The notes beneath the pieces are model-generated. The model was not told the DNA's origin. It saw nothing but the letters and a program-made list of their open reading frames with translations, and searched no databases. DNA of 64,000 nucleotides. It comes from Roseicella sp. DB1501 (GTDB taxonomy: Bacteria; Pseudomonadota; Alphaproteobacteria; Acetobacterales; Acetobacteraceae). The DNA is taken from contig NZ_JABFHG010000009.1 in assembly GCF_013112485.1 (NCBI RefSeq), forward strand, positions 62,001 to 126,000, written 5' to 3'. A program made the position numbers and the translations under genes. Of the stretch, positions 1 to 64,000 are shown one piece after another (within the stretch, counting starts at the first letter, position 1; each line of letters starts with the position of its first letter).

Positions 1-2
1 GG

Positions 3-104
3 GGCGTATCCACCGGCGGCGGCGTGCCAACGCCGGTCATGCCTGGTGGGGCCGGCGGGGTTGGCAGCGGCAATCAACCTGGTCGCGCCGGTACGTCTCG
101 GTAG
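3..104 (+). CDS. C-terminal end of a Gly-rich hypothetical protein (partial)
   Basis: An open frame enters from the left edge and stops at TAG 102-104. The 33 visible residues are rich in Gly, Pro and Val with no recognisable motif. A hairpin follows eight bases after the stop, which fits a gene end. The fragment is too short to name, and an open frame this long is common by chance in such GC-rich DNA. Confidence 0.22.
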   Translation, partial: GVSTGGGVPTPVMPGGAGGVGSGNQPGRAGTSR

Positions 105-111
105 CTGACCA

Positions 112-156
112 AGAGCCCCCGTCGTCCTGCCTCGACGCACGACTGTCTGGGGCTCT
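112..156. terminator. Hairpin downstream of the left-edge frame
   Basis: AGAGCCCC (112-119) pairs with GGGGCTCT (149-156), and an inner GTCGT/ACGAC pair (121-125 with 139-143) extends the stem. There is no U-tract, so intrinsic termination is only a possibility. Confidence 0.35.
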
Positions 157-673
157 AGCTTGGCTGGCGGTGCGGTGGAGCATGTGCGCGAGCCGCAGCA
201 TGGGTCATGGTTCGGCCAGCCTTCGACAAGCGTGTCGTAAATCGCGTGCCAGCATGGGGGTCGCCCGGCAGCAACTGCCAGGCAGACCCGGCGAAGGATA
301 CAGCGTGTCGCGTCGTAAACCGCTTGCAGATCGTGCCGGCGCTGCCTGGCTGCCTCGGGCGGCGTCAGCTTAGAGCGTTCAAACAACGGTCTGGACCATG
401 ATCCATGACTCGGTGTGAGCGGATCCTGGTCAAGGGCGTAGCGAAGGTGTTGGCGGCCGTGTCGCCAAGAAGCGAGCACCCGGAGTTGCTGCCGCCGGCC
501 ACACAATGATGACGGTGGGCTTGAACCTCATGATCATCGCCATAGCTTGACGAAGCCGGTGGCATTCGCTGGCTTGGTCGGATGGGCGATCGATGCGTAT
601 GACGCGGATGCGGCCGGTGAGACGGGATGTCTGAAACTCCCTTCCATCGCGGCGCCAGCATTTGTGGAAGCCA
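157..673. other. Gene-poor stretch with degenerate coding traces
   Basis: No intact gene is visible here. Frames on both strands are short, with weaker third-position GC bias than the rest of the window. Traces of a decayed binding-protein gene lie on the minus strand at about 436-615 and are listed separately. Confidence 0.5.
436..615 (-). pseudogene. Possible remnant of an ABC-type (TrpX/DUF534-like) substrate-binding protein
   Basis: Read on the minus strand, one frame gives a segment like IRVIRIDRPS followed by FKPTVIIV, and a neighbouring frame continues with AGGSNSG and a Thr/Ala-rich stretch. That order (a strand ending IRIDYR, then LxPDVILAxGTPA) is the pattern of the TrpX-like binding proteins common in these bacteria. 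It is split between two frames and lacks both ends. It could be coincidence; a translated search of both frames together would decide. Confidence 0.22.
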
Positions 674-1228
674 ATGATAGAAGTCGATCGCGTTTTTTCG
701 GGCATGCAGGGTCGGCCCGGCCAGCCCACCAATATCGAGCAACGCATCATCCAACATCGGCATCGTCAGGGTGGCGCCAGCCACATCCGGACGCGGGTCG
801 TCGAAGTCGTGCATGTCCGTCGGAACGGGAAGCGGCCCGTCGATGGGCAGGCCAACCCGGTCAGCGCTGCAGAGGTCTCGCCAGAGGATTTCGGCGGCAG
901 ACCGGAGAAGCGTTCATCCGGGATCGGCATTGCCCCGGCCACATTCGAGCCGCCGCAACCCGTCGTGCATGTCATGCCGATGTGGGAGCCAAGCGTCGAG
1001 GAAGGGCAGCTGGTCGCTCCGTCTGATGGCGCTTCAACCGGGGCGCCCGCACCGTCACCGCGCAAACGCCGGGCGCAGTCGGCTCCGGCACGCCAGGCCA
1101 GCGCCCGGCCCTACGCCAATCCGTTCGCCGAGGACGAGGGCGGCGCGAACTGCCTGCGCTGCGGTTACCTCGTCGAGCCGGCGCGGGAGCGGCGTGGTTG
1201 GCTGACCTGCGCCACATGCGGCGGATGA
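674..1228 (+). CDS. Hypothetical protein with C-terminal zinc-ribbon motif
   Basis: The 184-residue product is not recognised as a known family. Its last 25 residues hold two CxxC knuckles (CLRC and CATC), as in a small zinc ribbon that may bind metal or nucleic acid. The preceding part (about residues 100-155) is Ala/Pro/Arg-rich and probably disordered. Third-position GC is good from about 780 onward and weak before, so the true start may be later, for example the ATG at 974. No clear ribosome binding site is seen. The gene stands alone between the degenerate left edge and a convergent binding-protein gene. Confidence 0.4.
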   Translation: MIEVDRVFSGMQGRPGQPTNIEQRIIQHRHRQGGASHIRTRVVEVVHVRRNGKRPVDGQANPVSAAEVSPEDFGGRPEKRSSGIGIAPATFEPPQPVVHVMPMWEPSVEEGQLVAPSDGASTGAPAPSPRKRRAQSAPARQASARPYANPFAEDEGGANCLRCGYLVEPARERRGWLTCATCGG

Positions 1229-1483
1229 CCATCCGGCTTACGCAGGATCCAGGCGGCTCTCGCACATGGCGGCGGCCGACTCTCCTGGACATCAGGCTCG
1301 TGCCCCCGGCGCCGCCGCAACCCTGGGCCTATGGTTGGTCACAGAGGCGGTCGTGACCCGCGAGGGCCACGATCCTGCTGTTTCTGGCCATTCGCCCGGC
1401 TCGCGCTACCTTCAGTAAGCCGGTGGACGCAAGTCCATGTCCCCTCACCAAGCAGCAGCATGGCCGGATCGTCGTGCCGCGGC

Positions 1484-2521
1484 TTACTCGACCCGTGCTC
1501 CGGTCGCCCGAACCAGCGGCGCCAGGCGCGCCTCCTCGCGGGCCCGGAAGTCGAGGAGTTGCTCCGGCGTGGTCCACCAGGGCGTGGCGCCGAGATCCTG
1601 ATAGCTGCGCACCAGGTCGGCACTCTCCAGGGCCTGCCGGGCATAGGCGGAAAGTCGCTCCACCGCCGGCCGCGGCATCCCGGCCGGGCCGCAGACGCAG
1701 GCCCAGGAGGTCATCTGGAAACCGGGCACGACCTCCGCCATGCTGGGCAGATCCGGCACCACCGGGTTCCGTTGTGGGCTGGTGACGGCAAGCGCGCGGA
1801 TCTTGCCGTCGCGCACCGCCGGCAGGTAGCCCGGGATGTTGTCCATGATCAGGTGCACCCGCCCGGCCATGAGGTCGAGCAGCGCCGGCGCGCCACCCCG
1901 ATAGGGCACGTGCAGGATGTCCACCCCGGCCAATTGCTTCAGCAGTTCCCCCGAGAGATGCGGCGTCGTGCCCATGCCGGAGGAGCCGTAGGCGTACTTG
2001 CCCGGGCTTGCCTTGAACAGGGCGATCAGCTCCGGCACGCTGCGCACCGGCAGGTCCTTGTTGATCACCGCGATGTTCGGCAGCTGCCACAGGCCCGAGA
2101 CGAAGGTGAAGTCGCGCACCGGATCGAAGGGCAGGCTGGCATAGAGCGTCGGCGCGATGGCGTGCGAGGCGATGCCGCCCATGCCGATCGTGTAGCCGTC
2201 CGGCCGGGACTTGGCGACCGCATCCACCCCGACATTGCCGCCGGAGCCGCTGCGGTTCTCGACCACGAATTGCTGGCCCGCGATCTCGGTCATCCTGGCG
2301 CACCAGAGGCGCGACAGCGTGTCGGTGGCGCCGCCGGGCGGAAACGGGTTGATGTAGCGCACCGACTGGCTCGGCCAGTCCGCTCCCGCTTGGGCATGGC
2401 CAGGCCGAGCTCGTCCGACCAGCGGTACCATCAGCGCGGTGCTGATCGCGCCGAGCACGGCTCGGCGCGAGAGCCGGCGGGTGCCGGGCCGCGATGGAAC
2501 AGGCTCCCAAGCTGCTGTCAT
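1484..2521 (-). CDS. Bug/TctC-family tripartite tricarboxylate transporter substrate-binding protein
   Basis: This 345-residue exported protein belongs to the Bug family, the periplasmic receptors for carboxylates and related solutes. The N-terminus has a twin-arginine-like signal (SRRAVLGAIS, hydrophobic core, AQA-type cleavage). Family landmarks are PFPPGGATDTLSR, VVENRSGSGGNVG, the PDGYTIGMG segment, YGSSGMGTTPHLSGELL and VPYRGGAPALLDLMAGRV. The start is set by a GGGAGGA site six bases upstream. No membrane subunits (TctA/TctB) are nearby, as is usual for these orphan receptors, so the ligand cannot be inferred. The family is certain; the solute is unknown. Confidence 0.92.
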   Translation of the reverse strand: MTAAWEPVPSRPGTRRLSRRAVLGAISTALMVPLVGRARPGHAQAGADWPSQSVRYINPFPPGGATDTLSRLWCARMTEIAGQQFVVENRSGSGGNVGVDAVAKSRPDGYTIGMGGIASHAIAPTLYASLPFDPVRDFTFVSGLWQLPNIAVINKDLPVRSVPELIALFKASPGKYAYGSSGMGTTPHLSGELLKQLAGVDILHVPYRGGAPALLDLMAGRVHLIMDNIPGYLPAVRDGKIRALAVTSPQRNPVVPDLPSMAEVVPGFQMTSWACVCGPAGMPRPAVERLSAYARQALESADLVRSYQDLGATPWWTTPEQLLDFRAREEARLAPLVRATGARVE

Positions 2522-2711
2522 TGTCGTTCCTCCCTTTCGGCGGCGTCCCGCCGGTCATTCTTCTACTGCGCCATCGCGCCGTGCAGCCACCGCTTCAGGC
2601 TCGCGGCAAAAGCTTCTCGATTCGGTTCCCGAGCCCTAACCTTCCGGCGGGAACGGGGCACCTGCCTTGAACTGATCAGGCAACAACCGATTGAAGACGA
2701 GGGAAACGACC

Positions 2712-3551
2712 ATGCATTTCGGTGCTTCCATGTTCTTCACCGACTATTCCATGACGCCCGCAGCGCTCGGCCGCGCGCTCGAGGAACGTGGCTTCGAATC
2801 AGTCTGGGCGCCCGAGCATTCGCACATCCCGCTGTCCCGCAAATCGCCATGGCCGGGCGGCGGCGACCTGCCGAAGCGCTACTACGACTGCATGGACCCC
2901 TTCGTCTCCCTCACGGCCGCGGCCATGGCAACGACGACGCTTAAACTGGGCACAGGCGTCTGCCTGGTGAACCAGCGCGATCCGATCCAGACCGCCAAGT
3001 TGGTGGCGTCGCTCGATCAGGTCTCGTCCGGCCGCTTCCTGTTCGGCATCGGCATCGGCTGGAACCAGGACGAGATGGAGAATCACGGCACGGTCTTCGA
3101 GAGCCGCGCCAAGCTGACGCGCGAACGCATCGAGGCGATGAAGGAGATCTGGACCAAGTCGAAAGCCGAGTATCACGGCGATTTCGTCAATTTCGATCCC
3201 ATCATGGCCTGGCCGAAACCCGTGCAGAGGCCGCATCCCCCCATCCTCGTCGGCGGGGCTTTTCCCCAAGGTGCGCGCCGTGCGATCCGCTACGGGGATG
3301 GCTGGATCCCGATCGCCGGCCGTGCGCCTCTAGGCGAAGCCCTGGAAAAATTCCGCCAGATGGCGACCGAGGCAGGCCGGGATCCCGCGGGCATCCCGAT
3401 CACCGCCTTCGGCGCGACCGAGAACCGCGACGAGATCCGGCGCTTCCGCGATCTCGGCGTCGCCCGCACGGTCGTGTCGCTCGAGTCGGACAAGGACGAC
3501 AAGATCCTTCCCGTCCTCGACCGCTGGGCCGCACTGATCCGCGACGCATGA
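2712..3551 (+). CDS. LLM class (F420-dependent type) oxidoreductase
   Basis: This is a 279-residue member of the bacterial luciferase-like monooxygenase superfamily, TIM-barrel enzymes that use reduced F420 or FMN. The N-terminus (MHFGASMFFTDYSM), GFESVWAPEHSHIP, TLKLGTGVCLVNQRDPIQTAK and the FGIGIGWNQDEMENHGT block are typical of the F420-dependent subgroup, as is PPILVGGAFPQGARRAIRYGDGW. ATG 2712 is chosen because GAGGGA lies eight bases upstream; an in-frame TTG at 2691 is less likely. It is transcribed divergently from the Bug protein and followed by a long repeat-containing gap. The substrate is unknown. Confidence 0.9.
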   Translation: MHFGASMFFTDYSMTPAALGRALEERGFESVWAPEHSHIPLSRKSPWPGGGDLPKRYYDCMDPFVSLTAAAMATTTLKLGTGVCLVNQRDPIQTAKLVASLDQVSSGRFLFGIGIGWNQDEMENHGTVFESRAKLTRERIEAMKEIWTKSKAEYHGDFVNFDPIMAWPKPVQRPHPPILVGGAFPQGARRAIRYGDGWIPIAGRAPLGEALEKFRQMATEAGRDPAGIPITAFGATENRDEIRRFRDLGVARTVVSLESDKDDKILPVLDRWAALIRDA

Positions 3552-3670
3552 CGGCAACGGGCCAGCAGCCTGCCTGGATCCGGAAGGAAACGTCACGGCT
3601 TTCAAGGGCCACCATCCTGCCCGCCGCATCCCGCCCCCAAGGGCCCGCTGGCGCCGCCGGCCTTCAGGTC

Positions 3671-3730
3671 TACAGCGGAGCGCATTCAAGATTGAACGCC
3701 GCTCCGCTGTAACCTGTTGTTTCCAGAGCA
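3671..3730. repeat. Modular palindromic repeat, inverted-orientation copy
   Basis: TACAGCGGAGCG (3671-3682) pairs perfectly with CGCTCCGCTGTA (3700-3711). The following ACCTGTTGTTTCCAGAGCA is close to the reverse complement of the TGCTCT-GAAAACA-CAGGCT linker seen in the copies at 14.6 and 48.3 kb, so this looks like a related unit in opposite orientation. It may also act as a terminator for the luciferase-like gene. Confidence 0.55.
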
Positions 3731-3770
3731 AAGTCACGCGTCCGGGCGGTCTCGCCCTCCCGCGATCCGC

Positions 3771-3877
3771 CCTGGACCATGATCCGCTCACACAGGGTCG
3801 CGGATCATGGTCCAGGCCATTGTTCGATCGCGTGAGTCACGCTTTTCGCTGAGTCCACCTCCAGCGATCACGCTCTA
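3771..3877. repeat. Modular palindromic repeat, GGACCATGATCC type (copy 1)
   Basis: CCTGGACCATGATCCG (3771-3786) pairs perfectly with its complement at 3801-3816 across a 14-base loop. A second part carries TCACGCTTTTCG and TGATCGC/GCGATCA-type arms and ends in GCTCTA. About 100 bases match the copy at 46.07-46.17 kb with roughly seven differences. Its right end (CTA, 3875-3877) is the stop codon of the adaptor gene read on the minus strand. Confidence 0.85.
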
Positions 3878-5071
3878 GCTTCGTGCATTCTGCGTCGGCC
3901 GCACCTCGTCGCCGCTGCGAATGGCATCGGAGGGGCTGTCGATGACCCGGTCCGTCGGTTCCAGGCCGGAGGCGATGTCGAGCTCGGCGCCCAGGTCGCG
4001 GGCGATGCGAACCGGCTTGACCGCCACCCTGCCATCGCCGTCGACCACCGCGACGGAGGTGCCGCTCGCGCGAAAAATCAAGGCGCTCGCCGGAATGCGG
4101 AGCTGCTGCGTGTCGGTGGGTTCCGGCGGAAGCTCGAGCCGCACCTGGGCATAGCCGCCGGGCTTCAGGGCGCCGCTGGCATTGTCCGTGGTGAACTGCA
4201 CCAGCATGGAGCCCGATTGCGCATCCACCGCGCCGGCCGTGCGGGTCAGCTCCGCCGTGAAACTCCGATCCGCGTATTCCGGCACGGAGAAGGTCGCCTT
4301 CAGCCCGTCCCGCATGGCGCCCGTATAGGCCTGCGGCACGCGCACATAGAGGCGCAGGCGGCGCATATCCGTGACGGTGAAGAGCGGCGGCGAACTGGTG
4401 CTGCCGGAGACGATCAGCCCGCCGACATCGATGGCGCGGCTGGTGACGGTGCCGTCGAAGGGAGCGATCACCTGCTTGAAGCCGGTCAGGGCGCGCAGGC
4501 GGTTCACCTCCGCCTCCGCCTGGCTGAGCTGCGCCGTGCGCGCCGCCAGGTCGCCGCGGCGCTCATCCGTCGCCTGCTGGGACACGACCTGGCGCGCGCT
4601 CAGCTCGTTCCAGCGCTGCGCGGTGCGGGCGGACAGGTCGCGCTGGGCGCGGGCGGTGGCGAAGGCCGCCTCGGCCGCGGCCAGTTGCTGGTCGAGATCC
4701 GGCGTGTCGATCTCGGCGAGAATCTGGCCAGCGGTGACCCGGTCTCCGATATCGGCCAGGCGGCGGGCAACGAAACCATTGGTCCGCGCATAGACCGGCG
4801 CCTCCGCCCAGGCCTGAAGCCGACCGGGCAGCAGCAGCGGCCGCGGTTCCACGGCGCGCGGATGGATGACCCGGACGCTCGGCACCGCGACGGCGGCGGC
4901 GACCTGCCGCAATTCCTCCTGCGCGCCAAGCCGGCTGCTCACCCTGAGCGCCCCCGCCCCGAGCAGCGCCAGCAACCCGAGGAGGAGGACCAGCGCCACC
5001 CGACGCGGGCTGGCGGCGCGCTGGTCGGCCGGCAGGGTCTCGGCGGTTGCCGGCACAGGCGCTTCAGGCAT
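3875..5071 (-). CDS. RND efflux periplasmic adaptor (membrane fusion protein)
   Basis: The 398-residue product is the HlyD/AcrA-type adaptor that links an inner-membrane RND pump to an outer-membrane channel. It has one N-terminal membrane anchor (VALVLLLGLLALLGAGAL, about residues 26-43), a lipoyl half-motif (VYARTNGFVARRLADIGDRVTAGQILAEID, given here by its ends VYARTNG and GQILAEID), a helical hairpin (about 115-185) and the second half-motif around KQVIAPFDGTVTSR. Beta-barrel and membrane-proximal domains follow. It starts inside the end of the pump gene (8-base overlap), so the two are translated together. Its TAG stop lies within a palindromic repeat. No outer-membrane channel gene is adjacent. 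Confidence 0.93.
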   Translation of the reverse strand: MPEAPVPATAETLPADQRAASPRRVALVLLLGLLALLGAGALRVSSRLGAQEELRQVAAAVAVPSVRVIHPRAVEPRPLLLPGRLQAWAEAPVYARTNGFVARRLADIGDRVTAGQILAEIDTPDLDQQLAAAEAAFATARAQRDLSARTAQRWNELSARQVVSQQATDERRGDLAARTAQLSQAEAEVNRLRALTGFKQVIAPFDGTVTSRAIDVGGLIVSGSTSSPPLFTVTDMRRLRLYVRVPQAYTGAMRDGLKATFSVPEYADRSFTAELTRTAGAVDAQSGSMLVQFTTDNASGALKPGGYAQVRLELPPEPTDTQQLRIPASALIFRASGTSVAVVDGDGRVAVKPVRIARDLGAELDIASGLEPTDRVIDSPSDAIRSGDEVRPTQNARS

Positions 5072-8000
5072 GGGCGGTGCTTTCTCCCGGACGAAGGCCG
5101 CTCACGGCGTGGCGCCTGCGCCCATGGATCATGGCGAAGACGGTGGGCACGAAGACCAGCGAGGCGCAGGTGCCGACCAGCAGGCCGCCGATGACCGCCC
5201 GGCCGAGCGGCGCGTTCTGCTCGCCGCCCTCGCCGAAGCCGAGGGCCATGGGCGCCATGCCGATGATCATGGCGAGCGCCGTCATCAGCACCGGGCGGAA
5301 GCGCGTGATCCCGGCCTCGAAGGCGGCCATCCGGGCATCGCCGAGCTCGGCGAGCTTCTCCCGGGCGAAGCTCACCACTAGGATGGAATTCGCCGTGGCG
5401 ACCCCCATGCACATGATCGCGCCCGTCAGCGCCGGCACCGAAAGCGGCGTGCCGGAGAGGAAGAGCATCCAGGCGATGCCGGCCAGCGCCGAGGGCAGGG
5501 CGGCGACGATGACGAAGGGATCGGCCCAGGACTGGAAGTTGACCACGATGAGCAGGTAGATCATCACCACCGCGCCGAGCAGGCCGAAGCCCATGCCGGA
5601 GAAGGCGGTGTTCATCGTCTGGTACTGGCCGCGCAGGGTGACGCGCACGGATGCCGGCTTCTCGGCGTCCAGCCTGGCGATCTCGCGTCGCACGGCATCG
5701 GCCGCGGCGCCCAGGTCCAGCCCCTGCGTGGCCGCATAGACGCTGACCATCGGCTGGATGTTGTATTGCGAGATCACCGAAGGCGAGTTCACGCGCACCA
5801 GCCGGCCGAGCGCGCCCAGCACCTGCGGCTCCGGCGAGCGCGGCCCGGTGACGGGCAGCGATTCCAGCTTCTCCATCGTGTCCGCCAGGTATTCCGGCGT
5901 CTGCGCCACGACCGGGTAGGTGACGCCATTGGTGGGATTCAGCCAATAGACCGGCGCGGTCTGCAGCGAGCCGGCAACGGAGCCGGCCAGGCTCGCCGTC
6001 ACGTCCCGCTCGTCGAGGCCGAGCGCGTTGATGCGCGTGCGATCGGCGACGAAGCGCAGGGTGGGGCTGCCGGCGGGCTGCTGGATGCGCATGTCCACCA
6101 GCCCTTCGATGCCGCGGAGGGCCCGCAGGATGCGCTGCGCGTGCTCCTGGTTTTCGGTGACGCTGGGGCCGGTCACCTGCACCTCGATGGGCGCGGGCGC
6201 TCCGAAATTGAGGATCTGGCTGGTGATGTCGGCGGGCAGGAAGGAAAAGACGGCCGTGGGGAACAGCCGCGGCAGCTCCGCCCGCAGCCGGCGGATATGC
6301 TCGGCGGTCGGCCGGTGGTCGTGGCGAAGGCTGATCAGGATATCGCCGTCCATCGGGCCGACCGTCCCGGAGGAGCTGTAGGTCACGTTGATGGTGCTGT
6401 TCGGCAGGCCGATGCTGTCGACGATCGTGTTGATCTCCTCCGGCGGAATCAGCCGGCGGACCTCCCGCTGGATCCGGTCGAAGAGGGCGGAGGTTTCCTC
6501 GATGCGCGTGCCCGCGGGGGCGCGGACATGCATGGCGATGGTGCCGCTGTCGACCTCGGGGAAGAAATTGCGGCCTAGGAACGGTACCAGGGCGAGGCTG
6601 CCGAAGGCGAAGGCCAGGAACAACGAAAGCGTCGTCCGGCGCCTGGCGAGGGCAAGGCGCATGAGGCGGCCGTAGCCCTGGCGCAGGCGCTCGAACCGCC
6701 TCTCGAAGCCCTGCTGCAGGCGGCCGGGAAGGTGCCGCGGCGGGGGCTGCCCATGACGATGCCCGGCATGCGGCTTGAGCAGGTAGAGCGCCATGGTCGG
6801 CACCAGGGTGCGCGACAGGATGAAGGAGGCGACCATGGCGAAGGTCACCGACATGGCCATGGGCACGAAAAGGAAGCCCGACACGCCCGGCAGGAAGAAC
6901 ATCGGCACGAAGACGATGCAGATGCAGAGCAGGGAGACGAAGGCCGGCAGGACGATTTGCCGCGCGCCGTCCAGGATGGCGGTGCGCACATCCTTGCCGT
7001 GCTCGAGATGCCAGTTGATGTTCTCGATGGTGACCGTCGCGTCGTCCACCAGGATGCCGACGGCGAGCGCGAGGCCGCCCAGCGTCATGACGTTCAGGGT
7101 TTGCCCGAAGGCCGCGAGGGCGAAGATCGCCGCCAGGATGGCGAGGGGGATCGAGGTGGCGATGATGATGGTGGAGCGCCAGGACCCCAGGAAGAGCAGG
7201 ATCATCAGCGAGGTCAGCGCCGCGGCCAGCACGCCCTCGAAGGCGACGCCCGTGATGGCGGCCTTCACGAAGATCGACTGGTCGTTGAGCGGCGTCACCC
7301 GAAGCTGTGGCGGCAGGCTGGGAAGGAGCTGGGGCAGCAGGTCGAGGACGCCGTTCACGATGCTGATGGTGGAGGTGGCGCCGGATTTCAGCACGGTCAT
7401 CAGCACGGAGCGCTGGCCATCGACATGCACCACGTTCTGCTGCGGCTGCGCGCCGTCCCGCACATTGGCGACGTCGCCGATCGTGACCGTCGCGCCGTTG
7501 ACGGTGCGGATCGGCAGGGCGGCGAGCTCGGCCACCGAGCCGGGCGCGTTGTTCAGGAGCAGGTTGTATTGATACTCGCCGATCTTGACGAAGCCGGCCG
7601 GAGTGATCTGGGTCTGCGCCGCGATCGCGTTGCCTACATCCTGCGCCGAGAGGCCCTTCGACAGCAGCCCTTGCGGATCGAGGTCGATCTGGATCTGCCG
7701 GGTACGGCCGCCGGCAGGGCCCGGCAGGGCGGCGCCCGGCACGGTGACGAGCTGCGTCCGGATGAAATTCGTGCCCAGGTCGTAAAGCTGCTGCTCGCTG
7801 AGCCCCTGGCCCGAGAGGGCGAGCTGCAGGATGGGCACGGTGGAGGCGTTGTAATTCAGGATCAGCGGCGGCGTGGTGCCCGGCGGAAGCTGGCGCAGCA
7901 GCGTCTGCGAGACGGCGGTGACCTGCGCATTGGCCAGGCGGATATCGGCTCCGGGCTGGAAGAATATCTTCGTGATGCCGAGCCCGGGATAGGAGGTGCC

Positions 8001-8249
8001 CTCGATATGCTCGATGTCGTTCACCGTCGTCGTGAGCGACCTCTGGTACGGCGTGAGGATGCGGCCGGCCATGTCCTCGGGGGTGAGGCCGTTGAAGGTC
8101 CAGCCCACGGCGATGACAGGCACCGGAATGTTCGGGAAGATATCGGCCGGCGTGCGCAGTGCGGCGAGGCCGCCCCCGATCATGATCATCAGCGCCATCA
8201 CCACGAAGGTGTATGGACGGGACAGCGCTATACGAACCAGGGCGATCAT
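5064..8249 (-). CDS. RND efflux transporter permease subunit (AcrB/HAE1 superfamily)
   Basis: This 1,061-residue inner-membrane pump has the normal length and twelve-helix plan of the family, with two large periplasmic loops. Helix 4 carries the proton-relay pair in GILVDDATVTIENI, and the second half contains VNFQSWADPFVIVAALPSAL and the GVATANSILVVSFARE segment. The loop with MTVLKSGATSTISIVNGV is typical of this branch. It drives proton-coupled export of small hydrophobic or toxic compounds together with the adaptor downstream. No regulator or ribosome binding site of note is seen upstream, and the actual substrate cannot be read from the sequence. Confidence 0.93.
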   Translation of the reverse strand: MIALVRIALSRPYTFVVMALMIMIGGGLAALRTPADIFPNIPVPVIAVGWTFNGLTPEDMAGRILTPYQRSLTTTVNDIEHIEGTSYPGLGITKIFFQPGADIRLANAQVTAVSQTLLRQLPPGTTPPLILNYNASTVPILQLALSGQGLSEQQLYDLGTNFIRTQLVTVPGAALPGPAGGRTRQIQIDLDPQGLLSKGLSAQDVGNAIAAQTQITPAGFVKIGEYQYNLLLNNAPGSVAELAALPIRTVNGATVTIGDVANVRDGAQPQQNVVHVDGQRSVLMTVLKSGATSTISIVNGVLDLLPQLLPSLPPQLRVTPLNDQSIFVKAAITGVAFEGVLAAALTSLMILLFLGSWRSTIIIATSIPLAILAAIFALAAFGQTLNVMTLGGLALAVGILVDDATVTIENINWHLEHGKDVRTAILDGARQIVLPAFVSLLCICIVFVPMFFLPGVSGFLFVPMAMSVTFAMVASFILSRTLVPTMALYLLKPHAGHRHGQPPPRHLPGRLQQGFERRFERLRQGYGRLMRLALARRRTTLSLFLAFAFGSLALVPFLGRNFFPEVDSGTIAMHVRAPAGTRIEETSALFDRIQREVRRLIPPEEINTIVDSIGLPNSTINVTYSSSGTVGPMDGDILISLRHDHRPTAEHIRRLRAELPRLFPTAVFSFLPADITSQILNFGAPAPIEVQVTGPSVTENQEHAQRILRALRGIEGLVDMRIQQPAGSPTLRFVADRTRINALGLDERDVTASLAGSVAGSLQTAPVYWLNPTNGVTYPVVAQTPEYLADTMEKLESLPVTGPRSPEPQVLGALGRLVRVNSPSVISQYNIQPMVSVYAATQGLDLGAAADAVRREIARLDAEKPASVRVTLRGQYQTMNTAFSGMGFGLLGAVVMIYLLIVVNFQSWADPFVIVAALPSALAGIAWMLFLSGTPLSVPALTGAIMCMGVATANSILVVSFAREKLAELGDARMAAFEAGITRFRPVLMTALAMIIGMAPMALGFGEGGEQNAPLGRAVIGGLLVGTCASLVFVPTVFAMIHGRRRHAVSGLRPGESTAHA

Positions 8250-8562
8250 GCGGCGCCGGGGGCCTGAAACGCCGACTGCCTTCTACGGAGCCTTCGCTGC
8301 ATCGATGACGGCATTCCAACGGTAGGGCGCGAACGCCAAGAGACTATGGGAGCTTGGTCCCGGGCGCCACCGGCTTGCATTACGACGCTGTCACAAGCTT
8401 GGCGCGAAACGGGCGTCGCAGGCAACCGGGTGCCGCCGCGCCGGCGCTGCGGCCTGCGCGCCAGGCGCGAACACGTCGGGGCGAGGTGCCGGATGGACCA
8501 TGGGCGACTTCTGCACCTGTCGCGCGTTGCGCTACAGGCCTTACCGGCGATCCGGAGTTCCC
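8250..8562. other. Divergent intergenic region
   Basis: This gap separates the RND pump (minus) from the HTH-KaiC-kinase operon (plus) and must hold both promoters. No convincing -35/-10 pair stands out, and no small gene is seen; in particular there is no RelE/HigB-type toxin frame ahead of the HigA-like gene. Confidence 0.45.
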
Positions 8563-8919
8563 ATGCACAGTCCCCAGCAAGGGCATCCTGCCGATGCCGC
8601 GCCGGAGCATCCCGGCCGGCTGCTGCGCGACTGTGTGCTGCCCGGCCTTGGCCTGTCCGTCAGCCAGGCGGCGCGCGAGCTCGGGATCGCCCGCTCGACA
8701 CTGCACCGCCTGCTCGCCGGCGAGCAGGCGGTCACGCCGGAGATGGCCGCCCGGCTGGCCCGCCTGAGCGGCGTCCCGGCCCGCCACTGGCTCGCCCGGC
8801 AGCAGGCGCACGACCTCTGGCACACCGAGCGGGCGCTGGCCGCAGTCCTCGGGCGCATCCCGACCCACGCGTTGCCCCGCGCCCTGCAGCAGGAATTCAG
8901 GGACGTCGCGCATGACTGA
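8563..8919 (+). CDS. HigA-family XRE-type helix-turn-helix protein
   Basis: The 118-residue product matches HigA addiction-module antitoxins: HPGRLLRDCVLPGLGLSVSQAARELGIARSTLHRLLAGE (ends HPGRLLRD and LHRLLAGE), then TPEMAARLARLSGVPARHWLARQQAHDLW. The HTH spans about residues 33-60. The start at the ATG before HSPQQ keeps the usual short leader. The partner toxin HigB, normally directly upstream, is absent, so this is an orphan DNA-binding protein. Its end overlaps the KaiC-like gene by eight bases, which suggests it serves as regulator of the signalling operon rather than as an antitoxin. Confidence 0.8.
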   Translation: MHSPQQGHPADAAPEHPGRLLRDCVLPGLGLSVSQAARELGIARSTLHRLLAGEQAVTPEMAARLARLSGVPARHWLARQQAHDLWHTERALAAVLGRIPTHALPRALQQEFRDVAHD

Positions 8920-10414
8920 CGCCGCCATGCCCGCGCCGCCGCAGGGGCGGGCCGCTACCGGCATTGCCGGGCTGGACGACGTCCTCGCCACCGGCCTCAT
9001 CCGCAACCGGCTCTACCTGGTCGAGGGCAATCCGGGCACCGGCAAGACCACGCTCGGCCTGCAATTCCTGCTGGAGGGCGCCCGCGCCGGCGAGCGGGGC
9101 CTCTACGTGACCCTGTCGGAGACGGCCGCCGAACTGCGCGACGGCGCTGCCTCGCATGGCTGGTCGCTCGACGGCATCGAGATCTTCGAGCTGGTGCCGC
9201 CGGAGGACCTGCTCGACCCTGACCAGCAGCAGAGCCTGCTCTACGCCTCCGACCTCGAGCTCGGCGAGGCGACGCGCTCGCTGCTCGAAGCGGTGGAGCG
9301 CATCCGGCCGCACCGCGTCGTGCTGGACAGCCTCTCCGAGTTCCGGCTGCTGGCGCAGGGCTCGCTGCGCTACCGCCGGCAGGTGCTGACCCTCAAGCAC
9401 CACTTCGCCCGCCTGGGCGCGACCGTCCTGATGCTCGACGACATGACGGCCGAGCCCGGTGACAAGACGGTCCACAGCGTGGCCCACGGCGTGCTGCGGC
9501 TGGAGGAGCTGGCGCCGGATTACGGCGCCGAGCGGCGGCGCCTGCGGGTGATGAAGTACCGCGGCACGGCCTTTCGCGGCGGCCATCACGATTTCACCAT
9601 CGCGCATGGCGGCGTCCGGGTCTTCCCGCGCCTGGTCTCCGCCGAGCACCACACCGGCTTCCGGCGTGACCGCCTCGACAGCGGGATCCCCGAGCTGGAT
9701 GCCTTGCTCGGCGGCGGGGTGGAGTGCGGCACCAGCACCTTGCTGCTCGGCCCGGCCGGCACGGGCAAGTCGCTGTTCGCCCTGAACTTCGCTGCCGCCG
9801 CCGTCCGCCGCGGCGAGCAGGTGCTGGCCTGCATCTTCGACGAAGAGGTGTCGCTCCTGCTCGACCGGTCCCAGGCCATGGGGCTCGACCTCGGGGCGAT
9901 GCGCAGCGCGGGCAGCCTGATCCTCGAGCAGGTCGACGCCGCCGAGATCTCCCCAGGCGCCTTCGCGCACGCGATCCGGGCCCATGTCGAGGCCGGCGTC
10001 CGCACCGTCGTCATCGACAGCCTGAACGGCTACCAGGCGGCGATGCCGGGCGAGCAGTTCCTGGTGCTGCACATGCACGAGCTGCTGCAGTACCTGAACC
10101 GCCAGGCCGTCTCGACCTTCCTCATCGTCTCGCAGCACGGGCTGGTCGGCGACATGCAAGCGCCGGTGGACGTCACCTACCTCGCAGACACGGTCCTGCT
10201 GTTGCGCTACTTCGAGGCGGTGGGCCAGATCCGGCGGGCGATCTCGGTCGTCAAGAAGCGCGCCGGCGGCCATGAGAGCACCATCCGCGAGTTCCGCATC
10301 GATGCCGGCGGCGTCCGGGTCGGCAAGCCGCTCGAGGCGTTCCAGGGGGTGCTGCGGGGCGTGCCGACCTATGTCGGCAAGAACGGAACGTTGATCGAGG
10401 ACGGCCCGGCGTGA
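8912..10414 (+). CDS. KaiC-like RecA-fold ATPase with two ATPase domains
   Basis: The 500-residue protein has the double-domain plan of KaiC. CI has Walker A GNPGTGKT at 39-46; CII has GPAGTGKS at 280-287 with a DEE acidic pair after strand two (CIFDEEVS). CII shows VIDSLNGYQAAMP and ADTVLLLRYFE, as in KaiC. The phosphorylated Ser-Thr pair of cyanobacterial KaiC appears to align with Thr422-Tyr423, so the classical phosphosites are altered. There is no kaiA or kaiB nearby. The overlap with the upstream HTH gene (8 bases) and downstream kinase (GTGA) points to a signalling module in which the ATPase works with the kinase. A circadian role is not supported. Confidence 0.88.
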   Translation: MTDAAMPAPPQGRAATGIAGLDDVLATGLIRNRLYLVEGNPGTGKTTLGLQFLLEGARAGERGLYVTLSETAAELRDGAASHGWSLDGIEIFELVPPEDLLDPDQQQSLLYASDLELGEATRSLLEAVERIRPHRVVLDSLSEFRLLAQGSLRYRRQVLTLKHHFARLGATVLMLDDMTAEPGDKTVHSVAHGVLRLEELAPDYGAERRRLRVMKYRGTAFRGGHHDFTIAHGGVRVFPRLVSAEHHTGFRRDRLDSGIPELDALLGGGVECGTSTLLLGPAGTGKSLFALNFAAAAVRRGEQVLACIFDEEVSLLLDRSQAMGLDLGAMRSAGSLILEQVDAAEISPGAFAHAIRAHVEAGVRTVVIDSLNGYQAAMPGEQFLVLHMHELLQYLNRQAVSTFLIVSQHGLVGDMQAPVDVTYLADTVLLLRYFEAVGQIRRAISVVKKRAGGHESTIREFRIDAGGVRVGKPLEAFQGVLRGVPTYVGKNGTLIEDGPA

Positions 10415-12498
10415 GGGACGATGCCGGCGGAGTTTCGGGAGACCGGAGCGCCGAAGTGCTGGTCCTCGCCCCCGGCGGCCGCGACGCGGCGGTGGCAGCG
10501 GCCATCCTGCGCGAGGCCGGCATCGTGGCCACGGTCTGCCGCGACCTGCCGGCGCTGGTCCGGGGCCTCGACCAGGCCGGTGCCGCCGTGCTGACCGAGG
10601 AGGCGCTCGCCCGAGCCGACCTCCGCGACCTCGCAGGCTGGACCCTGGCGCAGCCGCCCTGGTCGGACTTTCCCTTCGTGGTGCTGACGCGCCGCGGCGG
10701 CGGCTCGGAGCGCAATCCGGAGGCCACGCGCCTGGCCGGCGTGCTCGGCAACGTCGCTTTCCTCGAGCGCCCGTTCCACCCGACGATCCTGGCCAGCGCG
10801 GTGCGCAGCGCGCTGGCGGCCCGCCGGCGGCAGCATCAGGCCCGCGACGCCCTGGCGGCCGAAACCACCGCTGCCGAGCGTCTGCGCTTCGCTCTCCGCG
10901 CCGGCCGGCTCGGCTCCTGGGAGTTCGATGGCCGCACCGGCGAGTTCCGGGCCTCGGAGGCCTGCAAGGCGGTCTTCGGCCGCGCCCCGGGCGATTGCTT
11001 CGGCTATCCGGATCTCCTCGCCGCGATTCACCCCGACGACCTGGAGCGCATGCAGGACGCCGTCGCAACCGCGCTGTCCGAGGGCGGCGACTACGACATC
11101 GAGTACCGCACCGTCTGGCCGGATGGGTCCGCTCACTGGGCCGAGGTGCGCGGCCGCGCGTTCCGGGACGAGACGGGGCGGATTCTCATGGCCGGGGTGT
11201 CCCTCGACACCACGGCGCGGCGGGCCGCCGAGGCGGAGCTGCGCCGCCACCGCGGGCAGCTGGAGGAGCAGGTTGCCGAGCGGACGCGCGAGCTCGAGGC
11301 GGCCAACCGGCGACTGCGCGCGGCAGCCGAGGAGCGGGATCAGGTTGAAGCGGCGCTGCTGCAGGCGCAGAAGATGGAGGCGGTCGGCCAGCTGACCGGC
11401 GGCCTCGCGCACGACTTCAACAACCTCCTCCAGGCGGTGCTGGCCAGCCTCGACCTGATCCACCGTCGCGCGGCCGATCCAGCCCAGGTTGAGAAGCTGG
11501 CGGCGGCGGGGGGCGAGGCCGCGCGGCGGGGCGCCCGGCTGACCGCCCAGCTGCTGGCCTTCTCGCGCAAGCAGAAGATGGACCTGACGCCGGTGGCGGC
11601 GGGCGAGCTGGTCGAGGGTATGCGCGACCTGCTGGCGCGCTCGCTCGGGCCCGGCGTGGCGCTGCGCCTCGAGGTCGACCGCGGGGCCGGCCTGGCGCTG
11701 GCCGACGCCACGCAGCTCGAGCTCGCGGTCCTCAACCTCGCCATCAATGCGCGCGACGCCATGCCGGGCGGCGGCACGCTCACCGTCGCGGTGCGGGTCG
11801 TGGAACTCGGCCTCGCCGCGGACCTGCCGGTGGGCCGGTACGTGGCTGTCTCCGTGTCCGACACGGGCGACGGCATGGCGCCGGAGGTGGTGGCGCGCGC
11901 CTTTGAGCCGTTCTTCACGACCAAGGGCGTTGGAAAGGGCACCGGGCTGGGGCTGAGCCAGGTCTATGGCATCGCGCGGCAGTCGGGTGGCACGGCGCGG
12001 ATCGAGAGCGTCCCGGGGCATGGCACCACGGTGAGGATCCTGCTGCCGGCGGTCGGGAGCGAGGCGGCGCGCACCCTGGCGCGGCAGCCGGAGAATGCGA
12101 TGACGGGCGGCTCGCCGGTGACCGCCGCCACGAGTGCCGGCGCGCTGGTGCTGGTGGTGGACGACGACCCGGACGTAAGGCGGGCGCTGGTCGGCTGGCT
12201 CGACGCGCTCGGCTACCGCGTCGCCGAAGCCGCGGACGGTCGCGCCGGGCTGGCGGCGCTGGAGCGGCTCGCCCCGGACGCGATGCTGGTGGACTTCGCG
12301 ATGCCGGGCCTCACCGGCGCCGAGGTCGCCGTCGCGGCGCGGCGCCTGCGCCCTGGTCTGCCCATCGTTCTCGCCACCGGCTATGCCGCCGCCGCGGAGC
12401 TCGGCGTGGACGCTCCGGCCGGGCTGCCCATGTTGCGCAAGCCGTTCCGGATACAGGAGCTCGCCGAGGTGCTGGCCCAGGCCCTGACGCGATCCTGA
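10411..12498 (+). CDS. PAS-domain hybrid sensor histidine kinase with C-terminal receiver
   Basis: This soluble 695-residue kinase has an N-terminal receiver-like domain without the usual acidic pocket (about 1-130), a PAS domain (about 150-265, GSWEFDGRTGEF), a coiled coil, a HisKA domain with phospho-accepting His334 in GGLAHDFNN, an ATPase domain (NARDAMPGGG, DTGDGM, GTGLGLSQVYGI) and a receiver with Asp628. No transmembrane segment is present, so it senses a cytoplasmic signal. GTG is the start, overlapping the stop of the KaiC-like gene by four bases, so the two are translationally coupled. The output partner is unknown; phosphate could pass from His334 to Asp628. Confidence 0.9.
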   Translation: MRDDAGGVSGDRSAEVLVLAPGGRDAAVAAAILREAGIVATVCRDLPALVRGLDQAGAAVLTEEALARADLRDLAGWTLAQPPWSDFPFVVLTRRGGGSERNPEATRLAGVLGNVAFLERPFHPTILASAVRSALAARRRQHQARDALAAETTAAERLRFALRAGRLGSWEFDGRTGEFRASEACKAVFGRAPGDCFGYPDLLAAIHPDDLERMQDAVATALSEGGDYDIEYRTVWPDGSAHWAEVRGRAFRDETGRILMAGVSLDTTARRAAEAELRRHRGQLEEQVAERTRELEAANRRLRAAAEERDQVEAALLQAQKMEAVGQLTGGLAHDFNNLLQAVLASLDLIHRRAADPAQVEKLAAAGGEAARRGARLTAQLLAFSRKQKMDLTPVAAGELVEGMRDLLARSLGPGVALRLEVDRGAGLALADATQLELAVLNLAINARDAMPGGGTLTVAVRVVELGLAADLPVGRYVAVSVSDTGDGMAPEVVARAFEPFFTTKGVGKGTGLGLSQVYGIARQSGGTARIESVPGHGTTVRILLPAVGSEAARTLARQPENAMTGGSPVTAATSAGALVLVVDDDPDVRRALVGWLDALGYRVAEAADGRAGLAALERLAPDAMLVDFAMPGLTGAEVAVAARRLRPGLPIVLATGYAAAAELGVDAPAGLPMLRKPFRIQELAEVLAQALTRS

Positions 12499-12520
12499 CC
12501 TCGCCGTGACGGGCAAGGTC
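12497..12520. terminator. Short hairpin between convergent genes
   Basis: GACCTCGCC (12497-12505) pairs with GGCAAGGTC (12512-12520) with one mismatch. It lies in the 39-base gap between the convergent hybrid kinase and LivK-type genes and could end transcription from either side. There is no U-tract. Confidence 0.35.
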
Positions 12521-12537
12521 GGAGCGATCCGCCGGTG

Positions 12538-13776
12538 TTACCTGACCAGGGCGCAACCGCCTTCGTGCAGCGGCCGGAAGGCCTCGGCGGCGGGGATGGT
12601 GGAGACGACCTTGAAGAGGTCCTCCGCGCCGCGGCTCTCCTCCGGCGCCTTCGCCTGGAACAGGTGGACCGGCACGATCATCTGGCCATCGGCGCGGATC
12701 GAGGCGTCGCCGAAGGCGTCGTCCGCCGTCGGCCGCGCCTTCATGGCGGCGACCGTCTTCTGGCCCGATCGCCGGGCCTCGGCGATGCCCATGGCCTTCG
12801 CGGTCGTCAGGTAGTGCCGCACCAGCGCATAGGCGCCGGCATGCAGCGTGTTCGGGATCACGCCCGCGGCGAGCTGTGGCCGGAGGCGCGCGTGGAAGGC
12901 GCGGGTGCGGTCGTTCAGGTCCCAGTAGAAGCTCTCGGTCAGCAGCAGCCCCTGCGCCACGGGCAGGCCCACGGCGGCGACATCGGTGATGAAGGCGCCG
13001 AGGCCGACGAGGCGCGTGCCGCGGCGGGCGATGCCGAACTCTTTCGCCTGCTTCAGGCAGTTGATCAGGTCGGAGCCGGAATTGGCCAGGGCGACCACCT
13101 TGGCCCGGCTTGCCTGCGCCTGCAGCAGGAAGGAGGCGAAATCCGTCGTCCCCGGGAAGGGATGCGCCACCGAGCCGAGCACGCGCCCGCCGGCCGCCTG
13201 CACGAAGCGCGCGGCATCGTCGCGCAGCGCATGGCCATAGGCGTAGTCGGCGGCGATGAAGAACCAGCTGTCGCCGCCATCCCGGACCACCGCCGTCGCC
13301 GTGGCATGGCTCATCGCCCAGGTGTCGAGCGGGCCATGCACCAGGTTCGGCGAGCACTGCGCCCCGGTCAGCACGGAGGACAGGGCGCCGCTGTTGAGAT
13401 GGACCTTGTCCTTCTCCTTCGCCACGGTGTTGGCGGCCAGCGCCACCGCGGTGTTGCCCACCTGGCAGATCGCATCCACCCCGCCGCGGTCGAACCATTC
13501 CCGCACGATGCTGCTGGCGACATCGGGCTTGTTCTGGTGATCGGCGACGACCACCTCGACGGCGACGTCCGGATTGGCGGCGGTGAACTCCGCCACGGCC
13601 AGGCGGACGCAGGCGGTGCCGGTCGGGCCCTCGACATCCCGGTAGGGGCCGGACATGTCGGTGAGGGCGCCGAGGCGGATCGTGGCCTCGCGCGCCGGCT
13701 GCGCCCTGGCCGGATGCCCGGCCTGCAGGGCCGCGATCGCGGTGGCCGTCAGCAGGCCGCGCCGGTCGAGCATCAT
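12538..13776 (-). CDS. LivK-type (branched-chain amino acid class) ABC substrate-binding protein
   Basis: The 412-residue exported protein is a type-I periplasmic binding protein of the Leu/Ile/Val receptor class (Peripla_BP_6). A twin-arginine-like leader (DRRGLLTATAIAAL) ends at ARAQP. IRLGALTDMSGPYRDVEG, VVVADHQNKPDVASSIVREW, the WFFIAADYAYGHALRDDA segment and GDASIRADGQMIVPVHLFQ are typical of subgroup members that bind aromatic acids, amides or other carboxylates. No permease or ATPase genes are adjacent. Two ATG codons (13776, 13773) are possible starts. A modular palindromic repeat lies immediately upstream. Ligand unknown. Confidence 0.9.
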   Translation of the reverse strand: MMLDRRGLLTATAIAALQAGHPARAQPAREATIRLGALTDMSGPYRDVEGPTGTACVRLAVAEFTAANPDVAVEVVVADHQNKPDVASSIVREWFDRGGVDAICQVGNTAVALAANTVAKEKDKVHLNSGALSSVLTGAQCSPNLVHGPLDTWAMSHATATAVVRDGGDSWFFIAADYAYGHALRDDAARFVQAAGGRVLGSVAHPFPGTTDFASFLLQAQASRAKVVALANSGSDLINCLKQAKEFGIARRGTRLVGLGAFITDVAAVGLPVAQGLLLTESFYWDLNDRTRAFHARLRPQLAAGVIPNTLHAGAYALVRHYLTTAKAMGIAEARRSGQKTVAAMKARPTADDAFGDASIRADGQMIVPVHLFQAKAPEESRGAEDLFKVVSTIPAAEAFRPLHEGGCALVR

Positions 13777-13812
13777 GTCGTCTTCCCCCTGTCCGAATGC
13801 GGAGAGGGTCCT

Positions 13813-13862
13813 AAAGCAGATCCCGATCAGGTGGAATCACCTGATCGGGTGAAGATGCTCTA
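13813..13862. repeat. Modular palindromic repeat, CCCGATCAGGTG type (copy 1)
   Basis: CCCGATCAGGTG (13822-13833) pairs perfectly with CACCTGATCGGG (13838-13849) over a four-base loop, framed by AAAGCA and TGCTCTA. It sits in the divergent gap between the LivK-type and glutathione S-transferase genes, so it may lie in or beside their promoters. Confidence 0.85.
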
Positions 13863-13888
13863 GCCTGCACCGAACCGGGGAGGCCATC

Positions 13889-14554
13889 ATGATCGTGCTG
13901 CACCACTGCTCCGACGCGCGCTCCTTCCGTCCGCTCTGGACGCTGGAGGAGATGGGGCTGCCCTATGCGCTGCGGATGCTGCCCTTCCCGCCGCGCCTCG
14001 CCGCGCCGGACTACCTCGCCATCAACCCGCTCGGCACCATCCCGCTGCTCGAGGACGGAGAGGCGCGCATGACCGAATCGGCGGCGATCTGCCACTACCT
14101 CGTCAGCCGCCATGGCCCTTCGCCGCTGAACGTCGCGCCGGAGGAGCCGGGCTATGCCGCCTTCCTGAACGGGCTGCATTTCGGTGAGGCGACGCTGACC
14201 TTCCCGCAGACCCTGGTGCTGCGCTACCGGCGCCTGGAGCCGCCCGAGCGCCGGCTGCCGCAGGTGGCGGAGGATTACGAGCGCTGGTTCCTCTCCCGCC
14301 TGCGCAAGGGGCTGGGGCGGCTGGAGGGCGGCTACTACGCCGCGGGCCGGTTCACCGCCGCGGACATCGCCATCGGCTACGCCCTGCTGCTCGCAACCAG
14401 GCTCGGCCTGGCGGAGCAGTTCACGCCGGAGGCGGCGGCGTACTGGGCGCGGCTCTCCGCGCGCCCCGCCTACCGGCGGGCGCGGGAGGCGCAGCAGGCA
14501 GCGCTGGCGGCGCAGCAGGTGCCGCCGACCGATCTGCCGGCGGCGGCGTCCTAG
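13889..14554 (+). CDS. Glutathione S-transferase family protein
   Basis: The 221-residue protein has the two-domain cytosolic GST plan: a thioredoxin-like N-terminal domain (MIVLHHCSDARSFRPLW, then INPLGTIPLLEDGE with the cis-Pro loop, and MTESAAICHYL, the glutathione gamma-glutamyl site) and an all-helical C-terminal domain (FTAADIAIGYALLLATRLG carries the N-capping box). Ser12 near the start could activate glutathione, as in serine-type bacterial GSTs. It probably conjugates or isomerises electrophiles; the substrate is not predictable. Its TAG stop (14552-14554) is the first codon of a palindromic repeat, so the native C-terminus may have been set by repeat insertion. Confidence 0.9.
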   Translation: MIVLHHCSDARSFRPLWTLEEMGLPYALRMLPFPPRLAAPDYLAINPLGTIPLLEDGEARMTESAAICHYLVSRHGPSPLNVAPEEPGYAAFLNGLHFGEATLTFPQTLVLRYRRLEPPERRLPQVAEDYERWFLSRLRKGLGRLEGGYYAAGRFTAADIAIGYALLLATRLGLAEQFTPEAAAYWARLSARPAYRRAREAQQAALAAQQVPPTDLPAAAS

Positions 14555-14656
14555 AGCAGATCCCGATCAGGTAGACTCACCTGATCGGGTGAAGATGCTC
14601 TGAAAACAGTAGGCTAGAGCATTTGCCGTGAACCGAGGTGAACGGGAAATGCTCTA
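14552..14656. repeat. Modular palindromic repeat, two-hairpin copy
   Basis: The unit begins TAGAGCA and ends TGCTCTA. Its first module holds CCCGATCAGGTA/CACCTGATCGGG arms (one mismatch), then the linker GAAAACAGTAGGCT. The second module has AGAGCATTT (14616-14624) pairing with AAATGCTCT (14647-14655). It overlaps the stop codon of the glutathione S-transferase gene. Confidence 0.85.
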
Positions 14657-14687
14657 TAGGCGGGCGCGCCGGGCAGGGCCGCCGCGC

Positions 14688-15182
14688 TCAGGCGGCCTGT
14701 GGTGCCGTGCCATAGGGCACGCCGCTGGCCCAGGCCTCGACATAGGTCGCGATCGACAGCGTCCAGCGCTCGCGCATCGTCTCGTCGAAATACTCGAACA
14801 GGATGCCGTCCGGCGCGGTCATCGACAGCAGCACGGTGCCGCCGGCCTCGCCGCCGCATTCGAGATGCGGCAGGGCGTCCGGGCTGGCCAGGGCATAGTC
14901 GCCCGCCCGGCGGGAGATCGCCTTGGTCGAGCCGTCCGGCTGCAACTCGATCAGGTGCTGCTCGCCCTCGAGCACCAGGGTGAGGGTCGAGGCGACGTGA
15001 CGATGCCGCCGGCAATGGCCGCGGCCCGGCGCGTAGCGCAGCAGCATGTCCAGCCGGCCGAGGGCGAGGTCGTAGCCGAGCAGGCTGTACTCGAAGTCGA
15101 TCCGATAGGCCGTCACCGAGGGATCGGTGACGCGGCGCCATTCGACGGAACGCGCATCGAAGCTGCGGGAGAGCGATGGCAT
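14688..15182 (-). CDS. Cupin-domain protein
   Basis: The 164-residue product is a single small beta-barrel of the cupin superfamily. The first cupin motif is seen in GHCRRHRHVASTLTLVLEGE, with the HxH metal ligands and a later Glu, and the second in GDYALASPDALPHLECGG, with the third His. It probably binds one metal ion and may act as a small dioxygenase, isomerase or sensor. The start at the Met before PSLSRSFDARSVEW is chosen because the sequence further upstream in frame is not protein-like. It is transcribed divergently from the TPR gene. The function is not predictable. Confidence 0.75.
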   Translation of the reverse strand: MPSLSRSFDARSVEWRRVTDPSVTAYRIDFEYSLLGYDLALGRLDMLLRYAPGRGHCRRHRHVASTLTLVLEGEQHLIELQPDGSTKAISRRAGDYALASPDALPHLECGGEAGGTVLLSMTAPDGILFEYFDETMRERWTLSIATYVEAWASGVPYGTAPQAA

Positions 15183-15408
15183 GGCGGGTCTCGTGTGGCC
15201 GATGGGAGCGTCGACGCTACCGCGGATTGCGTTCAGGATCGAAGGCTGCTCCGTTGCAGCCCATCCCAGGTCATGCCCGGCCTCTCGCTCCGCGCGCTGC
15301 TCCATGCGGAATGTCGGATCGTCGAGAGACGGTCATCTTCTGGATGGCTAATTTGTCCCTCTTTGCCGCCTTCGCCTACGGGGGCCGGCCCATACCGAGG
15401 AAACCGCC

Positions 15409-16728
15409 ATGGCCTGCCTCGACCGCCGCGGCCTGCCGCTCTCGACCGAGTCCGACCTCGCCGCCGGGCGCTACCGGCAGGGCGTGAATCTCCTCCTCTC
15501 GGCCTGGCCGGGCGCCGCCGAGACGCTGGAGGGGGCGGTCGCGGCCGATCCGGATTTCGCCCTCGCCCATGCCGCCCGCGCCCGCCTGCACGCCATCCGC
15601 GCCGAGATGCCGGCGGCCCGGGCACGGATCGCGGCGGCGGCGGAGCAGGTGGCCCGGCGGGGCACCGAGCGGGAGCGGAGCCATGTCGGGATCCTGTCGC
15701 TGGCCATCAACGGCCAGCCGGCCCGGGCGCTGGACGCCACCCTCGCCCATGTCGAGGCCTGGCCGCGCGACGCGCTGATCCTCTCCCTGCCGCTCGGTGC
15801 CTTCGGGCTCTTCGCCTTCTCCGGCATGGCGGGGCACGACCAGGCGCGCGTCGATCTCTGCGAGCGCCATGCCCGGCACTACGACGCCGATGACTGGTGG
15901 TTCCTCACCTATCGCGGCTGGTCGCAGGCCGAGAACGGCGCGGTGGCGCAGGGCCGCGCCCTGACCCAGCGCGGCTTCGAACTGCGGCGGGAGAACGCCA
16001 ATGCGGCGCATGCGCTGTCGCACGCGATGTACGAGGCCGGCGCCGGCGAGGAGGCGGAGGCGCTGATCGAGGGCTGGCTGCCGGGCTACGACCGCAGCGG
16101 CCCGCTGCACGGCCACATCGCCTGGCACGCGGCGCTCGGCGCGCTGGAACGCGGCGACGCGGAACGGGCCCTCGCCCTCTATGCCGCGCATGTCGCGCCC
16201 GCGGTCTCGGCCGGCATGCCGGTCAACGTGGTGAGCGACACCGCCTCCTTCCTGTGGCGGCTGCAGGCCTATGGCCATGCGGTGCCCGCCGGTCTGTGGC
16301 AGGCGGCGGCCGATTACGCGCGGCCGGTCTTCCCCGCCGCCGGCTTCCCCTTCGCCGACGCCCATATGGCCATCCTGGAGGCGGCCACCGGCGAGCGGGA
16401 GGCGGCGGAGCGGCGCGCCGCGGCGCTGGCGCGGCTGGTCGAGGCGGGCAGCCTCGCCGCCGGGCCGGTGGTGCCGGCGATCTGCCGCGCGGCGCTGGCC
16501 TTCGCCGAGGAGGACTATGCCGGCTGCGCCCGCCTCCTGGAGCCGGTGGCGGCCGAGGTAGTGCGCATCGGCGGCAGCGGCGCCCAGCGCGAGATGCTGG
16601 AGGACATGCTCCTCCTCGCCCTGATGCGCGGCGGCGAGGCCGAGAAGGCCTGCGCCCTGCTCGACCGCCGCCTGCACCGCCGCTCCTCGCCGCGCGACGC
16701 GCGCTGGCGCGGCCAGCTCGCCGCCTGA
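15409..16728 (+). CDS. TTC38-like tetratricopeptide repeat protein
   Basis: This 439-residue, mostly helical protein has TPR-like repeats over its whole length and resembles the bacterial relatives of eukaryotic TTC38. Landmarks are an N-terminal YRQGVNLLLSAWPGAAETLE repeat, HALSHAMYEAGAGEEAEALI and the conserved SGPLHGHIAWHAALGALERGD segment. No signal peptide or membrane segment is present, so it is cytoplasmic. Such proteins usually act as protein-binding scaffolds, and no enzymatic motif is seen. It stands alone between a divergent cupin gene and a convergent histidine kinase. Confidence 0.85.
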   Translation: MACLDRRGLPLSTESDLAAGRYRQGVNLLLSAWPGAAETLEGAVAADPDFALAHAARARLHAIRAEMPAARARIAAAAEQVARRGTERERSHVGILSLAINGQPARALDATLAHVEAWPRDALILSLPLGAFGLFAFSGMAGHDQARVDLCERHARHYDADDWWFLTYRGWSQAENGAVAQGRALTQRGFELRRENANAAHALSHAMYEAGAGEEAEALIEGWLPGYDRSGPLHGHIAWHAALGALERGDAERALALYAAHVAPAVSAGMPVNVVSDTASFLWRLQAYGHAVPAGLWQAAADYARPVFPAAGFPFADAHMAILEAATGEREAAERRAAALARLVEAGSLAAGPVVPAICRAALAFAEEDYAGCARLLEPVAAEVVRIGGSGAQREMLEDMLLLALMRGGEAEKACALLDRRLHRRSSPRDARWRGQLAA

Positions 16729-16740
16729 CGCAGACCCGCG

Positions 16741-16905
16741 ATGTCGCGCGCCGAAGCGGCCCTGGCCGCGCCCCCCGCCGCGGCCGAACCCGGCGACGCC
16801 ACGGTTCACGCCATGGTTCACGCCACGGGCAACATCGCCCGGCTGCCGATCGGGCAGGCGCTGGCGGCCGGCGCCATGTCCCGCCGCCCGGCCGCGGCGG
16901 GCTGA
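16741..16905 (+). CDS. Possible 54-residue protein
   Basis: A short frame starts 12 bases after the TPR gene, with almost every third position G or C. It has an Ala/Pro-rich start and an amphipathic middle. It contains a small tandem repeat of GGTTCACGCCA. No family is recognised and no ribosome binding site is evident, so it may simply be read-through composition. Confidence 0.22.
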   Translation: MSRAEAALAAPPAAAEPGDATVHAMVHATGNIARLPIGQALAAGAMSRRPAAAG

Positions 16906-16968
16906 ACGGTCGGGACAGACGGCCGGCCTCACCTTCGCCCGGCGCCCCGCGCATGTCGTGGCGCCGCG

Positions 16969-18858
16969 TCACAGGGCCGGCGGGGTGCTGCCGGCTGCCG
17001 CGGCGCCCGTTCCCGGCTCGAGCGGCACCTCCACCTCGCAGATCAGGCCGGAGGTCTCCCACATCAGCGACACCTGGCCGCCCAGCTGGGCGCGCAGGGT
17101 CCCGTCCAGCACCCGCGAGCCGAAGCCCCGGCGCTCCGGCGCGCCGCGCACCGGCGGCCCGCCGGTCTCGGCCCAGCGCAGCCGCAGCAGGGGCACGCCA
17201 TCGGCCCGCGCGGCGAGGCGCCAGGACACGGCGAGGCGGCCGGCCGCGGCCGACAGCGCGCCGTATTTCAGCGCATTGGTCGCCAGCTCGTGGATCGCCA
17301 TCGCCACGGGCTGGGTCGCGCCGGGCGGAAGCGCCACGGGCGGCCCGTTCAGCTCGGCCCGGCGCTCGCCCAGGAAGGGGGCGAGCTCGCCCGTGAGCAG
17401 GGTGCGCAGATCGGCGCCGTGCCAGCGATCCTCGGCCAGCAGCGTGTGCGCCCGCGCGAGCGCCGCGATCCGTCCCGCCACCGCGCGCTTGAACGCCGCC
17501 GGCTCCCGCGCATCCGTGAGCTGCACCAGGCCCTGGACCACGGCCAGGACGTTCTTGGCGCGGTGGTCGACCTCGCGCGCCAGCAGCGCCTGGCGCTGCT
17601 CGGCGGCCTTGCGCTGGCGCATGTCGCGGAAGATCGCGGCGACGCCGATGAGCCGCCCGTCCGTCGCATGCATCCGCGAGGCGGTCACGGTGACGGGGAT
17701 CCGCTCGCCGGATTTCGCCACCCGCACGGTCTCGTGCTCGTGCACGCGCTCCCCGCGCAGGGCGCGGCGGAAGACGCCGGTCGGATCCCCGTCCGGCTGG
17801 TCCGGCGGCACCAGCAGCCCGGCCGGCCCGCCGAGCGCCTCGGCCTCCGCATAGCCGAACAGCGCCTCCGCCCCCTTGTTCCAGCTCAGGATGCGCCCGT
17901 CCTCGGCGGCGAAGGCGATGATGGCATCCGTCGTCGAGGCGACGATCGCGGCGAGGCGCGCATTGGTCTCCTCGGCCCGCCGGCGCTCCGTGACGTCCGA
18001 GCCCTCGCAGAGGATGCCGACCACGGCGCCGTCGCTGTCGCGGATGGGCTGGTAGATGAAGTCGATGAAGCGCTCCTCGGCGGGGATGCCGGCGCTGCGC
18101 TCGACCAGCACGCGCTGGCCGCGCCCGACATAGGCCTGGCCGGTGCGGTACACCCGGTCGAGCAGCTCGAAATAGCCCTGGCCCTCGATCTCCGGCAGCG
18201 CCTCGCGCACCGGCAGGCCGGTCGGGTCGCGGCCGCCGATCAGGGCGCGGTAGGCCGCGTTCACCAGGTCGAAGACATGGTCCGGCCCGCGGAGGACGCA
18301 GAGGAAGCCGGGCGCCTGGTCGAAGAGCGAGAGGAGGTGCCGCGCCTCGGCCGCCTTCTCCCGTTCCGCCCGCACCTGCGCGGTCGTCTCGGAGACGATC
18401 ACCAGCACGCCGCCGATGCCGCCCGGCGCGGCCTCGTCATGGATCGGGCCGTAGGAATAGGTCCAGTAGACCTCCTGCAGCCCGCCATGGCGGATGATCG
18501 GGAGGTACTGGTTCTCGTGCCAGGTGGCCTCGCCCCCGGCCATCACCCTCTCGATCTGCGGGCCGATGACGGACCAGATCTCGGCCCAGGCGGCGCGGGC
18601 CGGCATGCCGAGGATCGCCGGGTGCTTCTCCGGCCCGAGCGAGGCGCTGTAGGCGTCGTTGTAGAGGCAGAGATGCTCCTCGCCCCAGAAGATGAAGATC
18701 GGGTGGCGCGTGGTCAGGGCCGCGCGCAGTGTCGTCTTCAGCCCCGCGGACCAGCCCTCCGGCGGGCCGAGCGAGGTCCGCGACCAATCATGCGCGCGGA
18801 TCCGGGCCCCCATCTCGCCGCCGCCGAGAAGGAAGGCAGGCACGGCATCAGCATCCAT
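16969..18858 (-). CDS. Multi-PAS HWE-family sensor histidine kinase
   Basis: The 629-residue cytoplasmic kinase has three PAS-type sensory regions (about 10-150, 165-300 and 310-420) ahead of a HWE kinase core. The phospho-accepting His432 lies in REVDHRAKN, the hallmark HRxKN of the HWE/HisKA_2 class; MAIHELATNALKYGALS is the N box, and the W-E of the family follows in LRWAETGG. The first sensory region, with HPIFIFWGEEHLCLYNDAYSAS, is closely related to that of the hybrid kinase at 43.9 kb. Proteins of this type often signal to the PhyR general stress pathway or to detached receivers. The start is set at the ATG before DADAVPAF. Confidence 0.88.
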   Translation of the reverse strand: MDADAVPAFLLGGGEMGARIRAHDWSRTSLGPPEGWSAGLKTTLRAALTTRHPIFIFWGEEHLCLYNDAYSASLGPEKHPAILGMPARAAWAEIWSVIGPQIERVMAGGEATWHENQYLPIIRHGGLQEVYWTYSYGPIHDEAAPGGIGGVLVIVSETTAQVRAEREKAAEARHLLSLFDQAPGFLCVLRGPDHVFDLVNAAYRALIGGRDPTGLPVREALPEIEGQGYFELLDRVYRTGQAYVGRGQRVLVERSAGIPAEERFIDFIYQPIRDSDGAVVGILCEGSDVTERRRAEETNARLAAIVASTTDAIIAFAAEDGRILSWNKGAEALFGYAEAEALGGPAGLLVPPDQPDGDPTGVFRRALRGERVHEHETVRVAKSGERIPVTVTASRMHATDGRLIGVAAIFRDMRQRKAAEQRQALLAREVDHRAKNVLAVVQGLVQLTDAREPAAFKRAVAGRIAALARAHTLLAEDRWHGADLRTLLTGELAPFLGERRAELNGPPVALPPGATQPVAMAIHELATNALKYGALSAAAGRLAVSWRLAARADGVPLLRLRWAETGGPPVRGAPERRGFGSRVLDGTLRAQLGGQVSLMWETSGLICEVEVPLEPGTGAAAAGSTPPAL

Positions 18859-19290
18859 CGGCGATTCCCCGAAGCGGCGTCCGGCCGGTGCGGACCACCC
18901 CGCTCGCGCTTCGGTCGCGGGCGGACGCCATGCATCCGTCGACGGAGGTCTCGCAGGCGGCGGTGAGCGACATGATGCGATTCTTGCGGGAGCGAGGCAT
19001 GGCGCAGAACGCCCAGGCCACCCGCCCAGTGTCAATCTTCGCCACCGTCAATCCTTGGCGCCACCGGGCAGCCCTGCCGCGTCGCGGACCCGGCCGGCCT
19101 TTACATAAGCGAGAGGCACGAGGCCGAGGCTTGATGCCATTCCATACATCATGCCACCGTGAAGGATATTCCATATTCAAGTGCCCATTTCGAAACAAGC
19201 AGCCTTGCGGCGACGGTGTCCGGGGACGCCGACTTCCACGACCGATACCCACTTCGCCGCCCATGCCCTCGATGAATCGGGAGAGAGGCG
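18859..19290. other. Divergent upstream region of the multicopper oxidase operon
   Basis: This 432-base gap precedes the histidine kinase (minus) and the multicopper oxidase operon (plus). The 19120-19200 part is noticeably more AT-rich than its surroundings, with TTGATG at about 19132 and several TATTC/CATAC words, so the operon promoter is probably here. No clear -35/-10 pair, operator or small gene can be defended by eye. Confidence 0.4.
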
Positions 19291-22200
19291 ATGCGTCTGC
19301 GCCACGCATTTGCGATGACCGCGGCGGCCGGCTGCGCGCTGCTATCGTTTCTTGCCGGTTTCGTCGCCGCGCCTGCGGCAGCGCAGCCCACCGCCGCGCG
19401 CCCCGGCGGACAGCCGGGCGCGCCGGCCTGCGGCGCCATCGTCCGCGCGGACATTGTCGCGCTCGAGCAATCCTACCTGCTGAACCGCTTCGGCGCCTTC
19501 GTGCCGGCCGGCATGATGTTCGCGCTGCGCCACGACGTGGTCTCCCTCGATGACGATGGCGAGCTGAAGCCGGGCCGGGTCCGGCTGCGGCGGGAGAAGC
19601 GGCCGCGCCCCCTGGTGCTGCGGGTGAATGAGGGCGAGTGCCTGGAAGTCTCCTTCCAGAACCTGCTGCGCCCGGGCTGGCAGGAGGAGGGCGGCGTGCT
19701 GCCCGATGATGGCGGCAGCCTGCCGGGCCATACCGGCAGCCATCCCGGCGAGGCGCCGCGCCAGCCCCGCCTGCGCCCCGGGCCGGTGAGCCTCGACGCG
19801 CCGCGCACCCGCGCCGCCTCCTTCCACGTCACCGGCCTCGGGCTGGTGCCGATCGCCGAGCGGGACTGCCCGCGCGGCGTGCTCTGCGGCGGCGACGGGT
19901 CCAATGTGGGCATCCCCGGCCGGCAGGGCGTGGTGTTCCATCCCGACACCCCGGCGGCGGTTCGGCAGGGCTACGATCTCGGCTCGCTGGCCCGGCCCGG
20001 GCAGCGCGTCGTCACCCGCTGGCGCGCCGAGAAGGAGGGCGCCTATTTCGCCTATTCGACGGCGGCGCCCGTGGGCGGCGAGGGGGATGGCGGGCAGATC
20101 GGCCTCGGCCTCTTCGCCTCGGTCAATGTGGAGCCGGCTGGCGCGCGCTGGTACCGCTCGCAGGTCACCGAGGAGGAGATGCGGGTCGCGCGCCAGCCGG
20201 TCGAGGCGGGGCGTCACGACTACGCGGCCATCGCCTATGACGGGACGCACCCGTTCCGCCTGATGCCGGATGGCAGCCCGCTGCCGCTGCTGGCCATGCG
20301 CGACGCGCAGAACCGCATCGCCCATGGCGACCTGAACGCGATCATCGTGCTGCCGCGCGGCGCGCCGGGCTGCGATCACGTCACCAGCGATTGCGGCAGG
20401 CCCTTCCGCGAATTCACCGTCATCATGCATGACGAGGTGCCGGCGCGGCAGGCCTTCGCGCCGCTCGACGACGAGAACCACCCGCTCTCCAAGATCCGCG
20501 ACGGCATGGGCATCAATTACGGCGCCTCCGGCATGGGCTCGCTGGTCATGGCGACGCCGGCCCAGGCGAACCGGCCGCCGCTGCGGAACTGCCCGGAATG
20601 CCGGGCCGAGGAGTTCTTCCTCAGCTCCTGGGCCGCCGGCGATCCGGCGCTGATCCTCGCCCATGACGGCGACACCCCCTCCGGCGTGCGCTGGTCCGAC
20701 GACCCCTCCAACGTGCATCACTCCTACCTCGGCGACGCGGTGCGGTTCCGCAACCTGCATGCGGGGCCGAAGGAGACGCATGTCTTCCACCTGCATGCCC
20801 ATCAATGGGTGATGGACCCGCAGGACCCGGATGCCAGCTACCTCGATTCGCAGACCATCTCGCCCGGCGCGACCTTCAGCTACAGCATCGGCTTCGGCGG
20901 CACCGGCAACCGCAACTACACGCCTGGCGACAGCATCTTCCACTGCCACCTCTACCCGCATTTCGCGCAGGGCATGTGGGAACTCTGGCGCGTGCATGAC
21001 AGCTTCGAGGACGGCAAGCGCGGCCCGACCTGGTACCGCCCGGCCGAGCCCGCTGGCCCCGGCAACGATCCGCGCTGGCGCAACCTGCCCGATGCCGAGA
21101 TTGCCGCCGGCACCGCGACACCGGCCCTGGTGCCGATCCCGGGCGCCGCGCTGGCGCCACTGCCGGGCGCGGCCTTCGCGGGATACCCGCACTACATCCC
21201 CGGCGAGACCGGCCACCGCCCGCCGCAGCCGGCCCTCGACATGGACGTGCTGGCCGAGAGCGGCTGGACCGACCCGACGACGGAGCCGCCGGCCGAGGCG
21301 GTCGTCAATGGCGGCCTGCCGCGGCACCGGGTGCGCAGCGGCAGCCTGGTCCGCGCCACCGAGAACGACGAGGTGATGGAGAACGCGCTGGCGCGCGGCG
21401 GCGATGCGGCGCAGGTGATCGCGCAGCGCGTCCGCCGCCAGGCCGATCCCGCCGGCTTCGCCGCCCTGGCCTATGAATGGGGCGCGCTCGACCTCGCCTT
21501 CGTGCCGCAAGCCGGCGACGCCGCGGAACGGCGCGCCATGGAATTCCACGAGGGGACGTTGCAGGCGCCCGGCCTGCGGCCCGTGGCGAACGGCAAGGCG
21601 CCAGTGCCGCACCCCGAATGGTGGCCGGCGCCCGGCGCCTATGTCACCGACCGCGCCCCGACCCTGCCGGGCCAGGCGCCGCCGATCGGATCACCTGGGA
21701 CCGGGGGCGAGGCGCTGTTCTTCGTCAACGGCCGACCTCGCGCGCCCGGGGCGCCCTTCGCCAATCCATGCCCGACCGATGCGCCGATGCGGCACTACCG
21801 CGCCGCCTTCATCCAGACCGAGCTGACCTACAACCGCCACGGCTGGTTCGACCCGCAGGGCCGCATCATCGCGCTCGAGGACGACATCCACCACATCATC
21901 GACCCGGCGACGCGCACGCGGCTGCCGGAGCCGCTGTTCTTCCGGGCCAATTCCGGCGAGTGCATCACCTTCCGCTCGACCAACCTGGTGCCGAGCGCGC
22001 TGAACGTCGACGATTTCCAGATCATCACGCCGACCGACACCCTCGGCCAGCATATCCATCTCGTGAAGTTCGACGTCACCTCCTCCGACGGCTCCGGCAA
22101 TGGCTGGAATTACGAGGACGGCACCTTCTCGCCCGAGGAGGTGCGCGAGCGCGTGCTGCACTACAACGAGGGTCTGCCCGCCGGCGCGACGCCGCTGCAA

Positions 22201-25200
22201 CTGCGCGAGCATCCGCTGTTCCGGCCGGGCGGGACGATCTGGGAAGCGGCCGGTGGCGACGAAAAACACGCCATCCACGGCGGCCTGCTGAAGCGCGGCA
22301 AATGCGACACGCGCAAAGAGAAGGAATCTCTCCCAGCCTATATCAAGCGCCTGAACGAGAACCACCCCTTCTGCGGCGCCCAGCGCACGACGCAGCGCTG
22401 GTGGGCGGACCCAATCCTCAGCCGCCGCCCCGACCGACGCGACCGCGACAACACGCTGCGCACCGTCTTCACCCACGACCATTTCGGGCCGAGCTCGCAC
22501 CAGCAGCACGGGCTCTATGCCGGGCTCGTCGTCGAGCCGGCGAACTCGCTCTGGGTCCGCACCGGCGAGCGGCCGATGACCCCGGAGGAGGCGGCCACGC
22601 TGGCGGGGACGCAGCCGCTGGACCTCGCGGCGCAGGCGGCGTGCCGGGACCGCGCCGAGAGGATGGCGATGGGCGAGCCCGATCCCGCCGCCGCCGATCC
22701 AGCGACCCGGGCGCGCTGCAAGCTGCTCGGCGGCTCCGACCTGACGGTGCCGACCGCCGCGGCGATCCGGCGCGACCGGGACCACCCGCTCGCCGCCATC
22801 GAGCCGCGCCCGGCCCTGCGGCTGCGCGCGGATGGCGGCCCGACCGCGACCATGGCCGATATCGTGGCGCCGCGCTGCGTGCGCGACGGCAACTCCGTCA
22901 GCCAGCCGGACGAAGCGGGCGTCGAGGTGAACCTCGTGCCGGCGGCGGGCCGCACGCCGCGGACCGGCCCGGAGCCGCCCTGCATTCCCGCCGACCACAA
23001 CCGGCGCGAATTCGCCCTCGCCATCGCCGATTTCGGCATCGCCTACACCGCGGCGCTGGAGCCGGTGAACCCCGAGCCGCTCGGCGATTCCGGCCATCGC
23101 GACAACTCGGCGCTCCGCTTCGGCCGGCGCCATGTGGCGGCCACCCCGGCCCGCCCGCTCGGCATCTCCTCCGAGGATCCGGGCAGCCAGTACCTGAACT
23201 ACCGGCACGAGCCATTGGCGCTGCGCATCAGCGAGGCGACGCCCGATCCGGCGCTCGGCGGCTTCGACTACCGCCAGTCGGACCGCAGCGCCGATGGCGG
23301 CCGCGCCTGCGCGCCGGGCGATGCCGATTGCCGCGGCGACATGGCGAACGCCTTCAGCAGCCGGGTGCACGCGCCGCGCGACCGGACCCTTGCCTCCACC
23401 CCGCAGCCGGTCGAGGTGCATGCCGCGACGCGGGAGGCGCTGCGCGGCACCGAGCACGAAGCCAGGCTCGCCGCGGTGGTGGCCAGCGTCGAGCAGTGGC
23501 GTCGTGACTTCAACTGCGCGCTCTATTCCCGGCTGATACTGCCCAATACGGGGGAGGGCGGCGCCTGCGACCCGCGCATCGAGCGGCGTGAGCCCTGGCG
23601 GCTGTTCGGCGATCCGGCCACGCCGATCTTCCGCGCGCATGACGGCGAGCAGGCGCAGATCCGCCTCATCCAGGGGGCGCAGGAGGCGCAGCACATCTTC
23701 ACCATGAACGGGGTGAAGTGGCGGCGCATGCCGGGCTCGGCCGGCTCCGGCTTCATCAATGCGCAGCCCATCGGCATCTCCGAGCATTTCGAGGCCGACA
23801 TCCGGGCGACGCGGTTCAACGCCCCGCTGCTCGACTACCTCTATTTCGGCTCTTCGGTGGATCAGCTCTGGGACGGCATGTGGGGCATCATGCGGGTGAC
23901 GGTGCCGGACCACGCGCCGCCCACGAGCCCGGCGAATGCCCGCCCGGCCCCGGGATCGCGGGCGGCCGGGGGCGAGAGGCAGGCCGCGCCGGTCGACGAC
24001 ATCGCCATGCGCCTCGTCCGGCCCGCCCTCGCCGCCGCGGATGCCGCCGGTCCGGGCACGCCAGGGCCATTGCCGCCAGGGCCGTTAGTGCCAGGGCAGG
24101 CGGCGCGCGTCGCGCCGCCGCCCGCCGCCGATCAGGCGACGGCCCTCGCCGCGGTCATGCGGCTGCCGGCCGCCCTCGGCCGTCGCGGGCAGCCGGCCGC
24201 CGCGGCGCCGGCCCGCGCCGCGCCGACGCTCGCCCCATCTGCCGAGGACGGCGCGGTCGACTGGCAGCGGGCGGTCTGCCGCGCGCAGCCGGGCCGGCCC
24301 CTCGTCTATCGCCGCTTCGATGTCAGCGCCGTGCTCGCCTGCGATCTGCGGGGCGATTGCGGCGGCGCCCAGTCGGTGGGCATCGAATACAGCCGCCGCT
24401 TCGGCATCCAGGACGACCGCGCCGTGGTCTACGTGCTGAACGAGGAGCGACGCTGCGACGGCACCTCGCCCGAGCGCGGCTGCGCCATCGACCGCCTGCC
24501 CGGCAACGACAAGGTGCTGGAAGGGCTGCGGGCCGAGTTCGCCGCCGGGCGGAGCCTGGAGCCGCTGGTGCTGCGCGCCCCGGCCGGCGCCTGCCTCGAG
24601 GTGCTGCTGCGCAACCACCTGCCGGCCTCGCCCGAGGACCGCGCCTCCGGCACGGAGGGCAGCCCGCCGCGCGAGCTCGAGGAGCGGCGCGCCTATCACA
24701 ACTTCCTGCCCATGATCACCGACGGCTTCAACGTGAACCAGTTCCGCATGTCCGGCACGGTCGGGCTGTCGGCGCCGCGGGTGGCGCAGAACCCGCTCTC
24801 GGCCGACGGCACCAATCTCGGCTGGAACGGCCTGCAGCTCGACCGCCTGCGGGGCCTGCCGGAGCGCGTCTGGGGCCAGGGCTCGCTGGTCTCCCCCTGC
24901 CGGCCGGGCGATGCGGGCTGCGGCATCGACGAAACGCAGGGCGGCATGCGCCGCTCCTTCTGGAGCGCCACGGATTTCGACGATACCGGCCTGCCCGTCG
25001 AGTTCGGCGCCCTGCCGCTGCGCAGCTTCGGCGATCCGATCAAGCAGCCGATGCACGGGCTCGGCGGCGCGCTGGTGATCGGGCCGGAGGGCTCGGAGGT
25101 CTGCGCCGACAACCGCTTCGCGCAGCGGCTCGGCAATGGCCGCGTGATGCCGGGTGGCGTCAGCGCCGAGATCTGCCGGCGCGACGGCACCCGCTATGTC

Positions 25201-25860
25201 GATCACGTGCTGATGGTGCAGGACGCCGTCAACGCCACGCGCGGCGGCATGCCCGTGCCCAATCTCGCGGGCGCCGAGGAGCCGGACGATTACGGCGTGA
25301 AGGCGCTGAACTACCGCACCGAGCCGCTCTGGGCGCGCAGCGGGAACGAGGCGAGCATCCCCTTCGAGGAGCGCAACGAGGCCGATTACGCATCGGTGCT
25401 GAGCTCGGGGCGGATCGGCGCCACGCGCTGCGCCGCCGGCATCCCGCTCTCGGCGCGCCTGCCTGGCCAGCCCTGCGACCCCGAGACGCCCATCTTCACG
25501 GCGCGCTCCGGCGAGGCGGTGCGGCTGCACCTGGTGCATCCCGGCGGCCATACCCGCCAGCAGGGCTTCGCCGTCAGCGGCCATGGCTGGAGCGCCTTTC
25601 CCTGGACGCCCTCGCCGCGCGGCCCGGAGGCGCCGCCGGTCTTCGACGCGGGCTACCCCTCCTACCGCGGGGGCGTGACGAACGGCTTCGGCCCGATGAT
25701 GGGCGTCACCTACGGCCTGCTGGCCGGCGGCCGGTCGGGCCTGGCGATGGACTACCTGATCCGCAGCCAGGCGAGCTTCCTGTTCGATGGCGGGCTGTGG
25801 GGCCTGCTGCGCGTCGAGCCCCGGCCGGCCGCGGCGCCCGCCGGCCCGCGGCGACGCTGA
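19291..25860 (+). CDS. Giant exported multicopper oxidase, MofA/MnxG-like
   Basis: At 2,189 residues this is an unusually long multicopper oxidase. A signal peptide (about 1-32, ending PAAAQP) sends it outside the membrane. Unit one (about 45-570) holds the C-terminal-type copper sites: HVFHLHAHQW (His497-His504) and HCHLYPH with Cys552, His557 and the axial-type Met562. Unit two (about 690-1510) holds the N-terminal-type sites: QHIHLVKFD (His921, His923) and FTHDHFGP (His1062, His1064). Unit three (about 1650-2180) keeps cupredoxin-like sequence without HxH pairs. This permuted site order and the GNGWNYED-type words match the Mn(II)-oxidase class. It would take electrons from metal ions and reduce O2. 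It heads a six-gene operon. Activity on manganese is inference. Confidence 0.88.
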   Translation: MRLRHAFAMTAAAGCALLSFLAGFVAAPAAAQPTAARPGGQPGAPACGAIVRADIVALEQSYLLNRFGAFVPAGMMFALRHDVVSLDDDGELKPGRVRLRREKRPRPLVLRVNEGECLEVSFQNLLRPGWQEEGGVLPDDGGSLPGHTGSHPGEAPRQPRLRPGPVSLDAPRTRAASFHVTGLGLVPIAERDCPRGVLCGGDGSNVGIPGRQGVVFHPDTPAAVRQGYDLGSLARPGQRVVTRWRAEKEGAYFAYSTAAPVGGEGDGGQIGLGLFASVNVEPAGARWYRSQVTEEEMRVARQPVEAGRHDYAAIAYDGTHPFRLMPDGSPLPLLAMRDAQNRIAHGDLNAIIVLPRGAPGCDHVTSDCGRPFREFTVIMHDEVPARQAFAPLDDENHPLSKIRDGMGINYGASGMGSLVMATPAQANRPPLRNCPECRAEEFFLSSWAAGDPALILAHDGDTPSGVRWSDDPSNVHHSYLGDAVRFRNLHAGPKETHVFHLHAHQWVMDPQDPDASYLDSQTISPGATFSYSIGFGGTGNRNYTPGDSIFHCHLYPHFAQGMWELWRVHDSFEDGKRGPTWYRPAEPAGPGNDPRWRNLPDAEIAAGTATPALVPIPGAALAPLPGAAFAGYPHYIPGETGHRPPQPALDMDVLAESGWTDPTTEPPAEAVVNGGLPRHRVRSGSLVRATENDEVMENALARGGDAAQVIAQRVRRQADPAGFAALAYEWGALDLAFVPQAGDAAERRAMEFHEGTLQAPGLRPVANGKAPVPHPEWWPAPGAYVTDRAPTLPGQAPPIGSPGTGGEALFFVNGRPRAPGAPFANPCPTDAPMRHYRAAFIQTELTYNRHGWFDPQGRIIALEDDIHHIIDPATRTRLPEPLFFRANSGECITFRSTNLVPSALNVDDFQIITPTDTLGQHIHLVKFDVTSSDGSGNGWNYEDGTFSPEEVRERVLHYNEGLPAGATPLQLREHPLFRPGGTIWEAAGGDEKHAIHGGLLKRGKCDTRKEKESLPAYIKRLNENHPFCGAQRTTQRWWADPILSRRPDRRDRDNTLRTVFTHDHFGPSSHQQHGLYAGLVVEPANSLWVRTGERPMTPEEAATLAGTQPLDLAAQAACRDRAERMAMGEPDPAAADPATRARCKLLGGSDLTVPTAAAIRRDRDHPLAAIEPRPALRLRADGGPTATMADIVAPRCVRDGNSVSQPDEAGVEVNLVPAAGRTPRTGPEPPCIPADHNRREFALAIADFGIAYTAALEPVNPEPLGDSGHRDNSALRFGRRHVAATPARPLGISSEDPGSQYLNYRHEPLALRISEATPDPALGGFDYRQSDRSADGGRACAPGDADCRGDMANAFSSRVHAPRDRTLASTPQPVEVHAATREALRGTEHEARLAAVVASVEQWRRDFNCALYSRLILPNTGEGGACDPRIERREPWRLFGDPATPIFRAHDGEQAQIRLIQGAQEAQHIFTMNGVKWRRMPGSAGSGFINAQPIGISEHFEADIRATRFNAPLLDYLYFGSSVDQLWDGMWGIMRVTVPDHAPPTSPANARPAPGSRAAGGERQAAPVDDIAMRLVRPALAAADAAGPGTPGPLPPGPLVPGQAARVAPPPAADQATALAAVMRLPAALGRRGQPAAAAPARAAPTLAPSAEDGAVDWQRAVCRAQPGRPLVYRRFDVSAVLACDLRGDCGGAQSVGIEYSRRFGIQDDRAVVYVLNEERRCDGTSPERGCAIDRLPGNDKVLEGLRAEFAAGRSLEPLVLRAPAGACLEVLLRNHLPASPEDRASGTEGSPPRELEERRAYHNFLPMITDGFNVNQFRMSGTVGLSAPRVAQNPLSADGTNLGWNGLQLDRLRGLPERVWGQGSLVSPCRPGDAGCGIDETQGGMRRSFWSATDFDDTGLPVEFGALPLRSFGDPIKQPMHGLGGALVIGPEGSEVCADNRFAQRLGNGRVMPGGVSAEICRRDGTRYVDHVLMVQDAVNATRGGMPVPNLAGAEEPDDYGVKALNYRTEPLWARSGNEASIPFEERNEADYASVLSSGRIGATRCAAGIPLSARLPGQPCDPETPIFTARSGEAVRLHLVHPGGHTRQQGFAVSGHGWSAFPWTPSPRGPEAPPVFDAGYPSYRGGVTNGFGPMMGVTYGLLAGGRSGLAMDYLIRSQASFLFDGGLWGLLRVEPRPAAAPAGPRRR

Positions 25861-25872
25861 GGAGGGCGGCGC

Positions 25873-26520
25873 ATGGCGATCCAGGCGGTGAACAGCGCGG
25901 CGGGCTTCGATGCCGGCTGGTGGCTCGATTGGGCCGAGGGCATCGCGCCCGGCGCCGCCCCCGCCGCCCGGCGCTGCCCGGTCGGCGATCTGCGGGCGAT
26001 GCGCCTGGCGCCGCGGCTGGAAGGCCAGATGAACGTGCCGGCGACCTATGCGCTGAGCGAGACCACGGTCGAGGTCCAGGCCGCGACGCTGGAGCTGCGC
26101 TTCTGCGGCGCGGGCTTCGATTGCAATCAGTTCGAGGGGGACGGGTTGCTGGTGGTCGCCGTCCCGCCCGCGCCGGCCAGGGCGGCCGCCTCCCTCTCCC
26201 TGGCCTTCGACCGGCCGGTCCGCGGGCTGGGCGCCTATGTCGCGGCCGGCTCGACGCAGCCGGGAAGCGGCGCCGGCTTCACCGCCAGGCTCTGGGTGCG
26301 GACCGGCCCCTCCGGCCGCTTCGTGCTGGCGGCTTCCAGGCGCGGCACGAGCGGGGCGCATGGCGTCTTCGACACGCCCCCCGGCGTCCTGCGCGGCGCG
26401 CCCTTCCTCGGCGCGATCTCCGATGCCGATGACATCCAGGCCGCCCGCTTCGAGCTGCTGCCGGCCAGTGGGGTGCGGGTGGGCCAGCTCGCGCTCTCGC
26501 ATCTCCATGCCCTGAGCTGA
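25873..26520 (+). CDS. Hypothetical protein, multicopper oxidase operon
   Basis: The 215-residue product is not recognised. It starts 12 bases after the oxidase stop, behind a GGAGGG site. The sequence reads as a beta-rich domain: YALSETTVEVQAATLELRF, then an SLSLAFDRPVRGLGAYVAAG strand set and a final VGQLALSHLHAL. No signal peptide is apparent. That is surprising for a partner of a secreted oxidase, unless it is carried out with it or acts inside. Two Cys lie close together (CGAGFDC). The layout of an edge-strand jelly roll is possible but not shown. Confidence 0.7.
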   Translation: MAIQAVNSAAGFDAGWWLDWAEGIAPGAAPAARRCPVGDLRAMRLAPRLEGQMNVPATYALSETTVEVQAATLELRFCGAGFDCNQFEGDGLLVVAVPPAPARAAASLSLAFDRPVRGLGAYVAAGSTQPGSGAGFTARLWVRTGPSGRFVLAASRRGTSGAHGVFDTPPGVLRGAPFLGAISDADDIQAARFELLPASGVRVGQLALSHLHALS

Positions 26521-26527
26521 GACGCCG

Positions 26528-28399
26528 ATGCGACGCCGCCTCGCCCTGCTTGCCTGCCTCGGCCTGACGGCGACCGGCCTTGCGCAGGAGCCCGACGCCG
26601 CCCGGTCCGGTGCGACGCTGCAGGACGGGCTGCGCATCGCCTGGCGCTACCTGCCGCAGGCCGATCCCGGCATCGGCACGCTGGAGGTCGAGATCGCCGA
26701 TGCCGAGAGCGGCGCGCCGGTGCGCTACGAGCGCGGCCGCCTCGTCGCCTGGCTGCAGCGCCGGCGCGCGGCCCTGCCGGAGGCCGAGATCGCCTGCGCC
26801 GACCGGGTGCGCCTGCTGGCGCGCCAGGGCATCGGCCAGCGCGCCGATATCGACCTCAACACCTACCGCCTCGTCACGCTGAACGCCGATGGCAGCCTCG
26901 CCGTCATCAACCCCTTCGTGCCGCTGAACAACGCCAAGCTGGAAACGATCCTCGAGCTCGGCGGCACGCCGCGCGGCTGGCTGCTCATCCCGGAGCGGCT
27001 GGAGGCCTGGGTGGTGCTGTCGGCGCCGGCGCGGCTGGTGCAGGTGGATCTCCAGGCGCGGCGCATCGGGCGCGCCATCGCGCTGCCGGAGGCGCCGGGC
27101 GAGGCCATGCTGGCCTGGCACGGCCCGACCGGGCAGCTCTGGCTGGCCCTGGCGGGACGGGACGGGCTGGGGCTGGTGGCGCCCGACCGCGCGGAGGCGG
27201 CGCTGCGCCTCCTGCCCGGCCCGGCGCCCACCGCCCTGCTCGCCGCCGAGGCCCTGGACGGGCCGGTGACGGGACATGCGGACGGGGTGGTGGCATTGCA
27301 CCTGCCGGAGGCTTCGCGGCGCTGGCGCGTGCCGGGCGGCGGCGCGGTGCGCCTGCTGCGCCACAGCCTCCCCGCCGGCCGCATCGTCGCGGCCATGGCG
27401 GCGGGCAGCCTCGCCTGGATCGACCCCGCCGCGCCCGATGGCGCGCCGCCCGAGCGCCTGCTGCCACTGGGCCATCCGGTGACGGCGCTGGCGCTCGCCG
27501 ATGGCGGCCGGCGCGCCCTGGCGCTCGGCGGCGGACGGGCCAGCCTCGTCGATCTCGCCACCGGCCAGGTCGAGGCGCGGATGGAGACGCTGCCGCAGGC
27601 GCACGAGCTGCTGCTGACAGACCGCTTCGCCTATGCGGTGAGCCTGCCGGAGGGGCGCGGCACGCTCTGGCCGCTCGCCGAGCTGCGGCAGGGCCGGGTC
27701 AGCCCGGTGGAGGTGACGCTGGGGCGGGCGGAGGCCGGGCTCGACATCGGCCCGGCCGCCCGCGCCGCCCCGGTCCCGGCGGGCAACGGCATCCTCGTCG
27801 CCGTCCCCGCCGACGGCATGGTCTACCAGTATGGCGAGGGCATGATGGCGCCGATCGGCAGCTACTCGAACTACCGCCGCGCCGCCCTCGGCCTGCATGT
27901 CCTCGACCTGTCGCCACGCGAGGTGGCGCCCGGCCGCTACCGCAGCCCGGTGCGGCACGGCCAGGGCGGCCCGCACGAGCTGGTGCTCGCCGGCGCCTCG
28001 CCGCGCTTCGCCGCCTGCGGGCCGCTGCAACTGCCGGCGACGGCCGCGGCGGCCGCCCTGCCCAGGACGCTGCTGGGGGCGGCGCTGCAGGTGGCGCTGG
28101 CAGGGATCGAGCGGCGCGGCGAGGCGGGGACGGCCATCCGCGTCCGCGTCAGCGAGCTCGCCGACGGCGCGTCCCGCCCGGTCGGCGACCTCGCCGATCT
28201 CGAACTGCTGCTCTTCGATCCCCGCACCGCCTGGGAAGCCCGCGCCGGGCTGCGGCCCGAGGGCGAGGCGGGGCATTACGCCGCAAGCCTCACCCTGCCG
28301 GCCGGGGCGAGGCCCGAGGCGATGGTGGCGAGCCCCTCGCGCCACCTGTCCTTCGCCACGGGGCATCTCGGCCCGCTGCCGATGGCGGCGGCGCGATGA
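26528..28399 (+). CDS. Exported beta-propeller-like protein, multicopper oxidase operon
   Basis: The 623-residue protein has a short signal peptide (MRRRLALLACLGLTATGLAQ) and then repeated strand blocks with conserved RxVQVDLQARR-, ASLVDLATGQVEARM-type segments at about 170-380, as in quinoprotein or YVTN-type seven-bladed propellers. Before the propeller, residues 30-90 form a separate beta domain. After it, residues 520-610 form another (VRVSELADGASRPVGDLADLE). No haem or PQQ ligand motif is obvious. It lies 7 bases after the 215-residue gene and overlaps the SCO gene by 4, so it is co-translated. A periplasmic docking or cofactor role for the oxidase is inference. Confidence 0.72.
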   Translation: MRRRLALLACLGLTATGLAQEPDAARSGATLQDGLRIAWRYLPQADPGIGTLEVEIADAESGAPVRYERGRLVAWLQRRRAALPEAEIACADRVRLLARQGIGQRADIDLNTYRLVTLNADGSLAVINPFVPLNNAKLETILELGGTPRGWLLIPERLEAWVVLSAPARLVQVDLQARRIGRAIALPEAPGEAMLAWHGPTGQLWLALAGRDGLGLVAPDRAEAALRLLPGPAPTALLAAEALDGPVTGHADGVVALHLPEASRRWRVPGGGAVRLLRHSLPAGRIVAAMAAGSLAWIDPAAPDGAPPERLLPLGHPVTALALADGGRRALALGGGRASLVDLATGQVEARMETLPQAHELLLTDRFAYAVSLPEGRGTLWPLAELRQGRVSPVEVTLGRAEAGLDIGPAARAAPVPAGNGILVAVPADGMVYQYGEGMMAPIGSYSNYRRAALGLHVLDLSPREVAPGRYRSPVRHGQGGPHELVLAGASPRFAACGPLQLPATAAAAALPRTLLGAALQVALAGIERRGEAGTAIRVRVSELADGASRPVGDLADLELLLFDPRTAWEARAGLRPEGEAGHYAASLTLPAGARPEAMVASPSRHLSFATGHLGPLPMAAAR

Positions 28400-28941
28400 C
28401 CCGGCGGCAGCTCGCCCTCGCCGCGCTGGCGGCGGCGCTGGCCAGTCCCGGTGCGGCGCAGGCCCCCGGCCTGCCCGGCGTGGTGCTGCTGGACCAGGAC
28501 GGGACCGGCCGGGCGCTCGCCGATCTCGCGCGGGGGCGCGCCGTCGTGCTCGGCTTCTTCTTCACCGGCTGCGCCACGATCTGCCCGCCGCAGACCGCCG
28601 CCATGCAGGCGCTGCAGGAGGCGCTGGCGGAGCAGCCCGGGAAGCGGCCGCTGCTGCTCTCCATCTCCCTCGACCCGCTCGGCGACACGCCGCAGGCGAT
28701 GCGCGCCTATGCCGCCCGCTTCGGCCTCGCGCTGGGGGCCGCGCCCGGCTGGTTCCTGCTCGGCGGCGATCCCCGGGCCCTGCTGCGCGTCTGGACCGCC
28801 TTCGAGCAGCCGACAAGCCGGCCGGAGGAGCACGCCGCGCAGCTCTGGCTGGGCGCGCCGGAGGGGCGACCATGGCGGCGCGTCGGCGCGCTGACCCCGA
28901 CCGGGCGCCTCCTGGCCATGCTGCGGGAGATGGCGGGGTGA
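28396..28941 (+). CDS. SCO1/SenC family copper-handling protein
   Basis: This 181-residue exported thioredoxin-fold protein has the copper ligands of SCO proteins: Cys59 and Cys63 in FTGCATICPP (CxxxC) and a downstream His146. After a signal peptide (LALAALAAALASPGAAQA) come GVVLLDQDGTGRALADLARGR and LLLSISLDPLGDTP, both typical. SCO proteins deliver copper or reduce thiols at copper sites, classically the CuA centre of cytochrome oxidase. Here the position inside a multicopper oxidase operon makes copper loading of that oxidase the likely job. ATGA overlaps join it to the gene before, and its stop overlaps the GTG start of the next. Confidence 0.92.
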   Translation: MTRRQLALAALAAALASPGAAQAPGLPGVVLLDQDGTGRALADLARGRAVVLGFFFTGCATICPPQTAAMQALQEALAEQPGKRPLLLSISLDPLGDTPQAMRAYAARFGLALGAAPGWFLLGGDPRALLRVWTAFEQPTSRPEEHAAQLWLGAPEGRPWRRVGALTPTGRLLAMLREMAG

Positions 28942-30251
28942 GGCGCCGCGCGCGCGCCGCCTGGGCCGCGATCCTGCTCGCCGCCTCGGCGGGCGGCGCC
29001 GCCGCGCAATCCGGCCGCGCGCTCTACCAGGGCCACGCGCCCTTCGCCGCGGGGCGCGAGGCCACCGCCAACCGGCTGCCCCCCGCCCATGCCGCCTGCG
29101 CCAACTGCCACGGCGCCGATGCGGCGGGCCGGCGCGAGGGCGGCGTGGTGGCGCCGCCGCTCGGCTGGGCCGCGCTGACCCGGCCGGGCCAGGGCGCGGG
29201 CGCCTATGCCGAGGCGGCGGCGCTGCGGGCGGCGGTCACGCACGGCATCGGCCGCGACGGCCGCAGCCTCGACCCCGCCATGCCGCGCTACCGGCTGGAG
29301 GCGGGCGAATGGGCGGCGCTGCTCGACTATCTGCGCATCGCCGGCACGCCGGCGGACCGGCCGCCGGGCGTCGCCGCCGACCATGTCGCGCTGGGCACCG
29401 TCCTGCCCCTCTCGGGGCGCGCGGCGGCGACCGGCGCGGCCGTGCTGGCAGGGCTGGAGGCCGGTCTGGCGGAAGCGCGCGTGCATGGCCGCCGCCTCGT
29501 GCTGCAGGCCGTGGACGGCGCATCCCTGGGCACCGTCCCGGCCGTCAGGCGGCTGCTCGCCCGGCCCGTCTTCGCCCTGCTGGGCGGGATCTGGCCCGAG
29601 GATGCGGCAGCGGAGGCGCTGCTGGCCGAGGCGCGGGTCGCGCATATCGGCTCGCTGCTGACCCGCGCCCGGGAGGATGCGACGGGCGCCTGGGCGGTCG
29701 ACCTGCTCGCACCGCTCTCGGCGCAGCAGGCGACGCTGGCGGCGGCGCTCCGGCATTGCCCGGCGGAGCCGCGCCTCGGCCTGCTGGTCGCGCCCGTGGA
29801 GGCCGGCGGGCCGGGGACGACCTGGCTGGCGGACCCGGCTGGCCTGATGCAGGCGGTCGGCGCCGCCGGCCCGGCGGGCTGCCTCGGCACCAGCCTCGCC
29901 GGAGCCGCGCGGATCGATGGCCGGCGCCTGCCCGCGGGATGGCGCTGGCAGGTCGTGCTGCCCTTCCCGGCGGCGCTGCTCGAAGGCGAGGGGGCGGCGC
30001 GGCCCGATCCATGGCGACGGCTGGGCTTCGCCGCCGCCCGGCTCGCCGTGGAGACCCTGGCGCAGGCGGGGCTGGTGCTGACGGAGCGGGCGCCGCTCGC
30101 GGCGCTGCCCGCGCATCTCGAACCATGGCCCGGCGCCGCGCTGCACTTCGGCCCGCGCCGCCGCCAGGGCTGGGACCCTGGCCTGATCGAGCTCTCCGCG
30201 CCCGCGCCGGCCACCGACGCCGTGGCGCCACCGACCCCAGAGGGAGGCTGA
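28938..30251 (+). CDS. Cytochrome c domain fused to a periplasmic-binding (LivK-like) domain
   Basis: The 437-residue exported protein begins with GTG overlapping the SCO stop. After a signal peptide (AAWAAILLAASAGGAAAQ) there is a class-I cytochrome c of about 100 residues with haem site CANCH (Cys54, Cys57, His58) and a later AMPRY methionine as probable axial ligand. From about residue 150 the sequence turns to a type-I periplasmic-binding fold: VALGTVLPLSGRAAATGAAVLAGLE followed by VFALLGGIWPEDAAAEALL. A monohaem c domain would accept electrons from the oxidase, and the second domain might bind a ligand or partner. MofC of Leptothrix, next to MofA, is also haem-binding, which supports the parallel. 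Confidence 0.85.
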   Translation: MRRRARAAWAAILLAASAGGAAAQSGRALYQGHAPFAAGREATANRLPPAHAACANCHGADAAGRREGGVVAPPLGWAALTRPGQGAGAYAEAAALRAAVTHGIGRDGRSLDPAMPRYRLEAGEWAALLDYLRIAGTPADRPPGVAADHVALGTVLPLSGRAAATGAAVLAGLEAGLAEARVHGRRLVLQAVDGASLGTVPAVRRLLARPVFALLGGIWPEDAAAEALLAEARVAHIGSLLTRAREDATGAWAVDLLAPLSAQQATLAAALRHCPAEPRLGLLVAPVEAGGPGTTWLADPAGLMQAVGAAGPAGCLGTSLAGAARIDGRRLPAGWRWQVVLPFPAALLEGEGAARPDPWRRLGFAAARLAVETLAQAGLVLTERAPLAALPAHLEPWPGAALHFGPRRRQGWDPGLIELSAPAPATDAVAPPTPEGG

Positions 30252-30252
30252 G

Positions 30253-31809
30253 ATGCGCGTTCCATCGGAGAGGCGACGGCGGCGGACCGTTCGGCGCCGG
30301 CTGGCCGGCCTCGCCCTGCTGGGCTGGGTCGGCACGGGCGGCGGACCGGCCCAGGCGCAACCCCCGCCCGTGCCGACGACCAGCTTCACCTTGGTCGGCC
30401 ATATCGAGCGCTTCACCCTCGACAATGCCGGCGATCCGCTCTCCGCGGCGGTGATGACGGTGCGTGGCATCCCGGTGGTGCTGCCGCGCAACCTGCTGAT
30501 CACCCTGCCGGGCCGCTACATGACGGCGCAGGACCTGTTCCGCGGGCCGGCGGGCGCGGCGGTGCTGCAGGAGAGCGGGCTGGCCCTGGCCGACGACACG
30601 GCGCGGCCGCCGGTGCCCTTCGAGGCGGAACTCCTCGGCAATGTCGTCGAGGAGACGGTGAACAACCTCCGCCGCGCGCGCTACATCGCCGGCGTGGTCC
30701 GCATCAGCCAGGGCGCGCTGCATATCGGCGAGGGCTACATCCAGGCCATCGATGCGGCGACCGGCGAGATGCGCATCGGTGACAAGCTCAACACCGCCGG
30801 GGCGCGGGTGCGGCTGAACGACCCGACCGGGATCTACGGCGTCGCCGCCACGGCGCTGCCCGCCGGCACCCTGTCCTTCGATCCCCGCTTCGCCCTGGAC
30901 GAGGAGAACGCGCCCGTGCATGCGCGCACCGGCTTCCCGGTCTGCGTGCCCGCGCCCAGCCGCGAGGCGGCCTGCCCGCCCGGCAACCGCCTGGCGGGAT
31001 CGCTGCGCTTCACCTGCGGCAAGCAGGCGACGCCCGGCGTGGCGGCGCTGCACGCCACCTGCGACCCGAAGCGCCCGGTGCCGCTCGCCGTGGGCGACCA
31101 TGTGACCTATGCCGGGATGATCGTCCCCGATCCGGCCGGCGGCTTCGTCGTCGCCGCGCATGGGCTGGAGGCGGAACTCGGGATCTACACCTCGCCGGGC
31201 GTCGAGCCGGCCTATGTCTTCGTCGAGGAGGCGATCCAGGGCACCAAGGGCGAGGAATTCGCCGGCATCCCGCAGGAGGAGACCACACGCTTCCGCATCG
31301 TCGGCTTCACCTCCGACCCGACGCGCAATGTCGAGGTCTGGCTGGTCGACAGCGATCGCAAGCGGCCGAGCCCAGGGGCGCAGGACCCGCCCTGGCCCGG
31401 GACCTCCTTCACCGGGCCGGGCGGCCTGGCGCCGTCCAACGGCCCGCAGCTCGGGCGCTTCCGCAACACCTGGCCGGCCAAGGACGATGCGCGGCCGGTG
31501 CGCCGCGACGTGCTGGTGCGCGTGGTCGGCACGCCATGGGTGAAGACGCCGGCGGGCATCCGGACCAATGGCTACCTGGCCCCGGTCGGCGAGTACATCT
31601 ATCCGGAGCCGACCAGCTTCGGGCAGCGCGGCTTTCCCGTCCCGGTGCCCTTCGAGAATTTCTGCTTCCTGCGGGCTGGCGGCGGCACGCACGAGACCGT
31701 GCAGGGCGGCACCGTCACGCTCGGCGCGCTCGATCCGTTTCCTGACTCGGGGCATGCCGCGCCGCAGCCGGTCGGCAACGGGCCGCGGACGGCCTGCGAC
31801 GGGGAGTGA
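30253..31809 (+). CDS. Exported hypothetical protein, last gene of the multicopper oxidase operon
   Basis: The 518-residue product is unrecognised. A signal peptide (about 15-36, LAGLALLGWVGTGG then AQAQ) precedes a segment with IPVVLPRNLLITLPGRYMTAQDLF and a beta-rich body. IHIGEGYIQAIDAATGEMRIG, DHVTYAGMIVP and RFRIVGFTSDPTRNVEVWLVD suggest OB-fold or similar barrels. Four Cys at about 235-275 could form two disulfides. It begins one base after the stop of the cytochrome gene. Its constant presence with the oxidase would need a neighbourhood survey; its role is unknown. Confidence 0.75.
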   Translation: MRVPSERRRRRTVRRRLAGLALLGWVGTGGGPAQAQPPPVPTTSFTLVGHIERFTLDNAGDPLSAAVMTVRGIPVVLPRNLLITLPGRYMTAQDLFRGPAGAAVLQESGLALADDTARPPVPFEAELLGNVVEETVNNLRRARYIAGVVRISQGALHIGEGYIQAIDAATGEMRIGDKLNTAGARVRLNDPTGIYGVAATALPAGTLSFDPRFALDEENAPVHARTGFPVCVPAPSREAACPPGNRLAGSLRFTCGKQATPGVAALHATCDPKRPVPLAVGDHVTYAGMIVPDPAGGFVVAAHGLEAELGIYTSPGVEPAYVFVEEAIQGTKGEEFAGIPQEETTRFRIVGFTSDPTRNVEVWLVDSDRKRPSPGAQDPPWPGTSFTGPGGLAPSNGPQLGRFRNTWPAKDDARPVRRDVLVRVVGTPWVKTPAGIRTNGYLAPVGEYIYPEPTSFGQRGFPVPVPFENFCFLRAGGGTHETVQGGTVTLGALDPFPDSGHAAPQPVGNGPRTACDGE

Positions 31810-32116
31810 TGGCGGCGGGTTGGTTAGAGGCCGCCGGTCGCGCTCTTCGGATGACGTGGCGCGAAGGCCCGGGCCAAGCGGAAGGTCGCATTCGGGAGCG
31901 GCTGAAGGCTGCTGCCGCACCGATCATGCTGCGACGTCCGCTTTGCCGTGCTGCAAAACAGAGATCCGCGCGGCCCTTGGCGAAGCAGAATATTTCGACT
32001 TTATTTTGCTTTTAATGATCGCTTTCGCGGCAAGCGAGTCCTTATGGTTTCGGTGACGCCGAAGCAGTTGCCTCGAAGAGGCAGATCGCCCGCGTTAGCT
32101 GAGAAGGACGAAGCCG
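31810..32116. other. Intergenic region after the multicopper oxidase operon
   Basis: It holds a weak copy of the serial-hairpin repeat (GGCGCGAAGGCCCGGGCCAA at about 31858-31877 resembles part of the unit at 39.2 kb). An AT-rich patch at 31985-32050 is a likely promoter area for the DUF1254 pair. A 69-codon frame at 31806-32015 has poor codon bias and is not called. Confidence 0.4.
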
Positions 32117-33598
32117 ATGACGTTCCCCTTTTCGCGCCGCGCCTTCTCCGCCTTGTTTCCCGCATTGCCCTTCACGGCCGCGGCCCAGCCGGCCGCCCCT
32201 GTCCCCGCGCCGCCCTCGGGCCAGGTGGACGAGGAAAGGATCCCGCCTCTCGGTCCCGCCCAATCGCCTGACCAATTGATGGAGCGCACCCGCCATCGCC
32301 GCGCTGTGGAGGCCGCGATCTGGGGCATGCCAGCGGTCAATTACGACCTGATGCGGCAGGAAATGCTCAAGGCCGGCGGCACGGAAAATCAGATCATCTA
32401 CTGGGGCCGTCCCCTGGACTGGCGGAATCAGACGCTCACGCCCAACCCGGACACGCTCTACTTCATGAGCTTCTTCGATCTGAGGGTAGGCCCGCTGGTG
32501 ATCGAGGTCCCGCCGGGCGACGCCGGCGGCTCCCTCAACGGCAACATCGTCAATCTCCGGCAGATGCCGCTGGAGGATGTCGGCCTGCTCGGCGTGGACC
32601 GGGGCGTCGGCGGCCGCTTCGTCCTCCTGCCGCCGGGCCAGGCCGAGCCACCACTCCCCGCTGGCTACACCGCGCTGCCCTGCGACACCCTCGGCGGCTA
32701 TGCGCTGTTCCGCGCCAATCTCGCCAGCCACGGGGAGGAGGATGTGCGGCGCTCCCTTGCCTACGGGCGGCGCGTCCGGATCTATCCCCTCGCCCAGGCC
32801 GCCAACCCACCGCCGAACGCCCTCACCGACGCGAAGGACGTGATCTTCAACTCCACCATCCGCTACGATGCCAGCTTCTTCGACAACCTGAACCGCATCG
32901 TGCAGGCCGAGCCCTGGCTGCCGCGCGACCGCCTGATGATCAACACGCTGCGCAGCCTCGGCATGGAGAGGGGCAAGCCCTTCAACCCGGACGCGCCGAC
33001 CCGCACGCGTTTCGACGCCGCGATGCGAGAGGTGCACGCCTATCTCGGCGCGATGTACGAGAGGGGGTGGGAGCCGTTCTTCGCGAACACGAACTGGCGC
33101 CCCGCCGCCGACGCCGAATTCGTGAAGCTCCAGGTCACCAACTACAGCGACACGGAAGCATACCCGAGCGATCTGCGCGGCCTGGCCTACACTTACGGCT
33201 ATATCGGCCTCAAGCGCCTCGGCGTCGGCCAGTTCTACCTCATTGCAATCCATGACAAGGACGGCAAGGCCCTTGAAGGCGGCCAGACCTACCGCCTGCG
33301 CGTACCCCCGAATGTCCCGGTCGAGCAGTACTGGTCCGTCACCGCCTATGACCGCGAGAGCCACGCCCTGATCCGCGACATGCCGCGCGCCAGCCGATCC
33401 TCACAGGTCGCGGAGATGGCGCGGAACGCCGACGGCTCCATCGACATCCTCTTTGGCCCCTCCGCTCCGTCCGGCCGGGACGCGAACTGGATCCCCACCG
33501 ACCCGCGGCGCGGCTTCGAGTTGATGTTCCGCGTGTACGGCCCGAGGCCCGAATTCTTCCAGAAGCGCTGGGTCCTCCCCGACATGGAGCGGATCTGA
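32117..33598 (+). CDS. Exported DUF1254/DUF1214 protein (first of tandem pair)
   Basis: The 493-residue protein has a twin-arginine-like leader (FSRRAFSALFPALPF, cleavage after AAAQ). The N-terminal DUF1254 domain is marked by AIWGMPAVNYDLMRQEM and TPNPDTLYFMSFFDLRVGPLVIEVP. The C-terminal DUF1214 domain is marked by LVGQFYLIAIHDKDGKAL-like sequence, YWSVTAYDRESHALI and the RGFELMFRVYGP end. The family is widespread and exported, and its biochemical function is unknown. GAGAAGGA lies upstream of the ATG. The paralogue follows after 28 bases, and the multicopper oxidase operon ends 307 bases before. Confidence 0.88.
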   Translation: MTFPFSRRAFSALFPALPFTAAAQPAAPVPAPPSGQVDEERIPPLGPAQSPDQLMERTRHRRAVEAAIWGMPAVNYDLMRQEMLKAGGTENQIIYWGRPLDWRNQTLTPNPDTLYFMSFFDLRVGPLVIEVPPGDAGGSLNGNIVNLRQMPLEDVGLLGVDRGVGGRFVLLPPGQAEPPLPAGYTALPCDTLGGYALFRANLASHGEEDVRRSLAYGRRVRIYPLAQAANPPPNALTDAKDVIFNSTIRYDASFFDNLNRIVQAEPWLPRDRLMINTLRSLGMERGKPFNPDAPTRTRFDAAMREVHAYLGAMYERGWEPFFANTNWRPAADAEFVKLQVTNYSDTEAYPSDLRGLAYTYGYIGLKRLGVGQFYLIAIHDKDGKALEGGQTYRLRVPPNVPVEQYWSVTAYDRESHALIRDMPRASRSSQVAEMARNADGSIDILFGPSAPSGRDANWIPTDPRRGFELMFRVYGPRPEFFQKRWVLPDMERI

Positions 33599-33626
33599 GC
33601 CACCGGCGAAGCAGGAGGATACCCCC

Positions 33627-35114
33627 ATGACGCGCACCAGCAGTGGCCTCTCCCGCCGCCATGCCCTGCTCACCGGCGGCGCCACGCTCGCGGCCTCGGC
33701 GACGCCGCCAGGTTCCGCCGCGGCCCAGCAACCGCCCGCCGCGTCCGGCGGCTTCGAACGCGGCTATCCCAGCGGCGACACCTCGCGCCGTCTCCGCGAC
33801 GAGGCGGACGTCCAGCGCGCCGTCATCGCCTACCGCTTCTGGTATCCGACCGTGTCCGTGGAGGGCATCTTCAACGGCAACCGCGAGATCGGCCTGCAGG
33901 ACAACCAGGCGATCGGGATCGCTTCGACCGGACCGCGCCAGGTCGGGTTCACCCTGAACTCCGACACGCCCTACGGCTCCGCCGCGCTCGACCTGACGGA
34001 CGGCCCGATGGTGATCGAACTGCCCCCTGGCGGCTTCATCGGGCTGGTGGACGACCACCATCAGGGCTGGGTGCAGGATCTGGGCCTTCCCGGCCCGGAT
34101 GAGGGCAAGGGCGGCAAGCACCTCGTCCTGCCGCCCGGTTACAGCGGCCAGCCGCCGGCCGGGTATCATCTCGGCCATTCCTCATCGCTCAAGACCCTTT
34201 TCGCCGTCCGTTCGCTGCCGGTCGGCGGGGATGCGCGCGCGGCGCTGGAGGCGCTGCGGCGGATCAGGGTTTACCCGCTGGCGAGCGCGGGCAATCCGAA
34301 GCCGCTCGACTTCGTGGATACCAGCGAGAGGAGGATGGATTCCACCTGCCTGCGCTGGGAGGACAACATCCAGTTCTGGGAGGTCCTGCACCGCGTGCTC
34401 GACGCCGAGCCGCTGGTCGGGAAATTCGTCCCGATGTACGGGCTGCTCGCCGAACTCGGCATCGAGAAGGGCAAGCCCTTCGCGCCCGATGCCCGCATGA
34501 AAGCCATCCTGGAACAGGCCGCGCGTGCCGGGCGCGACCAGATGCTGGTCGCCGCCTTCGACAGCAACCGGCCGGACCGGGTGAACTGGCCGGACCGCAA
34601 ATGGGAATGGGTCGGCCTCGTCCCCGGCAGCGCGCAGTTCGAAACACCGGCCGGCATCGACCTCGAGGCCCGTGACCGCTGGTTTGCCCAGGCCATCGTC
34701 ACCTCGCCCGCGATGTTCCGTCGCACGGCCGGTGCAGGGTCGCTGTACTGGCAGGCGACCAGGGACAGCGCCGGCGCCTTCCTCGATGGCGGGAAATCCT
34801 ACCGGCTGGCCGTGCCGCAGCCGGTGCCAGGCAAGCTGTTCTGGTCGGTCACGGTGTACGACACGGCCACCCGATCCCAGGTGCAGACGGACCAGGACAA
34901 GGCGGCGCTCCGCTCGCTGTTCGAGCTGAAGGACGCGGCGGGCTCCGGTTCGGTCGACCTGCATTTCGGCCCTGCGGCGCCGGCCGGGCAGGAAGGGCGG
35001 TGGATCAGGACCGCGCCCGGACGCGGCTGGTTCGCCTATTTCCGCATCTACGGCCCGGAGCAGGCTGCCTTCGACCGGAGCTGGAAGCCTGGGGATTTCG
35101 AACGGTCGGGCTGA
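33627..35114 (+). CDS. Exported DUF1254/DUF1214 protein (second of tandem pair)
   Basis: The 495-residue paralogue of the previous gene has a clearer Tat-type signal (SRRHALLTGGATLAAS, cleavage near AAAQQ). The same domain order holds: AYRFWYPTVSVEGIFNGN and LNSDTPYGSAALDLTDGPMVIELP in DUF1254, then SYRLAVPQPVPGKLFWSVTVYD and WFAYFRIYGPEQAAFDRSWKPGDFE in DUF1214. GVPVPG-type loops differ, so the pair diverged some time ago. An AGGAGG site lies upstream. The two are probably one transcript and may form a heteromer. Function unknown. Confidence 0.88.
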   Translation: MTRTSSGLSRRHALLTGGATLAASATPPGSAAAQQPPAASGGFERGYPSGDTSRRLRDEADVQRAVIAYRFWYPTVSVEGIFNGNREIGLQDNQAIGIASTGPRQVGFTLNSDTPYGSAALDLTDGPMVIELPPGGFIGLVDDHHQGWVQDLGLPGPDEGKGGKHLVLPPGYSGQPPAGYHLGHSSSLKTLFAVRSLPVGGDARAALEALRRIRVYPLASAGNPKPLDFVDTSERRMDSTCLRWEDNIQFWEVLHRVLDAEPLVGKFVPMYGLLAELGIEKGKPFAPDARMKAILEQAARAGRDQMLVAAFDSNRPDRVNWPDRKWEWVGLVPGSAQFETPAGIDLEARDRWFAQAIVTSPAMFRRTAGAGSLYWQATRDSAGAFLDGGKSYRLAVPQPVPGKLFWSVTVYDTATRSQVQTDQDKAALRSLFELKDAAGSGSVDLHFGPAAPAGQEGRWIRTAPGRGWFAYFRIYGPEQAAFDRSWKPGDFERSG

Positions 35115-35741
35115 AGGAGGGGCCGCTTTCCCGGCCGCTGCACCGTGTGGGATCCGGCATCAATGCGCGGGGGGGCCGGGCGCGGAAGAGCGGAGGGATA
35201 AGGCCCGCTCGCGGGGACTGGGATCTCAAGTGTCCGGGAGGGATGCAGGGCTGCCAATCCCGACAGCCCGGCGGATATTGGCGTGCCGGCCCGGTGGTCG
35301 CCTTTGGGTCAGGAGTCCTTCACCGCCTCGGCCGGCCTGATCCGACGCGGTCGACAGGCAAGGCTTGCGCTAAGCTAATTTTCCTATTATGCACCAAGGG
35401 CCGTGCCAGGGAGGTCCGCCATGGGTCCGTCCGTGCCGCCGCTGCCCCTGGCCCCCAGCCCCATGCCGCGTGGCAGCCGCCAGGCCGGCGGCGCCAACCG
35501 GGCGAGGCCCGCCGCCCCGCGCCGGGGATTTGTCCGAAACCGCCAGCACCGCCCCGATCGACGCAACTGCGCCCGTTCCCTCTCCGCCCATTGGGGTTTT
35601 GTCCAAAACCTTCCGCGCCACCCTGCCTGCGGGGGATTTGTCCGAATCCCGCAGCCGCCGCACCCATGCGCGCCGTCGATCCCGGCCATGGCCCGCCGCA
35701 CCCTCCCATCGCGCCGCCCGGGGTGCCACATAGGCCTCGCC
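35115..35741. other. Long gap with possible promoter, before the cysteine desulfurase gene
   Basis: The only AT-rich patch is 35365-35390 (TTGCGC then TATTAT, spacing 14, shorter than usual), a candidate promoter for the desulfurase group. It would give a leader of about 340 bases containing three near-palindromic TTTGTCC motifs, listed separately. The desulfurase frame stays open upstream to about 35403, but that extension is Arg/Pro-rich and unlike the family. No small gene is recognised. Confidence 0.4.
35524..35649. repeat. Three copies of a near-palindromic TTTGTCC motif
   Basis: The copies are GGGGATTTGTCCGAAACC (35524-35541), GGGGTTTTGTCCAAAACC (35593-35610) and GGGGATTTGTCCGAATCC (35632-35649). 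Each can fold around a TGTCC centre; the second has perfect GGTTTT/AAAACC arms. Starts are 69 and 39 bases apart. They lie 90-220 bases before the cysteine desulfurase start and could be operator sites or leader hairpins. Confidence 0.6.
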
Positions 35742-36917
35742 ATGCCGCGCCCGAACCGCCCCATCTATCTCGACAACCAGGCGACGACGCCGGTCGATCC
35801 GCGCGTCCTCGCCGCCATGCGCCCCTGGTGGGAGGCGAATTTCGCCAACCCGCACAGCGTCGAGCACGCCATGGGCCGAGCGGCGGAGGAGGCGGTGGAG
35901 GCCGCCCGGGCCGAGATCGCCGAACTCATCGGCGCCGAGGCGCGGGAGATCATCCTCACCTCCGGCGCCACCGAGGCGAACAACCTCGCCATCAAGGGCG
36001 CCGCCCGCTTCGCCGCGGGGCAGGACAGCCCCCGCCGCCGCGTCGTGACGCTCGCCACCGAGCACAAATGCGTCCTCGAGAGCGTGCGCGACCTCGCCGC
36101 CGAGGGGTTCGAGCCGGTGGTGCTGCCGGTGCGGCCGGATGGGCTGGCCGATCTTGAGGCGCTGCGGGCGGCCCTCGACGAGCGCACCCTGCTGGTCTCG
36201 GTCATGGCGGTGAACAACGAGACCGGGGTAGTGCAGGACCTCGCCGCCATCGGGGCGCTGGCCAAGGCGGCGGGGGCGATCTTCCACACCGATGCGGCGC
36301 AGGGGGCCGGGCGCGTCCCGCTCGATGTCGAGGCGATCGGCGCCGACCTGCTCTCGCTCTCGGGCCACAAGATCTACGGGCCGAAGGGGATCGGCGCCCT
36401 CTATGTCCGCCGCCGGCCGCGGGTGCGCCTCGCGCCGCTGTTCTCCGGCGGCGGGCAGGAGCGGGGCTTGCGCTCCGGCACCCTGCCGGCGCCGCTGGTG
36501 GTCGGCTTCGGCGAGGCGGCGCGGATCGCCGCCATCGAGGGGCCGCTGGATGCCGGCCGCATCCGGGAGCAGCGCGACCTCCTCTTCGGCGCGCTGGCGC
36601 GGGCGGTGCCGGGGCTGCGGCTGAACGGACATGCGGAGCGGCGGGTGCCGGGCAACCTCAACCTCACCTTCCCCGGCGGCATCGACGCCCAGGCGCTGAT
36701 GCGGGCGGTGCCGGATCTCTGCGTCTCCACCGGCTCGGCCTGCTCCTCGGCGGCGATCGAGCCCTCCTATGTGCTGCGGGCGCTCGGGATTTCCGAGGCG
36801 GAGGCACGGGCGACCTTGCGGATCGGGATCGGCCGCTTTACCTCGCCCGCGGATGCGGACCAGGCGGCGGCGCTCCTTGCCGAGGCCTGGCACGCCCTGG
36901 CCCGAGCGGAGCAGTAG
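35742..36917 (+). CDS. Cysteine desulfurase (NifS/IscS family)
   Basis: This 391-residue PLP enzyme takes sulfur from L-cysteine, leaving alanine, and holds it as a persulfide for Fe-S clusters or thiolated tRNA. The PLP Lys is Lys210 in SGHKIYGPKG; HTDAAQGAG is the cofactor aspartate region; the catalytic Cys334 lies in STGSACSSAAIEPS. YLDNQATTPVDPRVL opens the fold as usual. ATG 35742 gives the normal family length. Ferredoxin, TenA and MnmA follow in the same direction, so sulfur delivery to MnmA and Fe-S assembly are the likely roles. IscU and IscA genes are not seen here. Confidence 0.93.
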   Translation: MPRPNRPIYLDNQATTPVDPRVLAAMRPWWEANFANPHSVEHAMGRAAEEAVEAARAEIAELIGAEAREIILTSGATEANNLAIKGAARFAAGQDSPRRRVVTLATEHKCVLESVRDLAAEGFEPVVLPVRPDGLADLEALRAALDERTLLVSVMAVNNETGVVQDLAAIGALAKAAGAIFHTDAAQGAGRVPLDVEAIGADLLSLSGHKIYGPKGIGALYVRRRPRVRLAPLFSGGGQERGLRSGTLPAPLVVGFGEAARIAAIEGPLDAGRIREQRDLLFGALARAVPGLRLNGHAERRVPGNLNLTFPGGIDAQALMRAVPDLCVSTGSACSSAAIEPSYVLRALGISEAEARATLRIGIGRFTSPADADQAAALLAEAWHALARAEQ

Positions 36918-36923
36918 GATACG

Positions 36924-37253
36924 ATGCCCAGGATGACCTTCATCGAGCGCGACGGCACGCGCCGCGAGGTGGACGCGCCGCTCGGCCTCTCGGTCCTGGA
37001 GATCGCGCACAAGCATGGCGTCGATATCGAGGGCGCCTGCGAGGGCTCGCTGGCCTGCTCCACCTGCCATGTCATCGTCGACCCGTCCTGGTTCACCCGG
37101 CTGCAGGCGCCGACCGAGGATGAGGAGGACATGCTCGACCTCGCCTTCGACCTGCAGGAGACCAGCCGGCTCGGCTGCCAGCTCATCATGACCGAGGCGC
37201 TCGACGGCCTGGTGGTGACGCTGCCGGCCGGCACCCGCAACGCGGGAGGCTGA
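36924..37253 (+). CDS. [2Fe-2S] ferredoxin, adrenodoxin/ISC type
   Basis: The 109-residue electron carrier has the vertebrate/ISC-type cluster ligands Cys39, Cys45 and Cys48 ([10 protein letters not shown]) and Cys85 (RLGCQL). The acidic [10 protein letters not shown] segment is the partner-binding helix of this group. It starts six bases after the desulfurase stop, a pairing found in ISC operons where Fdx supplies electrons for cluster assembly. A role in P450 chemistry is also possible for the fold, but the neighbourhood argues for Fe-S assembly. Confidence 0.93.
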
Positions 37254-37257
37254 GGGC

Positions 37258-38001
37258 ATGGCCGCCGCCTGGGATGCTCCCTGGGAGGAGGGCTTCGGCC
37301 GGGAGGGCGGGCTGTTCCGCCGGCTGCGGCAGGCCTGCGCCGCGGACTGGCAGGCCTATACCTGGCACCCCTTCGTCCAGGGCCTCTCGGCCGGCACCCT
37401 GCCGCTGCCGGCCTTCCGGCGCTACCTGATCCAGGACTATCTCTTCCTGATCCATTTCGCCCGCGCCAAGGCGCTCGCGGTCTTCAAGGCCGAGAGCATC
37501 GAGGCGATGCGGGACAAGACCACGGCGATCGCGGCGATCCTCTCCGAGACGCTGATGCACCTGAAGTATTGCGAGAGCTGGGGCATCCCGGAGGCCGAGG
37601 TGCGGACGACGCCCGAGAGCGCCGAGACGGTCAGCTACACCCGCTACGTCATCGATCGCGGCCTCGCCGGCGACATCCTCGACCTGGAGGTGGCGCTCGC
37701 CCCCTGCACGGTCGGCTATGGCGAGGTGGCGCTGCGCATCCTCGCCGACCCGGCTCGCCGGGGCGAGGGCAATGCCTACCAGACCTGGATCGACACCTAT
37801 GCCGACCCTGGCTACCAGGCGATGGCGCGGGCGGCGGCGACGCGGATCGACGCGCTCGGCGACAGCCATGGCGGCATGGCCCGCTTCGCCACGCTGAGCG
37901 CCACCTTCGCCGAGGCGGCGCGGCTGGAGGCGCGCTTCTGGCAGCAGGGCCTCGACGCCGCGGCCGGCCATGTCGCGGCCTATGAGCGGGCGCGGCCGTG
38001 A
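37258..38001 (+). CDS. tenA: TenA family protein (aminopyrimidine aminohydrolase/thiaminase II)
   Basis: The 247-residue all-helical protein carries the TenA core: WHPFVQGLSAGTLP, FRRYLIQDYLFL with the conserved aromatic-Asp pair, EVALAPCTVGYGE with nucleophile Cys150, and RLEARFWQQGL with catalytic Glu224. TenA enzymes hydrolyse thiamine breakdown pyrimidines to recover HMP for thiamine synthesis. The gene is four bases after ferredoxin, before mnmA. The link to sulfur transfer may be that thiamine thiazole synthesis also draws on the desulfurase. The 29-base duplication after it begins with the last base of its stop. Confidence 0.9.
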   Translation: MAAAWDAPWEEGFGREGGLFRRLRQACAADWQAYTWHPFVQGLSAGTLPLPAFRRYLIQDYLFLIHFARAKALAVFKAESIEAMRDKTTAIAAILSETLMHLKYCESWGIPEAEVRTTPESAETVSYTRYVIDRGLAGDILDLEVALAPCTVGYGEVALRILADPARRGEGNAYQTWIDTYADPGYQAMARAAATRIDALGDSHGGMARFATLSATFAEAARLEARFWQQGLDAAAGHVAAYERARP

Positions 38002-38064
38002 TGGCGCGGCCATGAGGATTCTTGTGGCCCCCCTCATGGCGCAGCCATGAGGATTCTTGTGGCC
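38001..38064 (+). repeat. Tandem duplication of the mnmA start region with a 12-codon mini-ORF
   Basis: A 29-base segment (ATGGCGC, R, GCCATGAGGATTCTTGTGGCC) occurs at 38001-38029 and 38036-38064 with one mismatch. The first copy has the mnmA start in a different context: ATG 38012 opens a 12-residue frame ([12 protein letters not shown]) whose TGA (38048-38050) overlaps the true mnmA ATG (38047-38049). This makes a coupled leader peptide possible. Confidence 0.85.
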
Positions 38065-39141
38065 ATGTCGGGCGGCGTCGACAGCAGCGTCGTCGCCGGC
38101 CTGCTGCGCGAGCAGGGGCATGAGGTGATCGGCGCCACGTTGCAACTCTACGACCATGGCGCGGCGACGGCACGCAAGGGCGCCTGCTGCGCCGGGCAGG
38201 ACATCCACGATGCCCGCCGCGTCGCCGACCGGCTCGACATCCCGCATTACGTCCTCGACAAGGAAAGCCGCTTCGGCGCGGCGGTGGTGCAGGATTTCGC
38301 CGACAGCTACGCCCGCGGCGAGACGCCCATCCCCTGCGTACGCTGCAACCAGTCGGTCAAGTTCCAGGACCTGGTCGGCCTTGCCCGCGATCTCGGCGCC
38401 GAGGCGCTGGCGACCGGCCATTACGTCCGCCGAGTCGAGGGGGCGGGCGGCGCCGAGCTGCACCGCGCCGTCGATCCGCAGCGCGACCAGAGCTACTTCC
38501 TCTTCGCCACCACGCCGGCGCAGCTCGCCTTCAGCCGCTTCCCGCTCGGCGACTATCCGGACAAGGCTTCGGTGCGGGCGGTCGCGGCGCGGCTCGGCCT
38601 GGCGGTGGCGGAGAAGCCGGACAGCCAGGACATCTGCTTCGTCCCCGCCGGCCGCTACCACGAGGTGGTGGCGAAGCACCGGCCGGATGCGGCGGAGCCG
38701 GGGGAGATCGTGCATCTGGACGGACGGGTGCTCGGCCGCCACCAGGGGATCGCCCGCTACACGGTGGGGCAGGGGCGGGGCCTCGGCCAAGCCTCGCGCG
38801 ACGGCGCGGAGCCGCTCTACGTCGCCGGGCTGGATGCGGCGCAGCGGCGCGTGCTGGTCGGGCCGCGCCAGGCCCTGGCCCAGGCGGAGGTGGCGGTGGG
38901 CGAGGTGAACTGGCTCGCCCCGCCGCCCGAGGAGCCCTTCCGCTGCGAGGCCAAGCTGCGCGCCCGCGAGGCGCCGCGGCCGGCGGTCGCGGCCTGGGAT
39001 GCGGCGGCGGGCCTGCTGCGGGTGCGGCCGGAGGAGCCGGCCATCGCCGCGCCGGGCCAGGCCTGCGTGCTCTATGCCGGGGAGCGGGTACTGGGCGGCG
39101 GCTTCATCCGCCGCGGCGCCCGCCTCGGCGCCGCGGCCTGA
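38047..39141 (+). CDS. mnmA: tRNA-specific 2-thiouridylase MnmA
   Basis: This 364-residue enzyme adds sulfur to C2 of the wobble uridine of tRNA-Lys, -Glu and -Gln. The PP-loop is MSGGVDSS near residues 7-14. The two catalytic cysteines are Cys97 (PIPCVRCN) and Cys197 ([11 protein letters not shown]). [23 protein letters not shown] and the C-terminal barrel [13 protein letters not shown] complete the family. Length is normal. Sulfur comes from a cysteine desulfurase, probably the one encoded 2.3 kb upstream in the same direction. The start follows a duplicated copy of its own initiation region, and the stop is followed at once by a serial-hairpin repeat. Confidence 0.95.
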
Positions 39142-39178
39142 TACCAGGCGCACGACGTTCCGACCGACGGCCCGCAGG

Positions 39179-39282
39179 GCCGAGCGCCCGAACGGGCGCC
39201 GCGGCTTATGCCGCGAAGGCCCAGGCAAACCGGAGGTTTGCGCCCGGCGTTCGAGGCGCAGGAAGGTGAAACCTTCCTGCGC
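39179..39282. repeat. Serial-hairpin repeat (copy 1), downstream of mnmA
   Basis: Four hairpins follow in a row: GCGCCCG/CGGGCGC (39184-39199), CGCGGC/GCCGCG (39200-39215), GCAAACC/GGTTTGC (39225-39241) and GCGCAGGAAGGT/ACCTTCCTGCGC (39256-39282, 12 perfect pairs). The backbone between stems matches the unit at 54.26-54.39 kb. The last stem could be the mnmA terminator. Confidence 0.8.
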
Positions 39283-39443
39283 TCGGTACGAGACCGGGCA
39301 GCAAGGGCCGCGGCCGGCGCATGCCTGCCGCGATGCGCCGCCGCGGCTGTGGGACCGGCGGCCTTCCCATCTCCTTGCCGAGGGGCCGACGACCGGGGCG
39401 CATGGGGCGCTCCGCCGTCCTGGCCCACGGAAGGAGAAGGACC

Positions 39444-39593
39444 ATGGTCTCCGTCATCGGAGGCTTGCTGACGCTGACACTCGGCACGGCGCTGTTCGGC
39501 TGGGGGGCGGCGGTGCGCAGCGCCATGGAGCATGACGGCACGCTGCGACAGGCCGGACGCCTGCCGCGCGGCGCATCGCAGGAAGTGAGCTGA
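39444..39593 (+). CDS. Small single-span membrane protein (49 residues)
   Basis: AAGGAGAAGG ends three bases before the ATG, one of the best ribosome binding sites in the window. The product has a single hydrophobic helix near the N-terminus (VSVIGGLLTLTLGTALFGWG) and a charged tail (MEHDGTLRQAGRLPRG). No family is recognised. It lies 110 bases upstream of the membrane PQQ dehydrogenase in the same direction and might be an accessory of it, though nothing beyond position shows that. Confidence 0.65.
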   Translation: MVSVIGGLLTLTLGTALFGWGAAVRSAMEHDGTLRQAGRLPRGASQEVS

Positions 39594-39703
39594 GCTGAAC
39601 GGCACGGTGGGGGAGGGATCCCCCACCACCCTGCCTGGCCGGGGCGGAACCTCCCATCGCCCGACGCATTTGCTGCTGGACGTCCGGGCAGGGGAGGTCT
39701 GTC

Positions 39704-42130
39704 TTGCAAGGATTGATGCGCCGCCAGCCATGGCTTGTCGTTACGGGCCTCGTCATGGGCCTTCTTGGCCTAGCGCTCCTCGGGCTCGGTATCTGGCTGG
39801 GTATCCTCGGCGGCAGCCTGTACTACGCGGTCACGGGCCTCGCCCTGTTGGCCTGCGGCATGGCCCTGGCGCGGCGGCAGGCCTGGGGTTTCTGGCTCTA
39901 TGGCCTCGTCCTGCTCGGCACCCTCGCCTGGGCGGTCCATGAGGTCGGGCTGGATGGCTGGCAGCTGATGCCGCGCCTCTTCGCCCCTGCCCTTCTCGGT
40001 GTCTGGCTGTGCATGCCCTGGGTCGCGGGCCGACTCGGTGCGGGGGGTATCGGTGGGCGCTGGCGCTGGTCGGGCGCCCTGGCCTGCCTGGTGCTGGCGC
40101 TGCTGGTCGTCGGGGCGGGCTACCGCACCACCGTGGCCCGCCATGTGCAGCACGCCCCGGTTGCCGCGGCCGCCGCGGCGCCGGCCACAGAGTCCCCGAT
40201 GCCCGAGGATGAGTGGCGCTATTACGGCCGCGGCGCCGATGGCCGCCGCTACTCGCCCCTCGCGCAGATTACGCCGGCCAATGTGTCGAAGCTCGCCCTC
40301 GCCTGGAGCACCCGCACCGGCGACCTGCCGCAGGAGTTCGAGACGAAGAACGGGCGGGAGTTCAACTTCGAGGCCACGCCGATCAAGGTCGGCAACCGCC
40401 TCTATCTCTGCACGCCGCACCGGCACGTCATCGCCCTCGACGCCACGACCGGGCGGCAGCTCTGGCGCTTCGATCCGGAGAACGACACCAGCGCCAACGA
40501 ATACCTGGCCTGCCGCGGCGTGGCCTATGCCGAGACGCCGGCCGAGGCTGGCTGTCCCCGTCGCATCGTCAGCACCACCGCCGATGCCCGGCTCTTCGCG
40601 CTCGATGCCGAGACCGGCCGGCCCTGCCCAGGCTTCGGCGAGAAAGGCTTCGTCAGCCTCACCGATCATCTCGGCCCTACCCCGCCGGGCTTCCACTTCA
40701 TCACCTCGCAGCCCCTGGTGGTGCGCAACCGGATCGTGTTGGGCGGCTGGATCTACGACAACCAGTCCGAGGGCGAGCCGTCCGGCGTGGTGCGCGCCTA
40801 TGACACCGTCTCCGGGACGCTGGCCTGGGCCTGGGACCTGGGGCGGCCCGACCCGACGGCGCCGCTCGCGCCCGGCGAGACCTATACCCGCGGCACGCCG
40901 AATGGCTGGGGCACCTACACCGCCGATCCGGCGCTCGGGCTGCTCTACGTCCCGCTGGGCAATGCGACGCCGGACTATTACGGCGCCCGGCGCCGGCCTT
41001 TCGACGAGGCCTATTCCAGTGCCCTGGTCGCGCTCGACATCGAGACCGGCCGCGAGCTCTGGCATTTCCAGACGGTGCATCACGACCTCTGGGATTTCGA
41101 CCTGCCGATCGGGCCGTCGCTGGTCGATCTCGCGGGCCCGGACGGGGGCAGCATCCCGGCGCTGGTGCAGACCACCAAGATGGGAAAGCTGTTCCTGTTG
41201 GATCGGCGCAACGGCCATCCGCTGGCCGAGATGCGGGAGCGGCCGGCGCCCGGCAACCCGCTGCCGGGCGACACGACCTCGCCGACGCAGCCGGAGCCGA
41301 CGGACCTGCCCGATCTCGGGCCGCCGCCGTTGACGGAGGCCGATAGCTGGGGCGCGACCCCGCTCGACCAGCTCTGGTGCCGCATCGAATTCCACCGGCG
41401 GCGCTATAACGGTCCCTACACGCCGCCGTCGCTGCAGGGCAGCATCTTCTACCCGGCCTTCGATGGCGTGATCGACTGGCATGGCGCCTCGATCGACCCG
41501 ACGCGCCACCTGCTCATCGCCAATGCCAGCTACATCCCCTTCGTCGTCGACGCCATGCCGCAGGAGGAGGCGCTGCGGCGGGGGCTCATCAAGCCCTGGC
41601 CGGGCTTCGACAGCGACAAGCCCTATCCCAAGCCGAGCCGCTTCGCGGTCGGGCCGCAATACGGGACGCCTTATACCGTCGTCGTGGACCCTTGGCTCGG
41701 GCCCCTCGGCGCGCCCTGCCACGCGCCGCCCTGGGGCAAGCTCTTCGCCATCGACCTGCAAACCCGCAAGATCGCCTGGGAGCGCGTGATCGGCACGACG
41801 CGCGACATGAACCTGTTCGGCACGCACACCAACCTTCCCCTGCCGACCGGCATGTTCAACATCGGCGGCACGATGGTCACGGCGGGCGGGCTGGTCTTCA
41901 TGGGCGCGACGGCGGACGACTACATCCGCGCTTTCGACCTGCGGGACGGCAAGGAATTATGGCAGGCGCGGCTGCCGGCCGGTGGGCAGGCCAATCCGAT
42001 GAGCTACCGGGGCAGCGACGGGCGACAGTATGTCGTGATCGCCGCCGGCGGGCATGGCGGCCTGCGCACCAGGAACGGCGACTACCTCATGGCTTATGCG
42101 CTGCCGCCGGGGGCGGGCGGATCGCCATAG
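39704..42130 (+). CDS. Membrane-bound PQQ-dependent dehydrogenase, glucose/quinate/shikimate family
   Basis: This 808-residue quinoprotein has five N-terminal membrane helices (about 8-145) and a periplasmic eight-bladed propeller. Family landmarks are WRYYGRGADGRRYSPLAQIT, FNFEATPIKVGNRLYLCTPH, the PQQ/Ca region FQTVHHDLWDFDLP, and GGTMVTAGGLVFMGATADDYIRA (ends GGTMVTAGG and DDYIRA). Electrons pass from the sugar or polyol to PQQ and then ubiquinone. It makes acid outside the cell, as in acetic acid bacteria. The substrate could be glucose, quinate or another polyol. TTG 39704 is preferred over ATG 39716 because GGGGAGG ends six bases upstream of it. No pqq synthesis genes are here. Confidence 0.92.
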   Translation: MQGLMRRQPWLVVTGLVMGLLGLALLGLGIWLGILGGSLYYAVTGLALLACGMALARRQAWGFWLYGLVLLGTLAWAVHEVGLDGWQLMPRLFAPALLGVWLCMPWVAGRLGAGGIGGRWRWSGALACLVLALLVVGAGYRTTVARHVQHAPVAAAAAAPATESPMPEDEWRYYGRGADGRRYSPLAQITPANVSKLALAWSTRTGDLPQEFETKNGREFNFEATPIKVGNRLYLCTPHRHVIALDATTGRQLWRFDPENDTSANEYLACRGVAYAETPAEAGCPRRIVSTTADARLFALDAETGRPCPGFGEKGFVSLTDHLGPTPPGFHFITSQPLVVRNRIVLGGWIYDNQSEGEPSGVVRAYDTVSGTLAWAWDLGRPDPTAPLAPGETYTRGTPNGWGTYTADPALGLLYVPLGNATPDYYGARRRPFDEAYSSALVALDIETGRELWHFQTVHHDLWDFDLPIGPSLVDLAGPDGGSIPALVQTTKMGKLFLLDRRNGHPLAEMRERPAPGNPLPGDTTSPTQPEPTDLPDLGPPPLTEADSWGATPLDQLWCRIEFHRRRYNGPYTPPSLQGSIFYPAFDGVIDWHGASIDPTRHLLIANASYIPFVVDAMPQEEALRRGLIKPWPGFDSDKPYPKPSRFAVGPQYGTPYTVVVDPWLGPLGAPCHAPPWGKLFAIDLQTRKIAWERVIGTTRDMNLFGTHTNLPLPTGMFNIGGTMVTAGGLVFMGATADDYIRAFDLRDGKELWQARLPAGGQANPMSYRGSDGRQYVVIAAGGHGGLRTRNGDYLMAYALPPGAGGSP

Positions 42131-42158
42131 GGCACGGGCTCGCTCCGCTGCGGGGGAA

Positions 42159-42233
42159 TGGTGGGCCGGGAAGGATTTGAACCCCCAACCTCACGCTTAT
42201 CAAGCGTGTGCTCTGACACTGAGCTACCGGCCC
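42159..42233 (-). tRNA. tRNA-Ile (anticodon GAT)
   Basis: Read on the minus strand, GGGCCGG and CCGGCCC form the acceptor stem. The D arm is GCTC-AGTGTCAGA-GCAC, the anticodon stem-loop CACGC-TTGATAA-GCGTG gives GAT, and GTTCAAATC is the T-loop. The 3' CCA is encoded (TGG at 42159-42161). It is not in an rRNA operon within this window. Confidence 0.95.
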
Positions 42234-42259
42234 ATCCACAGCCTTCGTACTCAACAAGA

Positions 42260-42288
42260 AACGATTTGTCTCGACACGAACGCGTCAA
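42260..42288 (-). promoter_or_regulatory. Candidate promoter for tRNA-Ile
   Basis: On the minus strand TTGACG (42283-42288) is followed after 17 bases by ATCGTT (42260-42265). Transcription would start about 20 bases before the tRNA. The -10 match is poor. Confidence 0.3.
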
Positions 42289-42413
42289 CCTATGATTGTG
42301 CCGTCTGCCTGATACGGCGGTCGCCAGGGCGTGGATTGCGGCGATTACACTTCCGGTGCGGTGCCGCCTTCGTGTGAAATGACCTTCGGCATCCTGGCCG
42401 TCGGTGACATGGC

Positions 42414-43586
42414 ATGCGGGCATTCGAGCAACTGCTGCAGCGAACCCGTGACTTCGCCGAAGACCTCGCAGCGAAGCGGCGGGAACGGCAGGAGCGTCAC
42501 CACCTCGATCCCACCGACTTCCGGCGGCTTGCCGATATTGGTTTCCTGCGGGCGAGCGTGCCTGTCGCACAGGGCGGTCTCTGGGACGATGCGCGACGCT
42601 CGGTCCGTGCCCTGAGCGATGCGCACCGCCTGCTGGCGGCCGGGGATTCCTCCCTCGCCCTGGCCGCTTCGATGCATCCGGGTGTCCTTGCCTTCTGGCG
42701 CGACACTGGTTCACCGAAAGGGGACGCAACCGCCTGGGAGGCGCAGAAGCGGCTGGTCTTCGAGACCACCCTGGCCGGCGCCTGGTGGGGCACGATCACC
42801 TCGGAGCCCGGCAGTGGCGGCGATGTTGGCCGGACGCGGGCATCGGCCCGGCCCGATCCGGGGGCGCCCGGCGGCTGGCGCGTCACCGGCGAGAAGCATT
42901 TTGGCTCGGGCTCCGGCGTCACCTCCTACATGATCACGACGGCACTGCCGGAGGGGGAGGCGGAGCCGGCCTGGTTCTTCCTGGCGGTCCATGGCGTCGC
43001 CTGGGATGGCTCGACGGGCATGACCCTTCGCGCGGAATGGGACGGCTTCGGCATGGCCGCGACGGACAGCCACGCCTTCGCCTTCCGCGATTTCCCGGCG
43101 ACCCGCTTCGCCTGGCCGGGGCATTGGCGGGAGGTCATCGAGGGCACCGGCGGCTCGACCACGATGTTCCAGGTGGCGGTCATCCTCGGGGTGACGGACG
43201 CCGCCATGGCGCATGTCCAGCGGCTGCTGCGCGCCCGCGAGGCCGCGGCGGTGACGGCCTTCGACAAGGTGGAATGGGTTGCGGCGGAGCGCGAGGCCTG
43301 GCTCATCCGGCAGGCCTATGAGGCCGGGCTGCGCGCGCTGGAACGGCACGGCCGGGCGCGACGCGAGACGAGCATGGCGAAGGCCAGCATAGCCCTGCTC
43401 GCGGAATCGCTGCTGACGCGCCTGTGCCGCATCGCGGGCGGCGGCGCCTATGCGCGGCGCTCGCCCCTCGGGCACTGGTTCGAGGATGTCCGTGCCATGG
43501 GGTTCCTGCGCCCGCCCTGGTCCCTCGCGCTTGAAGGTCTCTACGCCCTTGGCCGGGACGCGGAGCCGTACCAAGCCCCGGTGTGA
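42414..43586 (+). CDS. Acyl-CoA dehydrogenase family flavoprotein
   Basis: The 390-residue protein matches the acyl-CoA dehydrogenase fold in its three parts: N-terminal helices with LADIGFLRASVPVAQGG, a middle beta domain with GTITSEPGSGGDVGRTRA and WRVTGEKHFGSGSGVTSYM, and a C-terminal helical domain. The substrate base Glu of the main family is not evident, and the middle domain is closer to members acting on thiophene, sulfur or hydroxylated substrates with FAD or FMN (DszC-like). A desaturase or monooxygenase role cannot be decided. It lies between two tRNA genes of the opposite strand and has no operon partner. Confidence 0.85.
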   Translation: MRAFEQLLQRTRDFAEDLAAKRRERQERHHLDPTDFRRLADIGFLRASVPVAQGGLWDDARRSVRALSDAHRLLAAGDSSLALAASMHPGVLAFWRDTGSPKGDATAWEAQKRLVFETTLAGAWWGTITSEPGSGGDVGRTRASARPDPGAPGGWRVTGEKHFGSGSGVTSYMITTALPEGEAEPAWFFLAVHGVAWDGSTGMTLRAEWDGFGMAATDSHAFAFRDFPATRFAWPGHWREVIEGTGGSTTMFQVAVILGVTDAAMAHVQRLLRAREAAAVTAFDKVEWVAAEREAWLIRQAYEAGLRALERHGRARRETSMAKASIALLAESLLTRLCRIAGGGAYARRSPLGHWFEDVRAMGFLRPPWSLALEGLYALGRDAEPYQAPV

Positions 43587-43591
43587 CGGCG

Positions 43592-43630
43592 AGAGCGGAT
43601 CCCGACCGGGCGGACGCGCCCGACGGGGAG
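43592..43630. repeat. Degenerate copy of the CCCGATCAGGTG repeat
   Basis: AGAGCGGATCCCGACCGGGC and CGCGCCCGACGGGG keep the layout of the module seen at 13.8, 14.6, 46.0 and 48.3 kb but with several changes in each arm. It lies between the acyl-CoA dehydrogenase stop and tRNA-Met. Confidence 0.45.
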
Positions 43631-43652
43631 CCGCAAGAGAACGCCGATGGAG

Positions 43653-43729
43653 TGGTACCTGGGGCCGGACTTGAACCGGCGACCCCGGCATTATGAGTGC
43701 CGTGCTCTAACCAGCTGAGCTACCCAGGC
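43653..43729 (-). tRNA. tRNA-Met (anticodon CAT, elongator)
   Basis: On the minus strand the acceptor GCCTGGG pairs with CCCAGGT (G1:U72 wobble). The D arm is GCTC-AGCTGGTTAGA-GCAC, the anticodon loop CTCATAA and the T-loop GTTCAAGTC; CCA is encoded at 43653-43655. The anticodon stem and GGGGTC variable loop resemble elongator tRNA-Met more than the lysidine-modified tRNA-Ile2, which shares the CAT anticodon. Confidence 0.92.
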
Positions 43730-43741
43730 GCGCGGTGCCGG

Positions 43742-43770
43742 GGTATGGCGGCTTTCGCAGGCGAAGGCAA
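43742..43770 (-). promoter_or_regulatory. Candidate promoter for tRNA-Met
   Basis: On the minus strand TTGCCT (43765-43770) and CATACC (43742-43747) are separated by 17 bases, ending about 12 bases before the tRNA 5' end. Confidence 0.4.
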
Positions 43771-43937
43771 GTCGTCGCGCGTCGCGAAAATCCGCGGCGG
43801 GGCCGGCCCCGCCGCCTGTCCGGACCGTGCTTTGTCCGCCGGCCCCGTGGCGGCTATGCGTGGCCGCCGATCGGGGCCCGCGATGCGCGGCTGCCGGCCA
43901 ACCCGGATGGAGGCGCATGGGCGGGGAGGTCACGCGG

Positions 43938-46004
43938 ATGGATCTGGCCGAGGCTTTCCTCGCGGGCGGTGGCGAGCTCTCGCGGCTCATCCTGGCCCAT
44001 CCCTGGGAGGCGACGTCGCTCGGTGCCATAGCCGGCTGGTCGCCGAGCCTGCGCACGACCGTCGGCCTCATCCTCCGCTCGCCCGTGCCGATCGTTACCT
44101 TGTGGGGCGAGGACGGCATCATGATCTACAACGATGCCTATTCGGACTTCGCCGGCGGGCGGCATCCGCGGCTGCTCGGCTCCAAGGTGCGCGAGGGCTG
44201 GCCCGAGGTCGCCGACTTCAACGACAACGTCATGAAGGTCGGCCTTGCCGGCGGCACGCTGTCCTACCAGGACCAGGAGCTGACGCTGCACCGCTCCGGC
44301 GTGCCGGAGCAGGTCTGGATGAACCTCGACTACTCGCCGGTGATCGGCGAGAGCGGCCGGCCGGAGGGCATCGTCGCCATCGTCGTCGAGACCACGGCCA
44401 AGGTGCAGGCCGAGCGCCGGCTGCGCGTGACGGCCGAGGCGCTGGCGCGCCTGAACGCCGAGCTCGAGCGCCGCGTCGAGGAACGGACGGCCGAGCGGGA
44501 CCGCGTCTGGCGCAACTCCCGCGACCTGCTGGCGGTGCTCCGGGCCGATGGCGTGTTCCGCAACGTCAATCCGGCCTGGACCGAGATCCTGGGCCTCGCA
44601 CCCGCGGAGGTTATCGGCCGCAGCTTCCACGAATTCATCTGGCCCGAGGATGCCGAGGCGACCCAGGGCGCGGTGGACAAGGCCGCGACCGGGCACGAGC
44701 TGACCGGTTTCGAGAACCGCTACCGGCACAAGGACGGCACGCCGCGCTGGATCTCCTGGCATACCTCGGCCGAGGGCGAGGAGATCTTCGCCTATGGCCG
44801 CGACATCACCGCCGAGAAGGAGCGCGCCCTTGCCCTCAACGAGGCGGAGGACCGGCTCCGCCAGGCGCAGAAGATGGAGGCGGTCGGCCAGCTCACCGGC
44901 GGCATCGCGCATGACTTCAACAACCTGCTGACCGGCATCGTCGGCAGCCTGCAGATGATCCAGGCGCGCATCGCCCAGGGTCGGATCGGCGAGCTCGACC
45001 GCTACATCCTGGCCGCGCGGGGCGCCGCCGACCGCGCCGCGGCGCTCACCCACCGGCTCCTCGCCTTCTCGCGCCGGCAGACGCTCGATCCCCGCCCGGT
45101 CCGCATCAACCGGCTGGTCACGGGCATGGAGGACCTGATCCGCCGCACCGTCGGGCCCGCCATCGCCCTCGAGGTGGTGGCCGCGGGCGGGCTCTGGACC
45201 ACCTTGGTCGATGCCAACCAGCTCGAGAATGCCCTGCTCAACCTCTGCATCAACGCCCGCGACGCCATGCCCGATGGCGGGCAGCTGACGATCGAGACCG
45301 CCAACCGCTGGTTCGATGTGCGGACGGCGCGCAACCACGACCTGCAGCCGGGGCAATATGTCTCGCTCTGCGTCACCGATACCGGCGTCGGCATGACGCC
45401 GGAGGTGGTGGCGCGGGCCTTCGACCCCTTCTTCACCACCAAGCCGCTCGGCCAGGGCACCGGCCTCGGCCTGTCCATGATCCACGGCTTCGCCCGGCAA
45501 TCCGGCGGCCAGGCGCGCATCTATTCCGAGCCCGGCAAGGGGACGATGGTCTGCCTCTACCTGCCGCGCCATGCCGGCGAGGAGCTGACCGAAGGCGAGG
45601 CGGCGGAGCCGGTATCGGCGCCGCGCGCCGAGCATGGCGAGACGGTGCTGGTGGTCGATGACGAGCCGACGGTGCGAATGCTGGTCAGCGAGGTGCTGGG
45701 CGAGCTCGGCTACGCGGCGATCGAGGCGGACGACGGCGCCGCGGGGCTGCAGCTGCTGCGCTCCGGCCGGCGGATCGACCTGCTGGTCACGGATGTCGGC
45801 CTGCCGGGCGGCATGAACGGCCGGCAGCTCGCCGATGCGGCGCGCGAGCTGCGGCCGGGGCTGAAGGTGCTGTTCATCACCGGCTATGCCGAGAATGCCG
45901 CGATCGGCCACGGCCATCTGGCGCCCGGGATGCAGGTCATGACCAAGCCCTTCTCGGTCGAGGCGATCGCCACGCGCATCCGGGCGATCATCGAGGAGCG
46001 GTGA
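43938..46004 (+). CDS. PAS-domain hybrid sensor histidine kinase with C-terminal receiver
   Basis: The 688-residue cytoplasmic kinase has a sensory domain at about 10-150 ([20 protein letters not shown]), closely related to that of the HWE kinase at 18.8-17.0 kb. A PAS domain follows (about 190-300, [11 protein letters not shown]), then HisKA with His325 in GGIAHDFNN, an ATPase domain ([28 protein letters not shown]) and a receiver with Asp619 ([14 protein letters not shown]). The start at the ATG before DLAEAF is favoured by GGGGAGG eight bases upstream; ATG 43917 has poor spacing. It stands alone. From the HisKA domain on it parallels the kinase at 10.4-12.5 kb, so the two probably share ancestry. 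Confidence 0.9.
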
Positions 46005-46020
46005 GGGCGTCCTGCCTGCC

Positions 46021-46173
46021 GGAGCAGAGCCCGATCAGGTGGAGGCACCTGATCGGGTGACGATGCTCTGGACCATGATCCGCTCACACAGGGTCGCGGA
46101 TCATGGTCCAGGCCGTTGCTTGATCGCGTGAGTCACGCTTTTCGGCGAGTCCACCTCAAGCGATCACGCACTA
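46021..46173. repeat. Composite palindromic repeat: CCCGATCAGGTG plus GGACCATGATCC modules
   Basis: The first module has CCCGATCAGGTG (46030-46041) pairing perfectly with CACCTGATCGGG (46046-46057). The second follows without a gap: CTGGACCATGATCCG (46068-46082) with its complement at 46097-46111, then the TGATCGC/GCGATCA half, ending at CTA 46171-46173. The truncated FAD oxidoreductase begins on its very next base. Confidence 0.88.
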
Positions 46174-46480
46174 GGGAAGGCCCCTCGGCGAGCAGGGCGA
46201 GCAGCCGCTCCCCGGCCTCGCCGAGCGCCTCCGGGACGGCACAGGGCATCACCCAGAGCCCAGCATTCATCAGGCCGCGATTGCGCCCAAAGCCGCCGAA
46301 GCCGATCTCCGCCGCCTCGAGCAGGATGGTACGGGCGCCCGCCTTGGCCAGGGGCAGGGCGGCGGAGAGGCTGGTGAAGCCGACGCCGATGACCGCAACA
46401 TCACCGACCAGGGGCGGCGTCGCGGGCGGGGGCGGCGCGCTCCGCTCCCACAGGCCGTGGCTGCGCGGATCGCCCAGCAT
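46174..46480 (-). pseudogene. Truncated FAD-dependent oxidoreductase (DadA-like), N-terminal fragment
   Basis: About 100 residues of an amine/amino-acid oxidase (DAO family) N-terminus remain: DVAVIGVGFTSLSAALPLAKAG is the FAD-binding strand-turn-helix, and FGGFGRNRGLMNAGLWVMP is the family GSRNxG-type loop. The usual GAGxTGLSAAL reads GVGFTSLSAAL, a further sign of decay. The protein then stops matching exactly at the edge of the palindromic repeat, where the frame runs into repeat sequence and ends. The remaining 250 or more residues are missing. The fragment starts 22 bases after the protease-like gene on the same strand, so it was the second gene of that operon. Confidence 0.75.
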
Positions 46481-46502
46481 GCGCGCCCTTCGTCTCGTTG
46501 GC

Positions 46503-47477
46503 TCAGTGCAGCCGCGGCGCCTTCAGGAAGCTGCGGCGATCGGCGGAGACGAGCGCGACCTCGCTTTCCGTGCCGTCGCGGAGGATGCTCAGCCGCACCT
46601 TCACCCCGGCCGCGCCGGTGGCCCAGACCGCCCGCCAGAGCCCGGCGAGGTCGGAGACCCGCGCACTGCCGACGGCGAGGACGCGGTCACCCTCCTGTAT
46701 CCCAGCCTTCTGCGCCGGCCCGTTGCGGGCCATGGAGCTGACGACGACGCCGCCCTCATCCTCGGTGGCGTAGAGGCCGAGCCAGGGCCGCGCCGGCCGG
46801 TTCGGCCGCCCATAGGCCAGCAGGTCGCCGAGGATGGGCGGCAGCAGGCTCGCCGGCACCACCATGTTGAGGTCGACGCGCCGGCCCTTGCCGTCCTGCT
46901 GCTGCATGACGAGGGAGCCGATGCCCATCAGCCGGCCATCGCCGCCGAACAGCCCGGCCCCGCCCCAGGAGGGATGCGCCGGGGCGGTGAAGATCGCGTC
47001 CTCCAGCATATACTCCCAGTAGCCGGCGAATTCCTGCCGCGCCGCGATGGTGCAGCGCAGCGCGTGCTTGCGCCCGCCAGCCGAGGCGAAGACACAGGTA
47101 TCGCCGGGTTGCGGCCCGCCCTCGGCATCGACCGGCAGGGCGGGCAGGTCCAGCCGGCCGAGCGCCTGGATCAGGCCGAGCCCGGTCTCGAAATCATAGG
47201 CGAGGGCATGGCCGGGGATCGCTCGCCCGTCATGCGTGGTCAGCCAGATGGTCTCCGCCTCCGTCACCAGATAGCCGATGGTGGCGATGAGGCCGTCGGG
47301 CCGGATGACCACGCCGCTGCCCGCGCGCTCGGTGCCGAGCGTCTGGGCGGTGAAGCCATCCGCCGGCACCAGGGCCTTTACCGCGACGACGGAGCGCAGC
47401 ACCTGGTCCAGGTCGAACTCATGCTCGGAAGGATCCGGCTGGAGGTCCGACGGGATTTCCCATTCGCTGCTTGGCAT
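46503..47477 (-). CDS. HtrA-like (S1C) trypsin-fold protein with PDZ domain, catalytic residues missing
   Basis: The 324-residue product has the double beta-barrel of S1C proteases (about 25-215) and a PDZ domain (about 225-310: RPWLGLYATEDEGGVVVSSM, GIQEGDRVLAVGSARV). In the strand GSGVVIRPDGLIATIGYLV the catalytic His of TNAHVV is absent, and the nucleophile motif GNSGGP is replaced by PSWGGAGLF, with Trp in place of Ser. The Asp region (DFETGLGLI) is partly kept. So it is probably not a protease but a peptide-binding chaperone or scaffold. There is no signal peptide. The start is the ATG before PSSEWEIPSD. The upstream gene is divergent. Confidence 0.85.
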   Translation of the reverse strand: MPSSEWEIPSDLQPDPSEHEFDLDQVLRSVVAVKALVPADGFTAQTLGTERAGSGVVIRPDGLIATIGYLVTEAETIWLTTHDGRAIPGHALAYDFETGLGLIQALGRLDLPALPVDAEGGPQPGDTCVFASAGGRKHALRCTIAARQEFAGYWEYMLEDAIFTAPAHPSWGGAGLFGGDGRLMGIGSLVMQQQDGKGRRVDLNMVVPASLLPPILGDLLAYGRPNRPARPWLGLYATEDEGGVVVSSMARNGPAQKAGIQEGDRVLAVGSARVSDLAGLWRAVWATGAAGVKVRLSILRDGTESEVALVSADRRSFLKAPRLH

Positions 47478-47599
47478 GCCGCTATGTCCGCTCCGCTCCC
47501 GGGGTTTGGCCGTCCGGCCGACTATCGACCGATCCGGCCGAGCCGCCAACGCGCGAGATGGGCGCGGGCGGCCGAAGGGGGCTAAGATTGGGGCCAGGG

Positions 47600-48232
47600 A
47601 TGATGGGAAAGATGGTGATTCTCGGCGCCGGCGGCCATGGGCGGGCGCTGATCGAGCTGATCCGGGACCTTGGCGGCATCGAGATCGCGGGCCTGGTCGA
47701 TGCCGCGCCGCGGGCGCCCGCCATGCTGGGCGTGCCGGTGCTGGGCGACGAATCGGTGCTGCCGGGGCTGCGCGCCTCCGGCGTCGCGCTGGCCTGCCTG
47801 GCGATCGGCACCGCGCCCGCCCGGCTGGCGGCGGCGGCGCGGCTGGCGGCCCTTGGCTTCGCTTTCCCGCCGCTGCTGCACCCCTCGGCGATCCGCGCCG
47901 GCAGCGCCCGGCTCGGCGAGGGCAGCGTCGTGCTGCCGCGCGCGGTGCTCGGCGCGGCCGTCAGCGTCGGGCGGTTCTGCATCGTCAATACCGGGGCGAT
48001 CCTCGAGCATGACGTGGTGATCGGGGACGGGGCGCATTGCGCGCCGGGCAGCGTGCTCTCGGGCGGGGTGCGGGTGGGGGAGGGCGCGCTGGTTGGGGCC
48101 GGCGCCGCCTGCCGGCCGCTCGTGGCGATCGGCGCCGGAGCGATGGTCGGCCTCGGCGCGGCGGTGACCGAGGACGTGCCGCCCGGCGCCGTGGTCGGCG
48201 GCGTGCCGGCGCGGGTGCTCGCCGCCGGGTGA
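47600..48232 (+). CDS. NeuD/PglD-like sugar O-acyltransferase (left-handed beta-helix)
   Basis: The 210-residue protein has an N-terminal Rossmann-like domain (VILGAGGHGRALIELI, residues about 6-21) and a hexapeptide-repeat acyltransferase domain from about 90 to the end (VSVGRFCIVNTGAILEHDV, IGDGAHCAPGSVLSGGVRVGEGALVGAGA). This is the plan of NeuD and PglD, which acetylate sugars with acetyl-CoA using a His in the helix (HDVVIGDGAHCAPG has candidates). The target may be an exopolysaccharide or nucleotide sugar; no glycan cluster surrounds it. Starts at 47600, 47603 or 47612 are all possible. Confidence 0.87.
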   Translation: MMGKMVILGAGGHGRALIELIRDLGGIEIAGLVDAAPRAPAMLGVPVLGDESVLPGLRASGVALACLAIGTAPARLAAAARLAALGFAFPPLLHPSAIRAGSARLGEGSVVLPRAVLGAAVSVGRFCIVNTGAILEHDVVIGDGAHCAPGSVLSGGVRVGEGALVGAGAACRPLVAIGAGAMVGLGAAVTEDVPPGAVVGGVPARVLAAG

Positions 48233-48285
48233 GGGCGATGGCCAGGCGATCCTGGGCTATCGTTATCCCGCCGGGATCCGCGCCT

Positions 48286-48377
48286 GGAGCAGATCCCGAT
48301 CAGGTGGACTCACCGGATCGGGTGACGATGCTCCGAAAACAACAGGCTGGAGTATTTGCCGCGAACGGAAATGCTCC
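48286..48377. repeat. Modular palindromic repeat, two-hairpin copy (2)
   Basis: CCCGATCAGGTG (48295-48306) pairs with CACCGGATCGGG (48311-48322) with one mismatch, inside GGAGCA and TGCTCC. The linker GAAAACAACAGGCT leads to GGAGTATTT/AAATGCTCC. Compared with the copy at 14.6 kb, base changes at both ends of the stems are compensated (AGAGCA/TGCTCT to GGAGCA/TGCTCC). Confidence 0.85.
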
Positions 48378-48389
48378 AGGGAGGAACGC

Positions 48390-49754
48390 ATGCCGGAGCC
48401 ACGGCCACTCGATATCCAGGCCTTCCTGAACGCACATCCCTTCTCCGCCTATCAGTGGCTGATCTTCGCGCTCTGCTTCGGTGTCGTCCTGCTAGATGGC
48501 TTCGACACGGCGGCGATCGGCTACATCGCGCCCTCCCTCCTCGCGGAATGGGGCGTCGAGCGTGCCGCCCTCGGCCCGGTGCTGAGCGCGGCGCTGTTCG
48601 GCCTGGCCTTCGGCGCCCTGGCCGCCGGGCCGCTCGCCGACCGGCTGGGCCGGAAGGCAGTGCTGACCGGCTCGGTGCTGGTGATGGGCCTGGCCTGCCT
48701 CGCCTCCGCCTGGGCCGGCAGCCTCGGGGCGCTGACCCTGTGGCGCTTCGCCACCGGCCTCGGCCTCGGCGCCGCCATGCCGAACGCGGTGACGCTGATG
48801 AGCGAATACTGCCCGGAGCCGCGGCGGGCCCTGCTGACCAACACCATGTTCTGCGGCTTCCCGCTGGGCGCGGCCTGCGGCGGCTTCCTCGCCGCCTGGA
48901 TGATCCCGCTCTGGGGCTGGCGCAGCGTGCTGCTGCTCGGCGGCGTCGCGCCGCTGCTGCTGGCGCTGCTGCTGGTCGCGCGGCTGCCGGAATCGCTGCG
49001 CCACATGGTGACGCGGGGCCTGCCGGCCGAGCGCATCCGGGCGGTGCTGCGCCGCCTTTCGCCGGATGCCGCGACGGCGACGGCCTTCACCCTGGGCACT
49101 GCCACCTCGGGCGCCGCTGGACCGGGCGCGGACCGCCCGGCCGGGATTGGGCTGGTGCTCTCGCCCGCCTACCGCATCGGCTCGGCGATGCTGTGGCTCG
49201 CCTATTTCATGGGGCTGGTGATCTTCTATGCACTGGTGAACTGGATGCCGATCCTGTTCCGCGATTCCGGCCTGGCACCGCAGGAGGCGGCGCTGATCGC
49301 CGCGCTCTTCCCGCTCGGCGGCATCGGGGCGATCGCCTCGGGCTGGCTGATGGACCGGCTGGATGCCAACCTCGTCATCGCCGCCGGCTTCGTGCTGACC
49401 GCCATCGCGGTTTGGGCGATCGGCCAGGTGGCCGGCCAGGGTCTGCTGTTGGTCGCCGCCGTCTTCCTCGGCGGCACGCTGATGAACACCGCGCAGTCCT
49501 CGTTGCCGGCGCTCGCGGCCGGCTTCTACCCGACGGAGGGGCGCGCCACCGGCGTGGCCTGGATGCTCGGCCTCGGCCGTTTCGGCGGCATCGCCGGCTC
49601 CTTCCTGGTGGCCGAGCTGGCGCAGCGGCAACTCGGCTTCAGCGCCATCTTCACCATCATCGCCCTGCCCGGCCTGATCGCGGCGGCGGCGCTGCTGATC
49701 AAGCGCGCCGCGCATCCGGCCGGGGGCAGGGTGGTCCCGGCGCTGGGACATTGA
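48390..49754 (+). CDS. MFS transporter, aromatic acid:H+ symporter (AAHS) family
   Basis: The 454-residue protein has 12 hydrophobic segments and the AAHS signature in helix 1 (LLDGFDTAAIGYIAPSL), with the transmembrane Asp residues needed for aromatic acid uptake. The loop 2-3 motif is GPLADRLGRKAVL, and the loop 8-9 counterpart is GWLMDRLDAN. Relatives PcaK and BenK import 4-hydroxybenzoate, benzoate and related acids with protons. The start has a strong GGGAGG seven bases upstream, which lies directly after the repeat. No aromatic catabolic genes are adjacent, apart from the fumarylacetoacetate hydrolase family gene 7 kb away. Confidence 0.92.
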   Translation: MPEPRPLDIQAFLNAHPFSAYQWLIFALCFGVVLLDGFDTAAIGYIAPSLLAEWGVERAALGPVLSAALFGLAFGALAAGPLADRLGRKAVLTGSVLVMGLACLASAWAGSLGALTLWRFATGLGLGAAMPNAVTLMSEYCPEPRRALLTNTMFCGFPLGAACGGFLAAWMIPLWGWRSVLLLGGVAPLLLALLLVARLPESLRHMVTRGLPAERIRAVLRRLSPDAATATAFTLGTATSGAAGPGADRPAGIGLVLSPAYRIGSAMLWLAYFMGLVIFYALVNWMPILFRDSGLAPQEAALIAALFPLGGIGAIASGWLMDRLDANLVIAAGFVLTAIAVWAIGQVAGQGLLLVAAVFLGGTLMNTAQSSLPALAAGFYPTEGRATGVAWMLGLGRFGGIAGSFLVAELAQRQLGFSAIFTIIALPGLIAAAALLIKRAAHPAGGRVVPALGH

Positions 49755-49891
49755 TGCCGTGATGGTCCACCCGGCCGCTGGCCGGGCCTGACGGCCAAAC
49801 GCGTCCTGCCGCTCCTTCCGGCAGGGCGCCGCAAATCTGTGCAGTTCCGGGCTGGCGCCACCGCCTCGCTGGCGCCGCCGCGGCGGCTGGC

Positions 49892-51004
49892 GTGGCACGC
49901 ATGCTGCAAGGTCGCGGGCGAGGGCCCCTTCCGGGCCGCCTGACGGAGACCGCCGACCTGCACGGCACCAGCACCCTGCAGCCGACCGCCGTGAAGGCGC
50001 GCGGCGCCATCGAATTCGCCGCCGTCACCAAGCGTTTCGCCGGCGGCGCCGTCGCCGTGGATGCGCTCGACCTGCGCATCGCCGCCGGCAGCTATGTCTG
50101 CCTGCTCGGCCCCTCGGGCTGCGGCAAGACCACCACGCTGCGCCTGCTGGCCGGGCATGAGCAGCCGACCACCGGCGACATCCTGCTCGACAACGCCAAT
50201 ATCGTCGGCCTGCCGCCCGCCCGCCGGGGCACGGCGATGATGTTCCAATCCTACGCCCTGTTCCCGCATCTCTCGGTACTCGACAACGTCGCCTTCTCGC
50301 TGCGCATGCGCGGCATCGGCAAGCCGGCGCGCCACGCCCGGGCGCATGAGGCGCTGCGGCTGGTGGAGATGGACCCCTTCGCCGCGCGGCTGCCGGCGCA
50401 GCTCTCGGGCGGGCAGCAGCAGCGCGTGGCGCTGGCCCGCGCCCTGGTGACCAACCCGGCGACGCTGCTGCTGGACGAGCCGCTCTCCGCTCTCGACCCC
50501 TTCCTGCGCGGCCGGGTGCGGGCGGAGCTGAAGCGCTTCCAGCGCGAGCTCGCCATCAGCTTCGTCCACGTCACCCACAGCCAGGACGAGGCGCTGGCGC
50601 TGGCCGACCATGTCGTGCTGATGCGCGCCGGGCGGATCGAGCAGCAGGGCAGGCCGGAGGAGCTGTTCGACCGGCCGCGCACAGCCTTCGTCGCCCGCTT
50701 CATGGGCGGGCACAACGTCTTCGCCCTGCCGAACGGGACGCTGGTCGCGGTGCGCTGCGACCGCACGCGGATTGTCCCCGACGGGGGCGCCGCCGAGGGC
50801 GTCCCCGCCACCGTCACGGGCGTCGAATACACCGGCACCGGCTTCGCCGTCGCGCTCACCGGCCCGGGCGGCGACGAGGTCTCCGTCGCCCTGACGGAGG
50901 CGGCGCTGCATGCGCATCCCGTCGAGCCGGGGCAGCAGGTGGCGCTCGCCTGGGATGCGGCAGACAGCCGCCCGCTCGCGGATGCCCCCGCGGCCGGGCG
51001 ATGA
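49892..51004 (+). CDS. ABC transporter ATP-binding protein, spermidine/putrescine type
   Basis: The 370-residue ATPase has Walker A GPSGCGKTT, signature LSGGQQQRVALARAL, Walker B TLLLDEPLSALD, the switch His in VTHSQDEAL and a TOBE-type regulatory domain at the C-terminus. This is the PotA/PhnT subclass, serving importers of polyamines, thiamine or similar solutes. The N-terminal 35 residues are unlike other family members and may mean a later start. The substrate-binding protein and two permeases follow in order, so it powers that transporter. Confidence 0.93.
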   Translation: MARMLQGRGRGPLPGRLTETADLHGTSTLQPTAVKARGAIEFAAVTKRFAGGAVAVDALDLRIAAGSYVCLLGPSGCGKTTTLRLLAGHEQPTTGDILLDNANIVGLPPARRGTAMMFQSYALFPHLSVLDNVAFSLRMRGIGKPARHARAHEALRLVEMDPFAARLPAQLSGGQQQRVALARALVTNPATLLLDEPLSALDPFLRGRVRAELKRFQRELAISFVHVTHSQDEALALADHVVLMRAGRIEQQGRPEELFDRPRTAFVARFMGGHNVFALPNGTLVAVRCDRTRIVPDGGAAEGVPATVTGVEYTGTGFAVALTGPGGDEVSVALTEAALHAHPVEPGQQVALAWDAADSRPLADAPAAGR

Positions 51005-51020
51005 CCTGAGGAGGAGAAGC

Positions 51021-52274
51021 ATGGACCATACGGGGATCGGCCGGCGCGGCGCGCTCAAGGCCGCGGCCGGCATCGCCGCCGGGCTGGCGGCGCCGGCGGT
51101 GCACGCGCAGGGCGCCGTCTCGCTGCGCTATGTCGGCACCGCGGTGAACCAGCACCAGGGCATCAAGGAGAAGGTCAAAGAAGACCTCGGCATCACCCTC
51201 GACTACATCCCCGTCACCTCGGACGACGTGGTGCGGCGGGCGGTGACGCAGCCGAACAGCTTCGACATCCTCGATTCCGAATATTGGATGCTGAAGAAGA
51301 TCATCCCCTCGGGGAACCTCGTCGGCATGGACGCAAAGAAGATCAAGCTCGCGGGCGAGATCACCAGCGTCTTCCTCAAGGGCGAGGTCGGCGGGAAGAC
51401 GATCGGCGGCCAGGGCACGGCGCCCTGGAAGGTGCTCTACCTGCCGGCGGCGAGCGCCAAGACCTTCGCGCCGTCGCAGACCGAGTACCTGACGCTGATC
51501 CCGACCACCTACAATGCCGACACGCTCGGCATCCGGCCGGACAAGATCGGCCGGCCTATCAGCTCCTGGGCCGAGCTTCTGAACCCCCAATTCAAGGGCC
51601 GCGCCTCGATCCTCAACATCCCCTCGATCGGCATCATGGATGCGGCGATGGTGGTCGAGGCCACCGGGCAGCACAAATACGCCGACAAGGGCAACATGAC
51701 GAAGGCCGAGATCGACCTCACCATGAAGGTCCTGACCGAGGCCAAGCGCGCCGGCCAGTTCCGCGCCTTCTGGAAGGACTTCAACGAGAGCGTCAACCTG
51801 ATGGCCTCGGGCGAGACGGTGATTCAGTCCATGTGGTCGCCGGCCGTCACCAAGGTGCGCAGCATGGGTGTGCCCTGCGTCTACCAGCCGCTGAAGGAGG
51901 GCTATCGGGCCTGGGCCGCCGGCTTCGGGCTGCCGAAGACCCTCTCCGGCCGCAAGCTCGACGCCGCCTACGAGTTCATCAACTGGTTTCTCTCCGGCTG
52001 GGCCGGCGCCTTCCTCAATCGGCAGGGCTACTACTCGGCGGTGCTGTCGACGGCGAAGGCCAATATGCAGCCCTATGAATGGGATTTTTGGATGGAGGGC
52101 AAACCGGCGGCGCAGGACATCAAGGCGCCGGACGGCACGGTGATGGAGAAGGCCGGCGCGGTGCGCGACGGCGGCAGCTTCGAGGCGCGCATGGGCGCCG
52201 TCGCCTGCTGGAACGCGGTGATGGACGAGAACGACTACATGGTCAGGAAATGGAATGAGTTCATCGCGGCCTGA
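51021..52274 (+). CDS. ABC transporter substrate-binding protein, PotD/PotF-like
   Basis: The 417-residue exported receptor has a twin-arginine-like leader (GRRGALKAAAGIAAGLAAP, cleavage after VHAQ). LRYVGTAVNQHQGIKEKV, DILDSEYWMLKKI, NADTLGIRPDKIG and the GETVIQSMWSPAVTKVRS segment place it with extracellular solute-binding family 1 proteins of the polyamine class. GAGGAGGAGAAG upstream of ATG 51021 is ideal. It overlaps the permease gene after it by 20 bases. The ligand is probably a polyamine or related cation, but an uncharged compound is not excluded. Confidence 0.92.
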   Translation: MDHTGIGRRGALKAAAGIAAGLAAPAVHAQGAVSLRYVGTAVNQHQGIKEKVKEDLGITLDYIPVTSDDVVRRAVTQPNSFDILDSEYWMLKKIIPSGNLVGMDAKKIKLAGEITSVFLKGEVGGKTIGGQGTAPWKVLYLPAASAKTFAPSQTEYLTLIPTTYNADTLGIRPDKIGRPISSWAELLNPQFKGRASILNIPSIGIMDAAMVVEATGQHKYADKGNMTKAEIDLTMKVLTEAKRAGQFRAFWKDFNESVNLMASGETVIQSMWSPAVTKVRSMGVPCVYQPLKEGYRAWAAGFGLPKTLSGRKLDAAYEFINWFLSGWAGAFLNRQGYYSAVLSTAKANMQPYEWDFWMEGKPAAQDIKAPDGTVMEKAGAVRDGGSFEARMGAVACWNAVMDENDYMVRKWNEFIAA

Positions 52275-53283
52275 GCCGGTGCCGATGCCGGAGGGGCGGG
52301 GGGCGGCGACGCTCGCCGCGCCCGAGGCGGTGCTGGAGGCGGGGGCGGTGACGGTGCCCAAGGCGGGGCCCGTGGCGCCGCCCGCCCCGGTGCTCGCCGC
52401 CGCCCCGCCGCCGCGACGGGCCTGGGCGCCGCTGCTGCAGGCGGCGCCGCTCTGGCTCGTGCTGCTGCTCTTCTTCGTCTTCCCGCTGCTGGCGACCGGC
52501 GTCGTCAGCCTGTGGAACTACACGGAATACTCGCTGGTCCCCGATGTCACCCAGCGCAATTACGTCGAGATGTTCGAGGGCTGCGGCACGCTTTCGGACG
52601 GGCTCTGCACCACCTTCCGCACCTATCTCTCGACGCTCCGGCTCTGCGGCATGGTCTGGGCCACCACCCTGCTGCTCGGCTTCACCGTCGCCTATTTCCT
52701 CTGCTTCCACATCCGCTCGGATGGCATGCGCATGGCGCTGTTCCTGCTCTGCACGGCGCCCTTCCTCACCTCCAACGTCATCCGCATGATCTCCTGGATC
52801 CCGCTGCTCGGCCGCGAGGGGGTGGTGAACCACGCGCTGCTGGCGATGCGCCTGGTGGACCAGCCGCAGGACTGGCTGCTCTTCTCGGAATTCTCCGTCG
52901 TGCTCGCCTTCGTCCACCTCTACACGCTGTTCGTGGTGGTGCCGGTCTTCAACAGCATGATGCGCATCGACCACCGGCTGCTGGAGGCGGCACGCGATGC
53001 CGGGGCCAGCGCCTGGCAGACCATCTGGCACGTGGTGGTTCCATTGGCGAAGCCCGGCCTTGTCATCGGCTCGATCTTCGTCATCGTGCTGGTGATGGGC
53101 GATTTCGTGACCATCGGCGTCATGGGCGGGCAGCAGATCGCCTCGGTCGGCAAGGTGATCCAGGTGCAGATGTCCTACCTGCAATTCCCCGCCGCGGCGG
53201 CGCAGGCGGTGGTGCTGCTGGCCTTGGTGTTGGTCATCATCGCGGTGATGACGAAGCTGGTCGACATCCGGCGGGAACTCTAG
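52255..53283 (+). CDS. ABC transporter permease, PotB-like
   Basis: The 342-residue inner-membrane protein has six helices after a Pro/Ala-rich cytoplasmic N-terminus of about 55 residues. The EAA loop is seen in LLEAARDAGASAWQTIWHVVVPLAKPG, which contacts the ATPase. Length and order match PotB-type subunits. The start lies 20 bases inside the end of the binding-protein gene. The stop TAG (53281-53283) is supplied by the first codon of a palindromic repeat, and the protein ends MTKLVDIRREL, a normal position. Confidence 0.92.
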   Translation: MSSSRPEPVPMPEGRGAATLAAPEAVLEAGAVTVPKAGPVAPPAPVLAAAPPPRRAWAPLLQAAPLWLVLLLFFVFPLLATGVVSLWNYTEYSLVPDVTQRNYVEMFEGCGTLSDGLCTTFRTYLSTLRLCGMVWATTLLLGFTVAYFLCFHIRSDGMRMALFLLCTAPFLTSNVIRMISWIPLLGREGVVNHALLAMRLVDQPQDWLLFSEFSVVLAFVHLYTLFVVVPVFNSMMRIDHRLLEAARDAGASAWQTIWHVVVPLAKPGLVIGSIFVIVLVMGDFVTIGVMGGQQIASVGKVIQVQMSYLQFPAAAAQAVVLLALVLVIIAVMTKLVDIRREL

Positions 53284-53384
53284 AGCATGATCCGTTCACC
53301 TGCTTTCACGGCTCACGCTCCAGCCATCACCGGATCGCGTGATTCACGCTTTTCGGTTTTTTCACCTCAAGCGATCACGCTCTA
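53281..53384. repeat. Modular palindromic repeat (GGACCATGATCC-type, divergent copy) inside an operon
   Basis: The unit runs from TAGAGCATGATCCG to GCTCTA. Its second half (GATCGCGTGATTCACGCTTTTCGG, TCACCTCAAGCGATCACGC) is close to the copies at 3.8 and 46.1 kb; the first hairpin is largely lost. It sits between two permease genes of one transporter, ends four bases before the second start and carries no visible ribosome binding site for it. Confidence 0.75.
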
Positions 53385-53387
53385 GCC

Positions 53388-54266
53388 ATGGAAGAACGCC
53401 GTGGCCTCGGCTTCTGGCTGCTCGCCCTCTTCTTCGCCCTCTTCGTCCTGTTCCTCTACGGGCCGACGCTGACCATCCTCGCCCTCTCCTTCCAGGGGCC
53501 GGATGGCGGGCTGACCTTCCCGATGCAGGGCGTCTCGACGCATTGGTACCAGACGCTCTGGAAGGGCGTCGGCGTGGTCGATATCTGGGCCGCCTTTCGC
53601 CGCTCGGTGCGGCTCGGCCTCGTCGTCATGCTGCTGACGACGCTGATCTCGCTCTCGGCCGGCTATGCCTTTCGCCGCCGCTTCCCCGGACAGGGCCTGC
53701 TCTTCCATCTGACGGTCGCCAGCCTCATCGTGCCCTCCATCGTCGTCTCGCTCGGCATCGCGCTCGAATTCCGGCTGATTGACGATGCGGTGAAAGCCTA
53801 TGCCGAGGCGAGCGGCGCGGCTTGGCTTGCCGACTACGCGACCGCCATGGGGCTCTTCACCTCCGGCCTTGGTGCGCACCTCACCTGGACGCTGCCCTTC
53901 GGCCTCCTGATCATGTTCGCCGTCTTCAACCGTTTCCCGGCGCAACTCGAGGAGGCGGCGCGGGATCTCGGCGCCTCGCCCTGGCAGGTCTTCCGCCATG
54001 TCGTGCTGCCGCTGATCGCGCCGAGCCTGGTCGGCGTCGCGCTCTTCGGCTTCACCCTCTCCTGGGACGAGATCGCCCGCTCGTCGCAGGCGATCGGCGA
54101 CCTGAACACCCTGCCGCTCGAGCTGCAGGGGCTGACGACGACGGTGACGACGCCCGAGATCTACGCCCTCGGCACGCTGACCACCGGCGTCTCGGTGCTG
54201 GTGATCGGCCTTTCCTTCGCCGCCATCGCACTCTGGCGGCGGCTGCGGCTGAGATCGACGGCATGA
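53388..54266 (+). CDS. ABC transporter permease, PotC-like
   Basis: The 292-residue six-helix protein completes the transporter. The EAA loop is QLEEAARDLGASPWQVFRHVVLPLIAPSLVG. The N-terminal helix (LGFWLLALFFALFVLFLYGP) and ILALSFQGPDGGLTFP fit PotC-type subunits. Because the repeat before it lacks a clear ribosome binding site, its translation level may differ from that of its partner. It is followed by a serial-hairpin repeat and a convergent gene. Confidence 0.92.
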   Translation: MEERRGLGFWLLALFFALFVLFLYGPTLTILALSFQGPDGGLTFPMQGVSTHWYQTLWKGVGVVDIWAAFRRSVRLGLVVMLLTTLISLSAGYAFRRRFPGQGLLFHLTVASLIVPSIVVSLGIALEFRLIDDAVKAYAEASGAAWLADYATAMGLFTSGLGAHLTWTLPFGLLIMFAVFNRFPAQLEEAARDLGASPWQVFRHVVLPLIAPSLVGVALFGFTLSWDEIARSSQAIGDLNTLPLELQGLTTTVTTPEIYALGTLTTGVSVLVIGLSFAAIALWRRLRLRSTA

Positions 54267-54385
54267 ATGAAAGATTCATGCCGAGCGCCCGAATGGGCGC
54301 CGCGCCCGGTGGCGCGAAGCCAAGGTTTGCGGAGCAAGCCGCCCGGCGTCTGAGGAAGGCTGTTGATGTGCCAACATCAACAGCC
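54259..54385. repeat. Serial-hairpin repeat (copy 2) with bidirectional terminator hairpin
   Basis: Stems in order are GGCATGAAT/ATTCATGCC (54260-54282), GCGCCC/GGGCGC (54285-54300), TTGC/GCAA and GGCTGTTGATGT/ACATCAACAGCC (54358-54385, 12 perfect pairs, four-base loop). Backbone words GCCGAGCGCCCGAA and GCCCGGCGT are shared with the unit at 39.2 kb. The last stem lies between convergent genes and is a likely bidirectional terminator. Confidence 0.8.
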
Positions 54386-54392
54386 ATCGGCA

Positions 54393-55997
54393 TCAAGCGC
54401 GTCTGACGTTCCAGGGATAGGGCGAGGTGCCCTTCAGTACGCCCGTCAGGCCGCGATGGGCGGTGCGGATGAAGAACTGGCCGAGCGGCAGGAAGGGCAC
54501 CGCCTGCCAGCTCTCCTGCTGGATCGCCTCGGCGATCCGCTGCTGCTCCGCCGGGCTGCCGGCGACGAGCCAGTCGGTGGTGAGCTGCTCGACCTTGTCG
54601 TTGCGGTACCAACCGAACCAGCCGCGCTCGCCCTGGCCGCGGATCGGCGCATTGACCGCCGGGTTCATGATGGAGATGCCCGGCCACCAGGTATGGAAGA
54701 TGCTCCAGCCGCCCTTGTCCACCGGCTCCTTGCTGGTGCGCCGCTGCACCAGGCTGCCCCAGTCCATCTCCTGCAACTCGACAGTCATGCCGCAGCGTTG
54801 CAGCAGGTCGGCGGTGATCTGGCCGAAGGGGCCGATGGTCGGGAAATCGGTCGGGTTGATGACCACCACCCGCTCGCCCTTGTAGCCGGCCGCCTGCAGC
54901 ATCTGCCGCACCTTGCGGAGGTCGCGCGGCCCGTCCAGCGCCTCGCTGCCGGCGGTGGTGCCGTAGGGCGTGCCGCAGGGCCACATGGAATGGCACAGCC
55001 GCCAGGCCTCGGCATCGTTCGCCGTCACCGCCTGGACATAGTCGGCCTGGTTCAGCGCATGCAGCAGCGCGCGGCGGATGGCCGGGTTGTCGAAGGGCGG
55101 CTGCAGGAAGTTGAAGCGGCAGACCCCGATATAGCCGAGCAGGTTGGTGATCTCGACGGTGATGCGGCGGTCGCGGCGCAGCAGCGGGATGAGGTCGGCA
55201 TTCACCTGCTCCCACCAGTCGATCTCGCCCGATTGCAGGGCCGCGGCGGCCGTCGCGCTGTCGGGGATGATGGTCCATTCGATGCGCTCGAAATGCGCCT
55301 GCTTGCCGCCCGCCGTGCGGCTCGGCGGCTCCTGGCGCGGGACATAGCCCTCGTGCCGGGCATAGACGACACGGCTGCCGGAGACATACTCGCCCGGCAG
55401 GAAGCGGTAGGGGCCGGAGCCGATGACCTCCGGCACCTGCTGGAAGGGATCGGTCTTCGCCAGTCGCTCCGGCATGATGAAGGCGCCGTTGGCGAAGGGC
55501 TTGGCCAGCGCCTCCAGCAGCAGCGGGAAGGGCGATGCCAGCCGGATGCGGAGCGTGCGGTCGTCCACCGCCTCGAAGGCCTCGACGGCGGCGCCGAGCG
55601 ACTGCCCGAAGGTGTCGCGCCGCGCCCAGCGGGCGAGGCTCGCGGCGCAGTCCCGCGCCAGCACCGGCGCGCCGTCATGGAAGCGCAGTCCCTCGCGCAG
55701 CCGGATGGTCCAGCTTCGGCGATCGTCGGACGCCTCGTGCCCCTCCGCCATCTGCGGCCGGACCTGGAAGTCGTCGGTCAGGCCGAAGAGCGTGTCGAAG
55801 ACGGTCCAGCCATGATTCTCGGTGACGCCCGCGGTGGTCCAGATCGGATCGAGCGAGGTGAGGTTCGCCTGCGGCACCATGCGCAGGGTCCGGGCCCGCG
55901 GATCCTGCGCGAGGGCGGGACCCGCGAGCGGCGCGGCGGGCAGGCATGCCGCCGCCTTCAGGAGGCTGCGTCTGTGCATGGCATCTCTGCCGGGCAT
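54393..55997 (-). CDS. Dipeptide/oligopeptide-type ABC substrate-binding protein (SBP_bac_5)
   Basis: The 534-residue exported receptor has a twin-arginine-like signal (HRRSLLKAAACLPAAPLAG, cleavage after ALAQ). NLTSLDPIWTTAGVTENHGWTVFDTL (ends NLTSLDPI and VFDTL), WTIRLREGLRFHDGAPVLARD and GSGPYRFLPGEYVSGSRVV are typical of the DppA/OppA family. Such proteins bind peptides, nickel-chelates, opines or glycosides. No permease or ATPase genes follow, so it is an orphan. ATG 55979, six codons in, is an equally good start. Confidence 0.92.
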   Translation of the reverse strand: MPGRDAMHRRSLLKAAACLPAAPLAGPALAQDPRARTLRMVPQANLTSLDPIWTTAGVTENHGWTVFDTLFGLTDDFQVRPQMAEGHEASDDRRSWTIRLREGLRFHDGAPVLARDCAASLARWARRDTFGQSLGAAVEAFEAVDDRTLRIRLASPFPLLLEALAKPFANGAFIMPERLAKTDPFQQVPEVIGSGPYRFLPGEYVSGSRVVYARHEGYVPRQEPPSRTAGGKQAHFERIEWTIIPDSATAAAALQSGEIDWWEQVNADLIPLLRRDRRITVEITNLLGYIGVCRFNFLQPPFDNPAIRRALLHALNQADYVQAVTANDAEAWRLCHSMWPCGTPYGTTAGSEALDGPRDLRKVRQMLQAAGYKGERVVVINPTDFPTIGPFGQITADLLQRCGMTVELQEMDWGSLVQRRTSKEPVDKGGWSIFHTWWPGISIMNPAVNAPIRGQGERGWFGWYRNDKVEQLTTDWLVAGSPAEQQRIAEAIQQESWQAVPFLPLGQFFIRTAHRGLTGVLKGTSPYPWNVRRA

Positions 55998-56045
55998 GCT
56001 GCCATTCTTTCCCGGCCCGGCGGAAGGGTGCGCCGGGCGCGGCGC

Positions 56046-56411
56046 TCAGCTCGGCGACAGCCGGACCAGCTCCGCCTCGATCCGCGCCAGCGGGATCGGC
56101 TTGATCAGCACCTCGTCGAAATCCTTCAGCGTCTCGGGCTCGGTCAGCGGCAGGAGGGCATTGGCGGTCGCCGCCACCACGCGGCCGGCGAATCCCCCCT
56201 CCCGCAATTGCCGCGCAAGGTCGCGCCCGTCGGTCATCGGCAGGTGGCAGTCGAGCAGGATCAGGTCGAAGTGCCCCTCCGCGAGAGCCGCCACGGCGCC
56301 CTCCGCATCGGTGCAGTCCTCCACCTCGGCGCCGTTGGCCTCGCAGGCAATGCGCAGCAGGCGCCGGGCCGCGTCGTTGTCATCGACGATGAGCACCCGT
56401 CGCGCCGTCAT
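56046..56411 (-). CDS. Stand-alone response regulator receiver domain
   Basis: The 121-residue product is a single CheY-like domain: acidic pocket Asp10-Asp11, phosphorylation site Asp54 (LILLDCHLP), Thr82 and Lys104 (LIKPIP). No output domain or DNA-binding segment is present. It probably passes phosphate between kinases and other proteins, and the window encodes three histidine kinases that could serve it. The start is the ATG before TARRVLIVDD; upstream frame sequence is not receiver-like. Confidence 0.88.
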   Translation of the reverse strand: MTARRVLIVDDNDAARRLLRIACEANGAEVEDCTDAEGAVAALAEGHFDLILLDCHLPMTDGRDLARQLREGGFAGRVVAATANALLPLTEPETLKDFDEVLIKPIPLARIEAELVRLSPS

Positions 56412-56737
56412 GGCCGGCGATCCCCGCCCGGCCCGCGGGCGGCACCCCGCGATCGGGCATCCGGCGTCCTTGCGTCCATGCCTCTCCCGCCTGTTCCCGG
56501 CATGCCCGGAGCGGTTCGCCGTTGCGGCGGCGCCCATGGCACCATGGTTGGTCCGGCATGGAACAACTCGGAATGGCGAGCCGGTGGTAGCCAACCATGC
56601 TCGCGATACCGGATGAATTCTCACGCCAGGCGCGTCAATGGCTGTGGAAATAAAACTGTTGGCGGTTAAATGCGCCTCACAAAGCCGCTATGCGCTGCGG
56701 CGGCCGCCAAGTCGCTGCCGCCTCCGCCGCCATGGCG
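56412..56737. other. Intergenic region upstream of the receiver gene
   Basis: This gap holds no gene. An AT-rich patch at about 56640-56685 (GGAAATAAAACTG, GGTTAAATG) is the most likely promoter area for the receiver gene on the minus strand, but boxes cannot be assigned with confidence. Confidence 0.4.
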
Positions 56738-57631
56738 CTACTCGCCCTTCACCGTGTTGCGCAGGCGGCCGATGCCGTCGATCTCGCATTCGATGACATC
56801 GCCTGGCTGCAGCGTGCGCGGCGGCTGCATGGCATAGCCGACGCCCTCCGGCGTGCCGGTGATGATGACGTCGCCCGGCCGCAGGGTGAAGCCGATCGAG
56901 AGCTGGTGGATGATCTCCTTCACGTCGAAGATCATCTTCGATGTGTGGCTGTCCTGCCGCTTCTCGCCATTCACCCAGAGCCGGATGCCGGTGTTCAGCG
57001 CATCGAGCTCGGCGGCGGGGATGATCCAGGGGCCGAGCGGGCAGGAGCGGTCGAGCGACTTGCCCTTGAACCACTGGCCATAGCGGCGCTGCAGGTCGCG
57101 CCCGGTTACGTCGTTGCCGATGGTCCAGCCGAAGACGTGGTCGAGCGCCCGCTCCTTCGGGATGTCGCGGCCCTCGGTGCCGATGATGGCGGCGAGCTCC
57201 ACCTCGTAGTCGAGCCATTCGGTGACGCCCTTATGGGCTGGGATCCAGTCCTCCGGGGCGATGACGCAATCCGGGGCCTTGGTGAAGAATTGCGGGTATT
57301 TTGGCAGTTCCGAACTGGTGATCCCGCGGGTCCGGTCGCCTTCCGCCACATGGTCCATGTAGTTGCGGCCGACGCAGAAGACGTTGCGCCGCGGCCGCGG
57401 GATGGGGGCGAGGAGCCGCCAGGACCCGGCCGCCAGCAGCGCGCCGGCGGGCGGGCTCTCGGCCAGGGCCCGGACCGTGGCGAGCGCCGCCGGCCCCGCC
57501 TCGATCAGCGCCAGCATGTCGGTCATGCCGGGCGCGCCGGGAACCGCCGAGAGGTCGAGCATGCGTCCGTCCTCGAGCGCCACGCCGATGCGCGGTCCCT
57601 TGGCGTCGGTGAAGCTGGCGAGCCGCGTCAT
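56738..57631 (-). CDS. Fumarylacetoacetate hydrolase family protein
   Basis: The 297-residue enzyme has the FAH fold: an N-terminal cap with RIGVALEDGRMLDLSAVPG, then NVFCVGRNYMDHVAEG, WLDYEVELAAIIGTEGRDIP with the metal-binding Glu pair, and the GWTIGNDVTGRDLQRRYGQW segment with the metal Asp. IITGTPEGVGYAM closes the active site. Family members hydrolyse or decarboxylate beta-diketo and oxo-acids late in aromatic degradation. The precise substrate is open (2-keto-3-deoxy-acid hydratase, oxaloacetate decarboxylase or hydrolase). It is transcribed divergently from the cellulose operon. Confidence 0.92.
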   Translation of the reverse strand: MTRLASFTDAKGPRIGVALEDGRMLDLSAVPGAPGMTDMLALIEAGPAALATVRALAESPPAGALLAAGSWRLLAPIPRPRRNVFCVGRNYMDHVAEGDRTRGITSSELPKYPQFFTKAPDCVIAPEDWIPAHKGVTEWLDYEVELAAIIGTEGRDIPKERALDHVFGWTIGNDVTGRDLQRRYGQWFKGKSLDRSCPLGPWIIPAAELDALNTGIRLWVNGEKRQDSHTSKMIFDVKEIIHQLSIGFTLRPGDVIITGTPEGVGYAMQPPRTLQPGDVIECEIDGIGRLRNTVKGE

Positions 57632-57773
57632 GGATGATCCTCCCCCGCACTGTCGTCTGCGCAGGGGAGCCCGCGCGCCGGCCGCTGGCAAGCCCCGCTC
57701 TCCAGACCCCCATCCAAGCAGTTTGTTTATCCCTTGGCGCCAGCCTGCCGCCGATAGCGATCGTGAAGGTGGC

Positions 57774-58196
57774 ATGGCCCAGGACGATGACTTCGCTCGG
57801 ATGGCTGCGGCGCTTGGGGTGCCGGGGCTGCGATACCGGAGCTTCCGCAATGCACCGGTGCGCCCGGGCAGGGCTTTGGCGCCCCCCGAGCCGGCTTCTG
57901 ACCTGCCCGCCGCGCCGCCGCTGCCGGTCGAGCCGGCTTGGCCGGGCCGGCCAGTGGCCGCGGTGGCGCCGCTGCCCGTGCCCATGCCCATCGTTGCGAG
58001 CCCGGCGGCCGCGCCGGCCGCCTGGCCCTTGCTCGAACCGCTCTTCGCGCCGCCTGTGGCCGAGACGGTAGCGGTCGGCACCCTGGCCCGGCTCCGCGCC
58101 GCGCCGGCCGCCGGTGAGCGCCGGCCGGCATCCGCCGTCGGCCTGCCCGACCCGCTCTTCGCCCCGCGCCCCGCGCGCGGCGCCGGCTTCCGCTGA
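57774..58196 (+). CDS. BcsR-like protein of the cellulose operon
   Basis: The 140-residue protein begins with DDDFARMAAALGVPGLRYRSF, the short conserved motif of BcsR-type regulators (Asp-rich start, LGxPxLxYR). The rest is Pro/Ala-rich, probably disordered, with repeated LFAPP and LFAPRP words near the end. BcsR binds BcsQ at the inner membrane and is needed for cellulose secretion in enterobacteria. It is the first gene of the cluster, 12 bases before bcsQ, which supports the name despite the low-complexity tail. It may be called by another name in acetic acid bacteria. Confidence 0.65.
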   Translation: MAQDDDFARMAAALGVPGLRYRSFRNAPVRPGRALAPPEPASDLPAAPPLPVEPAWPGRPVAAVAPLPVPMPIVASPAAAPAAWPLLEPLFAPPVAETVAVGTLARLRAAPAAGERRPASAVGLPDPLFAPRPARGAGFR

Positions 58197-58208
58197 AGGG
58201 TCCCGCCG

Positions 58209-59006
58209 ATGCCCCTGCTCTGCATCGCCTCGCCCAAGGGCGGCGTGGGCAAGACCACCGTCGCCGCCAACCTTGCCGACGCCCTGCGGCGCGGGGGCCA
58301 GCGCGTGCTGGCGATCGATCTCGACCCGCAGAACGCGCTGCGCCTGCATTTCGGCGTGCCGCTCGCCGAGCGCGCCGGCTTCCTGGCCGAGCTGCCGCGC
58401 GGCATCGGCTGGCGCAGCGCCCTCCGGCTGACGCCCTCCGGCGTCGCCCTGCTCCCCTTCGGCACCGTTACCACGGCCGAGGCGCTCATGGTGACCGCTG
58501 CCCTCGAGGCGGCGCCGGCGCTGCTCACCGGGCCGGTGCGGGAGATGCTGGCCGATCCCGCCCTCCTCGTGGTGGCCGACCTGCCGCCCGGGCCGTCCCG
58601 CGCGCTGGAGTTGCTGGCGCCCCTGGCGAGCCTCGTTCTCGTCGTGCTACTGGCCGATGCCCAGGGCGCCGCGCTGATGCCCGAGATCGATAGCGGCCGC
58701 TTCCTCGGCCTTGGCGGCCTGGCCGGGCGGGATTCGGACGGGCCGCGCCTGGTGCTGAACCAGGTCGATCACGAGGCCCGGCTCTCGCGCACCGTCGCCG
58801 AGGCGATGGCGCAGCATCTCGGCCCCCGCCTGCTCGGCGCCCTGGCGCGCGAGGACGCGGTGGCGGAGGCCCTGGCGGAGCAGCGCCTGCTGCTTGACAG
58901 CGCGCCCGCGAGCCGCGCCGCGCAGGACCTGCGCGAGCTCGCCCGGGTCGTTGCCGCGGCGCTGCCACGCGCCGTCGAACCCGTCGCCGCGGGATGGGCG
59001 CGATGA
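58209..59006 (+). CDS. bcsQ: Cellulose biosynthesis protein BcsQ (ParA/MinD-type ATPase)
   Basis: The 265-residue ATPase has the deviant Walker A ASPKGGVGKTTVAANLA at residues 8-24, then LAIDLDPQNALRLHFGV with the signature Asp. VVADLPPGPS is the switch II region. BcsQ localises the cellulose synthase complex at the cell pole. Product length and place between bcsR and bcsA agree. Its TGA overlaps the bcsA ATG in ATGA, so translation is coupled. Confidence 0.92.
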   Translation: MPLLCIASPKGGVGKTTVAANLADALRRGGQRVLAIDLDPQNALRLHFGVPLAERAGFLAELPRGIGWRSALRLTPSGVALLPFGTVTTAEALMVTAALEAAPALLTGPVREMLADPALLVVADLPPGPSRALELLAPLASLVLVVLLADAQGAALMPEIDSGRFLGLGGLAGRDSDGPRLVLNQVDHEARLSRTVAEAMAQHLGPRLLGALAREDAVAEALAEQRLLLDSAPASRAAQDLRELARVVAAALPRAVEPVAAGWAR

Positions 59007-61894
59007 ACGCGCCGCTTCGCCGCGAGAGCCTGGCGCGGCTGCCACTGGCGCGCAGCCGCATCGGCGGCGCCCTGCTGGCGGCGATGGGCCTCGCCCTCGC
59101 CGCCATCATCGTCTTCACCCCGCTGGCGGCCGAGGAACAGGGCGCCTTCGCCCTCGGCGGCCTGCTGGTGGCCTTCCTGATCGGGCGCTTCCGCGGCCGC
59201 GCCGCGACGCTCGCCCTGGCGGCCCTCTCCTCCATGGTGTCGGTCCGCTACATCGTCTGGCGGCTGTCCGACACGCTGGACTATTCCGGCCCGCTGCAGA
59301 CCCTGCTCGGCATCGGCCTGCTGCTGGCCGAGCTCTACGCCGTCATCGTGCTGATCCTCGCCTATGCGCAGACGGCCTGGCCGCTCGACCGCAAGCCGGT
59401 GCCGCTGCCGGCGGATGCCGAGGTCTGGCCGACGGTCGATGTCTTCATCCCGACCTACAACGAGGCGCTGGAGGTCGTGAAGCCAACCATCCTCGCCGCC
59501 CTCGCGCTCGACTGGCCGGCGGAGAAGATCAACATCGTCGTGCTCGATGACGGGCGGCGCGACGAGTTCCGCCGCTTCTGCGCCGAGGTGGGCGCCGGCT
59601 ACCTCATCCGTCCGGACAACAAGGGCGCCAAGGCCGGCAACATCAACCACGCCCTCACCAAAACCAGCGGCGAGTATGTGGTGATCTTCGACTGCGACCA
59701 CGTGCCGACCCGCGCCTTCCTGCAGCTCTCCATGGGCTGGATGCTGCGCGACCGCGGCCTCTGCATGGTGCAGACGCCGCACCACTTCTACTCGCCGGAC
59801 CCGTTCCAGCGGAACCTCGCCAGCGGCGAAGCGGTACCGAACGAGGGGCTGCTCTTCTACGGCCTGGTGCAGCCGGGCAACGACTTCTGGGGCGCGACCT
59901 TCTTCTGCGGCTCCTGCGCCGTCATCCGCCGCACCGCGCTCGAGGCGATCGGCGGCGTGCCCACCACCACCGTCACCGAGGACTGCCACGCCGCGCTGCG
60001 CATGCAGAAGGCGGGCTGGCGCACAGCCTATCTACGCGTGCCGATGGCCGCCGGCCTCGCCACCGAGCGCCTGATGCTGCACATCGGCCAGCGCCTGCGC
60101 TGGGGCCGCGGGATGATCCAGATCCTGCGCACCGAGAATCCGCTGACCGCGCAGAGCCTGAGTTGGCCGCAGCGGCTTTGCTACTTCATGGCGATGTTCA
60201 GCTTCCTCTTCCCGCTGCCGCGCTTCGTCTTCCTGACGGCGCCGCTGGCCTGGCTGCTGCTCGGGGAGACGGTGATCGCCGCCTCGCCGCTGGCGATCCT
60301 CGCCTATGCGGGGCCGCACATCCTGCATTCGGTCATGACCAGCAGCCGCGTCAGCGGGCATGTGCGGCACTCCTTCTGGTCGGAAATCCACGAGGCGACG
60401 CTCGCGGTCTACCTGCTGCCGGTGACGCTGATGACCCTGCTCGACCCGCGCAAGGGCAAGTTCAACGTCACCGACAAGGGCGGCACCCTGCAGGAAGGCT
60501 ATTTCGACCTGCGCGCCCTCGGGCCGAACATCGTGCTGGCCGGCGTGCTGCTCTGCGGCGTCGCCTCCGGCCTGCTCGGCATTCTCCGCAACCCGGTCGG
60601 CACGCTGGAATTCCAGGCCTACGCCCTGAACCTCTTCTGGTGCGTGCTCTGCCTGCTCACCGTCGCGGCCGGCCTCGCGGTTGGGCGCGAGCGGCGGCAA
60701 CTGCGCGAGCGCGCCCGCATCGCCGCCGCGCTCAGCGGCAGCATCCGCCTGCCCGACGGGACGCTGGTCGCCGCGGGGATGCGCGACCTCTCGCTCGGCG
60801 GCGCGGCGCTCGACGCGCCGCAGCCGGCGGAGGCGCCGGAGGGCCTGGCGGTCATCCTGACGCTGGAGACGAACGGTGAGATGCTGACCATCCCCTCCGA
60901 GGTCGTGCAATGGAGCGACGGCCGCGTGCAGCTTCGCTTCGCGCCGCGCAGTGCGGAGGATGAAGGCGCGGTGGTGCGCGCCGTCTTCGGCCGCGCCGAT
61001 GCCTGGCTCGACTGGGACCGCACCCGGCCCGACCGCCCTCTGCGCGCCTTCATCGAGGTGATCCGCAGCGTCGCCGGCCTGTTCCGCGGCGACTCGCAAT
61101 TCTCGCTGCGGCGGCGCCGCACGGCCGGATCTGGCGGCGCGGCGGCATCTCGGCCCACCATCCTGCCGCCGCCGCTCGCCGTGCCGGCGCTGCACCGCGC
61201 CCGTGGGTCGCGGGCCGCGGGCCTGCTGCTGGGCCTCGCCCTCGGTGCGCCGGGGCTCGCTTTGGCGCAGCCGGCGCGGGGCGGCCGAGGCCGGCCCCGG
61301 CATCCGCCACGTCTCCTACAGCCTGCGCCAGCTTGGGCTGCGCAACGCCATGCAGCTGCGCGGCTCCGCCGACCTGCAGGGCGTGCTGTTCGGCACCCGC
61401 GGCGACGAGGTGGTGACCGATGCGCGGCTGGTGCTGCAGGGCGCCAACTCGCTGGCGCTGATCCCGGAGCTGAGCCAGGTCTCCGTCGCGCTGAACGAGC
61501 AGTTCCTCGGCGCCATCCAGCCGGATCGCTCGCGCCCGGCCTTCGGGCCGATCGAGTTTCCCGTCAACCCGGCCTTCTTCGCCGAGACCAACCGGCTGAA
61601 CTTCCGCTTCTCCGGCCGCTACGCGGTGGAGTGCAACGACCCGCTTTCCGGCCTGCTGTGGTCGAGCATCTCCGACGGCTCCATGCTGCATCTCACCCTG
61701 CAGAAGCTGCCGCCGGTCCGCGATCTCGCGCGCCTGCCGGAGCCCTTTTTCGATGCCCGGCTGCTGCGCGACGCCCTGCGGCTTCCGGTCGTGCTGCCCC
61801 AGGGGGGAGACCGGGAGGCTTCGGCGGAGGTGGCGCGCGCGGCCGCCGTCGCCAGCTCCTGGTTCGCGGTGCAGGCGGATTACCGCGGCGCTGA
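59003..61894 (+). CDS. bcsA: Cellulose synthase catalytic subunit BcsA (A part of an apparently frameshifted bcsAB)
   Basis: BcsA polymerises UDP-glucose at the inner membrane. The GT2 core has Asp182-Asp183, DCDH (230-233), TED (325-327) and QRLRW (363-367). The PilZ domain has the c-di-GMP sites RERRQLRERAR (about 562-572) and DLSLGGA (595-601), and about eight membrane helices surround it. The homology goes on through GLLLGLALGAPGLALAQPA, which reads as the BcsB signal peptide, to about 61,280; after that this frame becomes Arg/Pro-rich nonsense to 61894. BcsB resumes in the next frame. Removing one G from GGGG 61278-61281 would join both parts into one protein of about 1,480 residues, as in Komagataeibacter BcsAB. 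Confidence 0.9.
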   Translation: MNAPLRRESLARLPLARSRIGGALLAAMGLALAAIIVFTPLAAEEQGAFALGGLLVAFLIGRFRGRAATLALAALSSMVSVRYIVWRLSDTLDYSGPLQTLLGIGLLLAELYAVIVLILAYAQTAWPLDRKPVPLPADAEVWPTVDVFIPTYNEALEVVKPTILAALALDWPAEKINIVVLDDGRRDEFRRFCAEVGAGYLIRPDNKGAKAGNINHALTKTSGEYVVIFDCDHVPTRAFLQLSMGWMLRDRGLCMVQTPHHFYSPDPFQRNLASGEAVPNEGLLFYGLVQPGNDFWGATFFCGSCAVIRRTALEAIGGVPTTTVTEDCHAALRMQKAGWRTAYLRVPMAAGLATERLMLHIGQRLRWGRGMIQILRTENPLTAQSLSWPQRLCYFMAMFSFLFPLPRFVFLTAPLAWLLLGETVIAASPLAILAYAGPHILHSVMTSSRVSGHVRHSFWSEIHEATLAVYLLPVTLMTLLDPRKGKFNVTDKGGTLQEGYFDLRALGPNIVLAGVLLCGVASGLLGILRNPVGTLEFQAYALNLFWCVLCLLTVAAGLAVGRERRQLRERARIAAALSGSIRLPDGTLVAAGMRDLSLGGAALDAPQPAEAPEGLAVILTLETNGEMLTIPSEVVQWSDGRVQLRFAPRSAEDEGAVVRAVFGRADAWLDWDRTRPDRPLRAFIEVIRSVAGLFRGDSQFSLRRRRTAGSGGAAASRPTILPPPLAVPALHRARGSRAAGLLLGLALGAPGLALAQPARGGRGRPRHPPRLLQPAPAWAAQRHAAARLRRPAGRAVRHPRRRGGDRCAAGAAGRQLAGADPGAEPGLRRAERAVPRRHPAGSLAPGLRADRVSRQPGLLRRDQPAELPLLRPLRGGVQRPAFRPAVVEHLRRLHAASHPAEAAAGPRSRAPAGALFRCPAAARRPAASGRAAPGGRPGGFGGGGARGRRRQLLVRGAGGLPRR

Positions 61895-63446
61895 ATTCCC
61901 GGTCTCATCGAGCCTGCCGCCGGAAGGCCATGTGATGGTGATCGCCATCGGCGCGGATTCGATCCCTGGCCTTGCCCTGCCGCGTTTCGATGGCCCGACC
62001 CTCGCCCTGCTCGCGCATCCGACCGATCCCTACGCCTCGCTGCTGGTGGTCGGCGGCCGCACCGCCGCCGAGGCCGCCGTGGCCGCCACCGCGCTTGCCG
62101 CCGGCCGCACCGTGCTCTCGGGCGAGGTGGCATCGGTGCAGGCGCCCGAGCTCGCGCCGCGCCGCCCCTATGACGCGCCGCGCTGGCTCCGCACCGATGG
62201 CCCGGTACGCCTCGGTGATCTCGTCGATCCCTCCGAGCTGCAGGGCTTCGGCTACACGCCGGGCACGATCTCGGTGCCCTTCCGCACTGCGCCGGATCTC
62301 TACACCTGGCGCAACCGGCCGCTGCAGGTCGAGATCCATTACCGGACCCCGCCCGGCCCGGTTCTTGACACCTCCGTCTCGCGGCTCGATGTCTCGGTGA
62401 ACGACGCCTATCTGCAGAGCTTCCCGCTGCAGGGGGCCGAGCCCCCCTGGCCCTGGTCCTGGCTCGCCGCGCAGATCGGCCGGCCGGAGCGGCGGACGGG
62501 CTCGGTCGGCGTGCCGCCCTGGATGGTCTTCGGCCAGAACGAGCTGCAGCTCCGCTTCGACATGAAGCCGCTCGCGCGCGGCGACTGCGCCGCGGTGCCC
62601 GGCGATATCCGGACGTCGATCGACCCGGACAGCACCATCGACCTGTCCTCCGCCTATCGCTTCGCGGCGCTGCCCAACCTCGCCGCCTTCGCCGGCGCCG
62701 GCTTCCCCTACACGACCATGGCCGATCTCTCGGGCACGGCGGCGGTGCTGCCGGAGCGGCCGGATGCGCGCGAGTTCTCGGCCTTCCTCGGCCTGGTCGG
62801 CCGGATGGCGGCCATGGTGGGCCATCCCGCCACGGGCCTGAAGGTGGTGCGGCCGCAGGAGCTGCCGCAGGTCGCGGGGCTCGATCTCATCGTGGTCGGG
62901 GCGCTTGACCGGCAGCCGGCGCTCGCCAGCCTTCTGCGCGACGGCCCGGTGCGGATCGAGGACCGGCGCCTGGCCATCCTGCCGCCGGGCCGCCTCGACG
63001 ATCTCCGCAGCCGGCTCCTCGGCGGCGGCGGGCGGCGCGACGCGGCGGAGCGCGCATCGGCGCAGCTTCGCGCCGGCGGCGAGGGCATGGGCGCGCTGAT
63101 CGGCTTCGAATCGCCGCTCGCCGCCGGCCGTTCGGTCGTCGTTCTCACCGGCGCCTCACCGGCCGGCGTCGCGGCGATGGCCGAGGCGATGCGCGACCCG
63201 GCGCGGCTGCCGAAGGTGCAGGGCGGCCTTACCCTGCTGCGCGACGGCCGGCTGGAGGGCTATGCCATCGGCCGCACCTATACGATCGGCTCGCTGCCCT
63301 TCTGGCTCTGGCCGCAATACCTGCTCGGCGACAGCCCGGTCGGGCTGTTGGCGCTGCTCGCCCTCGCGCCCCTGCTGATCGGCGCGCCGGCCTACTGGGC
63401 GCTGCGACGCCGCGCGGCGCGCCGCCTGCGGGAGCGCACGGCATGA
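61203..63446 (+). CDS. bcsB: Cellulose synthase regulatory subunit BcsB (B part, out of frame with BcsA)
   Basis: The periplasmic BcsB part guides the glucan chain. It starts clearly at AEAGPGIRHVSYSLRQLGLRN (about 61,284), with QGANSLALIPELSQVSVALNE, a central block with GFGYTPGTISVPFRTAPDLYTWRNRPL (ends GFGYTPG and RNRPL), FGQNELQLRFDMK, and a C-terminal membrane helix (LLALLALAPLLIGAPAYWAL) that anchors it. The listed start is the first ATG of the frame, but the first 27 residues there are not a signal peptide. The signal lies in the bcsA frame, which argues for a frameshift in a fused gene. Its TGA overlaps the bcsC ATG. Confidence 0.88.
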   Translation: MGRGPRACCWASPSVRRGSLWRSRRGAAEAGPGIRHVSYSLRQLGLRNAMQLRGSADLQGVLFGTRGDEVVTDARLVLQGANSLALIPELSQVSVALNEQFLGAIQPDRSRPAFGPIEFPVNPAFFAETNRLNFRFSGRYAVECNDPLSGLLWSSISDGSMLHLTLQKLPPVRDLARLPEPFFDARLLRDALRLPVVLPQGGDREASAEVARAAAVASSWFAVQADYRGAEFPVSSSLPPEGHVMVIAIGADSIPGLALPRFDGPTLALLAHPTDPYASLLVVGGRTAAEAAVAATALAAGRTVLSGEVASVQAPELAPRRPYDAPRWLRTDGPVRLGDLVDPSELQGFGYTPGTISVPFRTAPDLYTWRNRPLQVEIHYRTPPGPVLDTSVSRLDVSVNDAYLQSFPLQGAEPPWPWSWLAAQIGRPERRTGSVGVPPWMVFGQNELQLRFDMKPLARGDCAAVPGDIRTSIDPDSTIDLSSAYRFAALPNLAAFAGAGFPYTTMADLSGTAAVLPERPDAREFSAFLGLVGRMAAMVGHPATGLKVVRPQELPQVAGLDLIVVGALDRQPALASLLRDGPVRIEDRRLAILPPGRLDDLRSRLLGGGGRRDAAERASAQLRAGGEGMGALIGFESPLAAGRSVVVLTGASPAGVAAMAEAMRDPARLPKVQGGLTLLRDGRLEGYAIGRTYTIGSLPFWLWPQYLLGDSPVGLLALLALAPLLIGAPAYWALRRRAARRLRERTA

Positions 63447-64000
63447 CCCGGCGCACCCATCTCCTGGCCGGCGCCGCGCTCTCCGCGGCTCTGGCGGCGC
63501 TGCCGGCGGCGGCCCAGACCGTCGCCATGGCGAGCGTGCCGGCCGGCGCCGAGCGCGCCATCGCGTTGCTGCTCGAGCAGGCGCGCTTCTGGCAGCAGCA
63601 GAGCCGCCCGGATCAGGCCGTGCGGGTGTTCGAGCGCGTGCTCGCGGTCGATCCGCGCAATGCCGAGGCGCTGGCCGGTGCGGCCCAGGCCCAGGCGCTG
63701 CTCGGTCGCGGCGCGGCCGCGGACCTGCTGACGGCGCGGCTGAAGGCCACGGCCCCGGCGGGCGACGAGCGGGTGCAGCAGACCGATGTCACGGTCCGCG
63801 CCATGACGCAGGATCGCGGCACGCTGCAGGAGGCCCGGCGCCTGGCCCGGACCGGCCGCGCGGCGGAGGCGGTGGCGCAGTATCGCGCGCTGTTTCGCGG
63901 CGCCTCGCCGCCCGACGCCTATGCCGAGGAGTTCTACACCACCCTCGCCGGCACCGAGGGCGGCTATGACGAGGCGCGCGCCGGGCTCGCCCGGCTCGCC
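63443..64000 (+). CDS. bcsC: Cellulose synthase subunit BcsC, N-terminal part (runs off the window)
   Basis: The frame is open from ATG 63443 to the right edge (186 codons). A signal peptide (LLAGAALSAALAALPAAAQ) is followed by TPR repeats: LLEQARFWQQQSRPDQAVRVFERVLAVDP, then AEALAGAAQAQALLGRG, and LARTGRAAEAVAQYRALFRG. BcsC normally has over 1,000 residues, with periplasmic TPRs and an outer-membrane barrel that exports the glucan. ATGA links it to bcsB. Confidence 0.9.
   Translation, partial: MTRRTHLLAGAALSAALAALPAAAQTVAMASVPAGAERAIALLLEQARFWQQQSRPDQAVRVFERVLAVDPRNAEALAGAAQAQALLGRGAAADLLTARLKATAPAGDERVQQTDVTVRAMTQDRGTLQEARRLARTGRAAEAVAQYRALFRGASPPDAYAEEFYTTLAGTEGGYDEARAGLARLA

Follow-up and report, generated by a model that had tools for sequence, protein, structure and literature searches.

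The locus examined here, part of a 64-kb stretch of Roseicella sp. DB1501 DNA (the window), raises the question of what a giant multicopper oxidase oxidizes and whether the five genes that follow it belong to the same system. Six genes lie on one strand between positions 19291 and 31809 (Table 1). The first-pass annotation had described them as running in one direction with intergenic gaps of 12, 7, -4, -4 and 1 bases, a layout borne out by the open reading frame coordinates and by the GTG start codon of gene 5, a gene set within a longer open frame. A simple GC3-based caller also called four of the six, with GC3 values of 0.92–0.94. The same caller favoured minus-strand frames across the SCO1 and cytochrome genes, and the calls of these two genes therefore rest on homology. 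A divergent HWE histidine kinase gene is located upstream of the operon.

Table 1. Genes of the Roseicella sp. DB1501 operon (positions in the 64-kb window)
Feature	Position	Strand	Basis
Gene 1, MnxG-type giant multicopper oxidase, 2189 aa	19291..25860	+	NF041487, PDB 9bxa, copper ligands
Gene 2 (g2), 215 aa, predicted CBM-like beta-sandwich	25873..26520	+	AF2, Foldseek
Gene 3, YVTN/cytochrome-d1-like beta-propeller protein	26528..28399	+	Pfam matches of aligned homologues
Gene 4, SCO1/SenC copper chaperone with CxxxC	28396..28941	+	PF02630; CxxxC by eye
Gene 5, fusion of mono-haem cytochrome c (CxxCH) and periplasmic-binding-protein-like domain	28938..30251	+	PF00034, homologues
Gene 6 (g6), 518 aa, all-beta protein	30253..31809	+	AF2; cassette comparison

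The oxidase, which carries an N-terminal secretion signal as read by eye, matched the NCBIfam model NF041487 (copper_ox_MnxG) over seven stretches with an E-value of 6.4e-222, and its best PDB match was MnxG (9bxa; E 2.8e-81). In the same PDB sequence search, laccases and ascorbate oxidase gave E-values of 2e-4 or worse (2e-4 for a small laccase). Among the NCBIfam models, the CopA-type and ascorbate oxidase models (TIGR01480 and TIGR03388) yielded 0.29 and 0.33, both below 10 bits. No classical Cu-oxidase Pfam exceeded its cut-off, the only match being Cu-oxidase_2 with 17 bits against 20.4. The first-pass annotation had named a kinship with laccases or nitrite reductases as a refuting outcome, and the profile and PDB sequence searches gave no sign of it. 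That the protein is one of the giant Mn(II) oxidases of the MnxG family, the kind to which the first-pass annotation had assigned it, is strongly supported by the model, the PDB sequence match and the tree. Unlike Pseudomonas putida-type MnxG, the oxidase scored only 739.6 bits against an equivalog cut-off of 3100 bits and, as judged by NF041487, is a relative within the MnxG family and not an equivalog. The oxidases of loci L127 and L128, which have P. putida-like operons, likewise fell under this cut-off (2183 and 1925 bits). Since the Roseicella score lies far below it, the function of the oxidase could have shifted from that of MnxG.

The copper sites previously read from the protein, with C-terminal-type motifs preceding N-terminal-type ones, were located at the residues described: motif C comprises His497/500/502/504, motif D His551-Cys552-His553 with His557 and Met562, motif A His921/923, and motif B His1062/1064. 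All copper ligands, ten His and one Cys, were invariant in an eight-sequence alignment, as was the axial Met. Among 95 relatives scanned, 84 carried all four motifs in the order C-D-A-B, including a Bacillus-type MnxG, and on this sequence comparison the reversed order is not due to chance. The marine Bacillus/Priestia MnxG (PDB 9bxa) shares the reversed order and homologous stretches along the chain, although it consists of 1227 aa compared with 2189 aa in Roseicella. A Priestia plasmid locus (L013) lacked the propeller, SCO1, cytochrome, g2 and g6 genes.

Three of the five partners could be related to known families. Gene 4 matched PF02630 (E 4.6e-16), and gene 5 matched PF00034 (E 1.4e-5), with the CxxCH and MP motifs of its cytochrome invariant in 10 aligned rows. 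The second half of the gene 5 product is related to periplasmic binding proteins, as judged from its homologues, 7 of 10 of which matched Peripla_BP_6; the Roseicella copy fell below threshold. The gene 3 product had no Pfam match of its own, and among its aligned homologues 6/10 matched Cytochrom_D1 and 6/10 the YNCE propeller models. Signal peptides were recognized by eye in the products of genes 3 and 5.

The operon had been viewed initially as a complete copper-loading plus electron-accepting set. The logic of SCO1 plus cytochrome holds. Because a multicopper oxidase is able to pass electrons to O2 itself, however, a complete electron-accepting set can only be conjectured. The partner set is also less new than had been implied, because the published P. 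putida mnxG set, as far as it is given in PMC11409713, and MofC-like proteins of iron oxidizers, described as cytochrome c plus a periplasmic-binding domain (PMC5566968), match it. Table 4 of PMC11409713 (2024) lists for the mnxG operon of P. putida GB-1 mnxG itself, a beta-propeller, two SCO1 proteins, a cytochrome c/substrate-binding fusion and SurA. As in that operon, the Roseicella genes start with the giant oxidase, followed by propeller, SCO1 and cytochrome c/binding fusion, with g2 inserted after the oxidase. Unlike that of GB-1, the Roseicella operon has one SCO1 gene, no second SCO1 or SurA-like gene among the six, and g2 and g6 in addition. In P. putida MnB1, the ccm genes are reported to be involved in the oxidation of Mn (PMC11409713). 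The same kinds of partner as in GB-1 were found in further genomes with high MnxG model scores: L127 has a second SCO1 and a SurA-like gene, and L128 appears to (the SurA-like genes were recognized by eye, by their sequence and position). The core set is therefore already known from Pseudomonas, and what appears to be new is its extension by g2 and g6, of which no earlier report was found in the accessible literature.

The two proteins that had been listed as unknowns, g2 and g6, had no Pfam or NCBIfam match. Across the family, 20 of 21 g2 members lacked a Pfam match and one matched DUF1521; for g6, all 30 members lacked one. The AF2 model of g2 (pLDDT 84, pTM 0.85) gave 4 PDB matches at E<=0.001 among 1423 in Foldseek, the best being CBM28 (E 2.5e-4, TM 0.43/0.51), and g2 is predicted to be a CBM-like beta-sandwich; no obvious signal peptide was seen by eye. 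The g6 protein, in which a signal peptide was read by eye, was modelled with similar confidence (pLDDT 86, pTM 0.85), and none of its 1302 PDB matches reached E<=0.001, the matches being weak, partial and OB-fold-like only. Across 13 cassette loci, g6 showed 46–67% identity to the Roseicella protein and was better conserved than the propeller, SCO1 and cytochrome in 12 of the 13 comparisons; it therefore looks like a core component that is conserved alongside the oxidases of this clade. Planctomycetota/Bacillota bins (L060, L063, L068) at first seemed to contain an oxidase fused to g6, but the iterated profile behind this result had taken in oxidase sequences and the fusion was an artefact. 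With a clean g6 profile built from 29 rows, these oxidases no longer matched. The divergent giant neighbours in five Planctomycetota/Bacillota bins still matched it (E 9e-27 to 4e-44), and the link between them and g6 was kept for this reason.

Both g2 and g6 recur beside an MnxG-type oxidase in distantly related bacteria. All six genes in the Roseicella order were present at 14 of 80 chromosomal and 1 of 10 plasmid loci and in 1 of 7 further genomic stretches retrieved. Carriers of the cassette include Rhizobium sp. Root483D2 and Methylocystis suflitae. The 15 tree rows with this gene order formed one clade (SH-aLRT 100) spanning Pseudomonadota and Nitrospirota. The single-clade statement applies to the Roseicella gene order only: a chromosomal Methylomonas locus (L039), where the full six-gene set is arranged differently, fell outside, and g2 also occurs outside the clade at L032, L034, L039, L041, L050, L054 and L079. 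The clade of MnxG-scoring oxidases (L126–L128) was separate and not its sister, with several lineages in between, in a tree built without authenticated sequences of P. putida MnxG, McoA and MofA. Motif A reads HIHLPKWD in L126–L128 versus HIHLVKFD in Roseicella, the His pair being kept.

Among loci with at least 7 kb downstream of the oxidase (56 chromosomal, 9 plasmid), the propeller was found nearby at 52 of the 56 chromosomal loci, SCO1 at 42, the cytochrome at 42 and g6 at 27. The first-pass annotation had regarded relatives without any partner gene as evidence against the proposed system. Such relatives do occur, since all five partners were missing nearby at 4/56 chromosomal and 2/9 plasmid loci, but the criterion is too weak for them to outweigh the association. 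The pairwise identities of the six proteins co-vary (rho 0.62–0.87, 91 pairs). This locus alone in the host genome (6 Mb) matched the cytochrome portion of the profile for the fusion, and other SCO1, propeller and binding-protein homologues are present. The genome also encodes an RTX animal-haem peroxidase with MopA-like architecture.

We propose, with a probability of roughly 0.7, that these genes constitute an extended mnx operon in which a SCO1-loaded, exported oxidase turns Mn(II) into Mn oxide with the assistance of its partners. Mn(II) is, we infer, the most likely substrate. In this reading, the SCO1 protein would supply the copper of the exported giant oxidase, which would convert Mn(II) into an oxide of Mn(III)/Mn(IV) either on the cell surface or within the periplasm. 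Electrons would run via the type 1 copper and the trinuclear cluster to O2. Electron shuttling or help in assembly may be what the cytochrome c/binding-protein fusion and the propeller contribute, and g6, less certainly g2, may be an accessory protein binding the oxidase, the mineral or cell-surface polysaccharide.

One alternative, which we consider unlikely, is an oxidase that works on iron or takes part in the extracellular transfer of electrons to metals, roles put forward for the OmpB/MofA homologues of iron oxidizers and reducers. The Leptothrix discophora MofABC and OmpB/MofA clusters likewise encode both a large multicopper oxidase and a cytochrome c, in some cases together with SCO1 (PMC5566968, PMC8218464), SCO1 and cytochrome occur in OmpB-type iron clusters too, and the MofC-like proteins of iron oxidizers resemble gene 5 (both PMC5566968). 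However, the closest profile is that of MnxG, a demonstrated Mn oxidase in P. putida, and the Pfam search of the six genes revealed neither a multihaem cytochrome nor a porin. MofABC includes MofB, a peptidyl-prolyl isomerase; no MofB-type isomerase Pfam match was obtained in the six genes or the next gene (32117-33598).

Also improbable is a non-metal substrate such as iodide, phenolics or another reductant, with Mn oxidation being incidental. The ioxABCDEF cluster resembles the Roseicella operon in its six same-strand genes and in combining a multicopper oxidase, IoxA, with SCO1/SenC partners (PMC9415286). As this iodide oxidase cluster carries three SCO1/SenC genes, the substrate cannot be told from the presence of SCO1 next to an oxidase, and PMC11995701 cautions on the substrate promiscuity of such oxidases in nitrifiers. 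Nevertheless, IoxA and IoxC (62 and 71 kDa) are far smaller than the Roseicella oxidase, classical oxidase models matched the latter only marginally, and the accessible description of iox, on which this comparison is based, mentions neither a propeller nor a cytochrome/binding fusion (PMC9415286). Finally, a mere adjacency of six functionally unconnected genes is very improbable: the loci without partners and the other partner homologues in the host genome would agree with it, but the overlapping or nearly overlapping genes, the recurrence of propeller, SCO1, cytochrome and g6 near the oxidase, the correlated divergence of the six proteins and the single occurrence of the fusion's cytochrome part argue otherwise.

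Beyond the extended mnx operon itself, we tentatively suggest that the six-gene version might represent an MnxG lineage of its own, one whose system cannot work without g6 (together with g2), which would join the oxidase in an exported complex that handles Mn oxide or Mn(III). The members of this lineage and the neighbours that carry g6, found in Nitrospira, Nitrosomonas, methanotrophs and several alphaproteobacteria, might then be widespread putative Mn oxidizers, and electrons obtained from Mn might enter respiration through the cytochrome.

Biological Mn oxidation influences the cycling of metals and carbon, and its physiological functions are described as unknown (PMC11930936). The cassette bears on the published question of what putative Mn oxidases do in nitrifiers, as raised in PMC11995701, and points to two oxidase-accompanying protein families without a Pfam or NCBIfam model. 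It provides a defined gene set for testing Mn oxidation in Rhizobium, Mesorhizobium, Methylocystis and nitrifiers.

The six genes of the operon encode, in order, a 2,189-aa multicopper oxidase, a 215-aa protein (g2), a propeller protein, SCO1, a cytochrome c/binding-protein fusion and a 518-aa protein (g6). An ORF listing placed all six at the positions reported in the first-pass annotation and reproduced its gaps of 12, 7, -4, -4 and 1 nt; its outline of the operon is correct and the observation is real. A simple GC3-based caller recovered 4/6 genes (GC3 0.92–0.94) and chose minus-strand frames instead at the SCO and cytochrome genes, the calls of which are therefore based on homology. Judged by eye, all products except g2, five in total, carry an N-terminal Sec-type signal.

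Coordinates of features in and around the operon and elsewhere in the host genome
Feature	Position	Strand	Remark
PAS/HWE histidine kinase	window 16969-19035	-	divergent, upstream of operon; possible regulator
Start codon of gene 5	window 28938		GTG
Tandem DUF1254/DUF1214 pair	window 32117-35114	+	immediately 3' of operon
RTX animal-haem peroxidase	L137:2915-9997 (G000:C23, ~300.9-308 kb)		outside the window

The oxidase matched the NCBIfam MnxG model NF041487 with E 6.4e-222 (739.6 bits, the model cut-off being 3100), and the CopA-type and ascorbate oxidase models with E 0.29 and 0.33; from Pfam, Cu-oxidase_2 alone appeared, under its cut-off. The best PDB match was MnxG (9bxa, E 2.8e-81), followed by a small laccase (1.9e-4). 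NCBIfam and PDB searches favoured MnxG, to which the oxidase had been likened, over laccase, CopA-type and ascorbate oxidases. The copper residues agree exactly with their earlier description and are invariant across eight aligned relatives. Following the general ligand scheme of multicopper oxidases, we take H497, C552, H557 and axial M562 to be the T1 copper ligands, and H500, H502, H551, H553, H921, H923, H1062 and H1064 to be those of the trinuclear cluster. All four copper motifs, in the order C-D-A-B, were found in 84 of the 95 oxidase sequences scanned; the remaining 11 missed at least one strict pattern, partly from incomplete sequences, with a near-match in several. Because the 84 include the Priestia plasmid relative (L013), which matches 9bxa across almost its full length (1700 bits), this order is a trait of the family and not special to the window. 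Motif A reads HIHLVKFD in the window and most relatives, and HIHLPKWD in three MnxG-scoring anonymous stretches (L126, L127 and L128).

Table 4 of PMC11409713 gives the putative mnxG operon of Pseudomonas putida GB-1 as mnxG, a YVTN beta-propeller, two SCO1 genes, an ABC substrate-binding/cytochrome c protein and SurA, and PMC8218464 depicts a similar gene set. L127 (MnxG-model score 2183 bits) contains oxidase, propeller, SurA-like, SCO1, SCO1 and cytochrome fusion genes; L128 (1925 bits) appears to have the same order, its second SCO match slightly overlapping, and the L126 contig (2414 bits) stops inside the propeller. The window propeller and cytochrome proteins can be aligned with their counterparts in these genomes. 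The P. putida-type operon and the window have a common core of oxidase, propeller, SCO1 and cytochrome fusion, whereas the window differs by the presence of g2 and g6. With the mnxG operon already in print, the core belongs to a recognised kind of operon; as far as our literature searches show, the conserved g2/g6 extension and its breadth are new.

Gene neighbourhoods covered 91 oxidase loci including the window, 66 with at least 7 kb of downstream sequence. The chromosomal loci are the best 80 of at least 582 relatives among 592 candidate stretches, a set biased to the query; partners were counted at 56 of these and at 9 plasmid loci.

Partner genes near the oxidase, and identity of the window to 13 other loci in window order
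Gene	Chromosomal loci	Plasmid loci	Identity
Oxidase			52-74%
g2	18/56	1/9	20-46%
Propeller	52/56	7/9	29-69%
SCO1	42/56	7/9	31-71%
Cytochrome fusion	42/56	6/9	29-67%
g6	27/56	1/9	46-67%
Propeller + SCO1 + cytochrome	40/56	6/9	

None of the five partners was found at 4/56 chromosomal (L023, L055, L062, L074) and 2/9 plasmid loci (Nonomuraea L012, Priestia L013), each with at least 7 kb downstream. All six genes occur in window order at 14 of the best 80 chromosomal loci (L015-L022 and L024-L029), 1/10 plasmid loci (L005), 1/7 anonymous stretches (L129) and the window itself; Methylomonas L039 has all six in a different order, giving an any-order total of 15/80 chromosomal loci. Some cassette genes are broken into pieces in L020 and L029. 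In L029, from Siccirubricoccus sp. G192, four genes (oxidase, propeller, cytochrome, g6) are each spread over two or three frames, which may reflect decay or assembly error. The g6 gene lies upstream of the oxidase in many Nitrospira bins, and g2 occurs outside window-order loci at L032, L034, L039, L041, L050, L054 and L079, some matches being weak. In three plasmid loci, L008 (Shinella), L010 (Paracoccus yeei) and L011 (Roseivivax), the gene directly 5' of the MnxG-like oxidase is divergent and encodes a serine protease, which the annotation of two of them calls trypsin-like. Planctomycetota/Bacillota bins L056, L058, L060, L063 and L068 carry, on the minus strand beside the oxidase, two divergent giants, one of ~850 and one of ~1500 aa, each resembling g6 in its N-terminal part; the larger of the two in L060 shows, by eye, cadherin-like repeats and a dockerin-like end.

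No Pfam match was obtained for g6 in 30/30 members, and its confident all-beta structure model had no significant fold match. For g2, 20/21 members lacked a Pfam match, and the predicted model resembled a CBM-like sandwich with moderate significance (4/1423 matches at E<=0.001). Identity of g6 exceeded that of propeller, SCO1 and cytochrome in 12/13 comparisons, the exception being L005, which is the closest relative and has a split g6. Pairwise distance correlations among the genes were all positive (rho 0.62–0.87, 91 pairs; descriptive only, because the pairs are not independent), as expected of a cassette inherited as one unit.

A tree of 69/95 oxidases (1463 columns, quick LG+G4 search without bootstrap), built without authenticated P. 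putida MnxG, McoA, MofA and OmpB and after omission of 26 fragments, near-duplicates and, for speed, some others, joined 15 window-order sequences in one clade (support 100; window-order L026 and L029 are absent from the tree). Nearest to it were g6-bearing Nitrospira, Methylococcaceae (L039 included) and others, and L126-L128 formed a separate clade (support 100). Among plasmid records, 30/72,556 match the oxidase, the best being Roseomonas gilardii pRo-1 (76%), with six genes in the same order and g6 annotated as two CDS. The oxidase family is rare in evenly drawn genome samples: it occurs in 4/299 Pseudomonadota genomes (the window's own included, one marginal) and, at E<=1e-30, in 6/369 genomes of the class of genome G102, itself counted. 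Within the window's family, g6 was detected in 5/150 genomes, its own included (3 strong and 2 weak matches), and was absent from both same-genus genomes listed in that sample. This patchiness, together with the plasmid copy, suggests by inference that the cassette was acquired horizontally.

Within the 6-Mb host genome, this locus is the only match to the cytochrome segment of the fusion profile, the propeller scores 747 bits here versus 91.5 for the next match, and SCO1 has three copies. Elsewhere in it, the RTX peroxidase gene is an open frame coding for 2361 aa or more that combines animal haem peroxidase and Ig-like sequences with RTX calcium-binding repeats; its product resembles MopA (described in PMC6247904) in architecture and is a possible second Mn-oxidation enzyme. 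Clusters with like components carry out iodide oxidation (PMC9415286) or are associated with iron (PMC5566968), and both argue against certainty about the substrate. PMC11409713 implicates ccm genes in Mn oxidation. Mn(II) oxidation by a SCO1-loaded, exported oxidase is the most likely mechanism: SCO1 would supply copper to the oxidase, which, once exported, would oxidise Mn(II), electrons passing from the T1 copper through the trinuclear cluster to O2, with the cytochrome fusion and propeller as putative helpers and g6 and g2 as putative accessory proteins.
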